Source: a virus
Reading direction: 5' to 3' (one strand)
IMG/VR virus record: IMGVR_UViG_3300047510_002172
Coordinates: 1 to 64,000 of that record
DNA: 64,000 nucleotides
Shown: positions 1 through 64,000 of the stretch, piece by piece
Layout of the letters: each line of letters begins with the position of its first letter
Position numbering within the stretch: position 1 is the stretch's first letter
The notes under the pieces: generated by a model
The model's database searches: none
Seen by the model: the letters and a program-made list of their open reading frames with translations, nothing else
Told to the model about the DNA's origin: nothing
Position numbers and translations under genes: made by a program

Positions 1-26
1 AAAAGAGGCCTATTGCTAGGCCTCTT
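1..26 (-). terminator. Intrinsic terminator of the leftmost gene
   Basis: Read on the minus strand, a perfect 10-bp stem (3-12 paired with 17-26) closes a GCAA loop and is followed by a run of U at positions 4-1, directly after the stop codon of the 32-256 gene. GCAA is a GNRA-type tetraloop. The same loop occurs in the terminator at 57811-57839. Confidence 0.85.
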
Positions 27-31
27 AGTTA

Positions 32-256
32 TTAGCGTGACTGGTGAATCTTAGCCCAGCGTCCCTTATCATCGCGAACGTTGTAGAAGCGAGGCTGCAG
101 AACAACCTGGCTAGAACGATTCACGAATCCAAGAACGGTGTACTTATTGGATGGAAAGCGACGAGTCACGGCATTCATGCGAGTCTCGACACTCTCGTCA
201 CCAAGAGTACGGGTATAGATGTCCTTTACAATCACGTTTTCGGATACGGTATTCAT
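32..256 (-). CDS. Small basic protein of unknown function
   Basis: This 74-residue protein has no family I recognise. It is rich in Arg and Val, shows no membrane segment or signal peptide, and ends in a basic tail (GRWAKIHQSR). Three things favour this strand over the overlapping open frame at 44-292 on the plus strand: the terminator placed just after its stop, a TAAATA box (286-291) about 30 bases upstream, and a natural-looking composition. It is the last gene before a terminator and is transcribed divergently from the gene at 363. It lies outside the virion operon. An early or regulatory small phage protein is possible, but nothing in the sequence shows that. Confidence 0.6.
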   Translation of the reverse strand: MNTVSENVIVKDIYTRTLGDESVETRMNAVTRRFPSNKYTVLGFVNRSSQVVLQPRFYNVRDDKGRWAKIHQSR

Positions 257-362
257 AATTACTCAAATATTCTAAAGGTAGTTTATATTTAATCTACTTG
301 TTTTACTAAGGATTTTAATAAATATTTGGAAACACCTTTATACAAACAATATAAAACAAAAG
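257..362. promoter_or_regulatory. Divergent promoter region with paired TAAATA boxes
   Basis: This 106-base AT-rich spacer separates two divergent small genes. It carries a TAAATA box on each strand: minus strand at 286-291, about 30 bases from the ATG at 256, and plus strand at 319-324, within AATAAATA and about 38 bases from the ATG at 363. The boxes resemble the -10 element of T4 late promoters (TATAAATA). Promoter function is inferred from position and similarity only. Confidence 0.5.
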
Positions 363-584
363 ATGACAAAACAATTTATTGCAGTACTTGGTAAAGTTGA
401 CGAAAACACGACGGAAGAGATCACATTAAAGGAAATAGCGGTAAATGCAGGAGATTACTTAGAGGCTCATAAAGTAGCACTATTTAAATGTAATTTAGCT
501 GAAGGAGAAATCGTATTTCAAATAAGAGAAGCTAGTACTCGTATTGTTAGATTTGATCACAAAAAGGGGTTTATAACTAATTAA
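363..584 (+). CDS. Small hypothetical protein
   Basis: This 73-residue protein begins MTKQFIAVLGKV and has an alternating hydrophobic/charged pattern that suggests a small beta-rich fold. I do not recognise a family. It is the only plus-strand gene in the left 56 kb, and its stop codon overlaps by 4 bases the stop of the converging 1503-residue gene (581-5092). No Shine-Dalgarno sequence precedes the ATG; the upstream sequence is an A-rich run. A TAAATA box lies about 38 bases upstream. No hairpin terminator is visible between the two convergent genes. Confidence 0.6.
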   Translation: MTKQFIAVLGKVDENTTEEITLKEIAVNAGDYLEAHKVALFKCNLAEGEIVFQIREASTRIVRFDHKKGFITN

Positions 585-3500
585 GAGTGATAGAACCCTA
601 CGTCGACTATCTTGTCACCGTCGACAAATAGCTTACCATCTACACGTCCACCAGCATCTGCAGCAGTACTTCCTACGAATGTTGGACCTGAGACCCAATT
701 TGAATTGACTCCGGCGCCTGTTATTAAGACCCCATAAGGCGGGGTAGTTACGTTTTGACTAAATCTACCAAATGTACCATATGTTGCAACTGCAAAAACA
801 GGTATTACTGTTCCTGCTGGATAGTAACCAGTACCGTTTACAGTACCGCCACCAGGTTTACCGCCACTACCGGTTTGAGTGGATACAACAGAAAGGAAAT
901 ATGAAGGTACTGCGACAGGTTCAATTACAGTTCTATTCATACCAAGTACTAACTCCGACTCTCCTTCTGTGGTGCGGTATGCGCTTACTGTAAAGCTGGA
1001 TGACGACACTGGAACCATATTAATAGATGGGTTGACTATTAGTAATGGGTCTGCGTTGCTAGCTTTACCATCGAAAGACCATACGTGGCTTGCATAAGGA
1101 TTATCATATAGATAACCCCCTAAGGTATTATTAGCAATACCCACATACGGAATATAGTCTCCGCTTAAACCGTACAGGCTTACGTAGCAAGATGAAAACG
1201 CGGTACTTGAAACACTATTTTTAAATGTGGTATTATAGAAGCGGCCATCCGAAGAATAAATACGAACACGTGGTCTAATTTGATCCAAGCTCAATATAGC
1301 ACCTAAGCTTAACGTTATTTCAAAATCGGCCCCAAAAGTACCTTCAATACCGTCAGCAGCAAGCGAAGCGCTATCGGATGTCAGAATCGAACTTAATGGT
1401 ATGTTAATTGTTGTAGCGTTGTATGTCAGTGTATACGCTGCTAGAATTGTATCGCTAGCTTTAATTATAAAGGTGATAATTTCAGGTAAAGTTGCACTAC
1501 CAGTATTAGTATCATAAACAGTGACTGAAAGTACCGTAGAAGAAGCGGCATTAATCAAGCTAAACGTTATTGTATAATCATTACCGTACCGGGCGTTATT
1601 ATTGTATAAATTACTATAAAGATTACCTACATAATCTGCAGAAGCGAAACTAAATAGTAATGGTAATGGTGCTGGAGTTGTTGTCGTGGTTGTAGTAGTT
1701 GTCGAAGTTTCGTAAATTATATTGCCAACCGTGGTTGTAACTAAACCAATAACATTAGTTAGATATGAAGTAGGGGTTCTTATAACTTCAGGTTTTAAAA
1801 CATTAAGAATTGCTTCCTGTACTTTATAAATTTTATCTAATGTTCTATTAATAACTGCAGAACTTACTATTTCATTACTATAGATATAATTACTTTCATC
1901 TGCACTCAACGAATTAATTAATTCGTTTGCAGAAAGATCTCGAGTTGTAAAATTAGAAAGATTATTGCTATTATCTAATGTAATAACATATTTGCTGTTA
2001 ATACTTTTTGCTAATAATTCGTGATTATAAAGTAAAGGTTTAAGAGCCTTATTATAAACCCAGTCTACTATAAATTCATTTTCATTAATTGTTATAGTGG
2101 ATAAAGACGTGTAATAAGTATCCAGTAAAGTAGTGTTGACTATTTCTTCTGTAACAGGTACATCAGTAAATTTAAATATTCTACCTGTAGTAATTAAATA
2201 AAAATAATAATTTTGATCTATAAAAGCAGTAACAATATTTTCAGATATACCTAATGAAGCTGTTGACTTGCTTGGAGATAATAATTTATTTACAAATATT
2301 CCATTACTTGTAAATTTATAAACATTTTCAGTAGTTACTACGTATAAAAACTTACCAGCCGGATCTATAAGAATCTTTTTAATATTAGCTGTAGACGGAA
2401 CTTCAAGTAAGTTAAATGAAGAAAGTAGAGCACTACTATTATTATAAATTAATACCTTAAACGGTGATGGAAACTTAACATCGTTAGGTACTATCTTACT
2501 CGAACTTTTACCAGAAGTTATGACCCCGTCTATACCTATCGCTTCTATCTTAAACGACGTGTATGTAGAAGAACTAGAAAATACATATGTGGTTAACTTT
2601 GGTAGTGTAGGAAAAATAGATAAATCAGAACTTATTGAATTTATTAAAGTATAAGAATCAGTTTCAGCAGTAGAACCGTATATATTAAAATTACTCGTTA
2701 CACCAGGATAATAATTCAACCGCTCCCCGTCATGGTTCCAAGTTACTCTGTACTGGGTTCCTATTTCAACTGCACTAGTGGTGACTGATGTAATTACTGG
2801 TACATTAGGTGCGTATATACTTCCTAGAATGTAAATATTACCTGTAGTATTATCAATATCGAAATGCTTTACCTCGTAAGCGCTAAGTTCAGAGCTATAA
2901 ATTGTATTAGTATAAGTTAACGCAGAATTATAAACTTTAATACATCTATTACCGATATCTCCTACATAGACCTGATTATTATAAACCTTGACGGTATTAG
3001 GGACAGGGTTATTATTGAAGGCGTTTCTGTCTGATAAAGTACCGTTACTGCCTCCGACTTGATTAACAGGCGTTAAGGCGCTATCAAGATAGTATCTATA
3101 CACTGATACTAAAGAATTTGAACCACCAAAATTTAAACTACCAAGCACGTAAAGATCCGTGCCATTACTATCTATACTATAGACATTGAGCGGAGTAGAA
3201 TTCTTTGCTACGGTCGAAAGTTGATTTACAATAGTATTATTAAAGTCATTTTTTCTAACCTGCACCAATCCATTATCAAAAGCTATATAGTTATTATAAT
3301 CAGGCGCTGCTAAACCGTTTTTATAAGATCTAAAATCTACTATACTTTCAGCGGGTATTATACCTGTATAACTACCAGAAAGATTAAAATACGCATTCGA
3401 TCCTGTCAGAGCATTATTCCAAGTCGGGAAAGCAACTAAATCTCTCAACCATTCAACTAGAGTCATATTTGGACTCTTTTTAATTGCATCAGTAATTCTG

Positions 3501-5092
3501 TTTAAATAACTGAAATTTTCTTTTAACTTACTATAAGCCGCATTTATATTATCTGCGACTGCCCATTCATTAGAGCCTATATTCACTTCTTCCTTAGAAT
3601 ATGGCAGCGTAAGATTTATACCTAAAGTGTCTTTATAATCTTCAAGATTTAAATCAGAATATGTATCTTGTATATAGAACCTTTGCGACGCTGTTACTGT
3701 GTAATTGTTACTACCGTCATTACCAGTTACTACAGCAGTATAAGGCACACTACTAGCTGCAGAATATGTATGAGCAAAATAAAGTGTAGTACTAGCTGCT
3801 GTTGAATACGTGTCAGTCTCTCCATCGCCCCAATCGACAGTTACACTTGTAATATTATTACTATCTGGCAAGACAGTCTGTATCCAGACAGGTATTCCAG
3901 TAACTGCAAATGTATACGGGGAATATATCTTAAAAGGTATAACTGCACTCGTAAGAGCGTCTGTTATAGTAAAGTCTACTATTGCGTCATATATCACTCT
4001 ACCATTGACTCCCGCTGTAGCTGCAAATGCACTTCCAGGCACTACGTAACCGTAGGTAGGATTTGTACTTAACACTCCATTGAATGTATAACGAAAATTA
4101 TTACCAGTATTTAAAATTTGATAATTACCCCCAGAAAGGTATGAATTTATAAAACGTGCTTTACCTATATAAGTACCTGGAGTGCAGCCTTGCCCGGTTA
4201 GAGTAATATCGTTCGGTCCGTAATAAGCGCCACTATCTAAAGTAATAGCAGAAGATCCTAATACAAAACCTCGACAGGATCCGTTTATGAATCGTACACC
4301 ACCAGAACATTCAAAAGAAGTAGTAGGTACCCAAGCTGCGGAGCCAGTAGTTGTTACTAATAATGTTAAGGAATCATATGGAGATGTAGTAATTGCGCTA
4401 GTAGTAACATATAGATTTATAGATGAAAGTAATGCCCCGCTTACAGAGTAACCAGAAGCCGCTACAACTCCTGACCTATATAAAACAGCAGATGTATAAG
4501 AAGGTATTTCCCCTCCTGTACTATTTCTTACAGTAGCTTTTATATAATTTGATGAAACGTTAGTTGTGTAGAAAACGCCACCTAAAGTATGCGTATCTAA
4601 ATAGACCGGTTCAGAGCCTGCTTCAATTATAGTAACTACATCAGGTATAATTACAGACTGCCCATATATAGCTGAAAAATTAGCGCTTAAAGCGCCGCGA
4701 CCCATTATAATAGGGTTAGCTGGTTGAACCCATGGAGCAGCTGTGACAGGTGGTACCGAAACCCCTGTGGCCGGAGCTGAGGCTGTAGGGTTCGATCCTG
4801 GCGTCTCGGTATCTATTTCTAAGGATATATATGCATTAACTGTAGAAAAAGTTAAATCTCTATCTGCATAATAATTTAAATAAACTCTAAAACCGTTAGT
4901 ACCTACTTCAGAAAAACTACGACTGATAGACTCTACTGTCGGTTCAAAATCTTGCGTAACAATATCTAGTATTTCAATACAGTCTTGTTTTTGTAGATAA
5001 GTTAGATCAGTACTTTTATTAACTAAGTTAGCAATAACCCCTCTTGCAAGCGGTAGTGAAAAAGAGGTATTTTCAAATCTAATTAATCTCAT
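581..5092 (-). CDS. Large multi-domain virion protein with PKD, FnIII-like and propeller-like segments
   Basis: This 1503-residue protein is probably a tail fibre or baseplate appendage. The N-terminus (about residues 1-90) looks like a virion-attachment segment. A PKD-type domain is visible at about 400-470 (key motif VDWGDGETDTY followed by HTYSA). Residues about 600-1050 hold repeated strand patterns resembling an NHL-type propeller, interrupted near 765-860 by an FnIII-like segment. A threonine tract ending TTPAP lies near residue 1130 and matches the long tracts of the 867-residue protein. The remainder is Ser/Thr-rich beta sandwich. It is the last gene of the large minus-strand block and starts 1 base after the stop of the gene upstream. 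The domains are read by eye; the virion location is inferred from context. Confidence 0.65.
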   Translation of the reverse strand: MRLIRFENTSFSLPLARGVIANLVNKSTDLTYLQKQDCIEILDIVTQDFEPTVESISRSFSEVGTNGFRVYLNYYADRDLTFSTVNAYISLEIDTETPGSNPTASAPATGVSVPPVTAAPWVQPANPIIMGRGALSANFSAIYGQSVIIPDVVTIIEAGSEPVYLDTHTLGGVFYTTNVSSNYIKATVRNSTGGEIPSYTSAVLYRSGVVAASGYSVSGALLSSINLYVTTSAITTSPYDSLTLLVTTTGSAAWVPTTSFECSGGVRFINGSCRGFVLGSSAITLDSGAYYGPNDITLTGQGCTPGTYIGKARFINSYLSGGNYQILNTGNNFRYTFNGVLSTNPTYGYVVPGSAFAATAGVNGRVIYDAIVDFTITDALTSAVIPFKIYSPYTFAVTGIPVWIQTVLPDSNNITSVTVDWGDGETDTYSTAASTTLYFAHTYSAASSVPYTAVVTGNDGSNNYTVTASQRFYIQDTYSDLNLEDYKDTLGINLTLPYSKEEVNIGSNEWAVADNINAAYSKLKENFSYLNRITDAIKKSPNMTLVEWLRDLVAFPTWNNALTGSNAYFNLSGSYTGIIPAESIVDFRSYKNGLAAPDYNNYIAFDNGLVQVRKNDFNNTIVNQLSTVAKNSTPLNVYSIDSNGTDLYVLGSLNFGGSNSLVSVYRYYLDSALTPVNQVGGSNGTLSDRNAFNNNPVPNTVKVYNNQVYVGDIGNRCIKVYNSALTYTNTIYSSELSAYEVKHFDIDNTTGNIYILGSIYAPNVPVITSVTTSAVEIGTQYRVTWNHDGERLNYYPGVTSNFNIYGSTAETDSYTLINSISSDLSIFPTLPKLTTYVFSSSSTYTSFKIEAIGIDGVITSGKSSSKIVPNDVKFPSPFKVLIYNNSSALLSSFNLLEVPSTANIKKILIDPAGKFLYVVTTENVYKFTSNGIFVNKLLSPSKSTASLGISENIVTAFIDQNYYFYLITTGRIFKFTDVPVTEEIVNTTLLDTYYTSLSTITINENEFIVDWVYNKALKPLLYNHELLAKSINSKYVITLDNSNNLSNFTTRDLSANELINSLSADESNYIYSNEIVSSAVINRTLDKIYKVQEAILNVLKPEVIRTPTSYLTNVIGLVTTTVGNIIYETSTTTTTTTTTPAPLPLLFSFASADYVGNLYSNLYNNNARYGNDYTITFSLINAASSTVLSVTVYDTNTGSATLPEIITFIIKASDTILAAYTLTYNATTINIPLSSILTSDSASLAADGIEGTFGADFEITLSLGAILSLDQIRPRVRIYSSDGRFYNTTFKNSVSSTAFSSCYVSLYGLSGDYIPYVGIANNTLGGYLYDNPYASHVWSFDGKASNADPLLIVNPSINMVPVSSSSFTVSAYRTTEGESELVLGMNRTVIEPVAVPSYFLSVVSTQTGSGGKPGGGTVNGTGYYPAGTVIPVFAVATYGTFGRFSQNVTTPPYGVLITGAGVNSNWVSGPTFVGSTAADAGGRVDGKLFVDGDKIVDVGFYHS

Positions 5093-5093
5093 A

Positions 5094-8000
5094 TTATTCC
5101 CAAATTATATTGTTGAGTTGTGTATGCACTGGTACGACTTTACTTAATGATGCAATTATGTTTTTCTCTATTATTTGTCTTACTGCTGTGTTAGTTATAT
5201 TAGAATTTTTAATTTTAATATTAAACATGTTAGACTTTGCGCCAGGCAATCTATGTAAGAAAAATCTTTCTATTTGTTCTAAATAATATCTTTCTCCGGT
5301 TGGCACTGACCATTTTAAATCTGTAAATGAACTCTTTAAGAATTGTTTTTGTATAGCTTTGATATCAGATTGCTGTAATGCCTGTGTATAATGTCTTACA
5401 TCTGCTATTTTACCTTTAAAGTTATATACATCTAACCCAGTATATTCTGCTAAAGTCTGCTTTTTAAAGCTAGCTGATCCAATAATTAAATCTGGATTAT
5501 TCTTGTTATTATATATTCTATATATACTTGAAGCACTACCAACCTGTGTGCTTTTTACGACGTTACCGTCTATATAAAACTTTAAAGTATTATTATTATC
5601 TAATGTTGCTGCAAAATGATGCCAACCAGGAGTTAAATAACTAACATCATAATTTAAATTAATTGCAGAACCAGTACTATTTTCCGTAGCTATATTACGC
5701 ACGAAAGCCTTTATAGATAAATCATTATCACTTTCTGCATTGTATATGTATTTTCTTTGATAATCGTACCCGGTAGGATCTCCTAGAGTTACATTTGAAC
5801 TGTCCGTTAAATTAACTGTAGTTACAATATCTCCTGTAGTAGAGTCAATTTTAAATAGCTTTTGTGTTTTTGGGTCTATGACTACACCATAATGTACTGT
5901 TGCACCTGTTACTTGACTTATTTCAGAAACGAATGTAATAATTCTAGGTTTACTATCTACCACATCTTCTACCCCAGATGCTACCGGGGCATTGGTTAAA
6001 TAAACATCCCAGATTAAAGTTCCATAATTATCTAACTTGCAAAGATTACGCTTAGCGTACAATAGCCAAATATTATTTTCGTGGTCGCAAGCTATGTATT
6101 CCCCGCTTACAGCAGACAAAATCGACGAAGTAGTTCCTGAGTACGGCTGCCTTGAAAGTATATTATCTGCTAAAGTAAATCTAGTGTTATTACTATCTAC
6201 CACACTATTACCTACTGTACCATTAAAATAGTATGGTATACCGTTCAAGTCAATGCCGTAATTATTATAGCCAGATTGTGTACCGCTTATGGTACCGGTT
6301 GTTGAAAGGGTACCATCTATATTGTACTTACGCCACACAAAAGATGAAGCTGCTGGTGAGGCAAATACTAGTATTTGTTTTTTACTGTTTTCCTGTATTA
6401 AATTAGCTCCAAAAATATCACCTGAGATAGATATAGAGTATGAATTTGCAATTAAATCATCTTGATCGTATACTAAAATTTGTTTGTTTTCTGTAACTAT
6501 GTAATAACTTGAATCGTATTCTGCTTTTAAAATAAAGTTTTTATTTGTTAAATCAGTAGGGGTAGATTTAAGCGTAACTAAGTTAGTATTAGTTGTTGTT
6601 ACTGTGTTTCTTGCTATACTTAAAAACGGCGTCAAAAGAGTATTATTTTTCGTAATACCTATACCGCCACTATAATAATTACCTACAATTTGACTACCTT
6701 GTACATTACCCCAGTTAGTATTATAAGCATAAGCTGCCAAAGTTACACCAGGGTAGTTAAGTTCAGAATCGGTATAGTCTGACACCCCGTAACATACACT
6801 AGTATCAATTGATTCCTGATTGGTGCCTTGAAATATCTCTACAGCACTTGTAGCAAAATTTTTAATGATACCAGCGCTTAAACCAGTTGCTTCATTTATG
6901 AGAGGAGTAGTCCAGTTTTTATAAAAACGAGTTAAAGAAGAAGAAAGAGCATCAACTACAGTTTTGTTATCTTCTGGTCCTATACGGTGATAAACGTACA
7001 AGCTTTCCGGGTTAAAAGTCTGTGTAGAAGGTGTATCCCAGATTAAATTTGGACGATTATTTGCTGCACTAGTTACAGCTGTAGAAGTTAAAACACTAGT
7101 TAAATTAATATGCGCCGGATCGTAATATCTATCCATCCATACAGCTTCTCCGCTAGCAGGGGATGCAGATAGCCAGGAGCAAAAATAAACCCCATTCTGT
7201 ACGCCAGGGTTGTTGCCCCAGTTAGTATATTTTCTATAATTAGCTTTTTTAACAAATAGTCGATCAGAGCGATAAGGTGATGAGCCTCCTAATGCGCCGG
7301 TCTTTACTAGCGTTGAAGCTGATAACGCTAAAGAAGTAGCGCTTACTGGAAAGTGAAAATATGTATCTCTATCTTTTACAAATATTTTTGCAATCTCTGA
7401 ACCTTTATAACTTAGATAGATTTTATCATTGCCGTCTGTCGTATTTAAACCGGTATATAATTTATTATAGTTTCTTAATTGAGTGCTTAAAGTAGGTGTT
7501 TGTATACCTTCTGCAGAGTAGTAATTCTTAAGAGGTGTTATATTAACATTTGCGTAGTCTATTGTTGTATCTAATGTGGTGTAGGGTGTAGAAATTAAAT
7601 AGTTACTACAGAGTGCTTTAGTGGCTGTGCTTATAGTTAAATCATTCGGTGTAGTGACATATTTCGCTAAATTTGATTCTCCTTTATTAGGTATGGTATT
7701 ATAATAAAAACGATTTAAGTAGAAAGTTTGTACAGAGCTAAAATTAGTATCTAAATAAGGTACTAGCCCGACAATGTTAATACCGGTATAAACATTAAAT
7801 AAAGTGCTATAATTAGTGAAAATAACTGCTTTATCGTTAAAAAGAGTAACATTAAACAGCTGTGTTGAAGCTCCGGTATATGTCTGAACACCTAAAGTAG
7901 TACTACCTGTTCTAGTAATACATAAATTACTATCAACATTAGTAAAGAAAACAGTACCGCTAGAAGTTTGATCTAAAGTAAAAACAGTAGCGCTAGATAT

Positions 8001-8318
8001 ATTACTAGTATAAGTTATATTTGTACTGGATACAGCAAGATATAACGGAGTACTACCAGATAGAAACGAAATAGTGGTATTAGTTATTACATTAGTTCTA
8101 TCTACTTCTATATAGTCAGCAACTTTATCGTTTAAATTAAAATTATCTGTAAGAAACAATAAATTATCTTGATTAGCTGCAAAATCTTTTGCACCGGACA
8201 AGATACCAGATATATTAATGTATGCCCCTTCTATCGTGTAAAACGTAGTGCTATCTATAGTTACATTTTGATCATAACCATATTGCAAACTAACCGGAGA
8301 AGGGCTAACAATTGCCAT
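5094..8318 (-). CDS. Large virion protein with C-terminal LamG-type domain
   Basis: This 1074-residue protein is likely an appendage or host-recognition protein. Residues about 580-760 show repeated WLLY and ILVY strand patterns like a beta-propeller. Residues about 780-1000 carry a concanavalin A/LamG-type jelly roll, with the diagnostic stretch GWHHFAATLDNNNTLKFYID near residue 890 and a final IADVRHY motif. The last 60 residues (LEQIERFFLHRLPGAKS onward) form a separate, helical-looking segment. A TAAGTA box (8324-8329) lies 5 bases upstream of the ATG, and no ribosome binding site is seen. It stands 1 base from the next gene (581-5092), so the two are probably co-transcribed and may form one appendage. 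LamG domains commonly bind glycans, but no ligand can be inferred here. Confidence 0.7.
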   Translation of the reverse strand: MAIVSPSPVSLQYGYDQNVTIDSTTFYTIEGAYINISGILSGAKDFAANQDNLLFLTDNFNLNDKVADYIEVDRTNVITNTTISFLSGSTPLYLAVSSTNITYTSNISSATVFTLDQTSSGTVFFTNVDSNLCITRTGSTTLGVQTYTGASTQLFNVTLFNDKAVIFTNYSTLFNVYTGINIVGLVPYLDTNFSSVQTFYLNRFYYNTIPNKGESNLAKYVTTPNDLTISTATKALCSNYLISTPYTTLDTTIDYANVNITPLKNYYSAEGIQTPTLSTQLRNYNKLYTGLNTTDGNDKIYLSYKGSEIAKIFVKDRDTYFHFPVSATSLALSASTLVKTGALGGSSPYRSDRLFVKKANYRKYTNWGNNPGVQNGVYFCSWLSASPASGEAVWMDRYYDPAHINLTSVLTSTAVTSAANNRPNLIWDTPSTQTFNPESLYVYHRIGPEDNKTVVDALSSSLTRFYKNWTTPLINEATGLSAGIIKNFATSAVEIFQGTNQESIDTSVCYGVSDYTDSELNYPGVTLAAYAYNTNWGNVQGSQIVGNYYSGGIGITKNNTLLTPFLSIARNTVTTTNTNLVTLKSTPTDLTNKNFILKAEYDSSYYIVTENKQILVYDQDDLIANSYSISISGDIFGANLIQENSKKQILVFASPAASSFVWRKYNIDGTLSTTGTISGTQSGYNNYGIDLNGIPYYFNGTVGNSVVDSNNTRFTLADNILSRQPYSGTTSSILSAVSGEYIACDHENNIWLLYAKRNLCKLDNYGTLIWDVYLTNAPVASGVEDVVDSKPRIITFVSEISQVTGATVHYGVVIDPKTQKLFKIDSTTGDIVTTVNLTDSSNVTLGDPTGYDYQRKYIYNAESDNDLSIKAFVRNIATENSTGSAINLNYDVSYLTPGWHHFAATLDNNNTLKFYIDGNVVKSTQVGSASSIYRIYNNKNNPDLIIGSASFKKQTLAEYTGLDVYNFKGKIADVRHYTQALQQSDIKAIQKQFLKSSFTDLKWSVPTGERYYLEQIERFFLHRLPGAKSNMFNIKIKNSNITNTAVRQIIEKNIIASLSKVVPVHTQLNNIIWE

Positions 8319-8330
8319 GAAAATACTTAG

Positions 8331-8354
8331 GATTAGATAGCAAATAGTCTAATC
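8331..8354 (-). other. Intercistronic hairpin
   Basis: GATTAGA (8331-8337) pairs with TCTAATC (8348-8354) in a 7-bp stem with a 10-base loop. It covers the stop codon of the 66-residue gene and sits just upstream of the TAAGTA box and start of the 1074-residue gene. There is no U-run, so it is not a standard terminator. RNA processing or chance are both possible. Confidence 0.3.
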
Positions 8355-8549
8355 AGCCGCAGAAGAAATATTAATCGTTCCTACAAATGAAGTTAATTGA
8401 AAATCAGATAAATCCGTTATAGACCCTATAGTTAGAATATTATCAGAATGGATAACTATCCCTTTTGTGAGATCTTCGGTTACCATCCATAATATTTGCT
8501 GCTTATTAGAGTTTTCCCATTTTACTATCTGTCCTTGTTTAAGCATCAT
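8349..8549 (-). CDS. Small hypothetical protein
   Basis: This 66-residue protein begins MMLKQGQIVKWENSN, a pattern typical of small SH3-like beta-barrel proteins (short strands with VKW and ILWMV). I do not recognise its family. It sits between the sialyltransferase-like gene and the 1074-residue appendage gene and is separated from both by short gaps. Two consecutive ATG codons could start it, and a TTTAAATA box abuts the first, so the second ATG (M2, at 8546) may be the real start. Its function is unknown; in this position an assembly or accessory role for the neighbouring fibre is conceivable but unsupported. Confidence 0.55.
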   Translation of the reverse strand: MMLKQGQIVKWENSNKQQILWMVTEDLTKGIVIHSDNILTIGSITDLSDFQLTSFVGTINISSAAD

Positions 8550-8559
8550 ATTTAAATTA

Positions 8560-9126
8560 TTATAAAAATATTACTTTTTTATCGTTAACTAATTTATCTA
8601 TTACTTTTTTTTCTATATCAGGTTTGTGCAAATTACCTTTTTTAACTGCATTAAAATAATGATGCTCTGTGCGTTCCCACCAATCAAAACCTGTAATAGT
8701 AAGCTGAGAATATTCCTTAAGAAGAATCCAAATAGCAAACAGTCCCGTAGAATAGCAGTAATATTCTTTTTTATCTATACCAGAATAATTAACTAAATCC
8801 ATTAAATCTGATGATTCTGTTTTATAGATATTTTTAGCTTGAGGCATAAAATTTATAAAATCCTTATATAGCGCATCTTTATTTTTATCCCATTGCCAAC
8901 TATGTAAGTATATTTTTTTATAAGGTATACCCAGTCTCCATTGAGCAGGTTTGTTTGTAAAATTAATTACATTAAACCAGATTGTAGTTTTTGTCCCGAC
9001 ATTTTGTTCATATTTCTTTGTTTCATACTCGTTGAATCTTACTACCTCTTCGTATGAATCAATTAAGGATCCGTTTTTTTTATCTAGTAAAGACGTTCCG
9101 TTACCCACTACAATAATTTTTTGCAT
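8560..9126 (-). CDS. GT29 sialyltransferase-like glycosyltransferase
   Basis: This 188-residue protein carries the order of motifs that defines family GT29 sialyltransferases. A sialylmotif-L-like segment covers residues 4-50 (VVGNGTSLL, then VVRFN, then NVGTKTT). A sialylmotif-S-like segment covers about 126-147 (STGLFAIWILL followed by TITGFDWW). A VS-like EHHYF lies at 154-158 with its histidine. GT29 enzymes move sialic acid from CMP-sialic acid to Gal or GalNAc in animals. The phage protein is shorter and lacks a transmembrane anchor, so it is presumably a cytosolic catalytic core acting in the infected cell. Its donor and acceptor are unknown. It starts 4 bases after the stop of a GT2/GT27-like gene, so the two are almost certainly co-expressed, downstream of a Thr/Pro-rich fibre gene. 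Confidence 0.78.
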   Translation of the reverse strand: MQKIIVVGNGTSLLDKKNGSLIDSYEEVVRFNEYETKKYEQNVGTKTTIWFNVINFTNKPAQWRLGIPYKKIYLHSWQWDKNKDALYKDFINFMPQAKNIYKTESSDLMDLVNYSGIDKKEYYCYSTGLFAIWILLKEYSQLTITGFDWWERTEHHYFNAVKKGNLHKPDIEKKVIDKLVNDKKVIFL

Positions 9127-9130
9127 TAGT

Positions 9131-9982
9131 TTACAATTTTAAAGCCGTTACTGCTTTATTTAAAATATTTTTTATTACCGGCTCTGGAATCTTTTGCTTG
9201 AAAGCATTAACTATACCTTGTATAAATTCATGCTGAGGATCTTTAAGTATCTCTAGCCAGCCTACAAAATAATTCCAAATACGGTCTTCAAGTATATTAG
9301 GGTAAGGTACTCCGTTAGGTCTTCCAAATCTATGATTCCATTTAAGTTGAGGTAAGCATATACAACTAGCATCGTTTCTTCTAAATTTTTCATGTATATA
9401 ACCTTCTTCCCCACCAAAGCCTTTAAAGTGTTCGTTAAACCCAGGCCAGGCAGCTGTACGGCATGAAAATAAACCAAGTCCCATCATAGGTATTTTAAAC
9501 GGTTCGCCCTTTTCATATTTTTCTTTATTAGTAGCCCAGACCCCGAACATTACATCTCGCCAGACTGGATCGAAATGCGTAGAATATGATTTGAGGTCAT
9601 CATACCACAACGGACCTTGCACGAGATTATTAGTTTCGGGATTAGAATCGTAGTATTTCAATAAAGTCTGTATGCCATCTTTCTCAATTAATACGTGCGA
9701 GTCCATACAAAGTGTGTATTCACCAGCAGCGTTTTTAAAAATTTCATTACGAGTAGAAGTACTCTTTTTTGCAGTATAAGGTATATATTTTTCTTTAGCC
9801 CAATTAGTTATAAAGTTTTTTATTTCTTTACCGTGAGCACTTTCAGGGTTGTTATCAACTACAATAATCTCTACTTCATTTTTTAACTCCGCTAAATGGT
9901 ACATCTTCAACGCCTGCACGGTAAAAAAAACACCGTCATAGTCATCGTATACTGCCATTCCTATAGTTAATTTCTTAGACAT
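9131..9982 (-). CDS. GT2/GT27-like glycosyltransferase with a DSH metal motif
   Basis: This 283-residue GT-A fold glycosyltransferase has an N-terminal nucleotide-sugar strand (LTIGMAVYDDYDG), then EIIVVDNNP at 38-46, and a metal-binding DSH at 94-96 in place of the usual DxD. A second catalytic segment, GFGGEEGYIHEKFRRND (about 188-204), is followed by WNHRFGRP with His217. The DSH and GGE...H features recall polypeptide GalNAc-transferases (GT27), which start mucin-type O-glycans on Ser/Thr. Other GT2 enzymes also vary here, so substrate is inferred only. No lectin domain or membrane anchor is present. A TATAAATT box (9988-9995) lies 5 bases upstream of the ATG. The upstream gene encodes a poly-threonine fibre protein and the downstream gene is a GT29-like enzyme. 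Confidence 0.78.
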   Translation of the reverse strand: MSKKLTIGMAVYDDYDGVFFTVQALKMYHLAELKNEVEIIVVDNNPESAHGKEIKNFITNWAKEKYIPYTAKKSTSTRNEIFKNAAGEYTLCMDSHVLIEKDGIQTLLKYYDSNPETNNLVQGPLWYDDLKSYSTHFDPVWRDVMFGVWATNKEKYEKGEPFKIPMMGLGLFSCRTAAWPGFNEHFKGFGGEEGYIHEKFRRNDASCICLPQLKWNHRFGRPNGVPYPNILEDRIWNYFVGWLEILKDPQHEFIQGIVNAFKQKIPEPVIKNILNKAVTALKL

Positions 9983-9987
9983 ACTAT

Positions 9988-9995
9988 AATTTATA
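9988..9995 (-). promoter_or_regulatory. T4-late-like TATAAATT box before the GT genes
   Basis: The box reads TATAAATT on the minus strand and ends 5 bases before the ATG of the GT2/GT27-like gene. It matches 7 of 8 bases of the T4 late promoter consensus TATAAATA. If used, the transcript would begin at or very near the start codon. This is inferred from sequence similarity. Confidence 0.5.
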
Positions 9996-10019
9996 TGCTA
10001 ATTTAAATTAGTCAAATAA

Positions 10020-12623
10020 TTACGGCGGAGGTGTAGTTGTAGTAGTTGTTGTTGGTGGAGGTGGCGGAGGTGTAGTCGTAGTAGTAGTCGGAGGAGGCGG
10101 TGGAGGTGTAGTCGTAGTAGTTGTAGTTAAAGTGAAAGTAGCTGTTATAGTCGCATTTCCTACAGGCATTACTATTTGAGTAGGATTATCTGTATTAGTG
10201 AAGCTACCAGCAAATGAATGAGCCCAAATCCAGTTATTAAAGATATAACCCAGGCTAGGAGATGCAGTAATATTTGTACTGTTACTTCCTACAGGTACAT
10301 TTTGTGTACTTCCTGCAGTACCTCCGGTATTATATGCAACTGTTAATAATGGAGCCGGGGTCGTTGTTGTAGTCGTAGTTGGTGGTGGTGGAGGTATTGT
10401 AGTAGTAGTCGTAGTGGTCGGGGCTGGAGTCGTTGTAGTAGTAGTCGTTGTGGTCGGGGCTGGAGTCGTTGTAGTAGTAGTCGTTGTGGTAGTAGTCGTT
10501 GTGGTCGGGGCTGGAGTCGTTGTAGTAGTAGTCGTTGTGGTAGTAGTAGTCGTAGTGGTAGTAGTAGTCGTAGTGGTAGTAGTCGTAGTGGTAGTAGTCG
10601 TTGTGGTAGTAGTAGTCGTAGTGGTAGTAGTCGTTGTGGTAGTAGTCGTTGTGGTAGTGTTATAAACAAATACTGACCAGCCAAAATTTACGTCGTCTTG
10701 TGGATCTGTCAAACCAGCTACATTAGAGAGTTGTGCGGTATAGTAAAAACGCGTTCCAGAGCCTTCTGCCATTCCTGTTCCTTTATATGCAGAAATTTCA
10801 CTATTCCAAATAGCATAAGTAGTGCCTGTTGCTTCCTCTCCAGCTGTTACATAGGTACCACCGTCCCAGTTATACCACTGATATGTCACTGGAGTGCTTC
10901 CATCGTGGTCTACAATTTCTATGTTTATATTGGTACCTGATAGTATTGGATCAGCTGATGCAGGCTTGTTAGGGCTATTATCCCATGGACTAAAATTCAC
11001 ATAAGAAGGCAATATTGGCCCGTTAAAAATTAAATACCAACCAAATTTAGGAGAAGTACCGTACTGGTTTAATAATTCTACAGCGTAATAAAACGCACTT
11101 ACTCCCGGAGAGCCTGTCGCACTTCCTACACCGGGGGGATACGTATTGCCAAGATAATACGCAGATGTAGATGCTGTCTCTCCAGATGCTTCTACATATC
11201 CGATACCGTCCCAGTCATACCACTTGTAGCCTGTTACAGGCGACACGGCCGTATAACCAACTACTTCAACCAGCATATTGTCAGTATAATTAAATGTAGT
11301 ACCGGCTGGTGGATCAAACACTGCGTCTGTGGCAACACCACTTTCTAGATTAAATTGCCATCCCAGTATTTCAGAGGTACCACCTAAATTAGTTATTTCT
11401 ACCCCGTAATAATACGTACTAACAGCTGGGCTTACATTAGTATCAATATCAGGGTCTCCCGGAGGGTAACCATCACCCAAATTATATGCTGATGCTGCAG
11501 AACCGGAAGGAGCCCCTGTTGGATTCCATGCACTTGCTACCCAGTTATACCATTGATAATTTGATACAGGCGAACAACCGTCTTGACTAGTTACTGTTAC
11601 AGAAAGAGAGCTTCCAAGATAATAAGTGCCTTGAGACGCTGGGTCAAAACCTACTTCCGTTACTATACCCGGGGTTAAATAAACAGTCCATCCAAATATT
11701 TGAGATTGACCGAGCGCATTGGTTAATTGTACTCCATAATAATAAGTACTTACCGCTGTTGTTAAATTAACATCTGGGTCTCCCGGCGGATAACCAGCAC
11801 CTAGATCATAAGCTGAAACTGTAGCTCCGGATACGGCCTCATTTGGTACCCAGGCATCCGCTATCCAGTCGTACCATTGATAATTAGTAATAGGGCCGTC
11901 CCCGGTATACCCAGTTACTGTAACAGAAAGAGAATTACCTAAACAATATGTACCTTCTGAAGCAGGGCTAAAAAATACTTCTGTAATGGTACCAGCTGAT
12001 AGAAATACTGCACTTAAATTAAAGCTACTAGGCGGGAATGAAAATACTAACGGGTTTCCGGTAATAGGTTCAGATATATTTGTTTCATAACCACTAACCC
12101 AATACCCGAATACCGAGCCGTCACTCGGCCCAGCTGATACCTGCACAAGATTGGTATAATTGTAAGGTCCTATATTTTCTGCAGATGCAGGATCTGTTAC
12201 ACCACTACCTGCGCCTGCATAGTATAAATTATAATAGAGATCAACAAGTGTATATATAGCAGATACACTTGTTGTACCAGAGTTTTGTATTGTTATGGTA
12301 AGATCATTTATAGTAGCCCCGTTATTAGCAGTTAAACTACTAAATTGGTAACCGGCGCTAGCAGCTGTGAGTAAGGTAAATTCAAAACCTATACCAGATG
12401 CAGAGCCACTAGTAGTACCATTATCTCTTCTCGTGTAACCACCGGATGCTGGTACGGAAACAATACTATAATTATAGTATTCTCCCGATGCCGGCCAAAA
12501 CTGCACCCAGTTACCGTCTTTTTTGACATACCCCTCAGTAATAGTTCTCCAAGAGTTACTGTGTTTAGTATAAAACTCAATAACTTCTTTCCAGGCACCG
12601 CTTACTTTAGTATAGATACTCAT
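10020..12623 (-). CDS. Ig-like fibre protein with mucin-like poly-threonine tracts
   Basis: This 867-residue protein is probably a virion fibre. Residues 1-50 are a short attachment-like segment with repeated SWR and NWVQFWP motifs. Four Ig-like repeats follow (about 205-640), each with a conserved YQWY or YKWY strand and a YPPG or YYYGV motif. Residues about 655-760 are almost pure threonine broken by PAP and PPPPP. A bacterial B-repeat-like domain follows at about 761-830 (FNNW, MPVGNATITATF). The C-terminus alternates runs of threonine and proline and ends PPP. Such Thr/Pro tracts are the classic acceptor type for dense O-glycosylation, and the next two genes encode glycosyltransferases. 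No signal peptide is seen, so this is a virion rather than a secreted protein. Confidence 0.75.
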   Translation of the reverse strand: MSIYTKVSGAWKEVIEFYTKHSNSWRTITEGYVKKDGNWVQFWPASGEYYNYSIVSVPASGGYTRRDNGTTSGSASGIGFEFTLLTAASAGYQFSSLTANNGATINDLTITIQNSGTTSVSAIYTLVDLYYNLYYAGAGSGVTDPASAENIGPYNYTNLVQVSAGPSDGSVFGYWVSGYETNISEPITGNPLVFSFPPSSFNLSAVFLSAGTITEVFFSPASEGTYCLGNSLSVTVTGYTGDGPITNYQWYDWIADAWVPNEAVSGATVSAYDLGAGYPPGDPDVNLTTAVSTYYYGVQLTNALGQSQIFGWTVYLTPGIVTEVGFDPASQGTYYLGSSLSVTVTSQDGCSPVSNYQWYNWVASAWNPTGAPSGSAASAYNLGDGYPPGDPDIDTNVSPAVSTYYYGVEITNLGGTSEILGWQFNLESGVATDAVFDPPAGTTFNYTDNMLVEVVGYTAVSPVTGYKWYDWDGIGYVEASGETASTSAYYLGNTYPPGVGSATGSPGVSAFYYAVELLNQYGTSPKFGWYLIFNGPILPSYVNFSPWDNSPNKPASADPILSGTNINIEIVDHDGSTPVTYQWYNWDGGTYVTAGEEATGTTYAIWNSEISAYKGTGMAEGSGTRFYYTAQLSNVAGLTDPQDDVNFGWSVFVYNTTTTTTTTTTTTTTTTTTTTTTTTTTTTTTTTTTTTTTTTTTTTTTTTPAPTTTTTTTTTTTTTTPAPTTTTTTTTTPAPTTTTTTTIPPPPPTTTTTTTPAPLLTVAYNTGGTAGSTQNVPVGSNSTNITASPSLGYIFNNWIWAHSFAGSFTNTDNPTQIVMPVGNATITATFTLTTTTTTTPPPPPPTTTTTTPPPPPPTTTTTTTPPP
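10350..10662 (-). repeat. Poly-threonine/PAP coding microsatellite
   Basis: About 310 bases are built from short variants of ACT, ACC, ACA and ACG codons, with GCC/CCG-containing breaks that encode PAP. On the plus strand it appears as long runs of GTAGTAGTCGTTGTG. The threonine codons are mixed rather than identical. The tract should still be prone to length change by slippage or recombination. Confidence 0.85.
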
Positions 12624-12629
12624 TCAGTA

Positions 12630-15600
12630 TTATGAATATACTAAGTAAATGTCTCCGTTATTTCCAGTACCTGAATCCGGTATACCAGGAGTATCTGTTA
12701 CTGTACGGTTGCTCCAGCCGTTTGTGCCTATCGTATAAGATATTCCATCTACTACAGTACCTAAAGTGTTAGTAGCGCTTATAATAGGAGACTGTACACT
12801 AGTTTGTGCATAAATATTACCTGTACCTGTAGATGGATTAACTGCTCCTGAACCAGCTAAATCTGGCGCTACACCGTAGCCGACGCTTAAATTACCTCTT
12901 GCCCATAATGACCCGGCTTGTGGGTTATAGCCTGAACTTGCCGTGGTTGAAAGGTAAGGCGCGCGAGTTATAGTTACCAGTCCGTCATTTTCTACAACCA
13001 TTCTTTGCACCCCGACTACAGCTCCTCCGTTTGTATAAGAATTATTTGTATGAAGTGCTATAGTACTTCCCACACCAACACCAGCCTGTAAAACAAGTTG
13101 ACCGCCAGCAGCTGCTGTAGGGTAATCGTTACCTACTAGGTCGATTTGTGCACCATTCTGAACGCCATTTGCACTACCAGAAGTAATAGTAAAGGCTCCA
13201 CCGTTGTTAGTGTAACGCATACCTAAACCAGATGTAACTATTATTCCATCAGTAGTTTGCACGCCTTTAATCTGTACGGTATTTGTAGCATCATTATATT
13301 TTAGCCAACTATCGTTTGAGCCTACAGTAAAGTAAGCATTGTTGGCGCTCACCCCTAGCCAGAATCCAGCAACATTATCATTATTTGGCCCGGTTTTATT
13401 TAAATAAATAGTGCCGCTTGTAGCTAAGTTACTTGTAGCGCCGTTAAGTATAAGTTCGCTACCTGTCCACTTCATACTTCTACCGTTTGGACTTACTAGC
13501 GACATTTTATATACACCAGTAGTAGAATCCCCGGCGCGGCCGAGCCAGATACCGTTACCTTCATATGAAGTTGTGTTCATACCTAGGTACATATCTGTTG
13601 CAGAAGAACCACTATATAGTACAATACCGCTGTTACCGTAAGATAAAGATAAACGCACTCCGTCCCAAACTAAATTGTTAGAAGTACTGCCTACTCTAAA
13701 CTTGGCGTAGTTATCACTGTCCATGCCTAACCAGAAACCGTCTTGCGGGCTTGCAGTCGGAATCCAGTCACTTGTACCATAGCTCCTTATTACGCCACGG
13801 TCAGTAATAGCGCTGGCCTGATACCCCATTACAAGGGTCTTTAAAATAGTTGCATCTTCAGCAAGTAATAGCCCTGTTGCTATACTTGAAAATTGCGCTC
13901 CGAAAGGAGCCCAGCCACTACCTACACCCGGTATACCTAAAACTGAGCCTAAGGCACTACTTGCTGCTAAGTAGTAACTACCGCCTGAGGCTGGATATAC
14001 AACAGCGTCAGCTCGAGTAGATGTTCTAAAATAAGATGTACCGGCATCATAAACACCTCTATAAACTATACCCGGACCGGTATCCCCGACAGGACCAGCT
14101 TTTGATTTTGTTACGGAGAATACTTGTTCAAAACTGACCGGTGAACCCCCTATTGGAGAATATGTTGCAGTGAGTACCGTAGAGCCAGTATCAAGGGAAG
14201 CGTCAAAAGCAGTTAATACATAATAACTTGCATTAGCAGTAGGATAGGTCAAAATAGAGACCCCCATACCACTAGTTGTACTTTTTATCCCGTACACTAC
14301 ATACTGATTATCTACTAAATTTGAACCCTGGTATATTCTAAAATAACCATTACCTGCTGACAAAGGTGTAGTAACCACACCAGTACTATCGGCGCCTATA
14401 GTATGATTTTGATTAGTTAAAAACGAAGTAAAGCCTTGACCACCTGAAGTGACTTTTACAACACGTACAGCGTCAGATAGACCTGAAGCAATATGACTTG
14501 CGCTTACTACAAACGATTGTACTTCTTTACCTAGAGTTAAAGCACTCGCAAAATTAGTGACGGTAAGTGTTACTACATTACTACTTGTAGTGTTGGTAAG
14601 TAAAGAACCAGCGGCAGCATTAGAAGTACCGTCTGTATAGTACTGCACGCCAGACCACTGGACAAAGCCAGATATAATTGATAAGACTGCATTAAAAGTT
14701 GCTACCTGACTAGATGGAGTTGGTGTGCCAGTATTATCAAAAGTAAATACCTGAGTATCTGCATTTAAAAATACTGCTTGAGCGCTACCAGCCGGACCAG
14801 TTACACCCTGTCTTGATTTAGAAAGTGTTACTGCCCGGTCAATACTTTTTCCAAATACCTGCGCTCTGAATATAGCCGAAGCTCCGATAACATTATCATT
14901 AATACTATCAAGTGTGTATATACCAGTACTTGAACCTATAGAAAAATTTACTGTATTAATACCGCCTGCAGATACCGGGGTAATTAAACTCGTAGCTCCT
15001 TCCCCTACTACACTGTATGTCACGCCAGAAGTTACTTCGTTTAAGCCATAAAATACTTGAAATAAACCGGTAGCTTTAGCTTGCTCGCCCGGCCCTAATG
15101 TGCCATTTTGTTCAGAAGCTAATACTATAGCAGGATTGGTTAAATAACCCTGTAACGCATCTGTAGCGTCTTGTAGTCTAGTAATAGTAGTAATATCATA
15201 ATATACATCTGTACCAGAAACGATACTTGCAGTTACTACGCAAGAATAAGCCGAACCGAATTGAGTATTTGTTAATGCTCGTGTGTTACCTGTACCACTA
15301 AAACTCGGTGTACCTATAAAGGTATTATTAATATCATATAACTTTCCGGCAAAAGTAGCCGTACCTGTTAAATTTTGCGGTACAGCGTATAAAAGTATAG
15401 AGGTAGGATTATACGGAGTTGCTGTTAAGGACGTCGTGCCAGCAGCTGCGTTACTACTAGCCTGAAATACATAACTCGACGCTACTAATTGCAGCCCGTA
15501 ACTTGTTCTACCATCTCCGCCTGTAGCACCTGAAGGACCTACTGTTCCAGTTCCGGATACACCAGAAAATCCTGAAAATCCTGAAAACCCAGAAAACCCG

Positions 15601-15761
15601 CCGCCACCACTTAACCCGTTGTTTTGCAACCAGGTCAAAGTCTGGCTTAATGTCATCTTATACGTCTTCGGATCAGTAGAAGTTTTAGCAACTGGTATAC
15701 TTGTATTGCCGGTTATTGTACCTGCTGGAATCGGCGGAAGTTGTGGGATCTTGATAGGCAT
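12630..15761 (-). CDS. Large tail fibre protein with short collagen-like stalk
   Basis: This 1043-residue fibre protein begins with a short proline-rich segment (MPIKIPQLPPIPAG), then a collagen-like stretch of FSG triplets at about residues 53-70, then a long Ser/Thr/Ala-rich set of beta domains. A segment at about 555-620 (VYRGVYDAG, then YYLA, then GW) resembles a carbohydrate-binding CBM5/12-type fold, which is tentative. Residues about 640-830 contain repeated FWLG or IWLG strands typical of phage fibre beta-prisms. The end (NNGDIYLVYS) looks like a C-terminal tip motif. It has a perfect TATAAATA box (15775-15782) 13 bases upstream and no Shine-Dalgarno sequence. It is likely one of several exchangeable host-range fibres. 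Confidence 0.72.
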   Translation of the reverse strand: MPIKIPQLPPIPAGTITGNTSIPVAKTSTDPKTYKMTLSQTLTWLQNNGLSGGGGFSGFSGFSGFSGVSGTGTVGPSGATGGDGRTSYGLQLVASSYVFQASSNAAAGTTSLTATPYNPTSILLYAVPQNLTGTATFAGKLYDINNTFIGTPSFSGTGNTRALTNTQFGSAYSCVVTASIVSGTDVYYDITTITRLQDATDALQGYLTNPAIVLASEQNGTLGPGEQAKATGLFQVFYGLNEVTSGVTYSVVGEGATSLITPVSAGGINTVNFSIGSSTGIYTLDSINDNVIGASAIFRAQVFGKSIDRAVTLSKSRQGVTGPAGSAQAVFLNADTQVFTFDNTGTPTPSSQVATFNAVLSIISGFVQWSGVQYYTDGTSNAAAGSLLTNTTSSNVVTLTVTNFASALTLGKEVQSFVVSASHIASGLSDAVRVVKVTSGGQGFTSFLTNQNHTIGADSTGVVTTPLSAGNGYFRIYQGSNLVDNQYVVYGIKSTTSGMGVSILTYPTANASYYVLTAFDASLDTGSTVLTATYSPIGGSPVSFEQVFSVTKSKAGPVGDTGPGIVYRGVYDAGTSYFRTSTRADAVVYPASGGSYYLAASSALGSVLGIPGVGSGWAPFGAQFSSIATGLLLAEDATILKTLVMGYQASAITDRGVIRSYGTSDWIPTASPQDGFWLGMDSDNYAKFRVGSTSNNLVWDGVRLSLSYGNSGIVLYSGSSATDMYLGMNTTSYEGNGIWLGRAGDSTTGVYKMSLVSPNGRSMKWTGSELILNGATSNLATSGTIYLNKTGPNNDNVAGFWLGVSANNAYFTVGSNDSWLKYNDATNTVQIKGVQTTDGIIVTSGLGMRYTNNGGAFTITSGSANGVQNGAQIDLVGNDYPTAAAGGQLVLQAGVGVGSTIALHTNNSYTNGGAVVGVQRMVVENDGLVTITRAPYLSTTASSGYNPQAGSLWARGNLSVGYGVAPDLAGSGAVNPSTGTGNIYAQTSVQSPIISATNTLGTVVDGISYTIGTNGWSNRTVTDTPGIPDSGTGNNGDIYLVYS

Positions 15762-15774
15762 TTTAGTATACTAT

Positions 15775-15782
15775 TATTTATA
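15775..15782 (-). promoter_or_regulatory. Perfect T4-late-type TATAAATA box
   Basis: TATAAATA is read on the minus strand 13 bases upstream of the 1043-residue fibre gene. It is identical to the T4 late promoter -10 consensus. It gives the clearest anchor for the weaker TAAATA and TAAGTA boxes seen before other genes. Function is inferred. Confidence 0.6.
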
Positions 15783-16307
15783 CTATATTACAGTTGTTAC
15801 GGTAGGTATTTGGTTACCTCCATTAAAACTTAATAGCAAATAATTAGGATTTTTTGTTTCTAAAACAAATATCTGCGAATTACCCGGACCCCATACTCGA
15901 GTTTTTAACAAATTAATATCTTCAAACACATAAGGAGCAGATGAACCTGTTGGGTTTTGGGTAAGATATTGCAAAATTATATTTGCAGAAAGAGTATATA
16001 CTACTGGAGTGAAACTCGTACCGGATATCGCAGTGATACTAACAGTTTGTATTGTTGTATTGTCATCAGCAATGTCTAGACCGGAAAACGTATAAGTTAA
16101 AGGTGCTCTTACATCAACATCCTTATATGTAGTTAAAGCTTCTGCACTGGTAGCAAATGTATAAACACGTGTTACAGTTTTATCAGGAAATCCGTATATA
16201 AGTTTACTAACAAAGCCTAGAGCGGATGGATTAAATGTAATGGTAAGAGGAGAAGTACCTGAACAAGAAGAAGTAAGAGCTGCAAAATTGTAAGTTAATG
16301 ATGACAT
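15783..16307 (-). CDS. Hypothetical beta-rich virion protein
   Basis: This 174-residue protein has no family I recognise. The sequence alternates hydrophobic and Thr/Ser residues, has a central PLTYTFSG motif and ends in NYLLLSFNGGNQIPTVTTVI. This is consistent with a small all-beta structural subunit. It sits 1 base after the stop of the 519-residue protein and just before a TATAAATA promoter, which lies between it and the 1043-residue fibre. It therefore probably ends the transcript coming from the right or reads through. A baseplate or fibre-connector role is inferred from position only. Confidence 0.55.
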   Translation of the reverse strand: MSSLTYNFAALTSSCSGTSPLTITFNPSALGFVSKLIYGFPDKTVTRVYTFATSAEALTTYKDVDVRAPLTYTFSGLDIADDNTTIQTVSITAISGTSFTPVVYTLSANIILQYLTQNPTGSSAPYVFEDINLLKTRVWGPGNSQIFVLETKNPNYLLLSFNGGNQIPTVTTVI

Positions 16308-16308
16308 A

Positions 16309-17868
16309 TTATACGACCAAAATGGTATTATTAGTTTCAGTTACTACTGGGTTATTTGTTTCTGTTGCAATTACATTACCAAATGTAGTTGTACCTGTAC
16401 TGTAGTTAATTATTTTGTAGCTTTGGCCGCTAAAAGCAATAAACGTAATAAAATATGAATTTGTACTTTTATTATAAGTTAGTACAGGGGGCTTGATATA
16501 AGTTAAGTATAATTTATCAATGTCTTCTCCGGAAGCCCCCTGGTAGTAAATATACTCATTAAAGTTAGTATTATTAGTAGGCCATATTCTAACTCGTTCA
16601 GCAGGGTTATTAAGATTATACTCGTAAAGTACGGGTACTACTATACCTGAAGCAGACGGAGCGGTAGATACTATACTTGCTGAAAGTAACAAACAAGCTA
16701 CGAATGTTTTTTCAGGTTCATTATACCATATACCCCCGTAGTATTGTATAGCGTCGCCGCTTAAAGTAACTCCTGTTAGAGAAGTACTTGAAAGAACTCG
16801 AGTAGGTAGAGTCGTTGCTAAATTTAAATTGAGATAATCTGTACCGGTATTTGTTATAGATACATCATTATAATCAAAAGTAATTTTCTCAAATAATGTA
16901 TACCCACTAAGCCGAATAACTAAAGTATCAAAATATACTTCAAAGTTTTTAATACTATTACCGGTTAATTGATTATAAATTGTTGCTTGATTGTTATACT
17001 TGTTGTAAACGGCTGAAAGAGCATCTGTAGCTTTATATACATACCCGTCAATAGTCTTGACCCATAACTGTCCATAAGACTCTTGCATAGCATATATGCT
17101 TCGAGCGCTTAAAGCTGGTTTATAGAGAGCATACTGATTACCAAAAACATCAGCATGCCAAGAATATAATTCTTTGTCTGGTGTTATAACAGTATATTCA
17201 GTTCTTAAATCTAAATCAAAATATTTTAACCAGTCTAGTTCAGTAAACTTATTATCCTGTACCCATATATTTTTTTGAGACCCGGTCCAGTATTCAAAAT
17301 CATCTTTTATAGTGACTACGCCGTATGTATTATTTTTCTGCGTTTCAATATTAGACTGATAAGGTATAAACTTCTGATACAAATCTGAATTTCTTACTTG
17401 ACCATCAAAAGCGGTATCTGTAGAAGACCCTTTCATCCAGTCAGTATTTTCAATATGCTTTATTATATCGTCTTGGTCTTTTTCTGTTAAGCCTCTTCCT
17501 TTATTGAATACATTAGGATCAATGTATTTGTAAATTACATTAGGTATAATCTTAGTAGCATCAATAAGAGAAGTTATATTTTTTGTTTGATAAGTAGAAA
17601 TACCTATATTATTAGGCGTGAAATAACCTCCTAAATCTTGCCGGGTAACTAAATTGCTGCTAATTTGTGGTAGAGTAGCTACAGTAGGATAATAACGATT
17701 AGCTAAATTAGTATATGGAGCCAAAGGAGCAACTGTCGCTCCAATATAACCGTCATTAGTACCTGATAAAACAAATTCTCTATTACCTAGATATTTTTGA
17801 GTTAACGTAACTAATTGTAAGTTAGTCTCATCAGCAGTAGTAAAAGCATCTGTTTGTACGGTAGCCAT
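16309..17868 (-). CDS. Hypothetical virion structural protein, propeller-like
   Basis: This 519-residue protein begins MATVQTDAFTTADETNLQ and has an N-terminal helical segment rich in Asn and Asp (about 110-170). A long beta-rich part follows with repeated ELYSWHADVFG, QLWVKTIDGYVY and TLFEKITFDY strands, suggestive of a beta-propeller. I do not recognise a specific family. Its ATG overlaps the stop of the preceding gene by 1 base (TAATG) and its stop is 1 base from the next ATG. It is therefore translationally coupled to the 342-residue protein upstream and the 174-residue protein downstream. The three may form one baseplate or appendage sub-assembly. Confidence 0.6.
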   Translation of the reverse strand: MATVQTDAFTTADETNLQLVTLTQKYLGNREFVLSGTNDGYIGATVAPLAPYTNLANRYYPTVATLPQISSNLVTRQDLGGYFTPNNIGISTYQTKNITSLIDATKIIPNVIYKYIDPNVFNKGRGLTEKDQDDIIKHIENTDWMKGSSTDTAFDGQVRNSDLYQKFIPYQSNIETQKNNTYGVVTIKDDFEYWTGSQKNIWVQDNKFTELDWLKYFDLDLRTEYTVITPDKELYSWHADVFGNQYALYKPALSARSIYAMQESYGQLWVKTIDGYVYKATDALSAVYNKYNNQATIYNQLTGNSIKNFEVYFDTLVIRLSGYTLFEKITFDYNDVSITNTGTDYLNLNLATTLPTRVLSSTSLTGVTLSGDAIQYYGGIWYNEPEKTFVACLLLSASIVSTAPSASGIVVPVLYEYNLNNPAERVRIWPTNNTNFNEYIYYQGASGEDIDKLYLTYIKPPVLTYNKSTNSYFITFIAFSGQSYKIINYSTGTTTFGNVIATETNNPVVTETNNTILVV

Positions 17869-18896
17869 TAGTTTAATTCTTCAATTACTAAAATTTCGGT
17901 GTTTATGGGCGGTACTCCATGAAAGACTATGTTTTGATTTTGTACGCTAATTGTAAAAGCTGTGTTTGGAGTTTGTGTGACACCGTCAATACTGACTCTA
18001 TATTTAGAAATGTCTTGAGTAGTTATACCGTTTAAAGGAAATGTGGTTGAAGTGCCGTCTGCAGTAAACACATAAATGTTACTTGGAGTAGAAGTTGGTG
18101 TTACTGCTGTACCAACAAACCCTGACACTCCATAACACGGGTTAAGGTCGTTTGCTTGTGCTAATGCATCTATAATTAATCCAAGTAAATACTCTGCTGG
18201 TATTTCATATAGAGAAGTCTCGTATAAAGATGCGCTTACCCCGGAAGTAAAAGTTGTATAAGTTGATATATCTACGCTAGGGTCTCTATCAAAATAATTC
18301 TTAGTATCAAATAATTCTTCTATTTCTATACTAAATGAACCGGATATATCGTTTAAGTTTGGAAGGTAAGGTATTAAATCCCCGTTACTAACTATTAAGC
18401 CTGAATTATTTGAATCCGCTCTTTGCGTGAATACACTGAGAATATAGTTATAAAATAAACGTTCTAAGTAGCCACTAGTACCTTGTAAATTGTATTTTAA
18501 CTTGGAATAAACAATTTGCTTTCTACGTTCTGCTAGATATCTAGATACGTCCTTAAGTTTACGAGCAAAGTAAGTTATAGCAGACTGTAAATCATAATCG
18601 TTATTGTAATCTACTATACTAAAAAATTGTTGTTCTTCTTCTGTACGAGTAGTTAACCCTAACTGTTTAAGAAAGTTAATATACAGTTTTTTAACATATG
18701 CAGTATTTGCACTAGTTTTAGCAGCATTAGTTTTGTACCATCTTTTTAAATATGCATTATACTGTTCTACCTGAGCATTAGGATCTATATTTGTGTATCT
18801 ATTTTTCCATTCCTGGAAAGAGTACGGATTGCCAGTATCCGTTTCTCTTGTAGAAGTGGTAGGCCGGGAAAGGTCGTTTATATTAAAAACTGGCAT
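17868..18896 (-). CDS. Structural protein with C-terminal fibre-type beta domain
   Basis: This 342-residue protein has two parts. The N-terminal half (about 1-200) is charged and helical, with repeated Tyr-rich stretches such as FQEWKNRYTNI and YNAYLKRWY, and resembles scaffold-like virion proteins of marine T4-like phages. The C-terminal 70 residues form a small beta domain with the pattern FPLNG, YRVSIDGVTQTP, IVFHGVPP, often seen at the ends of phage baseplate and fibre proteins. A CATAAATA box (18903-18910) lies 6 bases upstream of the ATG. Its stop overlaps the next start by 1 base. Exact role unknown; a baseplate-to-fibre adaptor is a reasonable inference. Confidence 0.6.
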   Translation of the reverse strand: MPVFNINDLSRPTTSTRETDTGNPYSFQEWKNRYTNIDPNAQVEQYNAYLKRWYKTNAAKTSANTAYVKKLYINFLKQLGLTTRTEEEQQFFSIVDYNNDYDLQSAITYFARKLKDVSRYLAERRKQIVYSKLKYNLQGTSGYLERLFYNYILSVFTQRADSNNSGLIVSNGDLIPYLPNLNDISGSFSIEIEELFDTKNYFDRDPSVDISTYTTFTSGVSASLYETSLYEIPAEYLLGLIIDALAQANDLNPCYGVSGFVGTAVTPTSTPSNIYVFTADGTSTTFPLNGITTQDISKYRVSIDGVTQTPNTAFTISVQNQNIVFHGVPPINTEILVIEELN

Positions 18897-18902
18897 CTTT
18901 AA

Positions 18903-18910
18903 TATTTATG
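18903..18910 (-). promoter_or_regulatory. Late-type CATAAATA box
   Basis: CATAAATA is read on the minus strand, separated by 6 bases (TTAAAG) from the ATG of the 342-residue gene. It is a one-base variant of the T4 late consensus. With normal late-promoter geometry, transcription would start at about the first base of the start codon. Confidence 0.5.
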
Positions 18911-18924
18911 CCGAGGTTTTAACA

Positions 18925-19161
18925 TTACCATTTACCTTTTGGGCATTTAGCAGCTGCTATTTTAGTCTTAAATATTAAATAACAACCACATAGATTACAC
19001 CGCATATCTTGTTTTAATAAGTGCTCACATTTATTACATATTTCCCGTCTTTCAGTAATAACTTTATCTTCAGCTAAAGTCTTACCAGTCGCAACTGCGT
19101 TAGCCGCAACATTAGCTACTTCTTTACCTAAATTAAGAGCCATTTTAATTAAATTAGGCAT
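18925..19161 (-). CDS. Small zinc-ribbon protein
   Basis: This 78-residue protein has an N-terminal helix (residues 1-35, rich in Ala and Lys) and a C-terminal zinc-binding motif of CxxC (CNKCEH) and CxxC (CNLCGC), followed by a last cysteine in AKCPKGKW. Short proteins with this layout are common in T4-like phages, and I believe their function is unknown. They could bind nucleic acid or protein, or stabilise a small fold. It lies 2 bases after the stop of the glycine-rich adhesin and 28 bases before the start of the 342-residue protein. Its place inside a virion operon suggests a structural or assembly role rather than gene regulation. Confidence 0.7.
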   Translation of the reverse strand: MPNLIKMALNLGKEVANVAANAVATGKTLAEDKVITERREICNKCEHLLKQDMRCNLCGCYLIFKTKIAAAKCPKGKW

Positions 19162-19163
19162 AG

Positions 19164-20375
19164 TTAAATAACTTTACTAGCAAAAGGGTATGAGCGTCTA
19201 CCCAATAATATAAAAATACCACTACCACCATTACCCCCAGATAAACCGGCTGTGTATACTGGTGTATTCGGTACAGCCATACTTATAAAGCCGGCGGCTG
19301 CACCACCACCACCGCCGCCACTATTTATAGGCCCGTTTTGACCACTTTCAGGTGAACAGGAGCATGTAGAAGCAGTATAGGTCGATCCACCACCTGACCC
19401 ACCAGCATAATAAGTAGTGCCTGCATCCCAAGCAGAGCCACCATAACCACCTAAGGTGTACCAGTTATATGGTGGAAATTCGTATGTATCAGGGGGCTCA
19501 ACATCGTTTAAATAACCAAGAAGACTTCCGGCTCCGCCACCACCAGCTAAATAATACGTTAAAATCTCTCCATCTTTTGCTCGTGGAAATTTTACTATTC
19601 CGGCTCTACCCCCTGTACCTCCTTGAACCGCTGCTAAGTCCCCTGTGGCAGCTACTGAATATGCTGTACCGCCAGGAGAATTTTTAGCTATGCCGCCGCC
19701 GCCGCCAGCCCAGGGATTTTGAAGTCCTCTTTCCCCACTACTCCCTAGTCCTCCTGCATAAGAAGTAAAGCGAAAAGCAGTCGTATGTCCTGTGTAGGAA
19801 GTTGAACTCACTAGTACACTTGCAGTAGAATTTAAAAAGCCGTAACCGAAAGTCCCAAGACCGAAAGATTCCATTTGAAACGTATAACTGTTGGTGTATA
19901 GCCACCCATTTACTCCTCCACCGCTACCATCGGATGCTGAAGTTTCAATACCTGCTGCTGTCGGTGCTGCTGCATTGCCACCGCCAACACTATAAAGAAA
20001 TTGACCATTAATAAAGATAGAAGAGGAGCCGCCTTCCTTTGCGTACCGAGCAGCAGAAACAGCGCCAGGACTATAGGCTCCGATTCCGCCAGCGCCTATA
20101 GTTATAGTTAATACGTCTCCTGCTCTAGCCGGCAAGTTTAATACAGCTACAGCACCTGCACCGCCGCCCCCGCCAGCGTACGAAGTGCTAAACAACCCGG
20201 CGCCTCCGGCGCTACCTCCGCCGCCACCAGAAACTAGTATACCTGTAAGAGAGTAATACCAGCCTGGAACAACAATAGTACTAGAACTTGTTACGACGTC
20301 TAATATTTCAATTTTATTACTAAAAGGTATAACTGAATTAGATAGAGTTTTATTAGATAATAAATTGGAAGACAT
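19164..20375 (-). CDS. Glycine-rich tail fibre adhesin
   Basis: This 403-residue protein has many poly-glycine runs (GGGGGSAGGAG, AGGGGGAGAV, GGGGGIA, SGGGGGGAAAGF) along its length, separated by short variable segments. The architecture, with an N-terminal beta-strand base and Gly-rich loops, recalls the polyglycine sandwich of distal fibre adhesins such as gp38 of S16/T2-type phages, where variable loops between Gly motifs contact the receptor. Homology is inferred from composition only. Two CSCS-type cysteines (near residue 330) might form a disulfide. It follows the 127-residue virion protein after 14 bases and precedes the zinc-ribbon gene by 2 bases. I see no TAAATA box before it. Confidence 0.65.
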   Translation of the reverse strand: MSSNLLSNKTLSNSVIPFSNKIEILDVVTSSSTIVVPGWYYSLTGILVSGGGGGSAGGAGLFSTSYAGGGGGAGAVAVLNLPARAGDVLTITIGAGGIGAYSPGAVSAARYAKEGGSSSIFINGQFLYSVGGGNAAAPTAAGIETSASDGSGGGVNGWLYTNSYTFQMESFGLGTFGYGFLNSTASVLVSSTSYTGHTTAFRFTSYAGGLGSSGERGLQNPWAGGGGGIAKNSPGGTAYSVAATGDLAAVQGGTGGRAGIVKFPRAKDGEILTYYLAGGGGAGSLLGYLNDVEPPDTYEFPPYNWYTLGGYGGSAWDAGTTYYAGGSGGGSTYTASTCSCSPESGQNGPINSGGGGGGAAAGFISMAVPNTPVYTAGLSGGNGGSGIFILLGRRSYPFASKVI

Positions 20376-20389
20376 TTGTATTAATATAA

Positions 20390-20773
20390 TTAAGGGCTAG
20401 CGCTAAGCCAGGAAAGTGTAGGTTCATTCCATATGTAGAACTTACCATCAGTAGGATAAGGCACGGGAGAGTTCCAACCCCATTTTTTATAACTTCCATC
20501 ATGTACTAAAATCCATGAAGGGAAAGGTTGAGCTATATAAAACGCATCGGTAACCGTATCATACCAGTACCCTATACCGGCATATTCATTTCTTATACTA
20601 TTATTATATGAAGTCTGTATCCAAAAAGCAGGATCTCCAACTGCACCAGAATCAATAAAATCTTGTTCAGCTCTAATAACATTAACCACAACACCACGAT
20701 ACCCAGATAGCGTAGTACCGCTTACGTCTATTGTAAACGCAGATAAATTTGCTATATTTGCGTAATGACCCAT
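20390..20773 (-). CDS. Conserved T4-like phage structural protein
   Basis: This 127-residue protein has a characteristic sequence with VIRAEQDFIDSGAVGDPAFW near residues 32-51, a following GIGYWYD motif and a Pro/Trp-rich end (PYPTDGKFYIWNEPTLSW). I recognise this pattern from cyanophages and other marine T4-like myoviruses, where it lies among structural genes and has no assigned role. There are no cysteines and no membrane segment. It lies 1 base after the stop of the 109-residue protein, so the two are likely co-translated. The conserved Trp/Tyr-rich tail may stack on carbohydrate or on a fibre. Function is unknown. Confidence 0.68.
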   Translation of the reverse strand: MGHYANIANLSAFTIDVSGTTLSGYRGVVVNVIRAEQDFIDSGAVGDPAFWIQTSYNNSIRNEYAGIGYWYDTVTDAFYIAQPFPSWILVHDGSYKKWGWNSPVPYPTDGKFYIWNEPTLSWLSASP

Positions 20774-20774
20774 T

Positions 20775-21104
20775 TTATGTTACTTGTGCGCCAAATGCAT
20801 TAAATACCAGATTAGCTGTACTTGCAGAAACTGAAATAACATCAGTTGCAGAAACTGTCATACCTATAGTAATAATTGTTGTATCATTACCTGGTACTGT
20901 TGTAGAATAGGCTATATAATGTTTATTTGCTATAGTTTCTCCGGTAGGGCGTACTGCTATACCATAAGTTGCATTTGCAGATGCTAAATTACATACTGTT
21001 AAAGTTGAAATAACTGCAGTAGTTGCAGCCGGTACAGTATACAAAGTTGTAAGTGTGTTAGCTGTAGGATTACTTTGACCTAAGACTTTATATGATGAAG
21101 GCAT
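20775..21104 (-). CDS. Small conserved beta-sandwich virion protein
   Basis: This 109-residue protein begins MPSSYKVLGQSNP and has the pattern TTLYTVPAATTAVISTLTVC, NLASANATYGIAV, then VPGND and IGMTVSATDVISVSA. I recognise it as a small structural protein frequent in marine T4-like phages. It is entirely beta-rich. The 117-residue protein at 27924-28277 shares the VPGND...T..IG core and similar length, so the two look like distant paralogues that bracket the giant collagen-like gene. A TAAATA box (21115-21120) lies 10 bases upstream of its ATG, beside the stop of the collagen-like gene. A cap or connector for fibres is a plausible inference. Confidence 0.65.
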   Translation of the reverse strand: MPSSYKVLGQSNPTANTLTTLYTVPAATTAVISTLTVCNLASANATYGIAVRPTGETIANKHYIAYSTTVPGNDTTIITIGMTVSATDVISVSASTANLVFNAFGAQVT

Positions 21105-21114
21105 TGTTATAAAT

Positions 21115-21120
21115 TATTTA
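21115..21120 (-). promoter_or_regulatory. TAAATA box after the giant collagen-like gene
   Basis: TAAATA (within AATAAATA) is read on the minus strand 10 bases upstream of the 109-residue gene. It would allow transcription of the downstream small virion genes independently of the 6.8-kb collagen-like gene. Inferred. Confidence 0.4.
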
Positions 21121-24100
21121 TTAACCACCCATTAAAAGAAAAATAGGATCGAAAGGAACTGTTGTGCCGTCAAATGTACCAGTAGCACCAGAATAACCAC
21201 TATATCCTGAATAACCACTTCTACCTGAATAACCACTATAACCAGAATATCCCGATATACCAGTAGTGCCAGTAGTACCGCTATAGCCAGAGTAGCCACT
21301 GTAACCGCTTATGCCGCCCGTACCACTATAACCGGAGTATCCTGAATAACCACTTCTACCTGAATAACCACTATAACCAGAATACCCAGATATACCACCG
21401 GTACCACTATAACCGCTATAACCGCTGAATCCACTTATTCCAGAGTAACCAGAGTAGCCGCTATATCCGCTTATACCGCCTGTACCACTATAACCGCTAT
21501 AACCGGAGAAGCCGCTTATACCAGAATAGCCGCTATAACCAGAGTAGCCTGAAATACCGCCTGTACCTGAGTATCCAGAGTAACCAGAATAACCACTTCT
21601 ACCGGAATAGCCACTATAACCAGAGTAGCCTGAAATACCACCAGTACCAGAATAGCCAGAGTAACCACTAAAGCCTGATATGCCAGAGTAGCCACTATAA
21701 CCAGAGTAACCTGAAATACCACCGGTGCCTGAGTAGCCACTATAACCAGAATAACCGCTTCTACCGGAGTAGCCACTGTAACCAGAGTAACCTGAGACGC
21801 CACCGGTACCGCTGTACCCACTGTAACCAGAGAAACCGCTTATTCCTGAATAGCCGGAATATCCACTATAGCCTGATGTACCACCAGTGCCTGAATAACC
21901 TGAGTAACCACTGAAACCAGATACACCTGAGTAACCAGAATACCCTGAATAGCCTGATGTACCGCCTGTACCAGAGTAGCCTGAGTAACCACTAAACCCG
22001 CTTATACCACTATAACCAGAGTACCCACTATACCCACTAATACCACCTGTACCACTATATCCAGAGTAGCCGCTTCTACCTGAATAACCAGAATAACCGG
22101 AGTAGCCACTTATACCTCCTGTACCAGAGTAGCCGGAGTAACCGCTAAACCCGCTTATACCGGAGTAGCCACTATAGCCTGAATACCCAGAAGTGCCGCC
22201 TGTTCCGGAGTAACCGCTGTAACCTGAAAAACCACTAACACCGCTATAGCCTGAATACCCTGAGTAACCAGAGACACCTCCAGTACCACTATAGCCTGAA
22301 TACCCGCTATAGCCTGACGTACCTATACCAGAGTAGCCACTATAGCCTGAGTACCCACTTCTACCTGAGTAACCAGAATACCCACTAAAACCACTTATGC
22401 CACTATAGCCCGAATATCCTGATGTACCTACACCGCTATAGCCAGAATACCCGCTGAACCCACTCACTCCGCTATAGCCACTGTAACCAGAATACCCACT
22501 GATACCGCCTACACCGCTATAGCCTGAATACCCGCTGAAGCCACTTGTACCTGAGTAACCGCTGTACCCTGAATAACCGCTTAAACCTCCAGTACCACTA
22601 TAGCCTGAGTAACCAGAGTAGCCGCTAAACCCACTTATACCAGAATAACCTGAGTATCCGCTATACCCTGATGTACCTGTTCCGGAATAACCTGAGTATC
22701 CGCTATAGCCTGAAAACCCGCTAATTCCGCTGTAGCCACTGTAGCCGCTGTAGCCCGAAAAGCCTGAAGTGCCTTGACCGCTATAACCGGAGTAGCCTGA
22801 GAACCCGCTTACACCTGAATAACCAGAGTACCCTGAATAGCCAGATACACCACCGGTCCCACTGTATCCACTATAACCGGAATAACCTGAAGTACCTATT
22901 CCAGAGTAACCACTGTAACCCGAGTAACCGCTTCTACCTGAATAACCAGAATAACCGCTATAGCCCGAAAAGCCTGAAGCGCCTTGACCACTGTAGCCGG
23001 AATAACCAGAGAACCCGCTTACACCACTATAGCCTGAATAACCGCTATACCCTGATGAGCCTCCTACACCAGAATAGCCACTGTAACCAGACGTGCCTGT
23101 ACCGCTGTAACCAGAATAACCGGACGTACCTATACCGGAGTATCCGCTATAACCCGAATAGCCACTAAAGCCGCTTATACCGGAATAGCCTGAATACCCG
23201 CTGTAGCCTGAAGTACCTATACCGCTATAACCACTATAACCAGAGAAACCACTAGTACCGCTATAACCACTATAACCTGAAAAGCCTGACAGTCCACTAT
23301 AACCACTATAACCAGAGTATCCGGAAGTGCCTATTCCAGAGTAACCGCTATAACCCGAGTAGCCACTTCTACCGCTGTAACCGGAATAACCGCTATAACC
23401 AGAGTAACCCGATATACCACCTGTACCTGAATAGCCTGAATAACCAGAATACCCACTAAAGCCGCTTACTCCACTATAACCGCTATAACCAGAGTACCCG
23501 CTTAAGCCGCCAGTACCCGAGTAGCCACTATAGCCAGAATAACCACTGAAGCCACTTATACCGGAATAACCTGAGTAGCCACTGTACCCTGACGTACCGC
23601 CTGTGCCTGTTGCACCGGAATAGCCTGAATACCCTGAGAAGCCGCTAATACCGCTATAACCTGAATACCCGCTGTAACCGCTAAAGCCACTTATGCCAGA
23701 ATAACCACTATAGCCGGAATAACCACTAGTACCTACCCCAGAGTAGCCGCTATAACCTGAATAACCACTAAACCCACTTATACCGGAATAACCACTATAA
23801 CCAGAGTAACCTGATACACCGCCTGTACCTGAATAGCCTGAATAACCGGAGTAACCTGAAGTACCTCCTGTCCCAGAATAACCTGAATAACCACTAAAGC
23901 CACTTATACCGGAATAACCTGAGTAGCCACTATAACCAGATGTGCCGATACCTGAATAACCGCTATAGCCTGACGTACCTACACCAGAGTAGCCACTATA
24001 CCCTGAATACCCGCTTCTACCTGAGTAACCACTGTACCCGCTGTAACCTGATGAACCGTCAATTGCAGATGCACCGGAATAACCGCTATAGCCAGAGGTG

Positions 24101-27100
24101 CCTCCGCCGCCTGTTGCTCCAGAATAGCCTGAGTAGCCACTAAAACCGCTTATACCTGAATAACCGGAGTAACCAGAATAACCGCTGAAGCCACTTATAC
24201 CTGAATAACCACTATACCCTGAATACCCTGATGTACCAGTACCTGAGTAGCCACTATAGCCTGAGTAACCACTAAAGCCGCTTATACCGGAATAGCCTGA
24301 ATACCCGCTATAACCTGAGAACCCGCTTATTCCTGAATACCCGCTATAGCCTGATGTACCTCCTGTACCAGCTGCTCCGGAATAACCTGAGTAACCTGAA
24401 AAACCGCTTATTCCTGAATAGCCACTATAGCCAGAGTAACCACTAAAGCCGCTTATACCGGAATAGCCTGAATACCCGCTGTAGCCTGAAGTACCTATAC
24501 CAGAATAACCGCTGTAGCCCGAGTAGCCTGAAGTACCTACGCCCGAGTAGCCGCTATAGCCAGAATAACCACTGAAGCCGCTTACGCCACTATAACCTGA
24601 ATACCCGCTGTAGCCTGATGTACCGCCTGTACCGGCTGCCCCTGAATAACCACTATAACCAGAAGTACCTACCCCGGAATAGCCTGAGTACCCTGAATAA
24701 CCACTAAACCCGCTTATACCGGAATACCCGCTATAGCCTGAATAACCGCTATAGCCGCTTCTACCAGAGTAGCCGCTATACCCAGAGTAGCCACTTGTAC
24801 CTGAATAACCAGAATAGCCTGAAAAACCAGATTGACCGTATGCTACAAGATATGCGCTAAAATGTGTACCGGCACTATCTGCAGTTCCTCCTTGCTGTAT
24901 ATCTACATTAGCTGAGTTACCACTGTAAACAGTAAAGTCAATATAGTCTGTAGTACCGTTTAAATAAATTACTCTACTACCACCCTGACTCTGGCCTACT
25001 GACGTGTTAATAACATCTTGATATATAGCAAATGTATTATTATTCTTTCTTACTTGTGTATTGTATTGATTATTGTTTACAGCCCCTGTAGCCCACCAAA
25101 CGCTTATTTCAACATTATAATACCCAGCAACTGTTGGAGTAAGTCTTTTTGTAGTAGCGTTCCACCAGTTTTTAGTGTCGTGATATGCAACAAATGGTAT
25201 GAGTGTATCGGCTCCGTTGGCGATAGAATAGTTAGCACTTAAAGTACCTACAGTTAAATAATCACTCGGAGACAATACGTTTGATGCTCCGGAATACCCT
25301 GAATATCCACTAAAACCAACAGCCCCGGAATAACCACTATAACCTGATGTGCCGGAATAGCCCGAGTAACCTGAAAAACCACTTATACCTGAGTAACCAC
25401 TATAGCCTGAGTAACCACTACCACCAATAGTACCTGAATAACCACTATAGCCAGAATAGCCTGATTCTCCTTTACCGGAATAACCTGAGTAGCCTGATGT
25501 GCCTACACCAGAGTAACCGCTGTAACCAGAATAACCACTAAACCCACTTATACCGGAATAACCACTATAGCCTGAGTACCCGCTATAACCAGAAGTACCT
25601 GTACCAGAGTAGCCGCTATAACCAGAAAAGCCACTTGTACCGCTGTAACCAGAGTATCCTGAATAACCAGATGTACCTACACCAGAATAGCCGCTGTAAC
25701 CAGAATAACCACTTCTACCTGAATAGCCGCTATAACCTGAGTAACCGCTTACACCACCGACACCAGAGTAGCCGCTATAGCCAGAATAACCTGAAAAACC
25801 ACTCGTACCGGAATAGCCGCTATACCCAGAGTAACCGCTCGCCCCTCCTACACCGCTATAACCTGAGTACCCGCTATAGCCTGAAAAACCACTCGTACCG
25901 GAATACCCACTATATCCTGAAAAACCACTTATACCGCTATACCCACTATAGCCAGAGTAGCCACTTGTACCTCCAGTGCCCGAGTAACCAGAATAACCAC
26001 TGAAACCACTTATACCGGAGTAGCCACTATAACCTGAATAACCAGAAGTACCTGTTCCAGAGTATCCAGAGTAACCACTAAAGCCTGATACCCCAGAGTA
26101 TCCTGAGTAACCACTGTAGCCGGAATAACCAGAAGAACCTGTTCCGCTATAACCTGAATAACCACTAAAGCCACTTGTACCTGAATAACCACTATAGCCA
26201 GAATAACCGCTACCACCAGTAGTACCAGAATACCCACTATACCCTGAATAACCTGAGGTGCCTGTACCACTATAGCCTGAGTATCCACTAAACCCACTTA
26301 TACCTGAGTACCCACTATAGCCTGAATAACCAGAAGTACCTCCTACGCCAGAATAACCGGAGTAGCCACTTCTACCACTATACCCAGAATAACCAGAGAA
26401 ACCACTTACTCCGCTATAGCCGGAATAGCCGGAGTAGCCGGACGTACCTGTACCGGAGTAGCCAGAATAGCCACTAAAACCGCTTACTCCGGAATAGCCA
26501 CTATAACCAGAGTAGCCTGATATACCACCTGTACCTGAATAGCCTGAATACCCGCTAAAGCCTGATATGCCTGAGTACCCGGAATAACCAGAATAGCCGG
26601 AACTACCTTGTCCACTATAACCAGAGTACCCGCTGAAGCCGCTTACCCCACTATACCCGCTATAACCAGAGTAACCTGACACGCCACCTGTACCTGAATA
26701 GCCTGAATACCCGGAGTAGCCGCTTCTACCTGAATAACCGGAGTAGCCTGAATAACCAGAACTACCTTGTCCGCTATAACCAGAGTAGCCTGAAAAACCA
26801 CTTACTCCACTATAGCCTGAATAGCCCGAGTAACCTGATACACCACCTACACCAGAATAGCCGGAATAACCAGAAAAACCGCTTATACCAGAATAACCGC
26901 TATAACCTGAATAGCCAGAACTACCTTGACCACTATAGCCGGAATACCCACTAAAGCCGCTCGTACCGCTATAACCTGAATAACCTGAGTAGCCAGATAC
27001 ACCACCGAACCCAGAATAACCAGAGTAACCAGAGAACCCGCTTATACCAGAATAGCCACTATACCCGCTATAACCAGAACTACCTTGACCACTATAGCCG

Positions 27101-27924
27101 GAATACCCACTTCTACCACTATACCCGCTATAACCAGAGTAGCCTGATAAGCCATCAATACCTGAATAACCAGAATAACCTGACCGGCCAGAATAACCAG
27201 AATAACCACTATAACCTGAAACACCATCTACACCAGAGTAGCCAGAATAACCAGACTGACCCATGTAACCAGAGTAACCACTATAGCCTGATTCTCCTTT
27301 TCCGGAATAACCACTATAACCTGAGTAACCAGAATAGCCGCTGGTTCCGCTGTAACCAGAATACCCGCTATACCCGGAAGCTCCATTAGTACCCGGTACG
27401 CCTCCACCTATTTCATACCAAGACGTACCATCACTAATTAAAGTAAAGCTAGCATTAGTACTAACGGTTTTTGTGGTAACCATTCCATTAAGGTTACCGG
27501 TAAGATCTATACTACTTATTCCTTTATTAACTAAAGTTAAAAATCTACCGCCATATGTGGTTGGATCTGGTAATTGAGCTGTGGTACTACCTGGTGTATC
27601 GAAAAACGCAACAGACGTGTCCCCTAATGGAAAAGTACCAGAAGAAGTATATTGCTCAAGAGCATAAGCTAATGTTTGCGCGCTTAAACCAGATATCTGT
27701 ATTGTATTAGTATTGTCTATGAAAATATTGTTTTCACTTGACCAATACCGAGTACCAGATACATCAGAAGTGACAATGTATCTATATGCATTATTACCAG
27801 AAGGTGCTCCTAAGTTAGGCTCAGCGTTGCTTTGCCCTAAAAACGCATAACGACTTGGATCAGAACTTAACGGAGGTGTTGTTTTTACCCGGCCACTTAA
27901 AAACTGTGGGGTATAATTACTCAT
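21121..27924 (-). CDS. Giant collagen-like fibre protein with internal C1q-like domain
   Basis: This 2267-residue protein is mostly Gly-Tyr-Ser triplets. The head (about 1-180) has a globular virion-type domain containing LSAQTLAYALEQYTSSGTFP. A first collagen-like arm covers about 185-875. A globular domain at about 878-1029 matches a C1q/TNF-type jelly roll (LTPTVAGYYNVEISVWW, VIYLNGTTDYIDF, HFSAYLVAYG). A second arm covers about 1030-2245, and a short tip ends FDPIFLLMGG. Glycine recurs every third residue, but proline is nearly absent from the arms, so a collagen fold would have to be stabilised differently. Interruptions include GTGGTS and GQGSS types. It is coupled by a 1-base overlap to the upstream 117-residue gene. 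A long flexible stalk is inferred. Confidence 0.8.
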   Translation of the reverse strand: MSNYTPQFLSGRVKTTPPLSSDPSRYAFLGQSNAEPNLGAPSGNNAYRYIVTSDVSGTRYWSSENNIFIDNTNTIQISGLSAQTLAYALEQYTSSGTFPLGDTSVAFFDTPGSTTAQLPDPTTYGGRFLTLVNKGISSIDLTGNLNGMVTTKTVSTNASFTLISDGTSWYEIGGGVPGTNGASGYSGYSGYSGTSGYSGYSGYSGYSGKGESGYSGYSGYMGQSGYSGYSGVDGVSGYSGYSGYSGRSGYSGYSGIDGLSGYSGYSGYSGRSGYSGYSGQGSSGYSGYSGYSGISGFSGYSGYSGFGGVSGYSGYSGYSGTSGFSGYSGYSGQGSSGYSGYSGYSGISGFSGYSGYSGVGGVSGYSGYSGYSGVSGFSGYSGYSGQGSSGYSGYSGYSGRSGYSGYSGYSGTGGVSGYSGYSGYSGVSGFSGYSGYSGQGSSGYSGYSGYSGISGFSGYSGYSGTGGISGYSGYSGYSGVSGFSGYSGYSGTGTSGYSGYSGYSGVSGFSGYSGYSGRSGYSGYSGVGGTSGYSGYSGYSGISGFSGYSGYSGTGTSGYSGYSGYSGTTGGSGYSGYSGYSGTSGFSGYSGYSGTGSSGYSGYSGYSGYSGVSGFSGYSGYSGTGTSGYSGYSGYSGISGFSGYSGYSGTGGTSGYSGYSGYSGISGFSGYSGYSGTSGFSGYSGYSGYSGVGGASGYSGYSGYSGTSGFSGYSGYSGYSGVGGVSGYSGYSGYSGRSGYSGYSGYSGVGTSGYSGYSGYSGTSGFSGYSGYSGTGTSGYSGYSGYSGYSGISGFSGYSGYSGYSGVGTSGYSGYSGKGESGYSGYSGYSGTIGGSGYSGYSGYSGISGFSGYSGYSGTSGYSGYSGAVGFSGYSGYSGASNVLSPSDYLTVGTLSANYSIANGADTLIPFVAYHDTKNWWNATTKRLTPTVAGYYNVEISVWWATGAVNNNQYNTQVRKNNNTFAIYQDVINTSVGQSQGGSRVIYLNGTTDYIDFTVYSGNSANVDIQQGGTADSAGTHFSAYLVAYGQSGFSGYSGYSGTSGYSGYSGYSGRSGYSGYSGYSGYSGISGFSGYSGYSGYSGVGTSGYSGYSGAAGTGGTSGYSGYSGYSGVSGFSGYSGYSGYSGVGTSGYSGYSGYSGIGTSGYSGYSGYSGISGFSGYSGYSGYSGISGFSGYSGYSGAAGTGGTSGYSGYSGISGFSGYSGYSGYSGISGFSGYSGYSGYSGTGTSGYSGYSGYSGISGFSGYSGYSGYSGISGFSGYSGYSGATGGGGTSGYSGYSGASAIDGSSGYSGYSGYSGRSGYSGYSGYSGVGTSGYSGYSGIGTSGYSGYSGYSGISGFSGYSGYSGTGGTSGYSGYSGYSGTGGVSGYSGYSGYSGISGFSGYSGYSGYSGVGTSGYSGYSGYSGISGFSGYSGYSGYSGISGFSGYSGYSGATGTGGTSGYSGYSGYSGISGFSGYSGYSGYSGTGGLSGYSGYSGYSGVSGFSGYSGYSGYSGTGGISGYSGYSGYSGYSGRSGYSGYSGYSGIGTSGYSGYSGYSGLSGFSGYSGYSGTSGFSGYSGYSGIGTSGYSGYSGYSGISGFSGYSGYSGYSGIGTSGYSGYSGTGTSGYSGYSGVGGSSGYSGYSGYSGVSGFSGYSGYSGQGASGFSGYSGYSGYSGRSGYSGYSGYSGIGTSGYSGYSGYSGTGGVSGYSGYSGYSGVSGFSGYSGYSGQGTSGFSGYSGYSGYSGISGFSGYSGYSGYSGTGTSGYSGYSGYSGISGFSGYSGYSGYSGTGGLSGYSGYSGYSGTSGFSGYSGYSGVGGISGYSGYSGYSGVSGFSGYSGYSGVGTSGYSGYSGISGFSGYSGYSGRSGYSGYSGYSGIGTSGYSGYSGYSGTGGVSGYSGYSGYSGVSGFSGYSGYSGTGGTSGYSGYSGYSGISGFSGYSGYSGTGGISGYSGYSGYSGRSGYSGYSGTGGISGYSGYSGYSGISGFSGYSGYSGTGGTSGYSGYSGYSGVSGFSGYSGYSGTGGTSGYSGYSGYSGISGFSGYSGYSGTGGVSGYSGYSGYSGRSGYSGYSGYSGTGGISGYSGYSGYSGISGFSGYSGYSGTGGISGYSGYSGYSGRSGYSGYSGYSGTGGISGYSGYSGYSGISGFSGYSGYSGTGGISGYSGYSGYSGISGFSGYSGYSGTGGISGYSGYSGYSGRSGYSGYSGYSGTGGISGYSGYSGYSGTTGTTGISGYSGYSGYSGRSGYSGYSGYSGATGTFDGTTVPFDPIFLLMGG
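21185..24825 (-). repeat. Gly-Tyr-Ser triplet array, distal arm
   Basis: About 3.6 kb encode SGYSGYSG-type triplets in larger units of roughly 26 residues, typically SGYSGYSGYSGISGFSGYSG plus a GTGG-type break. Serine is written with both AGY and TCN codons in mixed order. The DNA is therefore less repetitive than the protein. Confidence 0.85.
25295..27370 (-). repeat. Gly-Tyr-Ser triplet array, proximal arm
   Basis: About 2.1 kb encode the first collagen-like arm before the C1q-like domain. It has the same triplets as the distal arm, with breaks such as GQGSS, GVGGV and GKGES. Both arms are continuous in frame. Confidence 0.85.
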
Positions 27925-28277
27925 TATTGCGTATTAAGAGCTTCTAGAACCGAAAAAGTAATGGTTATACCTGAAGCGCTACTATAAGCAAGTAGCTGAT
28001 CGAATTCTTCTAGAACTAGCTTACCAATAGTTAAGTTGACTGTGTCGTTACCTGGAACTTGAAAGTTTTTAACAATATCGAAGTACTCTTTACCGGTAAC
28101 TGTATAATTATTACCGGATAATCCTAAAGAAACTGTTAAAGTACTAGTAGTTGTGTTACTTGCTAAAGCTGTAAGAATGATAGCGGCGCGATCGAACGGA
28201 GCTTCATAATAAACTGTAGGAGAGCTATCCAGTTTAGCGGATACTCTTCTAAAATAATTCAGTGGTGTTTGCGCCAT
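27924..28277 (-). CDS. Small beta-sandwich virion protein, paralogue of 20775-21104
   Basis: This 117-residue protein has an N-terminal segment (PLNYFRRVSAKLDSSPTVYY) and a beta-rich core with VPGNDTVNLTIGKLVL. That core resembles the 109-residue protein on the other side of the giant collagen-like gene. A TAAGTA box (28285-28290) lies 7 bases upstream of its ATG and includes the stop codon of the preceding gene. Its own stop overlaps the ATG of the collagen-like gene (TAATG), so the two products should be made together. A role as base or assembly partner of the collagen-like fibre is a positional inference. Confidence 0.6.
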   Translation of the reverse strand: MAQTPLNYFRRVSAKLDSSPTVYYEAPFDRAAIILTALASNTTTSTLTVSLGLSGNNYTVTGKEYFDIVKNFQVPGNDTVNLTIGKLVLEEFDQLLAYSSASGITITFSVLEALNTQ

Positions 28278-28284
28278 AAAATAA

Positions 28285-28290
28285 TACTTA
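28285..28290 (-). promoter_or_regulatory. TAAGTA box
   Basis: TAAGTA is read on the minus strand 7 bases upstream of the 117-residue gene. Its first three bases are the stop codon of the beta-helix gene. It is one of several G-variants of the TAAATA box that lie 5-7 bases from a start codon. Confidence 0.35.
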
Positions 28291-29844
28291 TTCTAGAGCC
28301 AATGTTAGCGGAGTCACTAAAGCTAGAATTGATCGATTAAATGTTTCTCCTTCAATTACACCAGTTTGCTGTACAATAGTAAATTCTGGCCCTACTCTAA
28401 AGTTACCACTTTCATTCGTACTTGTTACATATACAGCTCCTCCGGAAAGAGATACGGCTTCATTAGCAGTATTGGATTTACCACCTAAAGACGGAACTGC
28501 TGCTGAGAGTTGAATACCAGATCCTACATATTCCATTGTATGGGAACTGGAAGTAATGGTACTACGTATATAAAAACGTACTAAACTACCAGCAGACAGG
28601 GTTTGCTGTACATTAGTAAGAGATTGGATTTCATAATGGTACGCGCTAACCGGGGACGCTGTAACCGATGCTACAGTTTGTAAGGTCCATAAAGTATTAG
28701 TAGGATCGTTTTCTATTTCTAGAATTAATCCAAGATAAGGCTCAACAACTGGTGGATCATAAAACGGAAATGGCCTCGGAGTTACACCACTTACTGAAAG
28801 TATATCTGTACCAGGCACTGCATTTTGTACGAGTCTACCTGTTAATACTGGGGATAAAGATTTACCAGAAGCTACTAAGCCGTATGTACCGAAAGAACAA
28901 TTCGAAGTATTAATAGAACAAGTTCCGCCAGATTCAGCATAAACTCCAATAGTACAGCAAATTGTAAATGTACTAACAAGCTGAGCATAACCATCTTTAA
29001 TAATATGTATGCCTAAACCACCTTGATTGAACTGAGTAAAAGAGTCCGTAACAAAACTTCTCAAATAACCAGCTGCTAAGGAACCATCTACTCTAATACC
29101 ACAACCTGCATTATAACCACTAACAGCTGAAGTAATAGAACTACAACCTTGTATGTAAGGACTAGTTACAATAAAAGGCCTGCTAGTTAAAGGTGTAACT
29201 AGACAGCCAGGTGTATTAAATGCGATGGCGGTAAGAGCAGCAGCACTTAAATTAGGGAAAGCTGCAGCAGCTGATGGTTCTAAGTGATCTCTAAAAGTAA
29301 AGCCCCAAACGTAAACACTATTTGTACACCAAAATATGTCGTAAAAAGGATTAACTGGGCGTATAGTAGTTCTTCTTAAATTATCTCCAATAACTGAACA
29401 CGTCGGAGGTAAATAGATTGGGTTTATTTCTGTATAATCTCCAGTTGATACAAAAATCGTATAGCGTGTCGGGGCATTTGCTGCAGCTATTGCAGCTGCT
29501 TTTTTAATTGTAAGTAAAGAATCAGAAATTGAACTTCCTGTATTGCTGTCACTACCGTCTTTAGAGACAAACAAACGATTTGTTTCAGAAGTAGCACCAG
29601 CAATAAATGGCACTAAATCACTGTCTGAAGTACCATCTCTATACCAATACTTGTACGGGGTACCTGCTATTAAAAGACGTACTTCTAATGACTTAAAACG
29701 TACTGCTGCTGGTATAGAGGTATTTGCTGCTGCTTTTGCTGTTGTTTCATCTGCACCTTCATAAGGCCCAGACCAGGCATCAACAGGTACAGCATTAACT
29801 GGCTGTATTCCATAAGGTAATTGTAGTCCGGGTGTTAGTGCCAT
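28288..29844 (-). CDS. Beta-helix virion protein (pectate-lyase-like fold)
   Basis: This 518-residue protein shows the pattern RLFVSKDGSDSNTGSS (about 90-105), then IFVSTGDYTEINPIYLPPTC and VIGDNLRRTTIRP. This is the opening of a right-handed beta-helix of the kind found in large structural proteins of cyanophages and other T4-like phages. Repeating coils follow (VWGFTFRDH, GCGIRVDG, GLGIHIIKDGYAQ, GVYAESGG). The N-terminal 90 residues are a separate virion-attachment region. Catalytic residues of polysaccharide lyases cannot be identified by eye, so enzymatic depolymerase activity is possible but not shown. It sits 2 bases after the stop of the 447-residue collagen-like protein. Confidence 0.72.
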   Translation of the reverse strand: MALTPGLQLPYGIQPVNAVPVDAWSGPYEGADETTAKAAANTSIPAAVRFKSLEVRLLIAGTPYKYWYRDGTSDSDLVPFIAGATSETNRLFVSKDGSDSNTGSSISDSLLTIKKAAAIAAANAPTRYTIFVSTGDYTEINPIYLPPTCSVIGDNLRRTTIRPVNPFYDIFWCTNSVYVWGFTFRDHLEPSAAAAFPNLSAAALTAIAFNTPGCLVTPLTSRPFIVTSPYIQGCSSITSAVSGYNAGCGIRVDGSLAAGYLRSFVTDSFTQFNQGGLGIHIIKDGYAQLVSTFTICCTIGVYAESGGTCSINTSNCSFGTYGLVASGKSLSPVLTGRLVQNAVPGTDILSVSGVTPRPFPFYDPPVVEPYLGLILEIENDPTNTLWTLQTVASVTASPVSAYHYEIQSLTNVQQTLSAGSLVRFYIRSTITSSSHTMEYVGSGIQLSAAVPSLGGKSNTANEAVSLSGGAVYVTSTNESGNFRVGPEFTIVQQTGVIEGETFNRSILALVTPLTLALE

Positions 29845-29845
29845 A

Positions 29846-31189
29846 TTATGATCGTGTTACTTGATGTCTATGAGATGGAGAATAAGGCACGCTATTAGTC
29901 ATGGTATAAATTTTATAACTTACAGGAGTACCTAGATAATCATTTACATTAAAAGAAGATAAAATATAGTTAGAAGTAATGTTTACACTTAAAGCATCTA
30001 AATCTAAAACCTGTGTTAAAGTATTACTTGTAGGCATTGCTACAACAAAAATATTATATACAGTACCCGTGTTTAGAGTGAAAGGATTACTTAAACTAGA
30101 CGTAAACCCACGGGAACTTAAAGCACGGACTGCAGCTGAGTTAGTGGGTTGAGCAGAAGCAGGGCCATAAAATATGAGATTATTAAAGTTTATAGTGGTC
30201 GACGCACTTACGCTTTGTCCAAGATAGTCTTGGTATGTATCGGTAACTAGTGCTCTATAAGCTATACTAGTAGAAGCACTCAGACTTTTATTATCGTGAG
30301 TAAAGCCACCTATAGCTGCAGTACCACCGTAACCCGTAAGAGATACAGATGTTAAAGATGTCCATGCTGACCAAGTACCAGTTAAAGCCCGAAATTGCAA
30401 TGTATAATTAGTAAGGGACACTAATGGGCTATTACGCGTTACACTACCACTAATGATCGACCCGACATTGCCTTTTTCTCTTAAAGCATTAGTTTCAGGC
30501 GTATAAAGAGTTGAGAGCGCCACAACTGGTATATTAATAGATGGCGCTAAATATGGAGTTGGTGTAATATTAAGATAACCAGTACCTATACCACCGGCAC
30601 TATCTGTAACAGTATATCTATAATTAAAAGGTGCTGAATTAAAATTAGTATCAGTATAGACGTGAACAGCTGATGGTATAAGACCGGCTGAAAGTGTTGT
30701 CCAGCTACCTGTGTTATTTCTTCTCCACGATAAAAGACCGCTAGAAAGAGAAGGTACAGGAAATGAACTTGGGTTAATTGTATAGCTGGTAAAGATTTGA
30801 TTACTAATAGCAGTTTGATTGAACTGTATAGTACTTGTAGAAGAAAGAGAGACTATTGGGCCGAGAGGTTCATTAGTTGCTAGTAGTATTACCTCATTAG
30901 GGGTTTTACCTGTTGCTGGTATTACATCTCCATTTACATAACGCCCGAAAGTCTTATCATTATTTAAAACAACTGTTATATCTTCAGTAAAAACTGCCCC
31001 AGCTCCTGAAAAACCTGAAAATCCAGAATATCCGGAATACCCAGAATAGCCTGATCCTCCTTGCGCTCCAGAATAGCCTGATTCCCCTCGCGGGCCTGGA
31101 TCTCCTTTTGCACCAGAATACCCAGAAAAAGCAAGTGCCCCTGCTTCAATCAGGTCCTTGATCATCGACTTGGAGACTTTGGTAATCAT
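29846..31189 (-). CDS. Fibre protein with short collagen-like stalk and Ig-like domains
   Basis: This 447-residue protein starts MITKVSKSMIKDLIEAGALA, a short amphipathic helix. A brief collagen-like stretch follows (about 22-60, including GAKGDPGPRGESG, which does contain prolines). Next is a domain with FGRYVNGDVIPATGKTPNEV, a signature I associate with phage tail proteins that pass from stalk to head. The remaining 300 residues look like Ig-like or FnIII-like beta sandwiches (SWRRNNTGSWTTL, YRYTVTDSAGG). It is the first gene after the GT25 gene and has a 78-base leader, with a TAAATA box (31227-31232) about 40 bases upstream of the ATG. Confidence 0.68.
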   Translation of the reverse strand: MITKVSKSMIKDLIEAGALAFSGYSGAKGDPGPRGESGYSGAQGGSGYSGYSGYSGFSGFSGAGAVFTEDITVVLNNDKTFGRYVNGDVIPATGKTPNEVILLATNEPLGPIVSLSSTSTIQFNQTAISNQIFTSYTINPSSFPVPSLSSGLLSWRRNNTGSWTTLSAGLIPSAVHVYTDTNFNSAPFNYRYTVTDSAGGIGTGYLNITPTPYLAPSINIPVVALSTLYTPETNALREKGNVGSIISGSVTRNSPLVSLTNYTLQFRALTGTWSAWTSLTSVSLTGYGGTAAIGGFTHDNKSLSASTSIAYRALVTDTYQDYLGQSVSASTTINFNNLIFYGPASAQPTNSAAVRALSSRGFTSSLSNPFTLNTGTVYNIFVVAMPTSNTLTQVLDLDALSVNITSNYILSSFNVNDYLGTPVSYKIYTMTNSVPYSPSHRHQVTRS

Positions 31190-31267
31190 TAAGTTAAAAT
31201 ATCAGATTTAATACTAAACCTGTATATATTTACACTTAGTTAACAGTATTAGGTATGCAAAAATACC
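31190..31267 (-). promoter_or_regulatory. Intergenic leader with TAAATA box and small hairpin
   Basis: This 78-base gap contains a minus-strand TAAATA (31227-31232, in GTGTAAATATAT), about 40 bases before the next ATG. A 6-bp hairpin (31251-31256 with 31263-31268) directly follows the GT25 stop codon. The hairpin lacks a U-run, so it is at best a weak terminator or processing site. Confidence 0.4.
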
Positions 31268-31978
31268 TTAGTAAATTAATCCATCATTTCGTTTTCTATT
31301 ACTATTATCAAACATTTTTCTATTAGTAATAGTAGTGTTCTGTTCATGATCCGGCATATCATCATAAGCATACAGACCTTGGTGTGTTATGTTAAATATA
31401 TCCGCTCTAACAAGGTAATCCGGAGCAGCGGTAATACCGTATTTAACACAATGTGCAATTAAGTTCTTAGCCATAGTAGGATCAACAGCATACGAATGAG
31501 TACGTAATAGAAAATGGTAATTATTACCATCAGATCCATGTAAAGGTATTTTACCTAATGGCCAGCCTCGTTTAGCCCATTCTATACAGCCTAGATAAAC
31601 TATCGAATTAAAGTGTTCGAATTGTTCGAACTTTTTAACCATAATAGCATCATGCTCTAATACTACTATTGGCTTATCTATTTTAGCACATTCTAACCAA
31701 AGACTAAAATGGCTTAAAGTACATGCAACTTCAGATTTAGTTTTATAATGATCTGTTACTTTAAGTATCTTAAAAATAGATTCATCTTTAAACCTTTCTG
31801 GAGTCTTTATACCCTCTCCGGTGCCATCGAAGGCATCCCAGACTTCATATTCCATGCCTACGTTTTTGCATGATTCTTGGCACCGAAGAGAGTACTTTTC
31901 TGACTTCTCGTTACCTTTAATAGTAACAATATAAGCCTTTTCTACATTAGTTTGGTAAGAATAATTAAGATTTAGCAT
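31268..31978 (-). CDS. GT25-family glycosyltransferase
   Basis: This 236-residue glycosyltransferase has the layout of family GT25 (LPS biosynthesis type): an N-terminal YIVTIKGNEKSEKY segment, a central ACTLSHFSLWLECA with conserved SH, then a VVLEHDAIM motif corresponding to the usual EDD metal site, and a C-terminal region containing DMPDHEQN. GT25 enzymes typically add galactose or glucose to LPS cores or to proteins. I chose the ATG at 31978; the longest frame would need a TTG at 31996. The chosen start overlaps the end of the preceding gene by 14 bases, so the pair is translationally coupled. The target may be fibre protein or host glycan; the sequence does not say. Confidence 0.78.
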   Translation of the reverse strand: MLNLNYSYQTNVEKAYIVTIKGNEKSEKYSLRCQESCKNVGMEYEVWDAFDGTGEGIKTPERFKDESIFKILKVTDHYKTKSEVACTLSHFSLWLECAKIDKPIVVLEHDAIMVKKFEQFEHFNSIVYLGCIEWAKRGWPLGKIPLHGSDGNNYHFLLRTHSYAVDPTMAKNLIAHCVKYGITAAPDYLVRADIFNITHQGLYAYDDMPDHEQNTTITNRKMFDNSNRKRNDGLIY

Positions 31979-33698
31979 CTTCTTCTCTAGCAGCAATTAC
32001 AGCTTCCAAGTCCTTATGGTCATAACGACCAGCCTTATGTACTTGTATCAGTATTCTAGTTGCTAGAGCCACGTTGTTAAGGTGGTTAATAGAATAGTCC
32101 AGTTCTTCTTGAGTAATCTTACCCTGCTTCATTCTTGCTTCATAAGGAGCGGTATATTCAAACTGAATATCGCATACCTCAATATCAATATCATGTTCAA
32201 AACCGAGTAATGATTCAGTATCTCCATTCTGTGCTTTCTGTATAAGATTTCTCTTATTAAACAGATGGAACATACCTACAGTAATAGCCCTCTTATGAGT
32301 GGGATCATCTAGAGCGGTATCACATCTCCAGTGCGGTACAACAATTTCCCAGATTGCGCCATTACCGCTGATTCTATACATTTCCTTTATAACTTTAATA
32401 AAGTCGTCTCCAGTAGTACCTAGATGCTCTAGAATATCTTTAGCTACAATGTGATCAAACTCGCTGTCTTTCCAGGGCCAAGGAAACTGCTCAAGGTCTA
32501 CTACTTGATCTGGGTTTACTACTGCATACTTATCGACATTGAGGAAGTTCTTAAACTTCTTTAGACCACAACCAAGATTAATTCTCTTCTTTTCTCTGTC
32601 TTCATTAGGTAGATCGATATGAGCAAGTTTATATTTTTCTTCTAGCTCTTTATAGATCTTCTGGAAAGGTTCATTCCACTTTTCAAAGATCTTCTGACGG
32701 AAAACTCTGACTGTCTTATAGTAGGGACTACTCTCACTATTCGGAGAGCCTGGTGTCCAGGTATGGTAAGGTAGTACTGGTACAAGTACCCATACTTCTT
32801 TACCCATAGCACCTGCAAGATGGGCAATACTCGTGCATGAAGTAATTACTAAGTCTAAGTTAGCAATTGCTCCCATAGTATCTTCCCACGAAATGAGAAG
32901 ATGTTGTAGATCAGTAATACCTTCCGGTAGTTCAATAGTATTATGGTCTCTCTGTAAACTATAAACCTGTAGTTCTGGGTACTTTGCTAGGTTAGTAATG
33001 AAGTTTTCTGGAAAACGCCGGAACTGTTGATGTTCAAACTTAGGATTACCAGCCCAACGTATACCGACTTTAATTTTATCTGACTTTATAATCGTCTTCC
33101 AGATGTCTACAGTTTCTGGTCTTGGGGTGAGATAAGGATCATTTGGAAACTTATCAAAAGTATGACCAGCGATCCAGCCAGCACTAAAACCAGGTATCCA
33201 GAAATCGTGTTGTACAAGGTGGGTCTGGTTTCTTGCAATTACTTTATCTACTCCCTTAATACGAGAGAAAATAGATATCATTTCCGGTACAGTTGCAATA
33301 TATACCTTTTCTGCCCCTAGTTCCTTATAGGTAGTAGCAAAACGAGAATGAATAATTTCATCTCCATACCCGCCTTCAAGGGAAATAATAATAGACTTAC
33401 CCTTTAGAGTATGTGTTTCTGGGTTATAAATTGGAGCATCGGTTCTAAGAGGTGGAGAGCCATAAACATTCAAAAATCTTCCATGTTCTAGCAAGCGGCA
33501 ACCGGCTTGGTAATCTCCATCTTGAATAAGAAACCACCCTCTATTAAAGCAATGACGGAACCATATATCTTGAGTGGCTTTACCGTTCATATCTAACACT
33601 TTATCAGGGCCAAGCTTTTCTAATTTGTCTGAAATAGCCCGGGCTTCTTTGTTCTTACCTTCAATCTGAAGTTTTAACATTAAGTCAATGTCATGCAT
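31965..33698 (-). CDS. Fusion of GT9/GT41-like glycosyltransferase and SAM methyltransferase
   Basis: This 577-residue fusion has three parts. Residues about 1-85 are helical (TPR-like, with GWFLIQDGDYQAGCRLLEHG). Residues about 100-350 resemble the GT-B glycosyltransferases of the heptosyltransferase/TPR group (EGGYGDEIIHSRF, VGIRWAGNPKFEHQ, DLVITSCTSIAHLAGAMG). Residues about 375-560 form a class I SAM methyltransferase (INLGCGLKKFKNFLNVDKY as motif I, DHIVAKDILEHLG as motif IV-like). Joining sugar transfer and methylation suggests a methylated glycan product, for example O-methyl sugar capping. A TAAATA box (33706-33711) lies 7 bases upstream of the ATG. It overlaps the GT25 gene downstream. 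Acceptor unknown. Confidence 0.75.
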   Translation of the reverse strand: MHDIDLMLKLQIEGKNKEARAISDKLEKLGPDKVLDMNGKATQDIWFRHCFNRGWFLIQDGDYQAGCRLLEHGRFLNVYGSPPLRTDAPIYNPETHTLKGKSIIISLEGGYGDEIIHSRFATTYKELGAEKVYIATVPEMISIFSRIKGVDKVIARNQTHLVQHDFWIPGFSAGWIAGHTFDKFPNDPYLTPRPETVDIWKTIIKSDKIKVGIRWAGNPKFEHQQFRRFPENFITNLAKYPELQVYSLQRDHNTIELPEGITDLQHLLISWEDTMGAIANLDLVITSCTSIAHLAGAMGKEVWVLVPVLPYHTWTPGSPNSESSPYYKTVRVFRQKIFEKWNEPFQKIYKELEEKYKLAHIDLPNEDREKKRINLGCGLKKFKNFLNVDKYAVVNPDQVVDLEQFPWPWKDSEFDHIVAKDILEHLGTTGDDFIKVIKEMYRISGNGAIWEIVVPHWRCDTALDDPTHKRAITVGMFHLFNKRNLIQKAQNGDTESLLGFEHDIDIEVCDIQFEYTAPYEARMKQGKITQEELDYSINHLNNVALATRILIQVHKAGRYDHKDLEAVIAAREEDAKS

Positions 33699-33705
33699 AT
33701 AACTG

Positions 33706-33711
33706 TATTTA
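33706..33711 (-). promoter_or_regulatory. TAAATA box before glycosylation genes
   Basis: TTAAATA is read on the minus strand, 7 bases upstream of the GT9-like/methyltransferase gene. It is the only promoter-like element in the 36-base gap after the RCC1 giant gene. Function inferred. Confidence 0.45.
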
Positions 33712-33734
33712 ACAGACCTAAAAAGAAAAACAAC

Positions 33735-36700
33735 TTATTTTTTAATATATGCTACTACCCCGCCTTGGTTTTTATTAGCACCGGCATCATCAATATCCGC
33801 GGTAACAGCAGTCGGGGTATAATCGTATTCTACTATGTTTTGTACTGGTAAACGAGTACCCCAATTATATAGTACATTAGCATTATTTATAAGATAATTC
33901 TGAGATGCTCCTGCAGATACTTTTTTCCAAGTACCACCTATACCTATTTGAGTAGGAGACGGGTAAGAAGTTATATTGGGTAGTTCAGTCAGCCTTTTCA
34001 AATAAGTAAATGATAAATCCATATTATTACTTTGTGTATTTGCTGTGGTAAAAAACAACTGGTCGCTATACGGGTACGGACCAGGACCAATCATAAAGAT
34101 TTTTCCATCAAAACGTTTGGCAATAAAATTAGAATAATACAATTGAGTCCAACTACTTGTGCCAATTTGTACCGGAGAAGATGTAGGAATAGTACTCCCG
34201 TTCCCAAAAAAAGGTAAAAAAACACTACCACTAGAGCCGAAGCCTCCACCCCATTGAAATAAGGCCCCGTCAGAACGTATAGCGGAAGTAATATTTCTAT
34301 TGACAAGTACTTGTGTCCAACTACTAGTACCAATTTGCACTGGAAATATTTTGTTAATAGTTGTCCCGTCTCCAAGTTGGCCGTCAGCATTGTTTCCCCA
34401 ACCAAATAATGCACCATCTGAGCGTATTACAAAATAATTTCCTATCGAGCTACTCCCGGCTCCAACACTAAGCTGAGTCCAACTACTTGTACCTATTTGT
34501 ACCGGAGAAGACCTTAAAACAACGCCGTCCCCTAAACCACCAGGCGCGCTGCCCCATGTGAACAATGCGCCATCAGAGCGAATAGCTCCTATTTGCTGGT
34601 AGGTACCAGCAACTTGAATCCAACTACTTGTACCAATTTGTACCGGGGAAGACCTATTAATAGTGGTATTGTCTCCGATCGCTCCGTAAAAGACAGCGCT
34701 AAATAAGTTATTAGTACCCCAGCCAAATAAAGAACCGCCTAACCGTATTGCATGCATCGTACCTGAAGGCCCTCCTGAACAAAGAGATATCCAGCTACTT
34801 GTGCCAATTTGCACCGGAGAAGACTTATTAGTAGTGGTATTATCTCCAAGGTTTCCTTGAAATCCAGAACCCCAGCCGAATAAAGCTCCGTCAGAACGTA
34901 TAGCAAAACCACAATCCCCAGTAGCAATTACTTGACTCCAGCTACTTGTGCCAATTTGTACCGGAGAAGACTTAAATACTGTAGTTCCGTCTCCAAGTAT
35001 GCCGTTTTGGCCGCTACCCCAAGCAAATAATGCCCCATCAGAACGTATTGCTAAACCTGTGCCATATGTATTAGTATATTGTACTTGAGTCCAACTATAT
35101 GTATTAGTTCTATTATATCCCCAAGCATATGCTCTGTTATTTATATCTACCCCTAATCCATTGTCGTAACCAGCACTTGCAAAGTTCCATGAGTTACCAT
35201 CTACAAGTACCGGGCTTGTAATTAAACTACCAGTTAGTACCGGGGAGTTTCTAGAAGTAGTTGTACCATCTCCTATACTTCCAGCGGAATTAAGTTCATT
35301 TATTCCCCAAGCAAACATTGCCCCATCATTACGTATTGCGAAAGGTGTATTTCCTTTACCGTATATTTCTCTCCAAGGATTTGCACCTAATTGTACCGGG
35401 GAAGATCTTGCTAAAGCGGTTCCATCTCCAGCAAGACCAAGAACACCTAAAAAGTTACTACCCCAACCAAATAATAAATTAGCACTAGTGATGCCGTACG
35501 TATTTCCTGAGCCGGCGGCTAGCATATACCAACTACTAGAACCAATTTGAATCGGTGAAGATTTATTAATAGTAGTATTATCTCCTAATTGACCTCCGCT
35601 ATTACCACCCCACGTAAATAATGATCCATTAGAGCGTAAGGCTACTGTATGGGTAGCTCCCGCATAAACTTGAGACCAACTACTGGTACCAATTTGTGTT
35701 GGAGATTTAACTACTGCGTAAGAACCTAACTGTACCGGAGAACTCTTTGTAACTACAGTACCGTCACCGGTTGCACCCTGCGCGTTTTCACCTTGACCGA
35801 ATAATACATAATTTAAACGTATTTCATGCGCACTACTAACTTGTATCCAGCTACTTGTACCGATCTGTACTGGAGATGATTTATCTGTTGTAGTACTATC
35901 TCCTATTACACCAGCTGGACTATTATTACGGCCCCAAGCAAATAGAGAACCACCTGAACGTATAGCGCGATTATGATTAAAAAGGGCTCCTGTTGCTATT
36001 TGAGTCCAGCTACTTGTACCGATTTGTACTGGAGATGAGGTAGAGGAAAGAGAACCTAATAAGACCGGAGAGCTTCTTGAAATTAATGAAAATGTCGGTT
36101 GCAAAAAACCGACATTACTACTATTGGTACTACCATCTACCACATTACCACCGGCCCAATAAATTAAATTATCACTTCTTAATATTTGTGTGCTATTTAC
36201 CCCTGTAATAACTTGTGTCCAACTGCTTGTACCGATTTGTACCGCAGAAGATCTAGACACTGTAGTATTATCTCCTAGAGCACCACGGCCGCCATTTCCC
36301 CATGTAAATAATGCTCCATCAGTACGAATAGCAGCAGCATTATTATAACCCAAAGATGCGGCTTTACTAGCAGTACTCCATGGACCGTTATTACCAATTT
36401 GTACTGGGGATGAACGAGATATAGTTGTAGTAAGTCCGAGTACATTATTACCTGCGCCCCAGCTCCATAGAGTTCCATCGCTTCTACGGGCGTACACTTG
36501 AACACTAGCAAAACCACCATAATCATTCAACCCCTGTACCTGGGTCCAACTACTAGTACCGACTTGTATTGGAGAAGAAGTGTTAACAGTACTATTTTGT
36601 CCGAGCTGACCACCAGTTTCGTTACCGGACGGGCCGTAATTGCTACCCCAGGTAAATAAAGCACCATCAATGCGTATTGCAGCCCCGGCAGATGGCCCTG

Positions 36701-39700
36701 CAAGTACTTGAGACCAGCTACTTGTGCCGATCTGCACGGGAGAAAAATAACATGATATTAATCCAACCTGTACTGGAGAAGAGTTATACCCTGTGTCAAT
36801 ATTATTTCCAAAAACTGATCTAGCTATACCTAATTGTATGTAGTTTAAATCTCCTAATGTAGCCCCACCGGCTTCTCTACCCCATGTAAATAACCCGCCA
36901 TCTGTACGTATTGCCGTCCCGGTTATTTCATTACTGTTATCTCTGTAAGACGTGCCAAGTTGAGACCAGCTACTACTACCAATTTGTACCGGAGAAGATT
37001 TAGACACTGTAGTATTATCACCAATATTATAATTTGCACCGGAGCCCCATGCAAATAATGCACCGTCAGAACGTATCCCGTAGCTAGTATTACCGGACCG
37101 TACTTGAGTCCAGCTACTAGTACCGATTTGTACTGGAGAAGATTTATCTACAGTAGTACCATCTCCTAATTGACCTAAACTATTAGACCCCCATGCAAAT
37201 AAAGCCCCGTCGGACCGAATAGCATGTCTTGTTGAAATAAATGTCCAGCTGCTAGTACCGATTTGTACTGGAGAGGACTTGTTAATAGTAGTACTATCTC
37301 CAAGCCATCCAAGCTGATTATACCCCCAAGCAAATAAGCTGCCGCCATTTCTTATTGCAAAAACAGTAGTATTACCGCCTCGTATTTGAGTCCAACTACT
37401 TGTACCTACTTGTACCGGAGATGAACGAGCAGTAGTTGCATTACTACCTAATGCTCCGTTAGTTCCGGATCCCCAAGTAAATAAACCGCCATCAGTACGT
37501 ATTGCAACTGTTGTACCAGCCGGTCCATCGACCTGGGTCCAGCTGCTGGTGCCGATCTGTACTGGAGATGATCTGTTTATAACAGTATTATCTCCAAGAG
37601 CACCTGATCCATTGTTTCCCCAAGTAAATAATGCTCCATCAGTACGTATAGCGAAAGACTGATATTCTCCGGCGCCTACTTTTGTCCAACTACTTGTACC
37701 GATTTGTAGCGGAGAGTAATACTTACTAGAAATTCTATTGTCCCCCAAAACTCCGAAGCCGTTTATATCATATCCCCAAGTAAAAAGTAACCCATCAGAA
37801 CGGACACCTACAGCATGGCTAAAGCCAAACGCTACCTGAGCCCAGGATTTAGTATAATCTTTACGGTCATTCCAACTTTCATTAGTACCAAGTTGTCCAG
37901 AATTAAACATACCCCAACCAAACAATGCACCGTCTGAACGTATCGCTAAAGTACTGTATAAGTTAGTACTGACTTGAGTCCAGCTACTTGTGCCAATTTG
38001 TACCGGGGAAGAACGGGTTAATTCAACATTATTCCCTGTAGCATATAATCCGGCTGATGTATATAGACCGTCAGGGGAGCCCCAGGCAAATAAGGCACCG
38101 TCTTCCCTTATAGCATATGTTGCATAATACGCATTTACATTTTGCCACTTACTTGTTCCTATATAAACAGGTGAAGATCTACTAATAGTAGTATTATCTC
38201 CAAGTAAACCGGTGGAGTTGCTGCCCCATGCTACTAATGCATTAGACCACTTTTCTATAACAAAAGTAGACAATCCGGCTTTTGTTATATTTTCAGCTTT
38301 TAATACACCAATTATTACCGGAGAAGATCTACTTATTGTAGTATTATCCCCTACTTGCCCGGCAAAATTGTAGCCCCAACCAAAAACTTGATAATCAAAA
38401 TCTCTAATAGCAGCTGCATCTCTAGCGCCGCCATATGTAACCATTACCCAGCTACTTGTTCCAATTTGTATAGGAGAAGACGTACTGGTCTGGGTATTAT
38501 TACCTAACGGTCCGTTAATGCCGTTACCCCACGTGAATAGAGCTCCATCATTTCTTATAGCCCCTTGTGTGATATCTCGAGTATTACCTACCCATTTCCA
38601 ACTACGGGCATGTAAGTCTCTTGGAGATAGTACGACTTCAGATGTATTAGAACTTCCGAGTTCTCCTGAAGAACCAGAACGCCAAGTATATAATTTATTA
38701 TCAGTTGATACTCCTAAATTAGCTAGTCCTCCTGCATGTACCTGAGACCAGCTTATATTAGTAATCTGGGTAGGTGTTCTATAGACTTTATCTAAACCAA
38801 TTTGTACCGGAGAAGATCTTGGGGCTGTGGTACCATCACCGACTGGAAACGCTGGACCTCCATCATAACCGTTATATCCCCAATGGTATATCTTAGAATT
38901 TCTTATACCATAAGTAGTAGTATTTCCGCCTGTAGTAATTAAAGTCCAGCTATCTGTTCCTATCTGTACAGGGGAAGCATAAAATGGGTAGTACCCTATT
39001 GCAGTGGGGGTATTAGGAAGATTACCAGGTTGAAATTGTATACCGGCGTTATATGGATAAGGGCCACCCGCAGAAACAAGCGGCACAGTGGCATTCCATA
39101 GGGTTTGACTAGCGCCAGGTCCCCATCCATAAAGAGTCTTATCAGAACGTATTGCAATAATACCTACTTGTTCTATGATAGAACTAAAACCAAATAACGG
39201 GTAATTATGTACAAACGACCAACTACTACCAATGCCAATTTGTACAGGGGAACTAGTGTCGTATCTTGAAGCATTACCTACATTATAAATAATGCTACTT
39301 GATATTGAATTGCGGCCCCAACCAAATAAAGCACCATCTACCCGTATAGCAAAATTAGCTAAACTACCCATAGTGGATATAAACGTCCAGCTACTTGTAC
39401 CAATTTGTACCGGAGAAGATTTAGATACTGTAGTGCCATCTCCTAACTGACCACTAGAGTTAGCTCCCCAGGTAAATAACCTGCCATCAGATCTTATAGC
39501 GGCGTTACCACTGACAATTGTCCAGCTACTTGTACCGATTTGTACCGGAGAAGATTTAATTACTGTTGTGCCATCTCCTAATTGACCGTCCTGATTAACT
39601 CCCCAGGTAAATAAGGCACCGTCAGACCTTATAGCAGAAAAAGCAGGAAGAGAATTACCTGTTCTGTACCCTGCTACTTGTATCCAGCTACTTGTACCAA

Positions 39701-42700
39701 CCTGTACCGGGGAAGACCGAGACACAGTAGCATTTGACCCTAAAGCGCCTGAACTACCAGAACCCCAAGTAAATAAAGCACCGTCAGATCTAATGGCCGC
39801 GTATGTATTATTAAAAGTAGATGAAGTAAGCGCAACCTGTATCCAGCTACTTGTACCGATTTGTACCGGAGAAGATTTATTTACAGTAGTACTATCTCCT
39901 AGCTGACCGGAACTATTAGACCCCCAAGTAAATAAGGCGCCGTCAGATCTTATAGCGGCACTATTATTTGGGCACGCGTCTAACTGAGTCCAGCTACTCG
40001 TACCTATTTGTATAGGGTATAATATACCGCTAAAATTCGCAAATTCAGGTATACCGCCACTCCCGGAGGAGCTGTTCCCTAAAAAGAATAGACCACCGTC
40101 ATTTCTCAGGGCTAAAATCTGTCCAGTGCCAAAGCCATTGCTGCCGCCGCCCTTAATTTGCGTCCAAGATTGTCTATAGTCATTATAACTAATATTGTTA
40201 ATACCTAAACCTCCAGGGTCAATATTACTAGTTTGATTAAGTCCCCAGCCAAACAAGGCACCATCAGATCGTATTGCAAAACTATTTCTACCAGCTCGTA
40301 CCTGAGACCAACTACTTGTACCTACCTGTACTGGGGAAGAACGAGGCTGAAAAGTACCATCCCCGAGAATGCCTGAAAATGCAATATTAGGCCCCCAGGT
40401 AAACAACCTTCCATCTGAGCGGATTGCAGCGGTATAGCTGAGCATTGAAACTTGCGTCCAGCTACTTGTGCCTATTTGTACTGGGGATGATCTGTTTATA
40501 ATAGTATTATCTCCAATACTACCAAAATTGTTATACCCCCAGGTAAATAACCCGCCATCAGATCTTATAGCCCCGGTTATACTAGTACCAATAGCTACTT
40601 GAGTCCAACTACTTGTACCTATTTGTACGGGTGAGGACTTATTTATAGTGGTATTGTCTCCTAACTGTCCAACATTATTATATCCCCATGTAAATAGACT
40701 ACCACCAATTCTTATAGCTATACTACTATCAAAACGAGAGCTAATTTGAGTCCAACTACTTGTACCTACCTGTACTGGTGAAGACCGTGACACAGTAGTA
40801 CCTGCCCCTAGCTGACCAAAATTATTTAATCCCCAAGTAAATAAAGCACCATCACTACGCATTGCGAGTGTATACCTATCACTCGCTACTACTTGAGACC
40901 AATTACTAGTACCGATCTGCACCGGAGAGGATTTAGTAACGGTCGTACTATCACCTAACTGACCGTTAGCATTAATTCCCCAAGTATATAATTTACTATT
41001 CGAGTCTATTGCAGCAACGTGATTTGTTCCAGCACTTATCTGAGTCCAAGAAATATTATCTCCTGCAAAGAAGGTACCGTTACCCGGGCCTGTGTCTCCG
41101 TATGCGCCCCAAGTAAACAAGGATCCGTCTGAACGAATCGCATAGCTTCTTCCTGCAGGAGTGTTTACTGCAATACCAAGACCATATGTAACTTGTGTAA
41201 AACTAGTTGAACCGCCGATTAATACAGGAGACGATCTATTAATTGTCGTTCCGTCTCCAATTTGATAAAGATCATTTCTACCCCATGCAAATAAAGCGCC
41301 ATCTTTACGAATTGCTATAGGTGTGTACGCGTAACCATAAATTTGACCCGGTGCCGCGATGGCCATCCCTGCAGCAAGTTGAATCCAGCTACTTGTACCA
41401 ATCTGTACCGGGGAAGATTTTTTGACTGTAGTGTTATCGCCAAGCGCGCCAAAATCATTAAGACCCCAAGCAAACAAGGCTCCGTCTGAACGTATTGCGT
41501 ATGTAGAAGCTCCTTGAGCGCATACAACTTGAGTCCAGCTACTTGTACCGACCTGTACCGGGGAATAGGTATTAATTGTACTGTTTATACCTAATTGCCC
41601 ATCAAGATTAGGCCCGAAAATAAATAATGCACCATCAGTTCTTATGTCTGCACCATGCCAAGTATTTGAATATGTACCAACGGTAGACCAAGATTGGGCA
41701 GCATTAGTAATATTAATACTATTTTGTCCAAGCTCACCATAAAGATTGGATCCCCAAGCAAATAGCCCTCCATCCGACCGTATTGCTATAGTATGTGCAG
41801 TACCCTGTCCGACCTGAGTCCAGCTACTTGTACCCACTTGTACCGGAGAAGACCTATTTACATATGGATACACACTTTCTCCAAGTACTCCGTAATCTCC
41901 TTTACCCCAAGTAAATAGTCTACCATCAGAACGTATTGCTGCAGCATTATTGTTACCAGCTGCAACGGCTGTCCAGCTACTTGAACCAAGTTGTACTGGA
42001 GAGGATCTATTTAAAGTACTATTATCTCCTGCAGCACCATATACATTATAACCCCAAGCAAACAGAGCACCGTCTGAACGTATAGCAACACTATGATCTG
42101 CGCCAGCTCCTACTTTGCTCCAGCTACTAGTACCAATTTGCACTGGAGAGGATTTACTTAGAATAGTATTATCTCCAAGACCGCCACCATTATCATTACG
42201 ACCCCAAGCAAATAAAGCACCATCTACGCGTATTGCTAAAGCATGGAACTGACCAGCTGCGACCTGAGACCAGCTACTTGTACCAAGTTGTACCGGGGAT
42301 GAACGAAAACCTAGTGCACCTATACCTAATTCCCCATAATTATTACCGGCACCCCAAGCTAATAATGCACCATCTGACCGTATACCAAAAGTACGGAACT
42401 GGGTAGCACTTGCAAAACCGTTCGCAACTTGGGTCCAAGATAAAGTACCATCGAGATTAACTGCGTTATTACCTATCTGTCCAAAAGAGTTATCTCCCCA
42501 ACCGAATAAAGCACCATCAGATCTAATTGCATGAGTTGTAACACTATTAGTACCAATTTGAATCCAGCTACTCGTACCTACCTGTACCGGGGAAGAATAA
42601 TTAACAGAAAAAGAATTTATATTTAATCCTAATTGGGCATTAGAGTTGCTACCCCAAGCGAATAAGGCACCATCTATACGTAATGCCATAGTATGAGAAT

Positions 42701-45700
42701 AACCTGCTTCAACTTGAGACCAACTACTTGTACTAATTAGTACCGGAGATGATCTGTTAATAGAGGTATTATCTCCAAGCTGGCCGCTAGTATTTTGACC
42801 CCACGCATAAAGTTGGCCAATACTATTAATAGCTACAGTATGGTTACCACCGTTATGAACTTGACTCCAGCTACTTGTACCGATTTGTACCGGTCTACTC
42901 TTGTTTATAGTAGTTCCATCTCCTATTGTTCCTGTACTATTACCGCCCCATGCGTATAATTTACCATTACGAGATACTATAGCGGTACTATTAAAACCTG
43001 CACCTACAGAAACCGGGCTAACAAAATCTGTTACACCCGTAGCAAAGTTTTCGTTATTGCCCCATCCAAATAGGCTGCGATTAGTTGTAATACCTAGAGC
43101 AGCTCTATCTCCAGCATTGACAAGAATCCAGCTACTTGTACCAATCTGTACCGGGGAAGACCGGTTAATAGTGGTATTATCTCCTAATTGATAGGTATTA
43201 TTAAGACCCCATGCAAATAATCCACCATCGGTACGTATAGCAGATGCATAATATTTACCAGCTGTTACAGCTGTCCAGCTACTTGTACCGATTTGAACCG
43301 GGCTAAGAGACACTGGTGGTCCAACTACTGCCCCTATTTGAGCGCCAATTTGTACCGGGGAACTTAGATTGACTGTAGTACTACTACCATTTCCTGCGTA
43401 AACAGAAATCCCCCAAAGAAATAAACTTCCACCAGAACGTATTGCAAAAACTCGATTGTTATTAGAGCTAATAAAACTCCAACTACTTGTACCAATTTGT
43501 ACCGGAGAAGACCGGTTAATAGTGGTATTATCCCCTATACTAATCCCTGTTCCCCAACCAAACAAAGCACCATCAGTGCGTATCGCATGACTTGCTGTAC
43601 TATTGAGCTGGTTGTACGGAAGTTGTGACCAGCTACTTGTACCTACTTGAACCGGGGAGGATCGAGATGTAGTTGCGCCTGAACCTAGCGTCCCGTTAGC
43701 TCCGTTTCCCCAAGTAAACAAAGCACCGTCAGAACGTATTGCCGCAACGCTATCAAAGTTGAATGTAACTTGAGACCAGCTACTTGTACCGACTTGTATC
43801 GGTGAAAAAAACGTTTTTGTTGCAGTGCCTATTTGCACTGGAGATGAAGCAGTAAAGACCTGCCCTGGGGCACCGGTATAATCCCATGGCGCAACAACTC
43901 GCCATGCCCAAATAGTATTATCTATTCTTAGCGCGCTAGGACTAGGATCTAATCTCACTTGAGTCCAGCTACTAGTACCTATTTGTACCGGAGAAGATTT
44001 CGATATAGTAGTCCCGTCCGCAAGTACTCCGGTAGTACCCGCACCCCAAGTAAACAATCTACCATCAGAACGTATTGCAGCTGTAGCTGAATAAAAAATA
44101 CTTGATTGAACTTGAGACCAACTACTAGTACCTACTTGTACCGGGGAAGATCTGTTAAGGGTCGTACCGCTACCTAATGTGCCGTCGTTGTTACGGCCCC
44201 AGCTAAATAATCCACCGTCATTTCTTATTGCAAACGTTCTCGTGGACCCGCAATTTATTTGAGACCAGCTACTTGTTCCGATTTGTACAGGAGAAGATTT
44301 ATTTATAGTAGTACTGTCTCCAATTTGACCGAAAGCATTACTCCCCCAAACAAATAAAGCTCCATCGGTTCGTATAGCTCCTACATGATTTTCTCCGCAT
44401 GAAATTTGGGACCAACTACTTGAACCGATTTGTATTAGATCATTCGCATATCTAGATATTGTTGTTCCGTCTCCAAGTACACCATTATCATTACGACCCC
44501 AAGCAAACAATGCCCCGTCGTTGCGTATTGCAAGTACTGGGTTAAATTGACCACTACTAATATAATCTACTTGAGCCCAACTACTATTATTTACCTGTAA
44601 AAGTACTCTTGAACTTGCGCCAGGCCCACCAGTTGGCACCCCAAGTACCTCTCCGATAATTCCCCAAGCAAACAATGCCCCGTCTGTGCGTATTGCATAA
44701 TATGTACTATTCTTGTTTACTCCTTTTGTCCAAGTATTTTCAACAAGAGCTGGCCAGTAGCCGCCCGAGCTTCCATCTCCAGCTAGCCCTAATACATAAA
44801 GTTTATTATTATTGTCTATATAACCATTTTGTCCACCGACTATTTGAGTCCAAGAAATACTGCCAAGAGGGTTAGCAGTAAAATTATTACCAAATAGCCC
44901 AGCTGGGGTAGAGTTTTGCCGGGCATCGGTTCCCCACATAAATAAAGCACCGTCGGTCCGTATACCAGCTACTAGCGTCCCGTCGGTATTAGGAGTAACT
45001 TGTATCCAACTACTTGTACCTACTTGAACAGGAGAAGATCTGTTAGACTCTCCGCCTGGAAAAATATTCTGTCCGAGCTGACCAGCATAATTCGCTCCCC
45101 AAGTAAATAGTGCGCCATCAGAGCGTATTGCATACGTATTAAAGCTATTAGCTCTAATTAAAATCCAACTATTAGTACCTATTTGTATCGGACTAGATTT
45201 ATTTATAGTAGTACCGTCTCCTAGTTGACCGAAAGTGTTAATTCCGCGTGTCCAGAGAGAATAGTCAGATTTAACAAACGTAACCCTACTAGTAGAAGAA
45301 GGATCAGTAGTTATTTGTCGATAATTATTATTATCATACAAAGTTAAAATATTATTATATTCAATACCGGTATTTCTTGTTTGAACAGGGTCATTAACAA
45401 AACTATTATTAAGAATATTATTTAAAGTACTAAACCCCCATAAAAATAACTTTTGATCGGAAGTTATTGCACCAATATAAGAAGTGGTTACATCAACGAA
45501 AGACCATGAAGACGTACTAAAGCCACTAAGACTGGTTACGGTACTATTATTACCTATCTGCCCGTAAAAATTATCCCCCCATGCAAACAAGCCGCCGTCT
45601 TTACGGATTGCATACGAATTAGAATTACTAGCAGCGACTGCTACCCAGCTACTTGTACCAATTTGAACAGGAGATGAAACATATTTACGATACTCTGCAT

Positions 45701-45944
45701 GCCCTGTACCCAGTTGACCGGTTTCGTTTCTTCCCCAAGCAAACAAAGCGCCGTCTGACCGTATTGCTACAACATGGCTTGTACCTTCTGCAACTGTTGA
45801 CCAATAGCTAGTACCGACTAAAACTGGAGAGCTTTTATATACAAGAGTACCGTCCCCTATTTGTCCGTACGTATTATCCCCGCCAAGGTACAGTTTAGAT
45901 GCACCTTTGAGCGGAGAAGCCATTAGCCATCTTACTAGATTCAT
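33735..45944 (-). CDS. Giant RCC1-repeat beta-propeller virion protein
   Basis: This 4069-residue protein consists almost completely of RCC1-type repeats of about 49-52 residues, each close to SSPVQIGTSSWTQVxxGxxH, then AIRSDGALFAWG and NxxGQLGDGTT. By length that is about 75-80 blades, or some 11 seven-bladed propellers. RCC1 propellers are protein and nucleic-acid interaction platforms in cells; in a phage tail operon an adhesive or scaffolding appendage is the likely role. Short irregular junctions (for example FFSPIQVGTSSW after an interrupted SSPVQIG) may mark propeller borders. No signal peptide or other domain is seen; the last 40 residues are distinct and end YIKK. Its ATG overlaps the stop of the chaperone-like gene (ATGA). 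Confidence 0.85.
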   Translation of the reverse strand: MNLVRWLMASPLKGASKLYLGGDNTYGQIGDGTLVYKSSPVLVGTSYWSTVAEGTSHVVAIRSDGALFAWGRNETGQLGTGHAEYRKYVSSPVQIGTSSWVAVAASNSNSYAIRKDGGLFAWGDNFYGQIGNNSTVTSLSGFSTSSWSFVDVTTSYIGAITSDQKLFLWGFSTLNNILNNSFVNDPVQTRNTGIEYNNILTLYDNNNYRQITTDPSSTSRVTFVKSDYSLWTRGINTFGQLGDGTTINKSSPIQIGTNSWILIRANSFNTYAIRSDGALFTWGANYAGQLGQNIFPGGESNRSSPVQVGTSSWIQVTPNTDGTLVAGIRTDGALFMWGTDARQNSTPAGLFGNNFTANPLGSISWTQIVGGQNGYIDNNNKLYVLGLAGDGSSGGYWPALVENTWTKGVNKNSTYYAIRTDGALFAWGIIGEVLGVPTGGPGASSRVLLQVNNSSWAQVDYISSGQFNPVLAIRNDGALFAWGRNDNGVLGDGTTISRYANDLIQIGSSSWSQISCGENHVGAIRTDGALFVWGSNAFGQIGDSTTINKSSPVQIGTSSWSQINCGSTRTFAIRNDGGLFSWGRNNDGTLGSGTTLNRSSPVQVGTSSWSQVQSSIFYSATAAIRSDGRLFTWGAGTTGVLADGTTISKSSPVQIGTSSWTQVRLDPSPSALRIDNTIWAWRVVAPWDYTGAPGQVFTASSPVQIGTATKTFFSPIQVGTSSWSQVTFNFDSVAAIRSDGALFTWGNGANGTLGSGATTSRSSPVQVGTSSWSQLPYNQLNSTASHAIRTDGALFGWGTGISIGDNTTINRSSPVQIGTSSWSFISSNNNRVFAIRSGGSLFLWGISVYAGNGSSTTVNLSSPVQIGAQIGAVVGPPVSLSPVQIGTSSWTAVTAGKYYASAIRTDGGLFAWGLNNTYQLGDNTTINRSSPVQIGTSSWILVNAGDRAALGITTNRSLFGWGNNENFATGVTDFVSPVSVGAGFNSTAIVSRNGKLYAWGGNSTGTIGDGTTINKSRPVQIGTSSWSQVHNGGNHTVAINSIGQLYAWGQNTSGQLGDNTSINRSSPVLISTSSWSQVEAGYSHTMALRIDGALFAWGSNSNAQLGLNINSFSVNYSSPVQVGTSSWIQIGTNSVTTHAIRSDGALFGWGDNSFGQIGNNAVNLDGTLSWTQVANGFASATQFRTFGIRSDGALLAWGAGNNYGELGIGALGFRSSPVQLGTSSWSQVAAGQFHALAIRVDGALFAWGRNDNGGGLGDNTILSKSSPVQIGTSSWSKVGAGADHSVAIRSDGALFAWGYNVYGAAGDNSTLNRSSPVQLGSSSWTAVAAGNNNAAAIRSDGRLFTWGKGDYGVLGESVYPYVNRSSPVQVGTSSWTQVGQGTAHTIAIRSDGGLFAWGSNLYGELGQNSINITNAAQSWSTVGTYSNTWHGADIRTDGALFIFGPNLDGQLGINSTINTYSPVQVGTSSWTQVVCAQGASTYAIRSDGALFAWGLNDFGALGDNTTVKKSSPVQIGTSSWIQLAAGMAIAAPGQIYGYAYTPIAIRKDGALFAWGRNDLYQIGDGTTINRSSPVLIGGSTSFTQVTYGLGIAVNTPAGRSYAIRSDGSLFTWGAYGDTGPGNGTFFAGDNISWTQISAGTNHVAAIDSNSKLYTWGINANGQLGDSTTVTKSSPVQIGTSNWSQVVASDRYTLAMRSDGALFTWGLNNFGQLGAGTTVSRSSPVQVGTSSWTQISSRFDSSIAIRIGGSLFTWGYNNVGQLGDNTTINKSSPVQIGTSSWTQVAIGTSITGAIRSDGGLFTWGYNNFGSIGDNTIINRSSPVQIGTSSWTQVSMLSYTAAIRSDGRLFTWGPNIAFSGILGDGTFQPRSSPVQVGTSSWSQVRAGRNSFAIRSDGALFGWGLNQTSNIDPGGLGINNISYNDYRQSWTQIKGGGSNGFGTGQILALRNDGGLFFLGNSSSGSGGIPEFANFSGILYPIQIGTSSWTQLDACPNNSAAIRSDGALFTWGSNSSGQLGDSTTVNKSSPVQIGTSSWIQVALTSSTFNNTYAAIRSDGALFTWGSGSSGALGSNATVSRSSPVQVGTSSWIQVAGYRTGNSLPAFSAIRSDGALFTWGVNQDGQLGDGTTVIKSSPVQIGTSSWTIVSGNAAIRSDGRLFTWGANSSGQLGDGTTVSKSSPVQIGTSSWTFISTMGSLANFAIRVDGALFGWGRNSISSSIIYNVGNASRYDTSSPVQIGIGSSWSFVHNYPLFGFSSIIEQVGIIAIRSDKTLYGWGPGASQTLWNATVPLVSAGGPYPYNAGIQFQPGNLPNTPTAIGYYPFYASPVQIGTDSWTLITTGGNTTTYGIRNSKIYHWGYNGYDGGPAFPVGDGTTAPRSSPVQIGLDKVYRTPTQITNISWSQVHAGGLANLGVSTDNKLYTWRSGSSGELGSSNTSEVVLSPRDLHARSWKWVGNTRDITQGAIRNDGALFTWGNGINGPLGNNTQTSTSSPIQIGTSSWVMVTYGGARDAAAIRDFDYQVFGWGYNFAGQVGDNTTISRSSPVIIGVLKAENITKAGLSTFVIEKWSNALVAWGSNSTGLLGDNTTISRSSPVYIGTSKWQNVNAYYATYAIREDGALFAWGSPDGLYTSAGLYATGNNVELTRSSPVQIGTSSWTQVSTNLYSTLAIRSDGALFGWGMFNSGQLGTNESWNDRKDYTKSWAQVAFGFSHAVGVRSDGLLFTWGYDINGFGVLGDNRISSKYYSPLQIGTSSWTKVGAGEYQSFAIRTDGALFTWGNNGSGALGDNTVINRSSPVQIGTSSWTQVDGPAGTTVAIRTDGGLFTWGSGTNGALGSNATTARSSPVQVGTSSWTQIRGGNTTVFAIRNGGSLFAWGYNQLGWLGDSTTINKSSPVQIGTSSWTFISTRHAIRSDGALFAWGSNSLGQLGDGTTVDKSSPVQIGTSSWTQVRSGNTSYGIRSDGALFAWGSGANYNIGDNTTVSKSSPVQIGSSSWSQLGTSYRDNSNEITGTAIRTDGGLFTWGREAGGATLGDLNYIQLGIARSVFGNNIDTGYNSSPVQVGLISCYFSPVQIGTSSWSQVLAGPSAGAAIRIDGALFTWGSNYGPSGNETGGQLGQNSTVNTSSPIQVGTSSWTQVQGLNDYGGFASVQVYARRSDGTLWSWGAGNNVLGLTTTISRSSPVQIGNNGPWSTASKAASLGYNNAAAIRTDGALFTWGNGGRGALGDNTTVSRSSAVQIGTSSWTQVITGVNSTQILRSDNLIYWAGGNVVDGSTNSSNVGFLQPTFSLISRSSPVLLGSLSSTSSPVQIGTSSWTQIATGALFNHNRAIRSGGSLFAWGRNNSPAGVIGDSTTTDKSSPVQIGTSSWIQVSSAHEIRLNYVLFGQGENAQGATGDGTVVTKSSPVQLGSYAVVKSPTQIGTSSWSQVYAGATHTVALRSNGSLFTWGGNSGGQLGDNTTINKSSPIQIGSSSWYMLAAGSGNTYGITSANLLFGWGSNFLGVLGLAGDGTALARSSPVQLGANPWREIYGKGNTPFAIRNDGAMFAWGINELNSAGSIGDGTTTSRNSPVLTGSLITSPVLVDGNSWNFASAGYDNGLGVDINNRAYAWGYNRTNTYSWTQVQYTNTYGTGLAIRSDGALFAWGSGQNGILGDGTTVFKSSPVQIGTSSWSQVIATGDCGFAIRSDGALFGWGSGFQGNLGDNTTTNKSSPVQIGTSSWISLCSGGPSGTMHAIRLGGSLFGWGTNNLFSAVFYGAIGDNTTINRSSPVQIGTSSWIQVAGTYQQIGAIRSDGALFTWGSAPGGLGDGVVLRSSPVQIGTSSWTQLSVGAGSSSIGNYFVIRSDGALFGWGNNADGQLGDGTTINKIFPVQIGTSSWTQVLVNRNITSAIRSDGALFQWGGGFGSSGSVFLPFFGNGSTIPTSSPVQIGTSSWTQLYYSNFIAKRFDGKIFMIGPGPYPYSDQLFFTTANTQSNNMDLSFTYLKRLTELPNITSYPSPTQIGIGGTWKKVSAGASQNYLINNANVLYNWGTRLPVQNIVEYDYTPTAVTADIDDAGANKNQGGVVAYIKK
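33900..45930 (-). repeat. RCC1-coding direct repeats of about 150 bases
   Basis: About 12 kb of tandem units. On the plus strand, near-identical blocks such as CAGCTACTTGTACC and TTTGTACCGGAGAAGA recur dozens of times with few changes. Homologous recombination between units could readily change the copy number. Confidence 0.85.
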
Positions 45945-46540
45945 ATTACCGGTGCTTCAGTAGTGGTAGTACTTGTAGTAGTACTAGTTGTGGTTGTTGG
46001 TTCGGGTTGTACGTACACTGGCCAAATTATATTAAATGGGTCTTCTTGTAGAGTTATATCTGCTAGAGCAGACATATGAGCATCTAATGCTTTTAGTGTG
46101 TCTAGTTGAGGTAGAGATAATCTTTCGTGTCTATAATATCTATTATATCTCCATTCAAAATCTTTCATAAACTGATCTCTATTACTTCTTACTATAGACC
46201 ATTGAAATTGTTTATTTTCGTATTCTAGTACTTCTGGTGGTAAAGGTGCTGCCCCTCCACCACCTCCACCACCAGGGCTTGGTACAGGCGTAGGTAGATT
46301 TTCTATAACTGGCTCTTCATAGACTACCCCGTCAATTACGGTATAACTGTAATCAACTATTTTTTGTGTGGCCGGATTAAAATAATACGGATTTTTTACT
46401 ACTGTTTTCCACCCTAAAGCATCTAACTCAGCCGGATAATTTAACAAATTAGGTAGATTACTAATATTTTTCCAATTAGTAGGTAAAATGTCGCATGTTT
46501 CTTTAACTGTATTATCTTCTACGTAAGCAAAATTTGCCAT
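45941..46540 (-). CDS. Tail fibre assembly chaperone-like protein with Thr-rich tail
   Basis: This 199-residue protein has an N-terminal segment (NFAYVEDNTV, DALGWKTVVKNPYYF), a poly-glycine linker at about 94-100, and then RSNRDQFMKDFEWRYNRYYR and a final NIIWPV. This arrangement (arginine-rich helix, then dPxNIxWP) is typical of phage tail assembly chaperone/fibre-assembly proteins. The last 20 residues are a Thr/Ser tract (TTTTSTTTSTTTTEAPVI) like those in the 867- and 1503-residue proteins. It is directly upstream of the RCC1 giant gene and overlaps its start by 4 bases, so it may assist that protein's folding or attachment. A TAAATA box (46553-46558) lies 12 bases before the ATG. Confidence 0.68.
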   Translation of the reverse strand: MANFAYVEDNTVKETCDILPTNWKNISNLPNLLNYPAELDALGWKTVVKNPYYFNPATQKIVDYSYTVIDGVVYEEPVIENLPTPVPSPGGGGGGGAAPLPPEVLEYENKQFQWSIVRSNRDQFMKDFEWRYNRYYRHERLSLPQLDTLKALDAHMSALADITLQEDPFNIIWPVYVQPEPTTTTSTTTSTTTTEAPVI

Positions 46541-46551
46541 GGTACTATAGA

Positions 46552-47571
46552 TTATTTACTATCGGCCATAGATAATAAAGCTCTCCAATCAGCACCATTA
46601 TCATTAGTTGAAAACACTATTACATCTGTGCCAGAAGTAGTTAATGTTGAAGCAACTCCACCAGGCCATCTAGTAGTTGTGGGCCAGATCATAGTATAAG
46701 AACCACCATTAGTTAGTTCCAATATAAATCCACCAGCATATCCAGCTGAAGGAGAGTTACTAATAGTCCAAGTTACGTTACCGGTAGCAGTTGCTGAAAA
46801 ATAATTTGCCGTGCTATAGTTTATGTCTGTGGTGCCTGTAACACTACCTAAACTTATTGCGCTTACATTTGGACCAGATGTGCCTCCACCCCCGGCTCCG
46901 GGCGCGCCGCTAAAACCGCTAAATCCACTAAAGCCAGATGTACCTATACCGCTGTACCCAGAGTACCCACTCGTGCCACTTACTCCTGAATAGCCACTAT
47001 AACCAGAATAACCACTTCTACCAGAATATCCAGAGTAGCCAGAAAATCCGCTTATACCAGAGTATCCAGAATAGCCGCTTATACCAGAGTAACCAGAATA
47101 TCCAGAAGTACCTATACCAGAATAGCCACTATAACCACTTCTTCCGCTGTATCCGCTATAGCCTGAAGTACCGGCGCCGCCACTTGCGTATATTGTTCCA
47201 GTAGCAGAAATATTACCAACAACAGTTAAAGCTTCATTTGGACTACTAGTGCCAACTCCGACTTTAGTACCAGATACTACTAACGCATTAGTACCATACG
47301 TACCCATTACAACACTGTCATTACTGTTTACTTCTAATATAGGTAAACCAGTAATATCTCCTACAGACATAACAACACCGGTAAGAGCATCTGTTATACT
47401 GAATAAGGAACCAGCTGAACCTATAAATGCTACTTGACCTTCAGGCAGTACCTGTAAGGTTATAGATGATGCAGAAGGATTTAACGCGCTTAACCCAGCT
47501 GATAAACCTACAAACCGAATACTCGGATTGCTTGTTGTATTGCGATTAGGTGTTATGATCAAGTCTGGCAT
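46552..47571 (-). CDS. Collagen-like fibre protein with terminal beta-sandwich
   Basis: This 339-residue protein has an N-terminal beta-rich head (about 1-130, with VGVGTSSPNEALTVVGNISA, a motif common in fibres that trimerise), about 90 residues of SGYSG triplets (residues about 131-222), and a C-terminal 105-residue beta-sandwich with SYTMIWPTTTRWPGG and WRALLSMADSK. The last domain resembles tip domains of other phage fibres. It is a small version of the giant collagen-like proteins and probably forms a short trimeric fibre. A TAAATA box (47579-47584) is 7 bases upstream. Confidence 0.72.
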   Translation of the reverse strand: MPDLIITPNRNTTSNPSIRFVGLSAGLSALNPSASSITLQVLPEGQVAFIGSAGSLFSITDALTGVVMSVGDITGLPILEVNSNDSVVMGTYGTNALVVSGTKVGVGTSSPNEALTVVGNISATGTIYASGGAGTSGYSGYSGRSGYSGYSGIGTSGYSGYSGISGYSGYSGISGFSGYSGYSGRSGYSGYSGYSGVSGTSGYSGYSGIGTSGFSGFSGFSGAPGAGGGGTSGPNVSAISLGSVTGTTDINYSTANYFSATATGNVTWTISNSPSAGYAGGFILELTNGGSYTMIWPTTTRWPGGVASTLTTSGTDVIVFSTNDNGADWRALLSMADSK

Positions 47572-47578
47572 CTATTAT

Positions 47579-47584
47579 TATTTA
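47579..47584 (-). promoter_or_regulatory. TAAATA box
   Basis: TAATAAATA is read on the minus strand, 7 bases upstream of the 339-residue fibre gene and downstream of the LamG trio. Function inferred from similarity to the T4 late promoter. Confidence 0.45.
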
Positions 47585-47591
47585 TTAAAAA

Positions 47592-48365
47592 CTATAACCC
47601 GTACCTTCCTTTTGTCGCGTTAAAGTTTTGAAGAACTTCAGTTGCAGCTAATGCGCGGCTGTACATTCTTACTGTTGAAACATTACAATCTGCATTCATT
47701 GTATACGTCTGGCCGTTATTACTTGCAATTGCTATTCTTAAATTATTAGTCGTGCCTATACCAGCGGCATTCGGTGCAGTAAAACTATTAGTTCCTATTG
47801 GTATCCCATTTATAAAAGTAGTGAGAGTGTTACTACTTCTTACTACTACAACATGAAACCATGTTCCAACAATAATGTTAGCGTTTGACGAACCTATCGA
47901 CGCACCCGGAGCTGAAACTATACTCGAGGTCCCGCTCCATATATCGTAGGTTAAATTAGTAGCACTATAATAAAACATTGCGTGGTAACCACGGTACACT
48001 AATAATGCACTCCAAGCTTCTGTAGCATCGTAGTTAGTAGGATTCGCGTTGTTTATTCTTGCCCATACCTCCGTAGTATGATTACTATACAAATAAGTAG
48101 AAACAGCTAAGTTACCGGAAACAGTTATATCTGCGTATGCACCTGCCTCAGAGGCGGGCGGCATAGATCTTGTAAATTTTAAAGATCTACTAGAAGCTTC
48201 AAAAGAGTAAGTTGCAGGAAAAGGGGCGGTTAAATTAAAATTTCTTCCATTTCTACTTATATCAGTCCAAGTAGCCCCAGTTCCCGGGTAACTTTTAGTA
48301 TTACCTGCATCTAAACAGAGTACTAAACCATCTTCTATAATATTAGGGCCACCAAAAACACTCAT
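47592..48365 (-). CDS. LamG-type lectin-like virion protein, copy 3
   Basis: This 257-residue protein opens MSVFGGPNIIEDGLVLCLDA and then GNTKSYPGTGATWTDISRNG, a standard start for LamG/concanavalin A-like virion proteins of marine phages. A jelly-roll core follows with TTEVWARIN, GTWFHVVVVRSSNTLTTFIN and MNADCNVSTVRMYSRALAAT. The end is LQNFNATKGRYGL, nearly identical to those of its two upstream neighbours. Its ATG overlaps the preceding stop (ATGA). The three are tandem paralogues with variable cores, as expected for alternative or heteromeric glycan-binding tips. The carbohydrate ligand is unknown. Confidence 0.75.
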   Translation of the reverse strand: MSVFGGPNIIEDGLVLCLDAGNTKSYPGTGATWTDISRNGRNFNLTAPFPATYSFEASSRSLKFTRSMPPASEAGAYADITVSGNLAVSTYLYSNHTTEVWARINNANPTNYDATEAWSALLVYRGYHAMFYYSATNLTYDIWSGTSSIVSAPGASIGSSNANIIVGTWFHVVVVRSSNTLTTFINGIPIGTNSFTAPNAAGIGTTNNLRIAIASNNGQTYTMNADCNVSTVRMYSRALAATEVLQNFNATKGRYGL

Positions 48366-49030
48366 AAACCAAATCTTCCTTTCGTTGCGTTAAAGTTTTG
48401 AAGTATTTCTGATTCAGTAATACCTCTATTATATAGTAAGGCTGTAGAAATATAACCAAACGGTTGACTACCTCCAGCTTCATTACCCCAAGCGTTATGG
48501 GTAGTACCATTTGCTGTATATGCTACAGTTCCTTTTGCAGCAAGACCATTAATATAGAGATTAGTACTACCTGTACCTGTATTAGTAACAGTATACATAG
48601 TCCATTTATTAGCTAGACCTAAAGTGCTTACATCTAAATTATATGGTACAAAATTTCCCCCGTTATTATCATAATAACCTAACCGGTTAGTACCGGTTTC
48701 AACTAGTACAGGGTGATCGTCAGGAGTCGTTCTCCAGAGCGTTCTCCAAGTAGTAGTACTAGATATTACTCTAGCCCAAGTAAGCATGGTATAGGAAGTA
48801 CCAAATGTATATGAAGAACCGCTTGGATAACAGCGGCCAGTGGTACTACAATTAAAACAATTTATCCCATCTACAGTAGTAAAGGATGCTGATACTAAAG
48901 TATGATTATATTTATTTAAAGTAAGATCTGTAAATACCGTGCCCGTGCCGGAATAGCTTTTAGTATTACTTGCATCTAAACAAAGCACCAAACCATTCGT
49001 GACTATCTTTGGACCGTTGAAATAGCTCAT
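48362..49030 (-). CDS. LamG-type lectin-like virion protein, copy 2
   Basis: This 222-residue protein is the middle copy of the tandem LamG trio. It shares the opening GLVLCLDASNTKSYSGTG and the ending LQNFNATKGRFGL, but its core is strongly diverged and shorter (for example FTTVDGINCFNCSTTGRCYP and TMYTVTNTGTGSTNLYINGL). Three cysteines lie in the variable part (about 59-68). It overlaps both neighbours by 4 bases (ATGA), so the three are translated as a coupled set. The divergence in the core with conserved ends suggests diversified receptor specificity; this is an inference. Confidence 0.75.
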   Translation of the reverse strand: MSYFNGPKIVTNGLVLCLDASNTKSYSGTGTVFTDLTLNKYNHTLVSASFTTVDGINCFNCSTTGRCYPSGSSYTFGTSYTMLTWARVISSTTTWRTLWRTTPDDHPVLVETGTNRLGYYDNNGGNFVPYNLDVSTLGLANKWTMYTVTNTGTGSTNLYINGLAAKGTVAYTANGTTHNAWGNEAGGSQPFGYISTALLYNRGITESEILQNFNATKGRFGL

Positions 49031-49752
49031 AGGTTGTATCTTCCTTTCGTTGCGTTAAAGTTTTGGAGTACTTCTGTAGCAGCTAATGCGCGGTTGTATA
49101 TTTGAATTAAGGAAACACTGCCGGCAAAATATCTTTCTGAAGAAACGACGAGACTAAAGCCTCTTCCAACATTTAAATTATTCATTGTTCCAATAAATCC
49201 CGTTGGGCTTCCAGCCGAACCTCTAGATATGCCAGTTGGCATTCCATTGTAATAAGTAGTTGAACTATTTGGGACGTAAGTAATTGCAGCGCAATGCCAA
49301 GTATTTACTGCGAGACCACTCGCGACCACAACGTGCCCATAAAGGGAATTATTATTGTTAGTTATGTTTGAATATGCCCATCCAAGCTCACCGAGAGCGT
49401 TGAATTCTAATCTCGGGCCTATATTTCCTGTAGTCGCATTATATGCATAATTGCAATCTAAAACGTTTGCATAATTTTTAATTGAAGTAGGATAAAACCA
49501 TACAATTACAGTAAATGAAGAAAAAGACCCTGATAATCCTCCAGAGACTGAATATTGATTTGTTCCGTTGAAAACAATACTTCCTCTACTAGCGTTACTA
49601 TATGTTGGGCCGCCGGTTAATGTACCGTTATACCCATTCCTACTTAAATCAGTCCAAGTAGTACCAGTACCAGGATAGCTTTTAGGATTACCTGCGTCGA
49701 GGCAAAGTACTAAACCATTAGTTACTATGCGTGGCGCGTAAAATGTAGACAT
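49027..49752 (-). CDS. LamG-type lectin-like virion protein, copy 1
   Basis: This 241-residue protein is the first of the trio in transcription order. It has the LamG opening (GLVLCLDAGNPKSYPGTG), a SIVFNGTNQYSVSGG strand that is often seen at the LamG start, FTVIVWFYPTS, the WHCAAITYVPNSSTTYYNG loop, and the shared end LQNFNATKGRYNL. It starts 1 base after the stop of the 1930-residue collagen-like protein, so it is probably assembled with it or with the fibre tip. No catalytic residues are evident. Confidence 0.75.
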   Translation of the reverse strand: MSTFYAPRIVTNGLVLCLDAGNPKSYPGTGTTWTDLSRNGYNGTLTGGPTYSNASRGSIVFNGTNQYSVSGGLSGSFSSFTVIVWFYPTSIKNYANVLDCNYAYNATTGNIGPRLEFNALGELGWAYSNITNNNNSLYGHVVVASGLAVNTWHCAAITYVPNSSTTYYNGMPTGISRGSAGSPTGFIGTMNNLNVGRGFSLVVSSERYFAGSVSLIQIYNRALAATEVLQNFNATKGRYNL

Positions 49753-49753
49753 A

Positions 49754-52700
49754 TTAATACTCCACTCTTAATTTAGGTATGTCTTTACGTTCAGCCTGGA
49801 TAAAGAAATAACTATTTATATCTTTATTAAAAATATTTTCGTTTTTAATATAAACTTCCGTAGGGGTAATTCTATCTACAATTAATTTTTGAAAATGTCC
49901 AATTGGTGTAAGCTGAACGGTTATAGTATTTTCATCTACTAGTTGCGGCCAGTATTCAGGTAGAAGAATTATACTTTCTTTAGTTATACCTCTTATGAAC
50001 ACTGAATGCTCTGGGCCTTCTGCTACACCGTATTCAAGTTTCTTATAAGGCTTAGTTGGGTGCTTAATAACAAAGCTCTTTGTAGTAGCTGCAAATGACC
50101 CGCTTACTTCTAGAGAGTAACTCGGGGTAACAGTATTAATACCAACAAAACCACCGCTTGTAGCGTAGAATCTTACATTACCAGCTCCATCAGAAATTAC
50201 TATATTACGGCTAGAGCTTGTAAGATTAAGACCCCCGGCATTACCATTAAAATTACCAATTACTACGTTTTCATTACCTGGGGCTACTGCACTTAATGCG
50301 CCAAAACCTACAGCAATATTATTCGTAGAAGTAGTGGTGTTAAAGAGAGCGTTTGTGCCTATACCTATATTACCGGTACCAGTGCTTATAGAATTACCTG
50401 CTTGGTAGCCGATCCCGATATTATTAGTACCGGTATTAACTGTAGAAAGTGCATTATACCCTACAGCGATATTTCTTACATCAGTATTACTAACACTGTT
50501 TAGACTGTTCCACCCTATTGATACGTTAGTATTAGTTGCAGAAGCTGTATACCCATATACTGTACCAAGAGCTCTTGCGCTTGCAGGTGCAGAAGCACTA
50601 CTTGAACCGCTATAACCTGAGTAACCTGAAGTACCGATACCGCTATAACCAGAGTAGCCACTTATCCCTGAATAACCAGAGTAACCTGAAAACCCACTTA
50701 TACCGCTATAGCCAGAGTAACCACTTGTACCACCACTACCAGCATCTCCTGCACGCGTAAAGGAAATAACAATACTACCATTGTTACTTAAAGTATTATT
50801 ACCTTCCACATATGTTACATTAATCTTATAGTAGCCCGTTGCAGCAACAATACTGTTAATCTGGAAAGTTAAATACGTCGCACTTGAAACTCTATTAAAT
50901 ACTCTTAGAGTGCCTTTTACAGTATTAATAGAATCATCTAATGCAGCTAACCAACTTGCTGTTGAGGCACTATCTCCATTAGTGTTACTGACGTAAATCT
51001 GAGTAGTACTTGTTTGAGTTAAATTATTAAACCGTAAAAACCCAGCGCCTGGATCAGAATCAGTAACTGTTGTTGAGAATGTATATGGTTGACTATCTCC
51101 ACCGAATATACCTTGATATCCACTGTAACCGCTAATACCGGAGAAGCCGCTTGCACCGGAATAACCAGAGTAGCCACTAAAGCCAGAAACACCTGAGTAG
51201 CCGCTGTAGCCTGAGAAGCCTGATATACCTGAGTAACCTGAATAGCCTGATATCCCGCTATAACCTGAATAGCCTGAGTAACCGCTTACGCCAGAATAGC
51301 CAGAGTAACCTGAATAACCACTTCTACCACTGTAACCAGAATAACCGCTAAAGCCGCTTATACCTGAATAGCCTGAATAACCTGATACACCGCTATAACC
51401 GGAGAAGCCACTTATACCACTATAACCAGAATAGCCTGAGAAGCCGCTTATACCGCTGTAGCCGGAATAACCGCTAAAGCCGCTTATACCTGAATAGCCT
51501 GAATAACCAGAGAAGCCACTAATACCACTGTAGCCTGAATAGCCGCTAAAACCACTTACACCGGAATAGCCTGAATATCCGCTAACCCCGCTAGCTCCAC
51601 TATAGCCAGAATAGCCTGAAAGACCGGAGTAACCTGAATACCCACTAAAGCCGCTTGTACCGGAGTAACCTGAATACCCGCTGAAGCCGCTTATACCGGA
51701 ATAACCTGAATACCCGCTGAAGCCGCTCGCGCCACTATAACCACTATAACCGCTAAAGCCGCTTATTCCGCTATAGCCAGAATAGCCTGAGGCGCCAGAA
51801 TAGCCTGAGTACCCACTAAAACCGCTTGTACCGCTGTAGCCTGAATAGCCACTAAAACCAGAAATACCTGAATACCCGGAGTAGCCTGAATAACCAGAGA
51901 AGCCGCTTACCCCTGAATAACCAGAGTAACCGCTATACCCTGAAGTACCTACTGCTCCGGAATAACCACTATAACCTGAAAAACCACTAGTACCACTATA
52001 GCCAGAGTAGCCAATCGTACCGGAGTACCCTGAGTATCCAGACTGCCCACTGTAGCCTGAATAGCCACTAAAACCGCTTGTACCGGAGTAGCCTGAATAA
52101 CCTGAAAACCCGCTAATACCACTATAGCCAGAGTAGCCGCTTATACCTGAATAACCAGAATAGCCGCTTATTCCAGAATAACCGCTATAACCAGATTGGC
52201 CACTATAACCAGAGTAACCACTCAAACCAGAATAACCACTATAACCTGAAAAGCCGCTAATACCGCTGTAGCCACTATAGCCTGAAAAGCCTGATAGCCC
52301 GCTATAACCGGAATAGCCAGAATAACCAGATTGCCCGCTGTAACCACTATAGCCAGACTGTCCACTATAACCAGAGTAGCCTGAAATACCGCTATAGCCT
52401 GACTGCCCACTATAGCCTGAGTAACCGCTAAAACCGCTTATACCAGAATAACCAGAATAACCAGATTGTCCGCTATAGCCAGAGTAGCCACTTGTGCCTT
52501 GATAGCCAGAATAACCGGATGAGCCTTGACCACTATAACCAGAGAACCCTGAAATACCTACGGCACCTCTATATATACCTGTAGAAATATAACTATAATG
52601 CTGAGTACCTTCATAGTACATGCGTACTGTTCTACTATTAGAAGATGTATTTCTTACATCAACCTCTACCATTATACGGTCAGTACTGGATAGAGCTATA

Positions 52701-55546
52701 GCATTAGCTAATGTATATGACGTAACCTGTAATGCCGGGGCATTAATGTTAGTATTGGTAAGAGTGTCCCCTACAGCGCTAAATAAGAGAGTCTGAGTGC
52801 TACCATCATATTTGTAAACACTATAAATAAAATTTAAGTCGTTTGCACTGCTTACATAATAATATGTATTGAACTGCCAGGTACCTGGAGGTAATTGATC
52901 GGTATTAGGCTGGCCTGTAGGGGTAATCGCGTCAAATAATTGCGCAGTAGATAATCCTAAAGTAACTGTAGCGTATGTTTCCGGGTCACCGTCTGGAGCA
53001 TCGTCAAGTACATAATGCGACGGTACATCAGATGCGCTACTTGTATAATAGAATGTCAAGCCTACTGCTGGCGCGCCAGAAAAACCACTCGTACCACTAT
53101 AACCAGAATAGCCGCTTACCCCGCTATAGCCGGAATAACCACTTAGGCCTGAGTACCCACTATAACCAGACGCACCACTGTAGCCACTGTAGCCACTGTA
53201 GCCGGACTGACCACTGTAGCCACTGTAGCCGGACTGACCACTGTAGCCACTATAGCCGGATTCGCCTGAGTAACCACTGTAGCCTGATTGACCACTATAT
53301 CCGCTGTAACCAGACTCCCCAGAGTAGCCACTGTAGCCTGATGTACCAACACCAGAGTAACCACTGTAGCCTGATGTACCAACACCAGAATAACCAGAGA
53401 AGCCTGACAAACCAGAATAACCTGAATAGCCAGACTCACCACTGTAGCCTGAATAACCACTAAAGCCGCTTATACCAGAATAACCAGAATAGCCAGAATA
53501 GCCAGATTCTCCAGAATAACCTGAATAGCCTGAAAACCCACTAGCACCAGAATAACCACTGTAGCCGCTAAGACCGCTGTAGCCGCTATAGCCTGACAAA
53601 CCAGAATAACCTGAATAGCCTGACTGCCCACTATAGCCTGAGTAACCGCTAAAACCGCTTATACCAGAATAACCACTGTAACCGCTGTAGCCACTATAAC
53701 CTACTTCTCCTGAGTATCCTGAGTAACCACTGTAACCGGAATACCCGCTTAATCCTGAATAACCAGAGTAACCAGAAAAGCCGCTAAGCCCGGAATAACC
53801 TGAGTAACCAGAAAAACCAGAAATACCTGAGTACCCAGAATAGCCTGACTCTCCAGAATAGCCGCTATAACCACTAAACCCACTTGTTCCTGAATAACCA
53901 CTATAACCGGAGTAACCACTTGCGCCAGAGTAGCCTGAGTACCCGCTAAAGCCAGACAAGCCTGAATAGCCGCTGTAACCACTAAAACCGCTTATACCAC
54001 TATAACCACTATAACCAGACTCTCCGGAGTAGCCGCTATAGCCTGAAAACCCACTTATACCGGAATAGCCACTATAGCCGGAGTAACCACTGGCGCCAGA
54101 GTAACCACTATAGCCGCTAAAGCCAGACAAGCCTGAATAGCCGCTATATCCGCTGTAGCCACTAAGACCGCTATAGCCACTATACCCGGAAAAGCCTGAA
54201 ATACCTGAGTACCCAGAATAACCTGAATAGCCTGATATACCTGAATAGCCTGAATAACCTGACTGACCGCTGTAACCACTATAACCTGAAAATCCGCTTG
54301 TACCAGAGTAACCGCTATAGCCGCTAAGACCGCTATAGCCACTATACCCTGAAAAACCAGACTGACCGGAATAGCCTGAATACCCTGACTGACCACTATA
54401 GCCTGAATATCCTGAATAACCACTTTCTCCACTATAGCCAGAGTAGCCTGAATAACCAGACTCTCCAGAATAACCCGAATAGCCGCTTATTCCTGAATAA
54501 CCAGAATAACCAGATTGACCGCTATAACCAGAGTAGCCAGAAAAACCACTTATACCGGAATACCCACTATAACCAGAGTCTCCAGTACGAGAAAAAGAAA
54601 CAATTACTTGATCGTTGTCAGATAAAGTATTATTACTAATAATATATTCTAGATCAATAGTTTGATATGTAGAATTATTAGTACTACTGTAAACAAAAAA
54701 GTCAAAAAATGTATTAGTATCTGAAAGTTTGGTTATTCTAATAGTACCACGTTTAGGACTTGTAGACTGTACAAATGTCTGTAGCCAGGTAAAGAGGTCT
54801 GTACTATAATAGTCGTAATTGCTTATATAAGCAATAGTAGTACTAGTTTGTAGAATGTTATTAAACTTTAAATAGCCAGAGCCTGGATCACTACCTGAGA
54901 TATTAGTTGAAAAAGTATATAAGAAACTATTACCGCCAAAATCTCCTTTATACCCAGAGTAGCCACTATAGCCTGACTCTCCAGAATAACCACTATACCC
55001 AGAGTAGCCACTATAGCCTACTGTCCCAGAATAACCACTATAGCCGGAGTAACCACTTACTCCACTATAGCCAGAGTAGCCACTCATACCATCGACGCCG
55101 CTATACCCGGAATAACCACTTATACCTGAGTACCCGCTGTAGCCAGAATAACCGCTCGTGCCTTGATACCCAGAGTAACCGCTTTCTCCTTGACCAGAAT
55201 AACCACTGTAACCTGAAGTACCTACTCCAGAATAACCGGAATAACCACTTCTACCGCTATAGCCTGAGTAACCACTTCTACCTGAGTAGCCGCTATAGCC
55301 TGATTCACCAATAAAGCCGTCTTGACCACTATAACCTGAATACCCGCTAAAACCTGAGCGTCCACTAAAACCTGAAAATCCCATTACCCCTTGAGCGGAT
55401 AATGCAGAAATAGTAATAGAGTACGAAGTATACGTACCGTTATTGTTATTTCTTTCTAAAAATAAAAGATCAGTACCAGAAAGAGGACCAACTGGTACTG
55501 AAGGTAGTTCGTGTGGAAATATTAATGTCGGGAAATCAGCGGACAT
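49754..55546 (-). CDS. Giant collagen-like fibre with inserted beta domains and trimeric head
   Basis: This 1930-residue protein alternates Gly-Tyr-Ser triplet arms with three inserted beta domains. Two inserts are paralogous: both begin with a YTFSTxxxxSDPG motif, near nt 54940 and 51085, and end FSRTGD or FTRAGD. A third, different insert lies at about 53060-52560 (YYTSSASDVPSHYV). The C-terminus has Hep_Hag-like repeats (NIAVGYNALSTVNTGTNNIG) and then an end domain beginning KSFVIKHPTKPYKKLEYG with GPEHSVFIRG, seen at the tips of other phage fibres. It is not a recognisable S74 self-cleaving domain. A TAAGTA box (55553-55558) lies 6 bases upstream. A trimeric long fibre is inferred. Confidence 0.8.
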   Translation of the reverse strand: MSADFPTLIFPHELPSVPVGPLSGTDLLFLERNNNNGTYTSYSITISALSAQGVMGFSGFSGRSGFSGYSGYSGQDGFIGESGYSGYSGRSGYSGYSGRSGYSGYSGVGTSGYSGYSGQGESGYSGYQGTSGYSGYSGYSGISGYSGYSGVDGMSGYSGYSGVSGYSGYSGYSGTVGYSGYSGYSGYSGESGYSGYSGYKGDFGGNSFLYTFSTNISGSDPGSGYLKFNNILQTSTTIAYISNYDYYSTDLFTWLQTFVQSTSPKRGTIRITKLSDTNTFFDFFVYSSTNNSTYQTIDLEYIISNNTLSDNDQVIVSFSRTGDSGYSGYSGISGFSGYSGYSGQSGYSGYSGISGYSGYSGESGYSGYSGYSGESGYSGYSGYSGQSGYSGYSGQSGFSGYSGYSGLSGYSGYSGTSGFSGYSGYSGQSGYSGYSGISGYSGYSGYSGISGFSGYSGYSGLSGYSGYSGYSGLSGFSGYSGYSGASGYSGYSGYSGISGFSGYSGYSGESGYSGYSGISGFSGYSGYSGLSGFSGYSGYSGASGYSGYSGYSGTSGFSGYSGYSGESGYSGYSGISGFSGYSGYSGLSGFSGYSGYSGLSGYSGYSGYSGYSGEVGYSGYSGYSGYSGISGFSGYSGYSGQSGYSGYSGLSGYSGYSGLSGYSGYSGASGFSGYSGYSGESGYSGYSGYSGISGFSGYSGYSGESGYSGYSGLSGFSGYSGVGTSGYSGYSGVGTSGYSGYSGESGYSGYSGQSGYSGYSGESGYSGYSGQSGYSGYSGQSGYSGYSGYSGASGYSGYSGLSGYSGYSGVSGYSGYSGTSGFSGAPAVGLTFYYTSSASDVPSHYVLDDAPDGDPETYATVTLGLSTAQLFDAITPTGQPNTDQLPPGTWQFNTYYYVSSANDLNFIYSVYKYDGSTQTLLFSAVGDTLTNTNINAPALQVTSYTLANAIALSSTDRIMVEVDVRNTSSNSRTVRMYYEGTQHYSYISTGIYRGAVGISGFSGYSGQGSSGYSGYQGTSGYSGYSGQSGYSGYSGISGFSGYSGYSGQSGYSGISGYSGYSGQSGYSGYSGQSGYSGYSGYSGLSGFSGYSGYSGISGFSGYSGYSGLSGYSGYSGQSGYSGYSGISGYSGYSGISGYSGYSGISGFSGYSGYSGTSGFSGYSGYSGQSGYSGYSGTIGYSGYSGTSGFSGYSGYSGAVGTSGYSGYSGYSGVSGFSGYSGYSGYSGISGFSGYSGYSGTSGFSGYSGYSGASGYSGYSGISGFSGYSGYSGASGFSGYSGYSGISGFSGYSGYSGTSGFSGYSGYSGLSGYSGYSGASGVSGYSGYSGVSGFSGYSGYSGISGFSGYSGYSGISGFSGYSGYSGISGFSGYSGYSGISGFSGYSGVSGYSGYSGISGFSGYSGYSGRSGYSGYSGYSGVSGYSGYSGYSGISGYSGYSGISGFSGYSGYSGVSGFSGYSGYSGASGFSGISGYSGYQGIFGGDSQPYTFSTTVTDSDPGAGFLRFNNLTQTSTTQIYVSNTNGDSASTASWLAALDDSINTVKGTLRVFNRVSSATYLTFQINSIVAATGYYKINVTYVEGNNTLSNNGSIVISFTRAGDAGSGGTSGYSGYSGISGFSGYSGYSGISGYSGYSGIGTSGYSGYSGSSSASAPASARALGTVYGYTASATNTNVSIGWNSLNSVSNTDVRNIAVGYNALSTVNTGTNNIGIGYQAGNSISTGTGNIGIGTNALFNTTTSTNNIAVGFGALSAVAPGNENVVIGNFNGNAGGLNLTSSSRNIVISDGAGNVRFYATSGGFVGINTVTPSYSLEVSGSFAATTKSFVIKHPTKPYKKLEYGVAEGPEHSVFIRGITKESIILLPEYWPQLVDENTITVQLTPIGHFQKLIVDRITPTEVYIKNENIFNKDINSYFFIQAERKDIPKLRVEY
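50615..55390 (-). repeat. Gly-Tyr-Ser triplet arrays in the 1930-residue fibre
   Basis: Four triplet arms (about 55390-54950, 54575-53080, 52555-51115 and 50740-50615) are separated by inserted domains. Units are shorter than in the 2267-residue protein and break mostly at single variable residues (SGQSG, SGESG, SGLSG), which keeps glycine on a strict three-residue period. Confidence 0.8.
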
Positions 55547-55558
55547 CTTATATACTTA

Positions 55559-56683
55559 TTAACCGCTAAGCGGTATCGATCCGAGTGCTGAAATTAAGTC
55601 GGATAGATTTGTTAATGTCGGGAAATTTGGTCCCTGTATACTTGCAGCAACAGTCTCTATTGTAGGCATAATAGGTACAAGAGAGCTTAAAGCCGGGTTA
55701 TAAGAGGAAAGTAATGAGTAAAGTGTTTGTAGAGCAGCTGCATTTGCAGAAGTAATTGTTGTGCCAGTACTTGTTGAGTAGTTACTTGGACTTTGAACAA
55801 CGACATATGTATTAGAAGCTGAAGCTCCTAATGCTCCGACCGTTTGACCGGTGGTGTTAGTTACACCAATAAGATTGACGAGTATATTTGCATCCTCGTA
55901 ATCTCCATATACATTAGTATTAGATTGCGGATTTTCTGCGTAATCAAATATACGAGCAGAATCTTTATCAACGAATTGGGTATATTCCTTTGTTTCAAGT
56001 ATTTTTGGTAGGTTATTAAGATAGCCATCGCTCTTATTATCATATACTTGATCCATTTTAGCTTCCCGGGGGGCTTGTGGCTCGTAGCTATAATCGAATC
56101 GCTTGGCTTGTATCATCCATATATAATGCCCAAGTAATTGATTACCGGTGCCTCCTTTTTGATCAACACGCTCAGTTATTTCATATATTTGACCACTTCT
56201 TCCATTAGGTCTAGATTGCCCGTACTCTGAAAGCTCTATTAAATCCCCTGCTTTTGGTTCATATTGATATATATTAGTCACTCCACTTAAAGCAGACCCT
56301 GTTAAAGTGTTAGTAAATGTTTTAATTGCAATTAATGCAGTTAAATCTGCTGTACCTTGCAAGCCGAACTTACTTAAAATAACACTATCATTACTCAGTG
56401 TTATTGCGAAAATCATAGATACCGGGGAAGCAAATCCAGCTAATGGCTGTTCTCCATAAAAATAATCATGTGCGGATAAAGAATACAAATTAACATAATA
56501 GTTAACTTTCATTCCAAATTGATTTATTTGCTCTGTCCACCAGTTTTGCCATAAGTTCTGTTCAAGAGCGTTATTAGTTACATCACTATAACGAAGACTA
56601 CCAGACAAGCATTCTGCCCGGCCATTAGTTGTGGTAGGAGCTACGTACTGACCTGTATCGACACAGTAACTTGCAATAGACAT
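55559..56683 (-). CDS. gp14: Neck protein, T4 gp14-like
   Basis: This 374-residue protein resembles the T4 neck protein gp14, which with gp13 closes the filled head and joins it to the tail. The matching features, in order, are NYYVNLYSLSAHDYFYGEQP near residues 61-80 (as in the gp14 YYVP...FGEDL segment), SKFGLQGTADLTALI, KAGDLIELSEYG (the EGDLIYFP position), and LGHYIWMIQAKRFDYSYEP with the following extended tail. It is longer than T4 gp14 (about 256 residues) because of a Ser/Thr-rich C-terminus. A TAAATA box (56692-56697) lies 8 bases upstream of the ATG. The match is by motif order, so it is confident but not certain. Confidence 0.72.
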   Translation of the reverse strand: MSIASYCVDTGQYVAPTTTNGRAECLSGSLRYSDVTNNALEQNLWQNWWTEQINQFGMKVNYYVNLYSLSAHDYFYGEQPLAGFASPVSMIFAITLSNDSVILSKFGLQGTADLTALIAIKTFTNTLTGSALSGVTNIYQYEPKAGDLIELSEYGQSRPNGRSGQIYEITERVDQKGGTGNQLLGHYIWMIQAKRFDYSYEPQAPREAKMDQVYDNKSDGYLNNLPKILETKEYTQFVDKDSARIFDYAENPQSNTNVYGDYEDANILVNLIGVTNTTGQTVGALGASASNTYVVVQSPSNYSTSTGTTITSANAAALQTLYSLLSSYNPALSSLVPIMPTIETVAASIQGPNFPTLTNLSDLISALGSIPLSG

Positions 56684-56742
56684 TATAAAAATATTTACAG
56701 TTATTGTTACTTTTAAATAGAAGTAAGCTAAATATAATTACA
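56684..56742. promoter_or_regulatory. Divergent late-promoter region
   Basis: This 59-base spacer separates the neck gene (minus) from the acidic protein gene (plus). A TAAATA box lies exactly 8 bases from each start codon: minus strand 56692-56697 and plus strand 56729-56734. It is a mirror arrangement like the one at 61071-61090. Confidence 0.55.
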
Positions 56743-57789
56743 ATGGCAAAATTAAAGAATTTAAGCGAGCTCGGTGATATCTATACTTCTAGTATACAGT
56801 CTACTGTTGTTGAAAAAGAAAAAGTACGCGATTATAATGATGTATTACTTACCGACACCACTAACTACTTGCCAGAAAGTACCATGCCTAAGGTAGGCGA
56901 AGGCTTTGGTAAGCAAAAGGAAGAGCTAGCTAAAGGCACCGGCCCTCAGGCTGCAGATAATTTTAAGAAAGTTACAGAAGAACAAGATCCAGGCGCATCT
57001 AAGAAGACAATGAAGAAAGATGATGCAAAAGATACAGAAAAAGCTGAAGAAGGCGAAGAGCACGAAGCCGGGGAAACAGAAAAAGAAATTAACGACGATG
57101 CTAAGAAGCATGTCAAAGCAGAAAAAGCAAGATTAACTACCCCTAAAGAAAAATTGCAAGAAGAGGTAGAATCTGGGTCGAAAAATACTAAATATAAGAA
57201 ACAAACATTTACTATGTCAAAGTCAAAATTCGATAAACTATACGAAGACGCCCTTAACGGCGCTCCTTTTGCAAAAGACGACGAAGCAACTCCTGTTGCT
57301 CCTGCTGACGATATGGGTGGTGAAGAGCCTGTAACAGATACTGGCGCCGATATGGGCGGTGATTCCGTTACTATTACCCTTGATCGTGCACTTGCACAAA
57401 AACTTCATGACGCTCTTATGGGCCAACTCGGCGGCGGCGAAGAAACAGCTCCTGACATGGGTGATGCCGGTGCTGAAGCAGGTGATGAAACACCAATGGC
57501 AGAAGAAGACGAAGATGACGCAATGGGCGAAGCAGTTGATGCCGAAGATCTTGGACATCCAGGACCTGGCCATCATGCAAAGTCTGAACAGCTTAAAGAC
57601 GGCCACAAGATCCACAAGGTTGGCGCTTTAAAGGCAGCCGGTGCTGCTTCTGAGCAGGGCGGACCAAAAGGCGGCGACGGTACCGTAAATAAGGCTAAAG
57701 ACTTCGATAAGGGTCTTCAAAAGCCAACCGGTAACAATCAAGCCGGTAACCTCAAGGTAAGCAAAGGTACAGGCAACGCTTTCGAGTAA
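56743..57789 (+). CDS. Acidic, low-complexity head-scaffold-like protein
   Basis: This 348-residue protein is strongly acidic, with Asp/Glu-rich blocks (EEGEEHEAGETEKE, MAEEDEDDAMGEA) and a Lys-rich stretch between. No cysteine and no catalytic motif are visible. I chose the ATG at 56743: a TAAATA box is 8 bases upstream, and the in-frame upstream ATG at 56704 would add a 13-residue leader read from that promoter. The GC content is higher than in neighbours. The composition and place beside terminase and neck genes recall internal or prohead-core proteins of T4-like phages, but no homology is evident. A hairpin terminator (57811-57839) follows directly. Confidence 0.6.
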   Translation: MAKLKNLSELGDIYTSSIQSTVVEKEKVRDYNDVLLTDTTNYLPESTMPKVGEGFGKQKEELAKGTGPQAADNFKKVTEEQDPGASKKTMKKDDAKDTEKAEEGEEHEAGETEKEINDDAKKHVKAEKARLTTPKEKLQEEVESGSKNTKYKKQTFTMSKSKFDKLYEDALNGAPFAKDDEATPVAPADDMGGEEPVTDTGADMGGDSVTITLDRALAQKLHDALMGQLGGGEETAPDMGDAGAEAGDETPMAEEDEDDAMGEAVDAEDLGHPGPGHHAKSEQLKDGHKIHKVGALKAAGAASEQGGPKGGDGTVNKAKDFDKGLQKPTGNNQAGNLKVSKGTGNAFE

Positions 57790-57810
57790 GATAAATTGAC
57801 ATAGAACTTT

Positions 57811-57839
57811 AAAGCTCGTTAGCAATAACGAGCTTTTTT
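57811..57839 (+). terminator. Intrinsic terminator between convergent genes
   Basis: AAAGCTCGTTA pairs with TAACGAGCTTT around a GCAA loop (11-bp stem, 57811-57836) followed by TTT. It ends the acidic-protein gene on the plus strand. On the minus strand the hairpin has no U-run after it, so its action on the terminase transcript is uncertain. Confidence 0.85.
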
Positions 57840-57843
57840 ATTG

Positions 57844-59625
57844 TCAATATTTTAAATAGCCTGGATTACCTAAGTCAGGTAACATCTTAGTAGCCGTAGA
57901 GTAATTCGGCAACTGCCACCCTAAAGCCTTTAATTCATCTAAGTCTTCTGCTTCGTTTTCATTTGTCGGTATAAATACCGGGCTAAACGGTAATTCAACG
58001 TTTTTGTCTTTATTGAATTTATTATATAGTTCGGAAGGCTTAGGCATACTAACAATAAATGGGTCCCAGTTTGTTGGTACTATTTTTAAAGGCTTACCGT
58101 TATTATCTTTTTGACTTACTTCAAAGAATTGCTCTACTACTTTAGTGTCTAGAATAAAAATAGCCCATATTAATGCTTCTACTCTATCATCTAAATATCT
58201 TTCATCTTGTTTCTTCCATACTCCATTGTCTTGTCTGATATAAGTTTTAAACTCTTCTACAGTTTGTTTATCGTTTATTTTTAAACACCTTAATACGTTC
58301 ATCCAATATCTAAAGTTGGACATACTGTTAAACTTACTATTAGTATGGGAATATACTCCCATGCGATTGTCTTTTTCAGCTTTTTCATTATAAGACCCCA
58401 TACTTGGAGTGTATTTTACAATATTAGAATATTGATGGGTATGTATTAGGGCATCGATAACCTGTGCTCCGCAATTATTACGCTCTACTAGTAAAGGAGG
58501 GTTGCCCCATTGACTAGCTATTTCAACAAGCTTACCTGCAAAATTAAACGGATCTAATTTGTTATAAGCATAGGTAGCTACTTGTTCTATAGCGGTTAAA
58601 TCAGTTATATCTACAACTTGTATTACTGAATTAGCTCTAGCAATACCTTCTCCGACGTCAACACCTATACTATAATAATGTCCGTCTTCTTTATCTTTAT
58701 ATATTTTATAATGGCCGTCCTCATCCACAAAAATCGGATCAGGTGCAATTCTACTTAACTCGTCAAGCTGATCTTTATCAAACACACTTTCCCCAACTGC
58801 TCTAAATTCATTACCATACTCTTGATCAAAAGCGTCTTGGGAACCAAGGGCTCTCACAGTCATTTCCTTCCACTTTTCATCTCTACCAGGCACTTCCCAC
58901 CAGTCAACTCTTTCATAGTGCCATCCATTTTTATCTTCTACAGCTTCACTGTATATGTTATAAAATAAATTACCAACCCCATTAGGTGTTGATAACATAA
59001 AAATCTTAGATTTCTTAGATGAAGAAATTACCGGGAATACTGATTCCCAGAAGTCATTCATAAACTCTGAAGGAATAAATGCAGCTTCGTCAATGAGAAG
59101 ACAGTTAATAGATTCACCACGAGCAGCATCAGATGTAGTAGTACTAATACCAATAGAACTACCATTAGCTAACTCCATACCTTCTTTAGCGTAATTTATA
59201 ACACCCGGCTTTAAAAAGTTAGGTAACATTTCATAGGCTAAACGAATACGTTTAAATATATTTTTAGCTGTGCCTTCTTTATTGGCTATCAATAGTACTC
59301 TATAGTCATCGTTAAAGCATACCATCCATAAAGCAAATATAGTTAATAGGGTTGTCTTACCGATCTGTCTAGAAGATAAAACAATATTGAATCTATTTTC
59401 AACTAAGGATTTTAATATACGCTTTTGATAAGGATAAAGCTTAATAGGCTGCTTACCTTCATCGAGATTTACTATATAAAAGAATTTAGAAAAATGTAAT
59501 ATAGACTTTCTAGCTCTTTCTAGATCTTCAACCATCTCTTGAGTCCATTCAAACTGAGTCTCTGGCGCAGGTAAGTTTTTATTACCTAGATAGAAGTTTT
59601 GATCTTTGTTTGGACTTTTGGCCAT
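57844..59625 (-). CDS. terL: Terminase large subunit, T4 gp17-like
   Basis: This 593-residue ATPase-nuclease packages DNA into the prohead. T4 gp17 is 610 residues, so the size is usual. The N-terminal ATPase has Walker A SSRQIGKTT (residues 84-92), Walker B INCLLIDEAAF with Asp179 and Glu180, and the coupling motif MLSTPNG (210-216). The C-terminal RNase H-like nuclease has GVDVGEG with Asp323, LLVERNNCG with Glu381, and RYLDDRVEALIW with Asp479/480, in the same order as the T4 triad. A TAAGTA box (59632-59637) lies 6 bases upstream of the ATG. It is oriented opposite to tube and sheath, unlike in T4, and no small terminase is visible next to it. Confidence 0.95.
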   Translation of the reverse strand: MAKSPNKDQNFYLGNKNLPAPETQFEWTQEMVEDLERARKSILHFSKFFYIVNLDEGKQPIKLYPYQKRILKSLVENRFNIVLSSRQIGKTTLLTIFALWMVCFNDDYRVLLIANKEGTAKNIFKRIRLAYEMLPNFLKPGVINYAKEGMELANGSSIGISTTTSDAARGESINCLLIDEAAFIPSEFMNDFWESVFPVISSSKKSKIFMLSTPNGVGNLFYNIYSEAVEDKNGWHYERVDWWEVPGRDEKWKEMTVRALGSQDAFDQEYGNEFRAVGESVFDKDQLDELSRIAPDPIFVDEDGHYKIYKDKEDGHYYSIGVDVGEGIARANSVIQVVDITDLTAIEQVATYAYNKLDPFNFAGKLVEIASQWGNPPLLVERNNCGAQVIDALIHTHQYSNIVKYTPSMGSYNEKAEKDNRMGVYSHTNSKFNSMSNFRYWMNVLRCLKINDKQTVEEFKTYIRQDNGVWKKQDERYLDDRVEALIWAIFILDTKVVEQFFEVSQKDNNGKPLKIVPTNWDPFIVSMPKPSELYNKFNKDKNVELPFSPVFIPTNENEAEDLDELKALGWQLPNYSTATKMLPDLGNPGYLKY

Positions 59626-59673
59626 ATTAGATACTTACCGTTGATATTATTTTATATACTGCTAATATATTAC

Positions 59674-60327
59674 ATGTTTACACCAAGTATTGTTGCTCTT
59701 CCAGAAGAACTACTATTAACTCAGCCTATTAAAGACGAAAGTCTCTTGTTAACATGTCAGCTAACTCAATTTGACAGAGAAGGTTACGAATTACTACCAA
59801 TTGAGCAAGAATACTATAAAGCTAATAATATTAATCTACATGCAGAGCAAGTTTTTGCGTTAGAATCAGGAAGCGCTGAAGGCTGGCAAGCATCTCTACA
59901 AAAATGGTTTGTGCAGGAAACAGAACATCCAGAATATAAACTCGATCATTCTTTCTTTGTAACGCGTTACGGATTTGAAGGAGAGGCTAAAGAACAACTT
60001 AAAAGGTTATCTAAAACTAGACCAGAACTCAAAAAACTTTTAAATATTATCCCTAAATGGGGTACAGATTTTTGTGTGGATCTTATTACTGCTGATGAGT
60101 GTTTTGAATTAATACACTGGGAATGGGACTTTAGAGATGTATACGAGCTACAGCACCATGTAGAAACTATGGAACATGTTATAGAAACCACTGACTGGAA
60201 ATCAGTAGAAAATGCAGTCAGATACTTTAATCAATACAACCACAATGCAGATTCAGAAGCAGAGGGTAATTTTAAAGCTAATCTGTTTGGTCTACCTAGA
60301 GCTATAAGACTGTATAAAGGTTTTTAA
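59674..60327 (+). CDS. Hypothetical protein, unrecognised
   Basis: This 217-residue protein is acidic and rich in aromatic residues, with a C-terminal IHWEWDFRDVYELQHHVETM and NLFGLPRAIRLYKGF. No family is recognised. I chose the ATG at 59674 (MFTPSIVALPEELLL). The longer frame from 59599 would begin inside the divergent terminase gene and add a 25-residue hydrophobic extension that is more likely the untranslated spacer. It is divergent from the terminase and its stop overlaps by 4 bases the stop of the converging flavodoxin-fold gene. Its position among head and tail genes suggests a packaging or assembly factor, but this is not supported by motif. Confidence 0.6.
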   Translation: MFTPSIVALPEELLLTQPIKDESLLLTCQLTQFDREGYELLPIEQEYYKANNINLHAEQVFALESGSAEGWQASLQKWFVQETEHPEYKLDHSFFVTRYGFEGEAKEQLKRLSKTRPELKKLLNIIPKWGTDFCVDLITADECFELIHWEWDFRDVYELQHHVETMEHVIETTDWKSVENAVRYFNQYNHNADSEAEGNFKANLFGLPRAIRLYKGF

Positions 60328-61070
60328 GTTTTTACGTCAAAAACTTTTTCAAACGTCTTTGGTGCTTCTTTATAGCTTTTCTGGCTTTCATCGTTCTTAT
60401 CTTTGGTAAATTGCCAGTTAAAACAGAGGTCATCTACGACCTTAAAACCGTAAAAATTTAATACTTGTTTTTGAGTATTAATTACATTTTCACCGTTCCA
60501 GTTTTGTCCAATAGCAATTATACCAACATCTTTGTCTTTAATAATATTATCTTCTTCTAAAGTGGTGTGCCTATTTTCAAGCCAGTCTAAACGTTCAATA
60601 AGTTTTTGATAGATACTATTTGTCTGGCCCCAACGAATACTAATAAAAAACATAACACAGTCAGCTTCAAATAGCGGGCTAGCTATTTTCCACAGCTCAT
60701 CGTCTTTATTGTTGTAAGATGCCCAGCACCGAAGATTGCCAGTAGGGTTCTTTTCTTTATCTTTAAGAGCAGCATCTTTAACTCCGCAATTATTACCATC
60801 TGCTCTACTAACATTACCCTCGCAGCAGTATATAGTTAATTTACTAACATCTATTATCTCTACTTTATCCCCTACTTCAGATTTAATATGTTCAGCTAAA
60901 AGCGTACTTTTGGGTTTTTCTTTATCTCCTTCCCAGCGATTAGACGTGGTTAGAAATAGTATCTTATCTTTATTTTTAAGATACTTAACAATATTATCCA
61001 GTTTCTGCTTATAGATGTCTGGATTATTTGTATTAACAATATCTTCAAAGAGTTTTAAATATGTGCTCAC
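60324..61070 (-). CDS. Flavodoxin-fold protein, FMN-reductase-like
   Basis: This 248-residue protein has the flavodoxin/NADPH-dependent FMN reductase fold. A phosphate-binding loop follows strand KILFLTTSN (36-44). FFISIRWGQTNSIYQKLIER (141-160) matches the usual PVYWG.pspxxK.fiDR flavin segment. Four cysteines (82, 83, 95 and 115) lie in an insertion where iron-sulfur flavoproteins carry a cluster, though the spacing differs from the classic pattern. It probably binds FMN and transfers electrons; the partner is unknown. The start codon is GTG, with a TAAATA box 8 bases upstream, shared head-to-head with the nucleotidyltransferase gene. An auxiliary metabolic gene is the likeliest reading. 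Confidence 0.72.
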   Translation of the reverse strand: MSTYLKLFEDIVNTNNPDIYKQKLDNIVKYLKNKDKILFLTTSNRWEGDKEKPKSTLLAEHIKSEVGDKVEIIDVSKLTIYCCEGNVSRADGNNCGVKDAALKDKEKNPTGNLRCWASYNNKDDELWKIASPLFEADCVMFFISIRWGQTNSIYQKLIERLDWLENRHTTLEEDNIIKDKDVGIIAIGQNWNGENVINTQKQVLNFYGFKVVDDLCFNWQFTKDKNDESQKSYKEAPKTFEKVFDVKT

Positions 61071-61073
61071 TTA

Positions 61074-61085
61074 GTAAATATTTAC
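61074..61085. promoter_or_regulatory. Palindromic bidirectional late-promoter box
   Basis: GTAAATATTTAC is a perfect 12-base palindrome between two divergent start codons. It gives TAAATA 10 bases upstream of the plus-strand ATG at 61091 and 8 bases upstream of the minus-strand GTG at 61070. One site could therefore serve both genes. Function is inferred from the recurrent box. Confidence 0.55.
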
Positions 61086-61090
61086 AAGGC

Positions 61091-62140
61091 ATGGAACCAT
61101 CTGCAAACACAACTACATACGAATTTCATACCGATTTGAATCCGGTTATCTGGGATGGGGTAGTATTAAAGCCAGAGATTAGAGACAAATTAATGGATAT
61201 AGCATCAGCATTTATAGATTTTATAGAAATAGATATTGATGTTGTTGATGTTATTATAACTGGTTCATTAGCAAACTATAACTATACAGTATATAGTGAT
61301 TTTGACTTGCATATTCTTACTGATTTTTCTGAGTATAAAGCAGACCCAAAACTCTTAAAAGACTATTTTGGAGCAAAGAAGACTGTATGGAATACCACTC
61401 GTAATATAACTATAAAAGATTATCAAGTAGAATTATATGTACAAGATGTTTCTGAAGCACATTATTCTACAGGAGTGTACTCTTTAAAAAGAAGTGAATG
61501 GATAGTAGAGCCTAAACCTATTACAAATGTAACAGAAGTAGATAAAAAATTGGTTTTAACTAAAAAACAAGCAATGTTAGATATTATTAAATATGCTCTT
61601 AGCCCAGAGTGTACTATAGAAAATGCAGAAAATGCTAAGGAAAAGTTTATGAGTATGCGTAAGATAGGTCTAGAAAAAGGCGGCGAATTTTCAGCTGAGA
61701 ACTTAGCTTACAAAGAATTGCGCAGAGAAGGCTGGATAGATAAGTTAATCAAAGGGGTTATATCTAAGAAAGATGTTAGACTTTCTCTAGCTGAAGAAAA
61801 ATTTAAAAATTACTTTTCTCTAAACAGTCAAGAAAAGAGAGGGCCGCGTCATAGAAGCTTAATGGCAGGGGTCAATAGTATGACTAATACTAAGGGTAAG
61901 AGTGTGCGTATGATAGCGAAGAGTCATACAGACCAGGAAACACCTTTTCCAAAAATAGAAAATTTAAAAGCAAAAAAGAACGGAATAGTACCATTGACCC
62001 CAGACGAAGCTCGAGGTATAGCTGCTTATTACGATATAGATCTAGAAAAAATTAAAACAACTCCACGCGGGTTAAGTACAAGTAGTATTAAAATAGCGTT
62101 CAATCCTACTGCTAATACATTTATACTAACTAAATCATGA
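61091..62140 (+). CDS. Nucleotidyltransferase (Pol beta superfamily)
   Basis: This 349-residue protein carries the nucleotidyltransferase signature GSLANYNYTVYSDFDLHIL (residues 58-76), with the GS pair and the metal-binding Asp70 and Asp72; the third acidic residue is probably Glu114 or Asp119. The C-terminal 190 residues hold a Lys/Arg-rich helical part and a second domain ending STSSIKIAFNPTANTFILTKS. Such enzymes transfer a nucleotide to RNA, protein or small molecules; the substrate is unknown here. I chose the ATG at 61091, because the earlier ATG at 61061 lies inside the start of the divergent flavodoxin-fold gene and before the shared promoter palindrome. It overlaps the tube gene start by 4 bases. 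Confidence 0.72.
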   Translation: MEPSANTTTYEFHTDLNPVIWDGVVLKPEIRDKLMDIASAFIDFIEIDIDVVDVIITGSLANYNYTVYSDFDLHILTDFSEYKADPKLLKDYFGAKKTVWNTTRNITIKDYQVELYVQDVSEAHYSTGVYSLKRSEWIVEPKPITNVTEVDKKLVLTKKQAMLDIIKYALSPECTIENAENAKEKFMSMRKIGLEKGGEFSAENLAYKELRREGWIDKLIKGVISKKDVRLSLAEEKFKNYFSLNSQEKRGPRHRSLMAGVNSMTNTKGKSVRMIAKSHTDQETPFPKIENLKAKKNGIVPLTPDEARGIAAYYDIDLEKIKTTPRGLSTSSIKIAFNPTANTFILTKS

Positions 62141-62733
62141 GTGTTATTGAACAATCTATACTTAATAAAAACAGAAAAGATAAATTTCTGCTAGTAATAA
62201 ATTTACCAGACGCTTTAAAAGAAATAAACACAGCTGGGCAGAATACAAGAAGTAATGGTACCTTAGATTTAGATAAATTACAGTTTTCAGTATATGGAGC
62301 TGTTGTACCGCCAACTACTATACCTGCTGTTGAGGTGCCTTTTGCGGGGCAGAGCTTAAATGTGACAACCGGTAAAAAACAAAATTACAGTGAAATAACA
62401 GTAAACTTTACTGTAGATAACGGGTTTAACAACTGGTGGGTGTTGTGGAAATGGTTAAATTATATTAATAATGCTGTTTATGGATATTTTGACGTAGAGG
62501 GCATATCTACCCAACTACCCCGTACATTTGTGAGTACAGCTAATTTGCAGCCCTACCAGACTAAAATTACTGTATTTGGCCTAGATGAATACAATGTTAA
62601 AAAAATCCAGTGGACATACGGTAAGGCATTTATAACTGGTTTAAATGGTATAAATTATAGTTACAGAGACCCGGAACAAATAGAATCTTCTTTTACATTT
62701 TCATTTAGTCAGTTAGCAACAGAATTACTGTAA
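62137..62733 (+). CDS. gp19: Tail tube protein, T4 gp19-family-like
   Basis: This 198-residue protein has the pattern of the gp19 tail tube family: an N-terminal helix-strand unit (KFLLVINLPDALK), a loop VPPTTIPAVEVPFAGQSL (about 67-84), and the hallmark strand block YSEITVNFTVDN followed by WWVLWKWLN. It lies directly before the sheath gene, which supports tube, although in T4 the order is sheath then tube. The alternative is the tail-tube initiator gp54 family, which shares this fold. Its ATG overlaps the stop of the nucleotidyltransferase gene (ATGA), so it lacks its own ribosome binding site. It should polymerise in hexameric rings inside the sheath. Confidence 0.7.
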   Translation: MSVIEQSILNKNRKDKFLLVINLPDALKEINTAGQNTRSNGTLDLDKLQFSVYGAVVPPTTIPAVEVPFAGQSLNVTTGKKQNYSEITVNFTVDNGFNNWWVLWKWLNYINNAVYGYFDVEGISTQLPRTFVSTANLQPYQTKITVFGLDEYNVKKIQWTYGKAFITGLNGINYSYRDPEQIESSFTFSFSQLATELL

Positions 62734-62762
62734 TTACGGTAACATTTCATTCCGAAAAAGCC

Positions 62763-62768
62763 TAAATA
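62763..62768 (+). promoter_or_regulatory. TAAATA box before the sheath gene
   Basis: CCTAAATAAT lies on the plus strand, 16 bases upstream of the sheath ATG, in a 51-base gap after the tube gene. It may boost sheath expression relative to tube. Inferred. Confidence 0.45.
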
Positions 62769-62784
62769 ATAGTATAACACTACT

Positions 62785-64000
62785 ATGGCTAACAGACGTT
62801 CTATAAATTCCCCAGGCGTAGAAATCCGCGAGATCGATCTCAGTACAAGAGCGACAACTCCCAACGGTACAAGTATTCTTGTTGCCGGCTTTGCACCACA
62901 AGGCCCTACTTCTGAAATTCTTAATATTTCAACTATAGCTGAATTTGAAAATATATATGGTACCCCTACCAATGCAGCAGAGCGTTATTTTTATTATTCA
63001 GTAAGACAATTATTTACAGGTGGTACGAACGCAACAGTAAATGTTGCTCGCTTACCTTACGGAGCCTCCGCCGGAGAAGGATTTTCCAGTAAGTACAGTG
63101 CTTTAGTTTTTCCAGTTATACCGACTGCAACAGCAGGGGCATCTGCCCTGAGTGCGCAACTAGGCGGTGCTGCAACTAACCTTAGTGCAGCTAACTATTA
63201 CTATTTTGCAAAACCAACTTTACTTGAATTATCAGAAAATGACTACACTACTATTAAGCAAGGCGGAATTAACTGGTCTACAACTGGAGCTGGTTCTGCA
63301 ATGCCTAGTATTACCAGTGTTAACTCTCTTACTGGTAACGGTATAGGGTTGGTAGTATTAAATGATGCAAAGACCACAATTAACGAAAAATTTGAAGGCT
63401 ATTATTTAAATCTAGCAGACAATACTAACTTAAACCCATCTACAGCCTTTGATGATGCTAAGGACATTAAAACAATTACCTCTGAAGGGGCAGCAATTTC
63501 TAGCTATAGTACAATTCCAAATACACGTTTAGGATTTTCAGTAAGCGCAACTTCTACAGGCGGTATAGACAGTTTATCAGAAACTATCGAAAACATACCG
63601 TCTTATAATATAGCCACTGGTAGCGGATACGACGACACCGCAATCTTTTCTCTTTTCAAAGTAAGAGTTACCCCATTTGAAAAGAATTCATTAACATTAA
63701 GTTATGTATTACAAGAAGGCTATACTTCTTCTTTCTACGCTAATCGTACTATACAAGATCCAAACGGCGGACAACCTCTTAATAATTTCGTCAGTACAGT
63801 TGTTAATGACGCCTCACCGAACCTCACAGTATTAGTAAATCCTTATATTAGTAATAATACTACTTGGCTAGATGCTAGTGGTAACGCTCAAAAATATATT
63901 AGAGTGCTTACCCAATCTCTTGCCACCACTGTAACAGCTGCAGTTTCTGCTTCTACCTACGGCGGGGCAGATAGTCTATTTCCTCTCGGTGTTTATGCTC
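62785..64000 (+). CDS. gp18: Tail sheath protein, T4 gp18-like (5' part)
   Basis: The 405 visible residues are the start of a gene that runs off the right edge. The N-terminus MANRRSINSPGVEIREIDLS is the classic sheath opening (SPGVxxxExD), in which the first residues form the strand that links neighbouring sheath subunits. It is followed by VAGFAPQGPTSEI and a variable, Ser/Thr-rich insertion domain from about residue 100 on, as in T4 gp18 (659 residues). The C-terminal part that holds the subunit-linking strands and the tube contact is outside the window. A TAAATA box precedes it by 16 bases. It is the main contractile tail component, so a contractile tail is firmly implied. Confidence 0.9.
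   Translation, partial: MANRRSINSPGVEIREIDLSTRATTPNGTSILVAGFAPQGPTSEILNISTIAEFENIYGTPTNAAERYFYYSVRQLFTGGTNATVNVARLPYGASAGEGFSSKYSALVFPVIPTATAGASALSAQLGGAATNLSAANYYYFAKPTLLELSENDYTTIKQGGINWSTTGAGSAMPSITSVNSLTGNGIGLVVLNDAKTTINEKFEGYYLNLADNTNLNPSTAFDDAKDIKTITSEGAAISSYSTIPNTRLGFSVSATSTGGIDSLSETIENIPSYNIATGSGYDDTAIFSLFKVRVTPFEKNSLTLSYVLQEGYTSSFYANRTIQDPNGGQPLNNFVSTVVNDASPNLTVLVNPYISNNTTWLDASGNAQKYIRVLTQSLATTVTAAVSASTYGGADSLFPLGVYA

Follow-up and report, generated by a model that had tools for sequence, protein, structure and literature searches.

A possible phage cassette for mucin-type O-glycosylation of tail-fibre linkers: a GT27-like transferase and an optional GT29-type capping enzyme

A fibre gene followed by two transferase genes

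Why should a phage gene for a tail-fibre-like protein with long threonine tracts be followed, in one direction and nearly end to end, by genes for two glycosyltransferase-like proteins? The locus lies in the window (the whole 64,000-nucleotide stretch analysed here), the record of which is a 68.9-kb virus fragment with a T4-type terminase. A sequence-only reading had proposed that the phage decorates its own fibre with sialylated mucin-type glycans, and the gene order on which it built (poly-Thr fibre, then GT2/GT27-like, then GT29-like, all on the minus strand) is confirmed. The answer favored here, with a probability of about 55%, is a cassette for O-glycosylation of the virion that acts on Thr/Ser-rich fibre linkers, with an acidic ulosonate cap as an option. 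The more specific version, phage mucin-type O-glycosylation of Thr/Ser-rich tail-fibre linkers by a GT27-like initiator and a GT29-type enzyme adding an ulosonic-acid cap, is more tentative and is held at somewhat less than even odds. The features of the locus, in the order of transcription, are:

12623-10020, minus strand: tail-fibre-like protein, 867 aa, the proposed acceptor (PF18998, phrog_36019, tail-gene flanks)
10359..10658, minus strand: main poly-Thr/PAP tract, fibre residues 656-755, mixed Thr codons
10020..10127, minus strand: C-terminal Thr/Pro tract, fibre residues 833-867
9982-9131, minus strand: GT2-like GT-A transferase, 283 aa, GT27-like fold, proposed initiating O-glycosyltransferase (PF00535, model)
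9695..9703, minus strand: D94-S95-H96 metal motif of the GT27-like enzyme (aligned to GalNAc-T2 D224/H226)
9126-8560, minus strand: GT29-type CMP-sugar transferase, 188 aa, proposed capping enzyme (PF00777, sialylmotifs, fold)
8349..8549, minus strand: 66-aa ORF, the downstream border of the GT29 gene (directly after the GT2-like gene in the relative L008)

Tail-type proteins are encoded on both flanks of the cassette. After it, on the same strand, comes a tail protein with a LamG-type lectin domain (5094-8318), which also has a weak ricin-B-type match (E 0.0026, under the cut-off). A second Thr run, of 9 codons (1677-1702, minus strand), lies in a 1503-aa gene (581-5092) and is a possible further acceptor; a single ORF of 4069 aa (33735-45944, minus strand) occupies part of the tail region. 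No tRNA genes were found in the window. Scarcity of Shine-Dalgarno sites is a pointer to Bacteroidota-type hosts, and since a Shine-Dalgarno-like site precedes only 2 of 26 window genes, a host of that type is hinted at.

A GT2-like transferase with a predicted GT27 fold

The sole curated Pfam match above cut-off for the first transferase is PF00535 (5.5e-10). A profile of its family, searched against PDB sequences, returns TarP and chondroitin synthase and no GT27 entry, so that sequence alone would have missed the link that emerges from the predicted structure (pLDDT 95, pTM 0.92): the best 50 Foldseek matches of the model are all GT27, and in comparison with the PDB 29 GT27 entries (Z 20.1-24.2) stand ahead of everything else, the next match scoring 18.1. 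The best PDB match aligns 258 of the 283 residues at 2.9 Å, and up to 261 residues are aligned among the GT27 entries. As modelled, the protein has the fold of a GT27 catalytic domain; closer grouping with other GT2 structures, raised earlier as a way in which the assignment might fail, is not what the model shows.

The catalytic layout points the same way. By sequence alignment only, D94, H96, E192 and H217 correspond to D224, H226, E334 and H359 of human GalNAc-T2 (the reference sequence of which was confirmed against PDB entry 4d0t), where D224, H226 and H359 are the Mn ligands and E334 is a donor contact (PMC4388629). All four are invariant in 78 of 78 GT2-like sequences. So are the position matching G309 and F189, which replaces W331 and yields Phe-Gly-Gly-Glu where GT27 has W331-E334, while R78, opposite R208, is R or K. 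The DSH motif from which the earlier reading argued is present at residues 94-96, but only its D and H are invariant in the family; the middle residue is C in 57 sequences, S in 17 and P in 4.

What, then, is shared with GT27 (GalNAc-T2, 4d0t and 2ffu), and what is not? Shared are the GT-A fold over the full 283 residues, D-x-H with the distal His, and an aromatic-Gly-Gly-Glu element. The phage enzyme, in contrast, is about half the size, has no ricin lectin domain (no ricin-type Pfam match at E<=1), usually has Cys in the middle of DxH, has Phe for W331, and has no significant sequence similarity to GT27: hhalign of the family against one GalNAc-T2 gives collinear alignments (E 0.25 and 0.018) that are not significant. 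That is why it is named GT27-like and not GT27; the earlier assignment survives for fold and catalytic layout, but the sequence by itself does not place the protein in that family.

The second transferase belongs to GT29

Membership of the 188-aa protein in GT29 is firm, because four lines of evidence agree: 1) It matches PF00777 at 2.1e-18, with 67.1 bits against a cut-off of 23, while none of 14 control genomes has a match. 2) The sialylmotif cores are present. An IMG/VR scan with the GT29 alignment yielded 15 phage loci, and the motif alignment has 13 rows, in which the cores are invariant except for T127 (T or S): N9 and N32 of the L motif (N147 and N170 of human ST3Gal1), S126-T127-G128 of the S motif, H156-Y157 of motif III (H299-Y300 of ST3Gal1), and H167-x4-E172 of the VS motif (H316-x4-E321), the His of which is the catalytic base (PMC6884586). 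3) Searched against PDB sequences, the GT29 profile finds ST3Gal1 at 1e-10 over nearly its whole length. 4) The best 30 Foldseek matches of the model (pLDDT 84.5) are all GT29, with Z of 11.4-13.6 to GT29 structures versus 10.9 for the GT42 enzyme CstII. The family had been proposed from sialylmotif-like segments, with their absence from an alignment as the ground for doubt, and the proposal holds.

With the animal enzymes (ST3Gal1, 2wml; ST6GalNAc2, 6apl) the phage protein has PF00777, the L, S, III and VS cores and the whole-chain fold in common; it differs in its 188-aa length and in having no stem, no membrane anchor and none of the conserved Cys pair (C142/C281), which is absent from the alignment. 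The missing pair is what one expects of a cytoplasmic enzyme, and the PF00777 profile does not need it. Bacterial GT29 enzymes were described in 2018, in a text that mentions neither phage nor virus (PMC5811610). A search of a phage collection with the GT29 protein gave three weak records, while the GT2-like protein and the fibre gave no match there. Two further GT29-like matches (L103 and L104, 32%) come from two contigs of one Akkermansiaceae genome.

A proposed optional cap, and its sugar

The nearest relative of the window, L008, has a GT2-like protein 88% identical to the window's, and there the GT2 gene runs directly into the 66-aa gene; the window's GT29 gene sits exactly between these two. 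The GT29 gene is optional cargo, present only in some phages of the group. Where both transferases occur they may be adjacent (L089) or separated by one methyltransferase gene (L002), and GT29 loci (L092 and L098) are also found on the L422 and L423 contigs, which carry longer, more distant GT2 relatives (386-389 aa). A search of related genomes for the gene trio accordingly finds GT2 and GT29 with a Ser/Thr-rich tail gene in L002, L089 and the L422/L423 contigs.

Other genes also keep company with GT29. Related methyltransferases ('HQPWELRYHQ') directly precede it in L002 (5369-6010) and L007 (5385-5990), on contigs otherwise different, and may methylate the glycan. In L099 and L003 a different protein separates GT29 from a Thr-containing tail-type gene: a family of about 300 aa ('ICAQP..YYxWQxDxML'; L003:5090-6001, L099:7120-8016) that is perhaps another transferase, the L003 copy having no Pfam match.

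What would the cap be? No CMP-sugar synthetase or cytidylyltransferase is found in the 68.9-kb record; either the host or the part of the genome that the record lacks must therefore supply the donor. Neighbors elsewhere are more informative. In L095 a KdsB-like CMP-Kdo synthetase gene (7076-7834, plus strand; 2e-52, below the equivalog cut-off) lies directly upstream of the phage GT29 gene (8001-8510), and genes for a cupin-like and a GDP-mannose 4,6-dehydratase-like protein follow. On the bacterial contig L105, GT29 is followed by a PseF-like cytidylyltransferase and a KDN/Kdo-type phosphatase. The two sets of neighbors point to CMP-ulosonates in general; the KdsB-like gene, the one phage donor-synthesis gene found adjoining GT29, favors Kdo. 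A plant GT29, RCKT1, is reported to be a Kdo transferase (PMC11288761). On these three grounds "ulosonic acid" is the best description of the cap; Kdo is no less likely than sialic acid, and "sialylated" becomes the weakest step of the earlier reading.

Does the pair follow Thr/Ser-rich tail genes elsewhere?

A Ser/Thr-rich tract or tail gene adjoins GT2 in the window and in L008, L009, L002, L012, L013, L015, L018, L023/L025/L044 and L089. The tracts vary: poly-Thr in L008, L009 and L002, TTTTPEP in L013, TTTEEP/TTTAEP in L015, TTSTTPGP in L012 and ESSAPS in L089. Since the last of these is Ser-rich, it is the hydroxyl and not threonine as such that is kept. In L422 and L423 the gene immediately upstream of the distant GT2 relative encodes a Cys-rich tail protein, with linkers of TTTTTTT and TTPEPTT, respectively. 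(The L422 protein, 8778-11318, has an apparent intein/Hint-like segment, 'CFLPNSLVLMENG...VFHNC'; in L165, poly-Ser and poly-Thr are combined in one tail-type protein, the gene for which ends some 4.4 kb before GT2.) On the GT2 tree, GT2 has such a neighbor in 9 of the 11 rows of the clade that includes the window, and GT2s next to a tract have arisen several times, in separate branches. For 6 of 74 representatives the 1-kb bin just upstream of GT2 (0-1 kb) holds a tract, which is true of 9 of the 682 other bins of that size (p 0.002, a value that ignores shared ancestry).

The association is not obligate, and most of the contigs compared are fragments. Only 1 of 15 contigs with the window's terminase type has GT2; among the 13 of these relatives scanned for Thr runs, that contig has them and the 12 GT2-negative ones do not. 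A large lineage places GT2 among helicase, primase and nuclease genes (19 of 20 contigs GT2-positive), and there runs of 8 Thr codons occur in only 4 of the 19 (incomplete) contigs, whereas a strict poly-Thr pattern searched over GT2-positive contigs had matched 13 of 20; no general link between GT2 and poly-Thr is claimed for that reason.

The main rivals are modification of the host surface and another virion protein as the target. Could both enzymes, like other phage polysaccharide genes, alter LPS or capsule, to exclude superinfection or change the serotype, and stand after a fibre gene only incidentally? GT29 does occur with GDP-mannose 4,6-dehydratase in L006, L007, L095 and L100, the Kdo suggested by L095 is an LPS sugar, more transferase and methyltransferase genes come after the pair in L002, and GT2 relatives are found far from fibres as well. 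However, the enzymes come repeatedly directly after Thr/Ser-rich tail genes, no lipid-carrier gene is seen adjoining the pair in the window, and the predicted fold of the GT2-like protein resembles GT27 and not the polysaccharide GT2 enzymes. Host-surface modification is on balance unlikely, though it deserves to be kept in mind.

Less probable again is the suggestion that the Thr runs are unmodified linkers grown by repeat slippage and that a different protein of the virion is the enzymes' substrate. The fibre begins with a match to phrog_36019 and has an InlB-type repeat (Flg_new_2, PF18998, 2e-8) at its C-terminus; its Thr runs, of 48, 14, 9, 7, 7, 7, 6 and 7 residues, are spaced by PAP and poly-Pro. 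They do contain repeat units of 5-6 codons, and the first 650 residues are closely similar to those of the L008 fibre while the tract region, which in L008 separates repeated domains, is wholly different; some GT2-positive phages, moreover, have no Thr runs. Yet all four Thr codons are in use (53 ACT, 20 ACA, 19 ACG, 13 ACC), which makes the run a feature of the protein and not a single-codon DNA repeat, and Ser/Thr content is kept across lineages although the repeats differ (PEP, EEP, APS). That the GT2-like protein glycosylates phage DNA in the manner of the T4 glucosyltransferases is very improbable: in the largest group the gene does have replication genes around it, with a dNMP-kinase-like gene as a neighbor, but PF00303 (thymidylate synthase/hydroxymethylase) is found in none of 20 GT2-positive records, of up to 323 kb, and the window's gene lies in the tail region.

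The proposed cassette and its meaning

For acceptor, donor sugars, order of steps and purpose, we infer the following scheme for a cassette that glycosylates the fibre. During infection, inside the host cell, the GT27-like enzyme would transfer a sugar from a nucleotide-sugar (UDP-HexNAc is a first guess) to Thr/Ser hydroxyls of the fibre's Thr/Pro linkers; to that glycan the GT29-type enzyme would then add an ulosonic acid from a CMP-activated donor, either Kdo or a nonulosonic acid of the sialic type. The outcome would be stiff, acidic, mucin-like tail linkers, which might shield the Thr tracts from proteases, hold the fibres extended, or mask them.

O-glycosylated virions have precedent. 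Mycobacteriophage capsids and tail tubes are O-glycosylated (Freeman et al. 2023, as cited in PMC12619734 and PMC11652166), and there too phage-encoded transferases place O-glycans on virion proteins; the targets are others, and what these two citing papers relate of the system includes no mention of a mucin-like tract or of GT29. The earlier statement that no phage system of this form has been described thus stands for these enzymes in the literature searched, but not for O-glycosylation of virions as such.

The GT2-like family is widespread in IMG/VR (one query confirmed 300 stretches), yet the window's copy, like its GT29-type neighbor, matches no PHROG family. Should it prove to be a polypeptide O-glycosyltransferase, there would be a testable function for poly-Thr fibres in uncultured phages, a compact cytoplasmic relative of enzymes that are difficult to produce in bacteria, and a clue to how mucin-type glycosylation arose. 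The GT29 part means that acidic capping enzymes are also carried as phage cargo; if the whole proposal is true, both halves of a hallmark animal mucin pathway exist in phages too.
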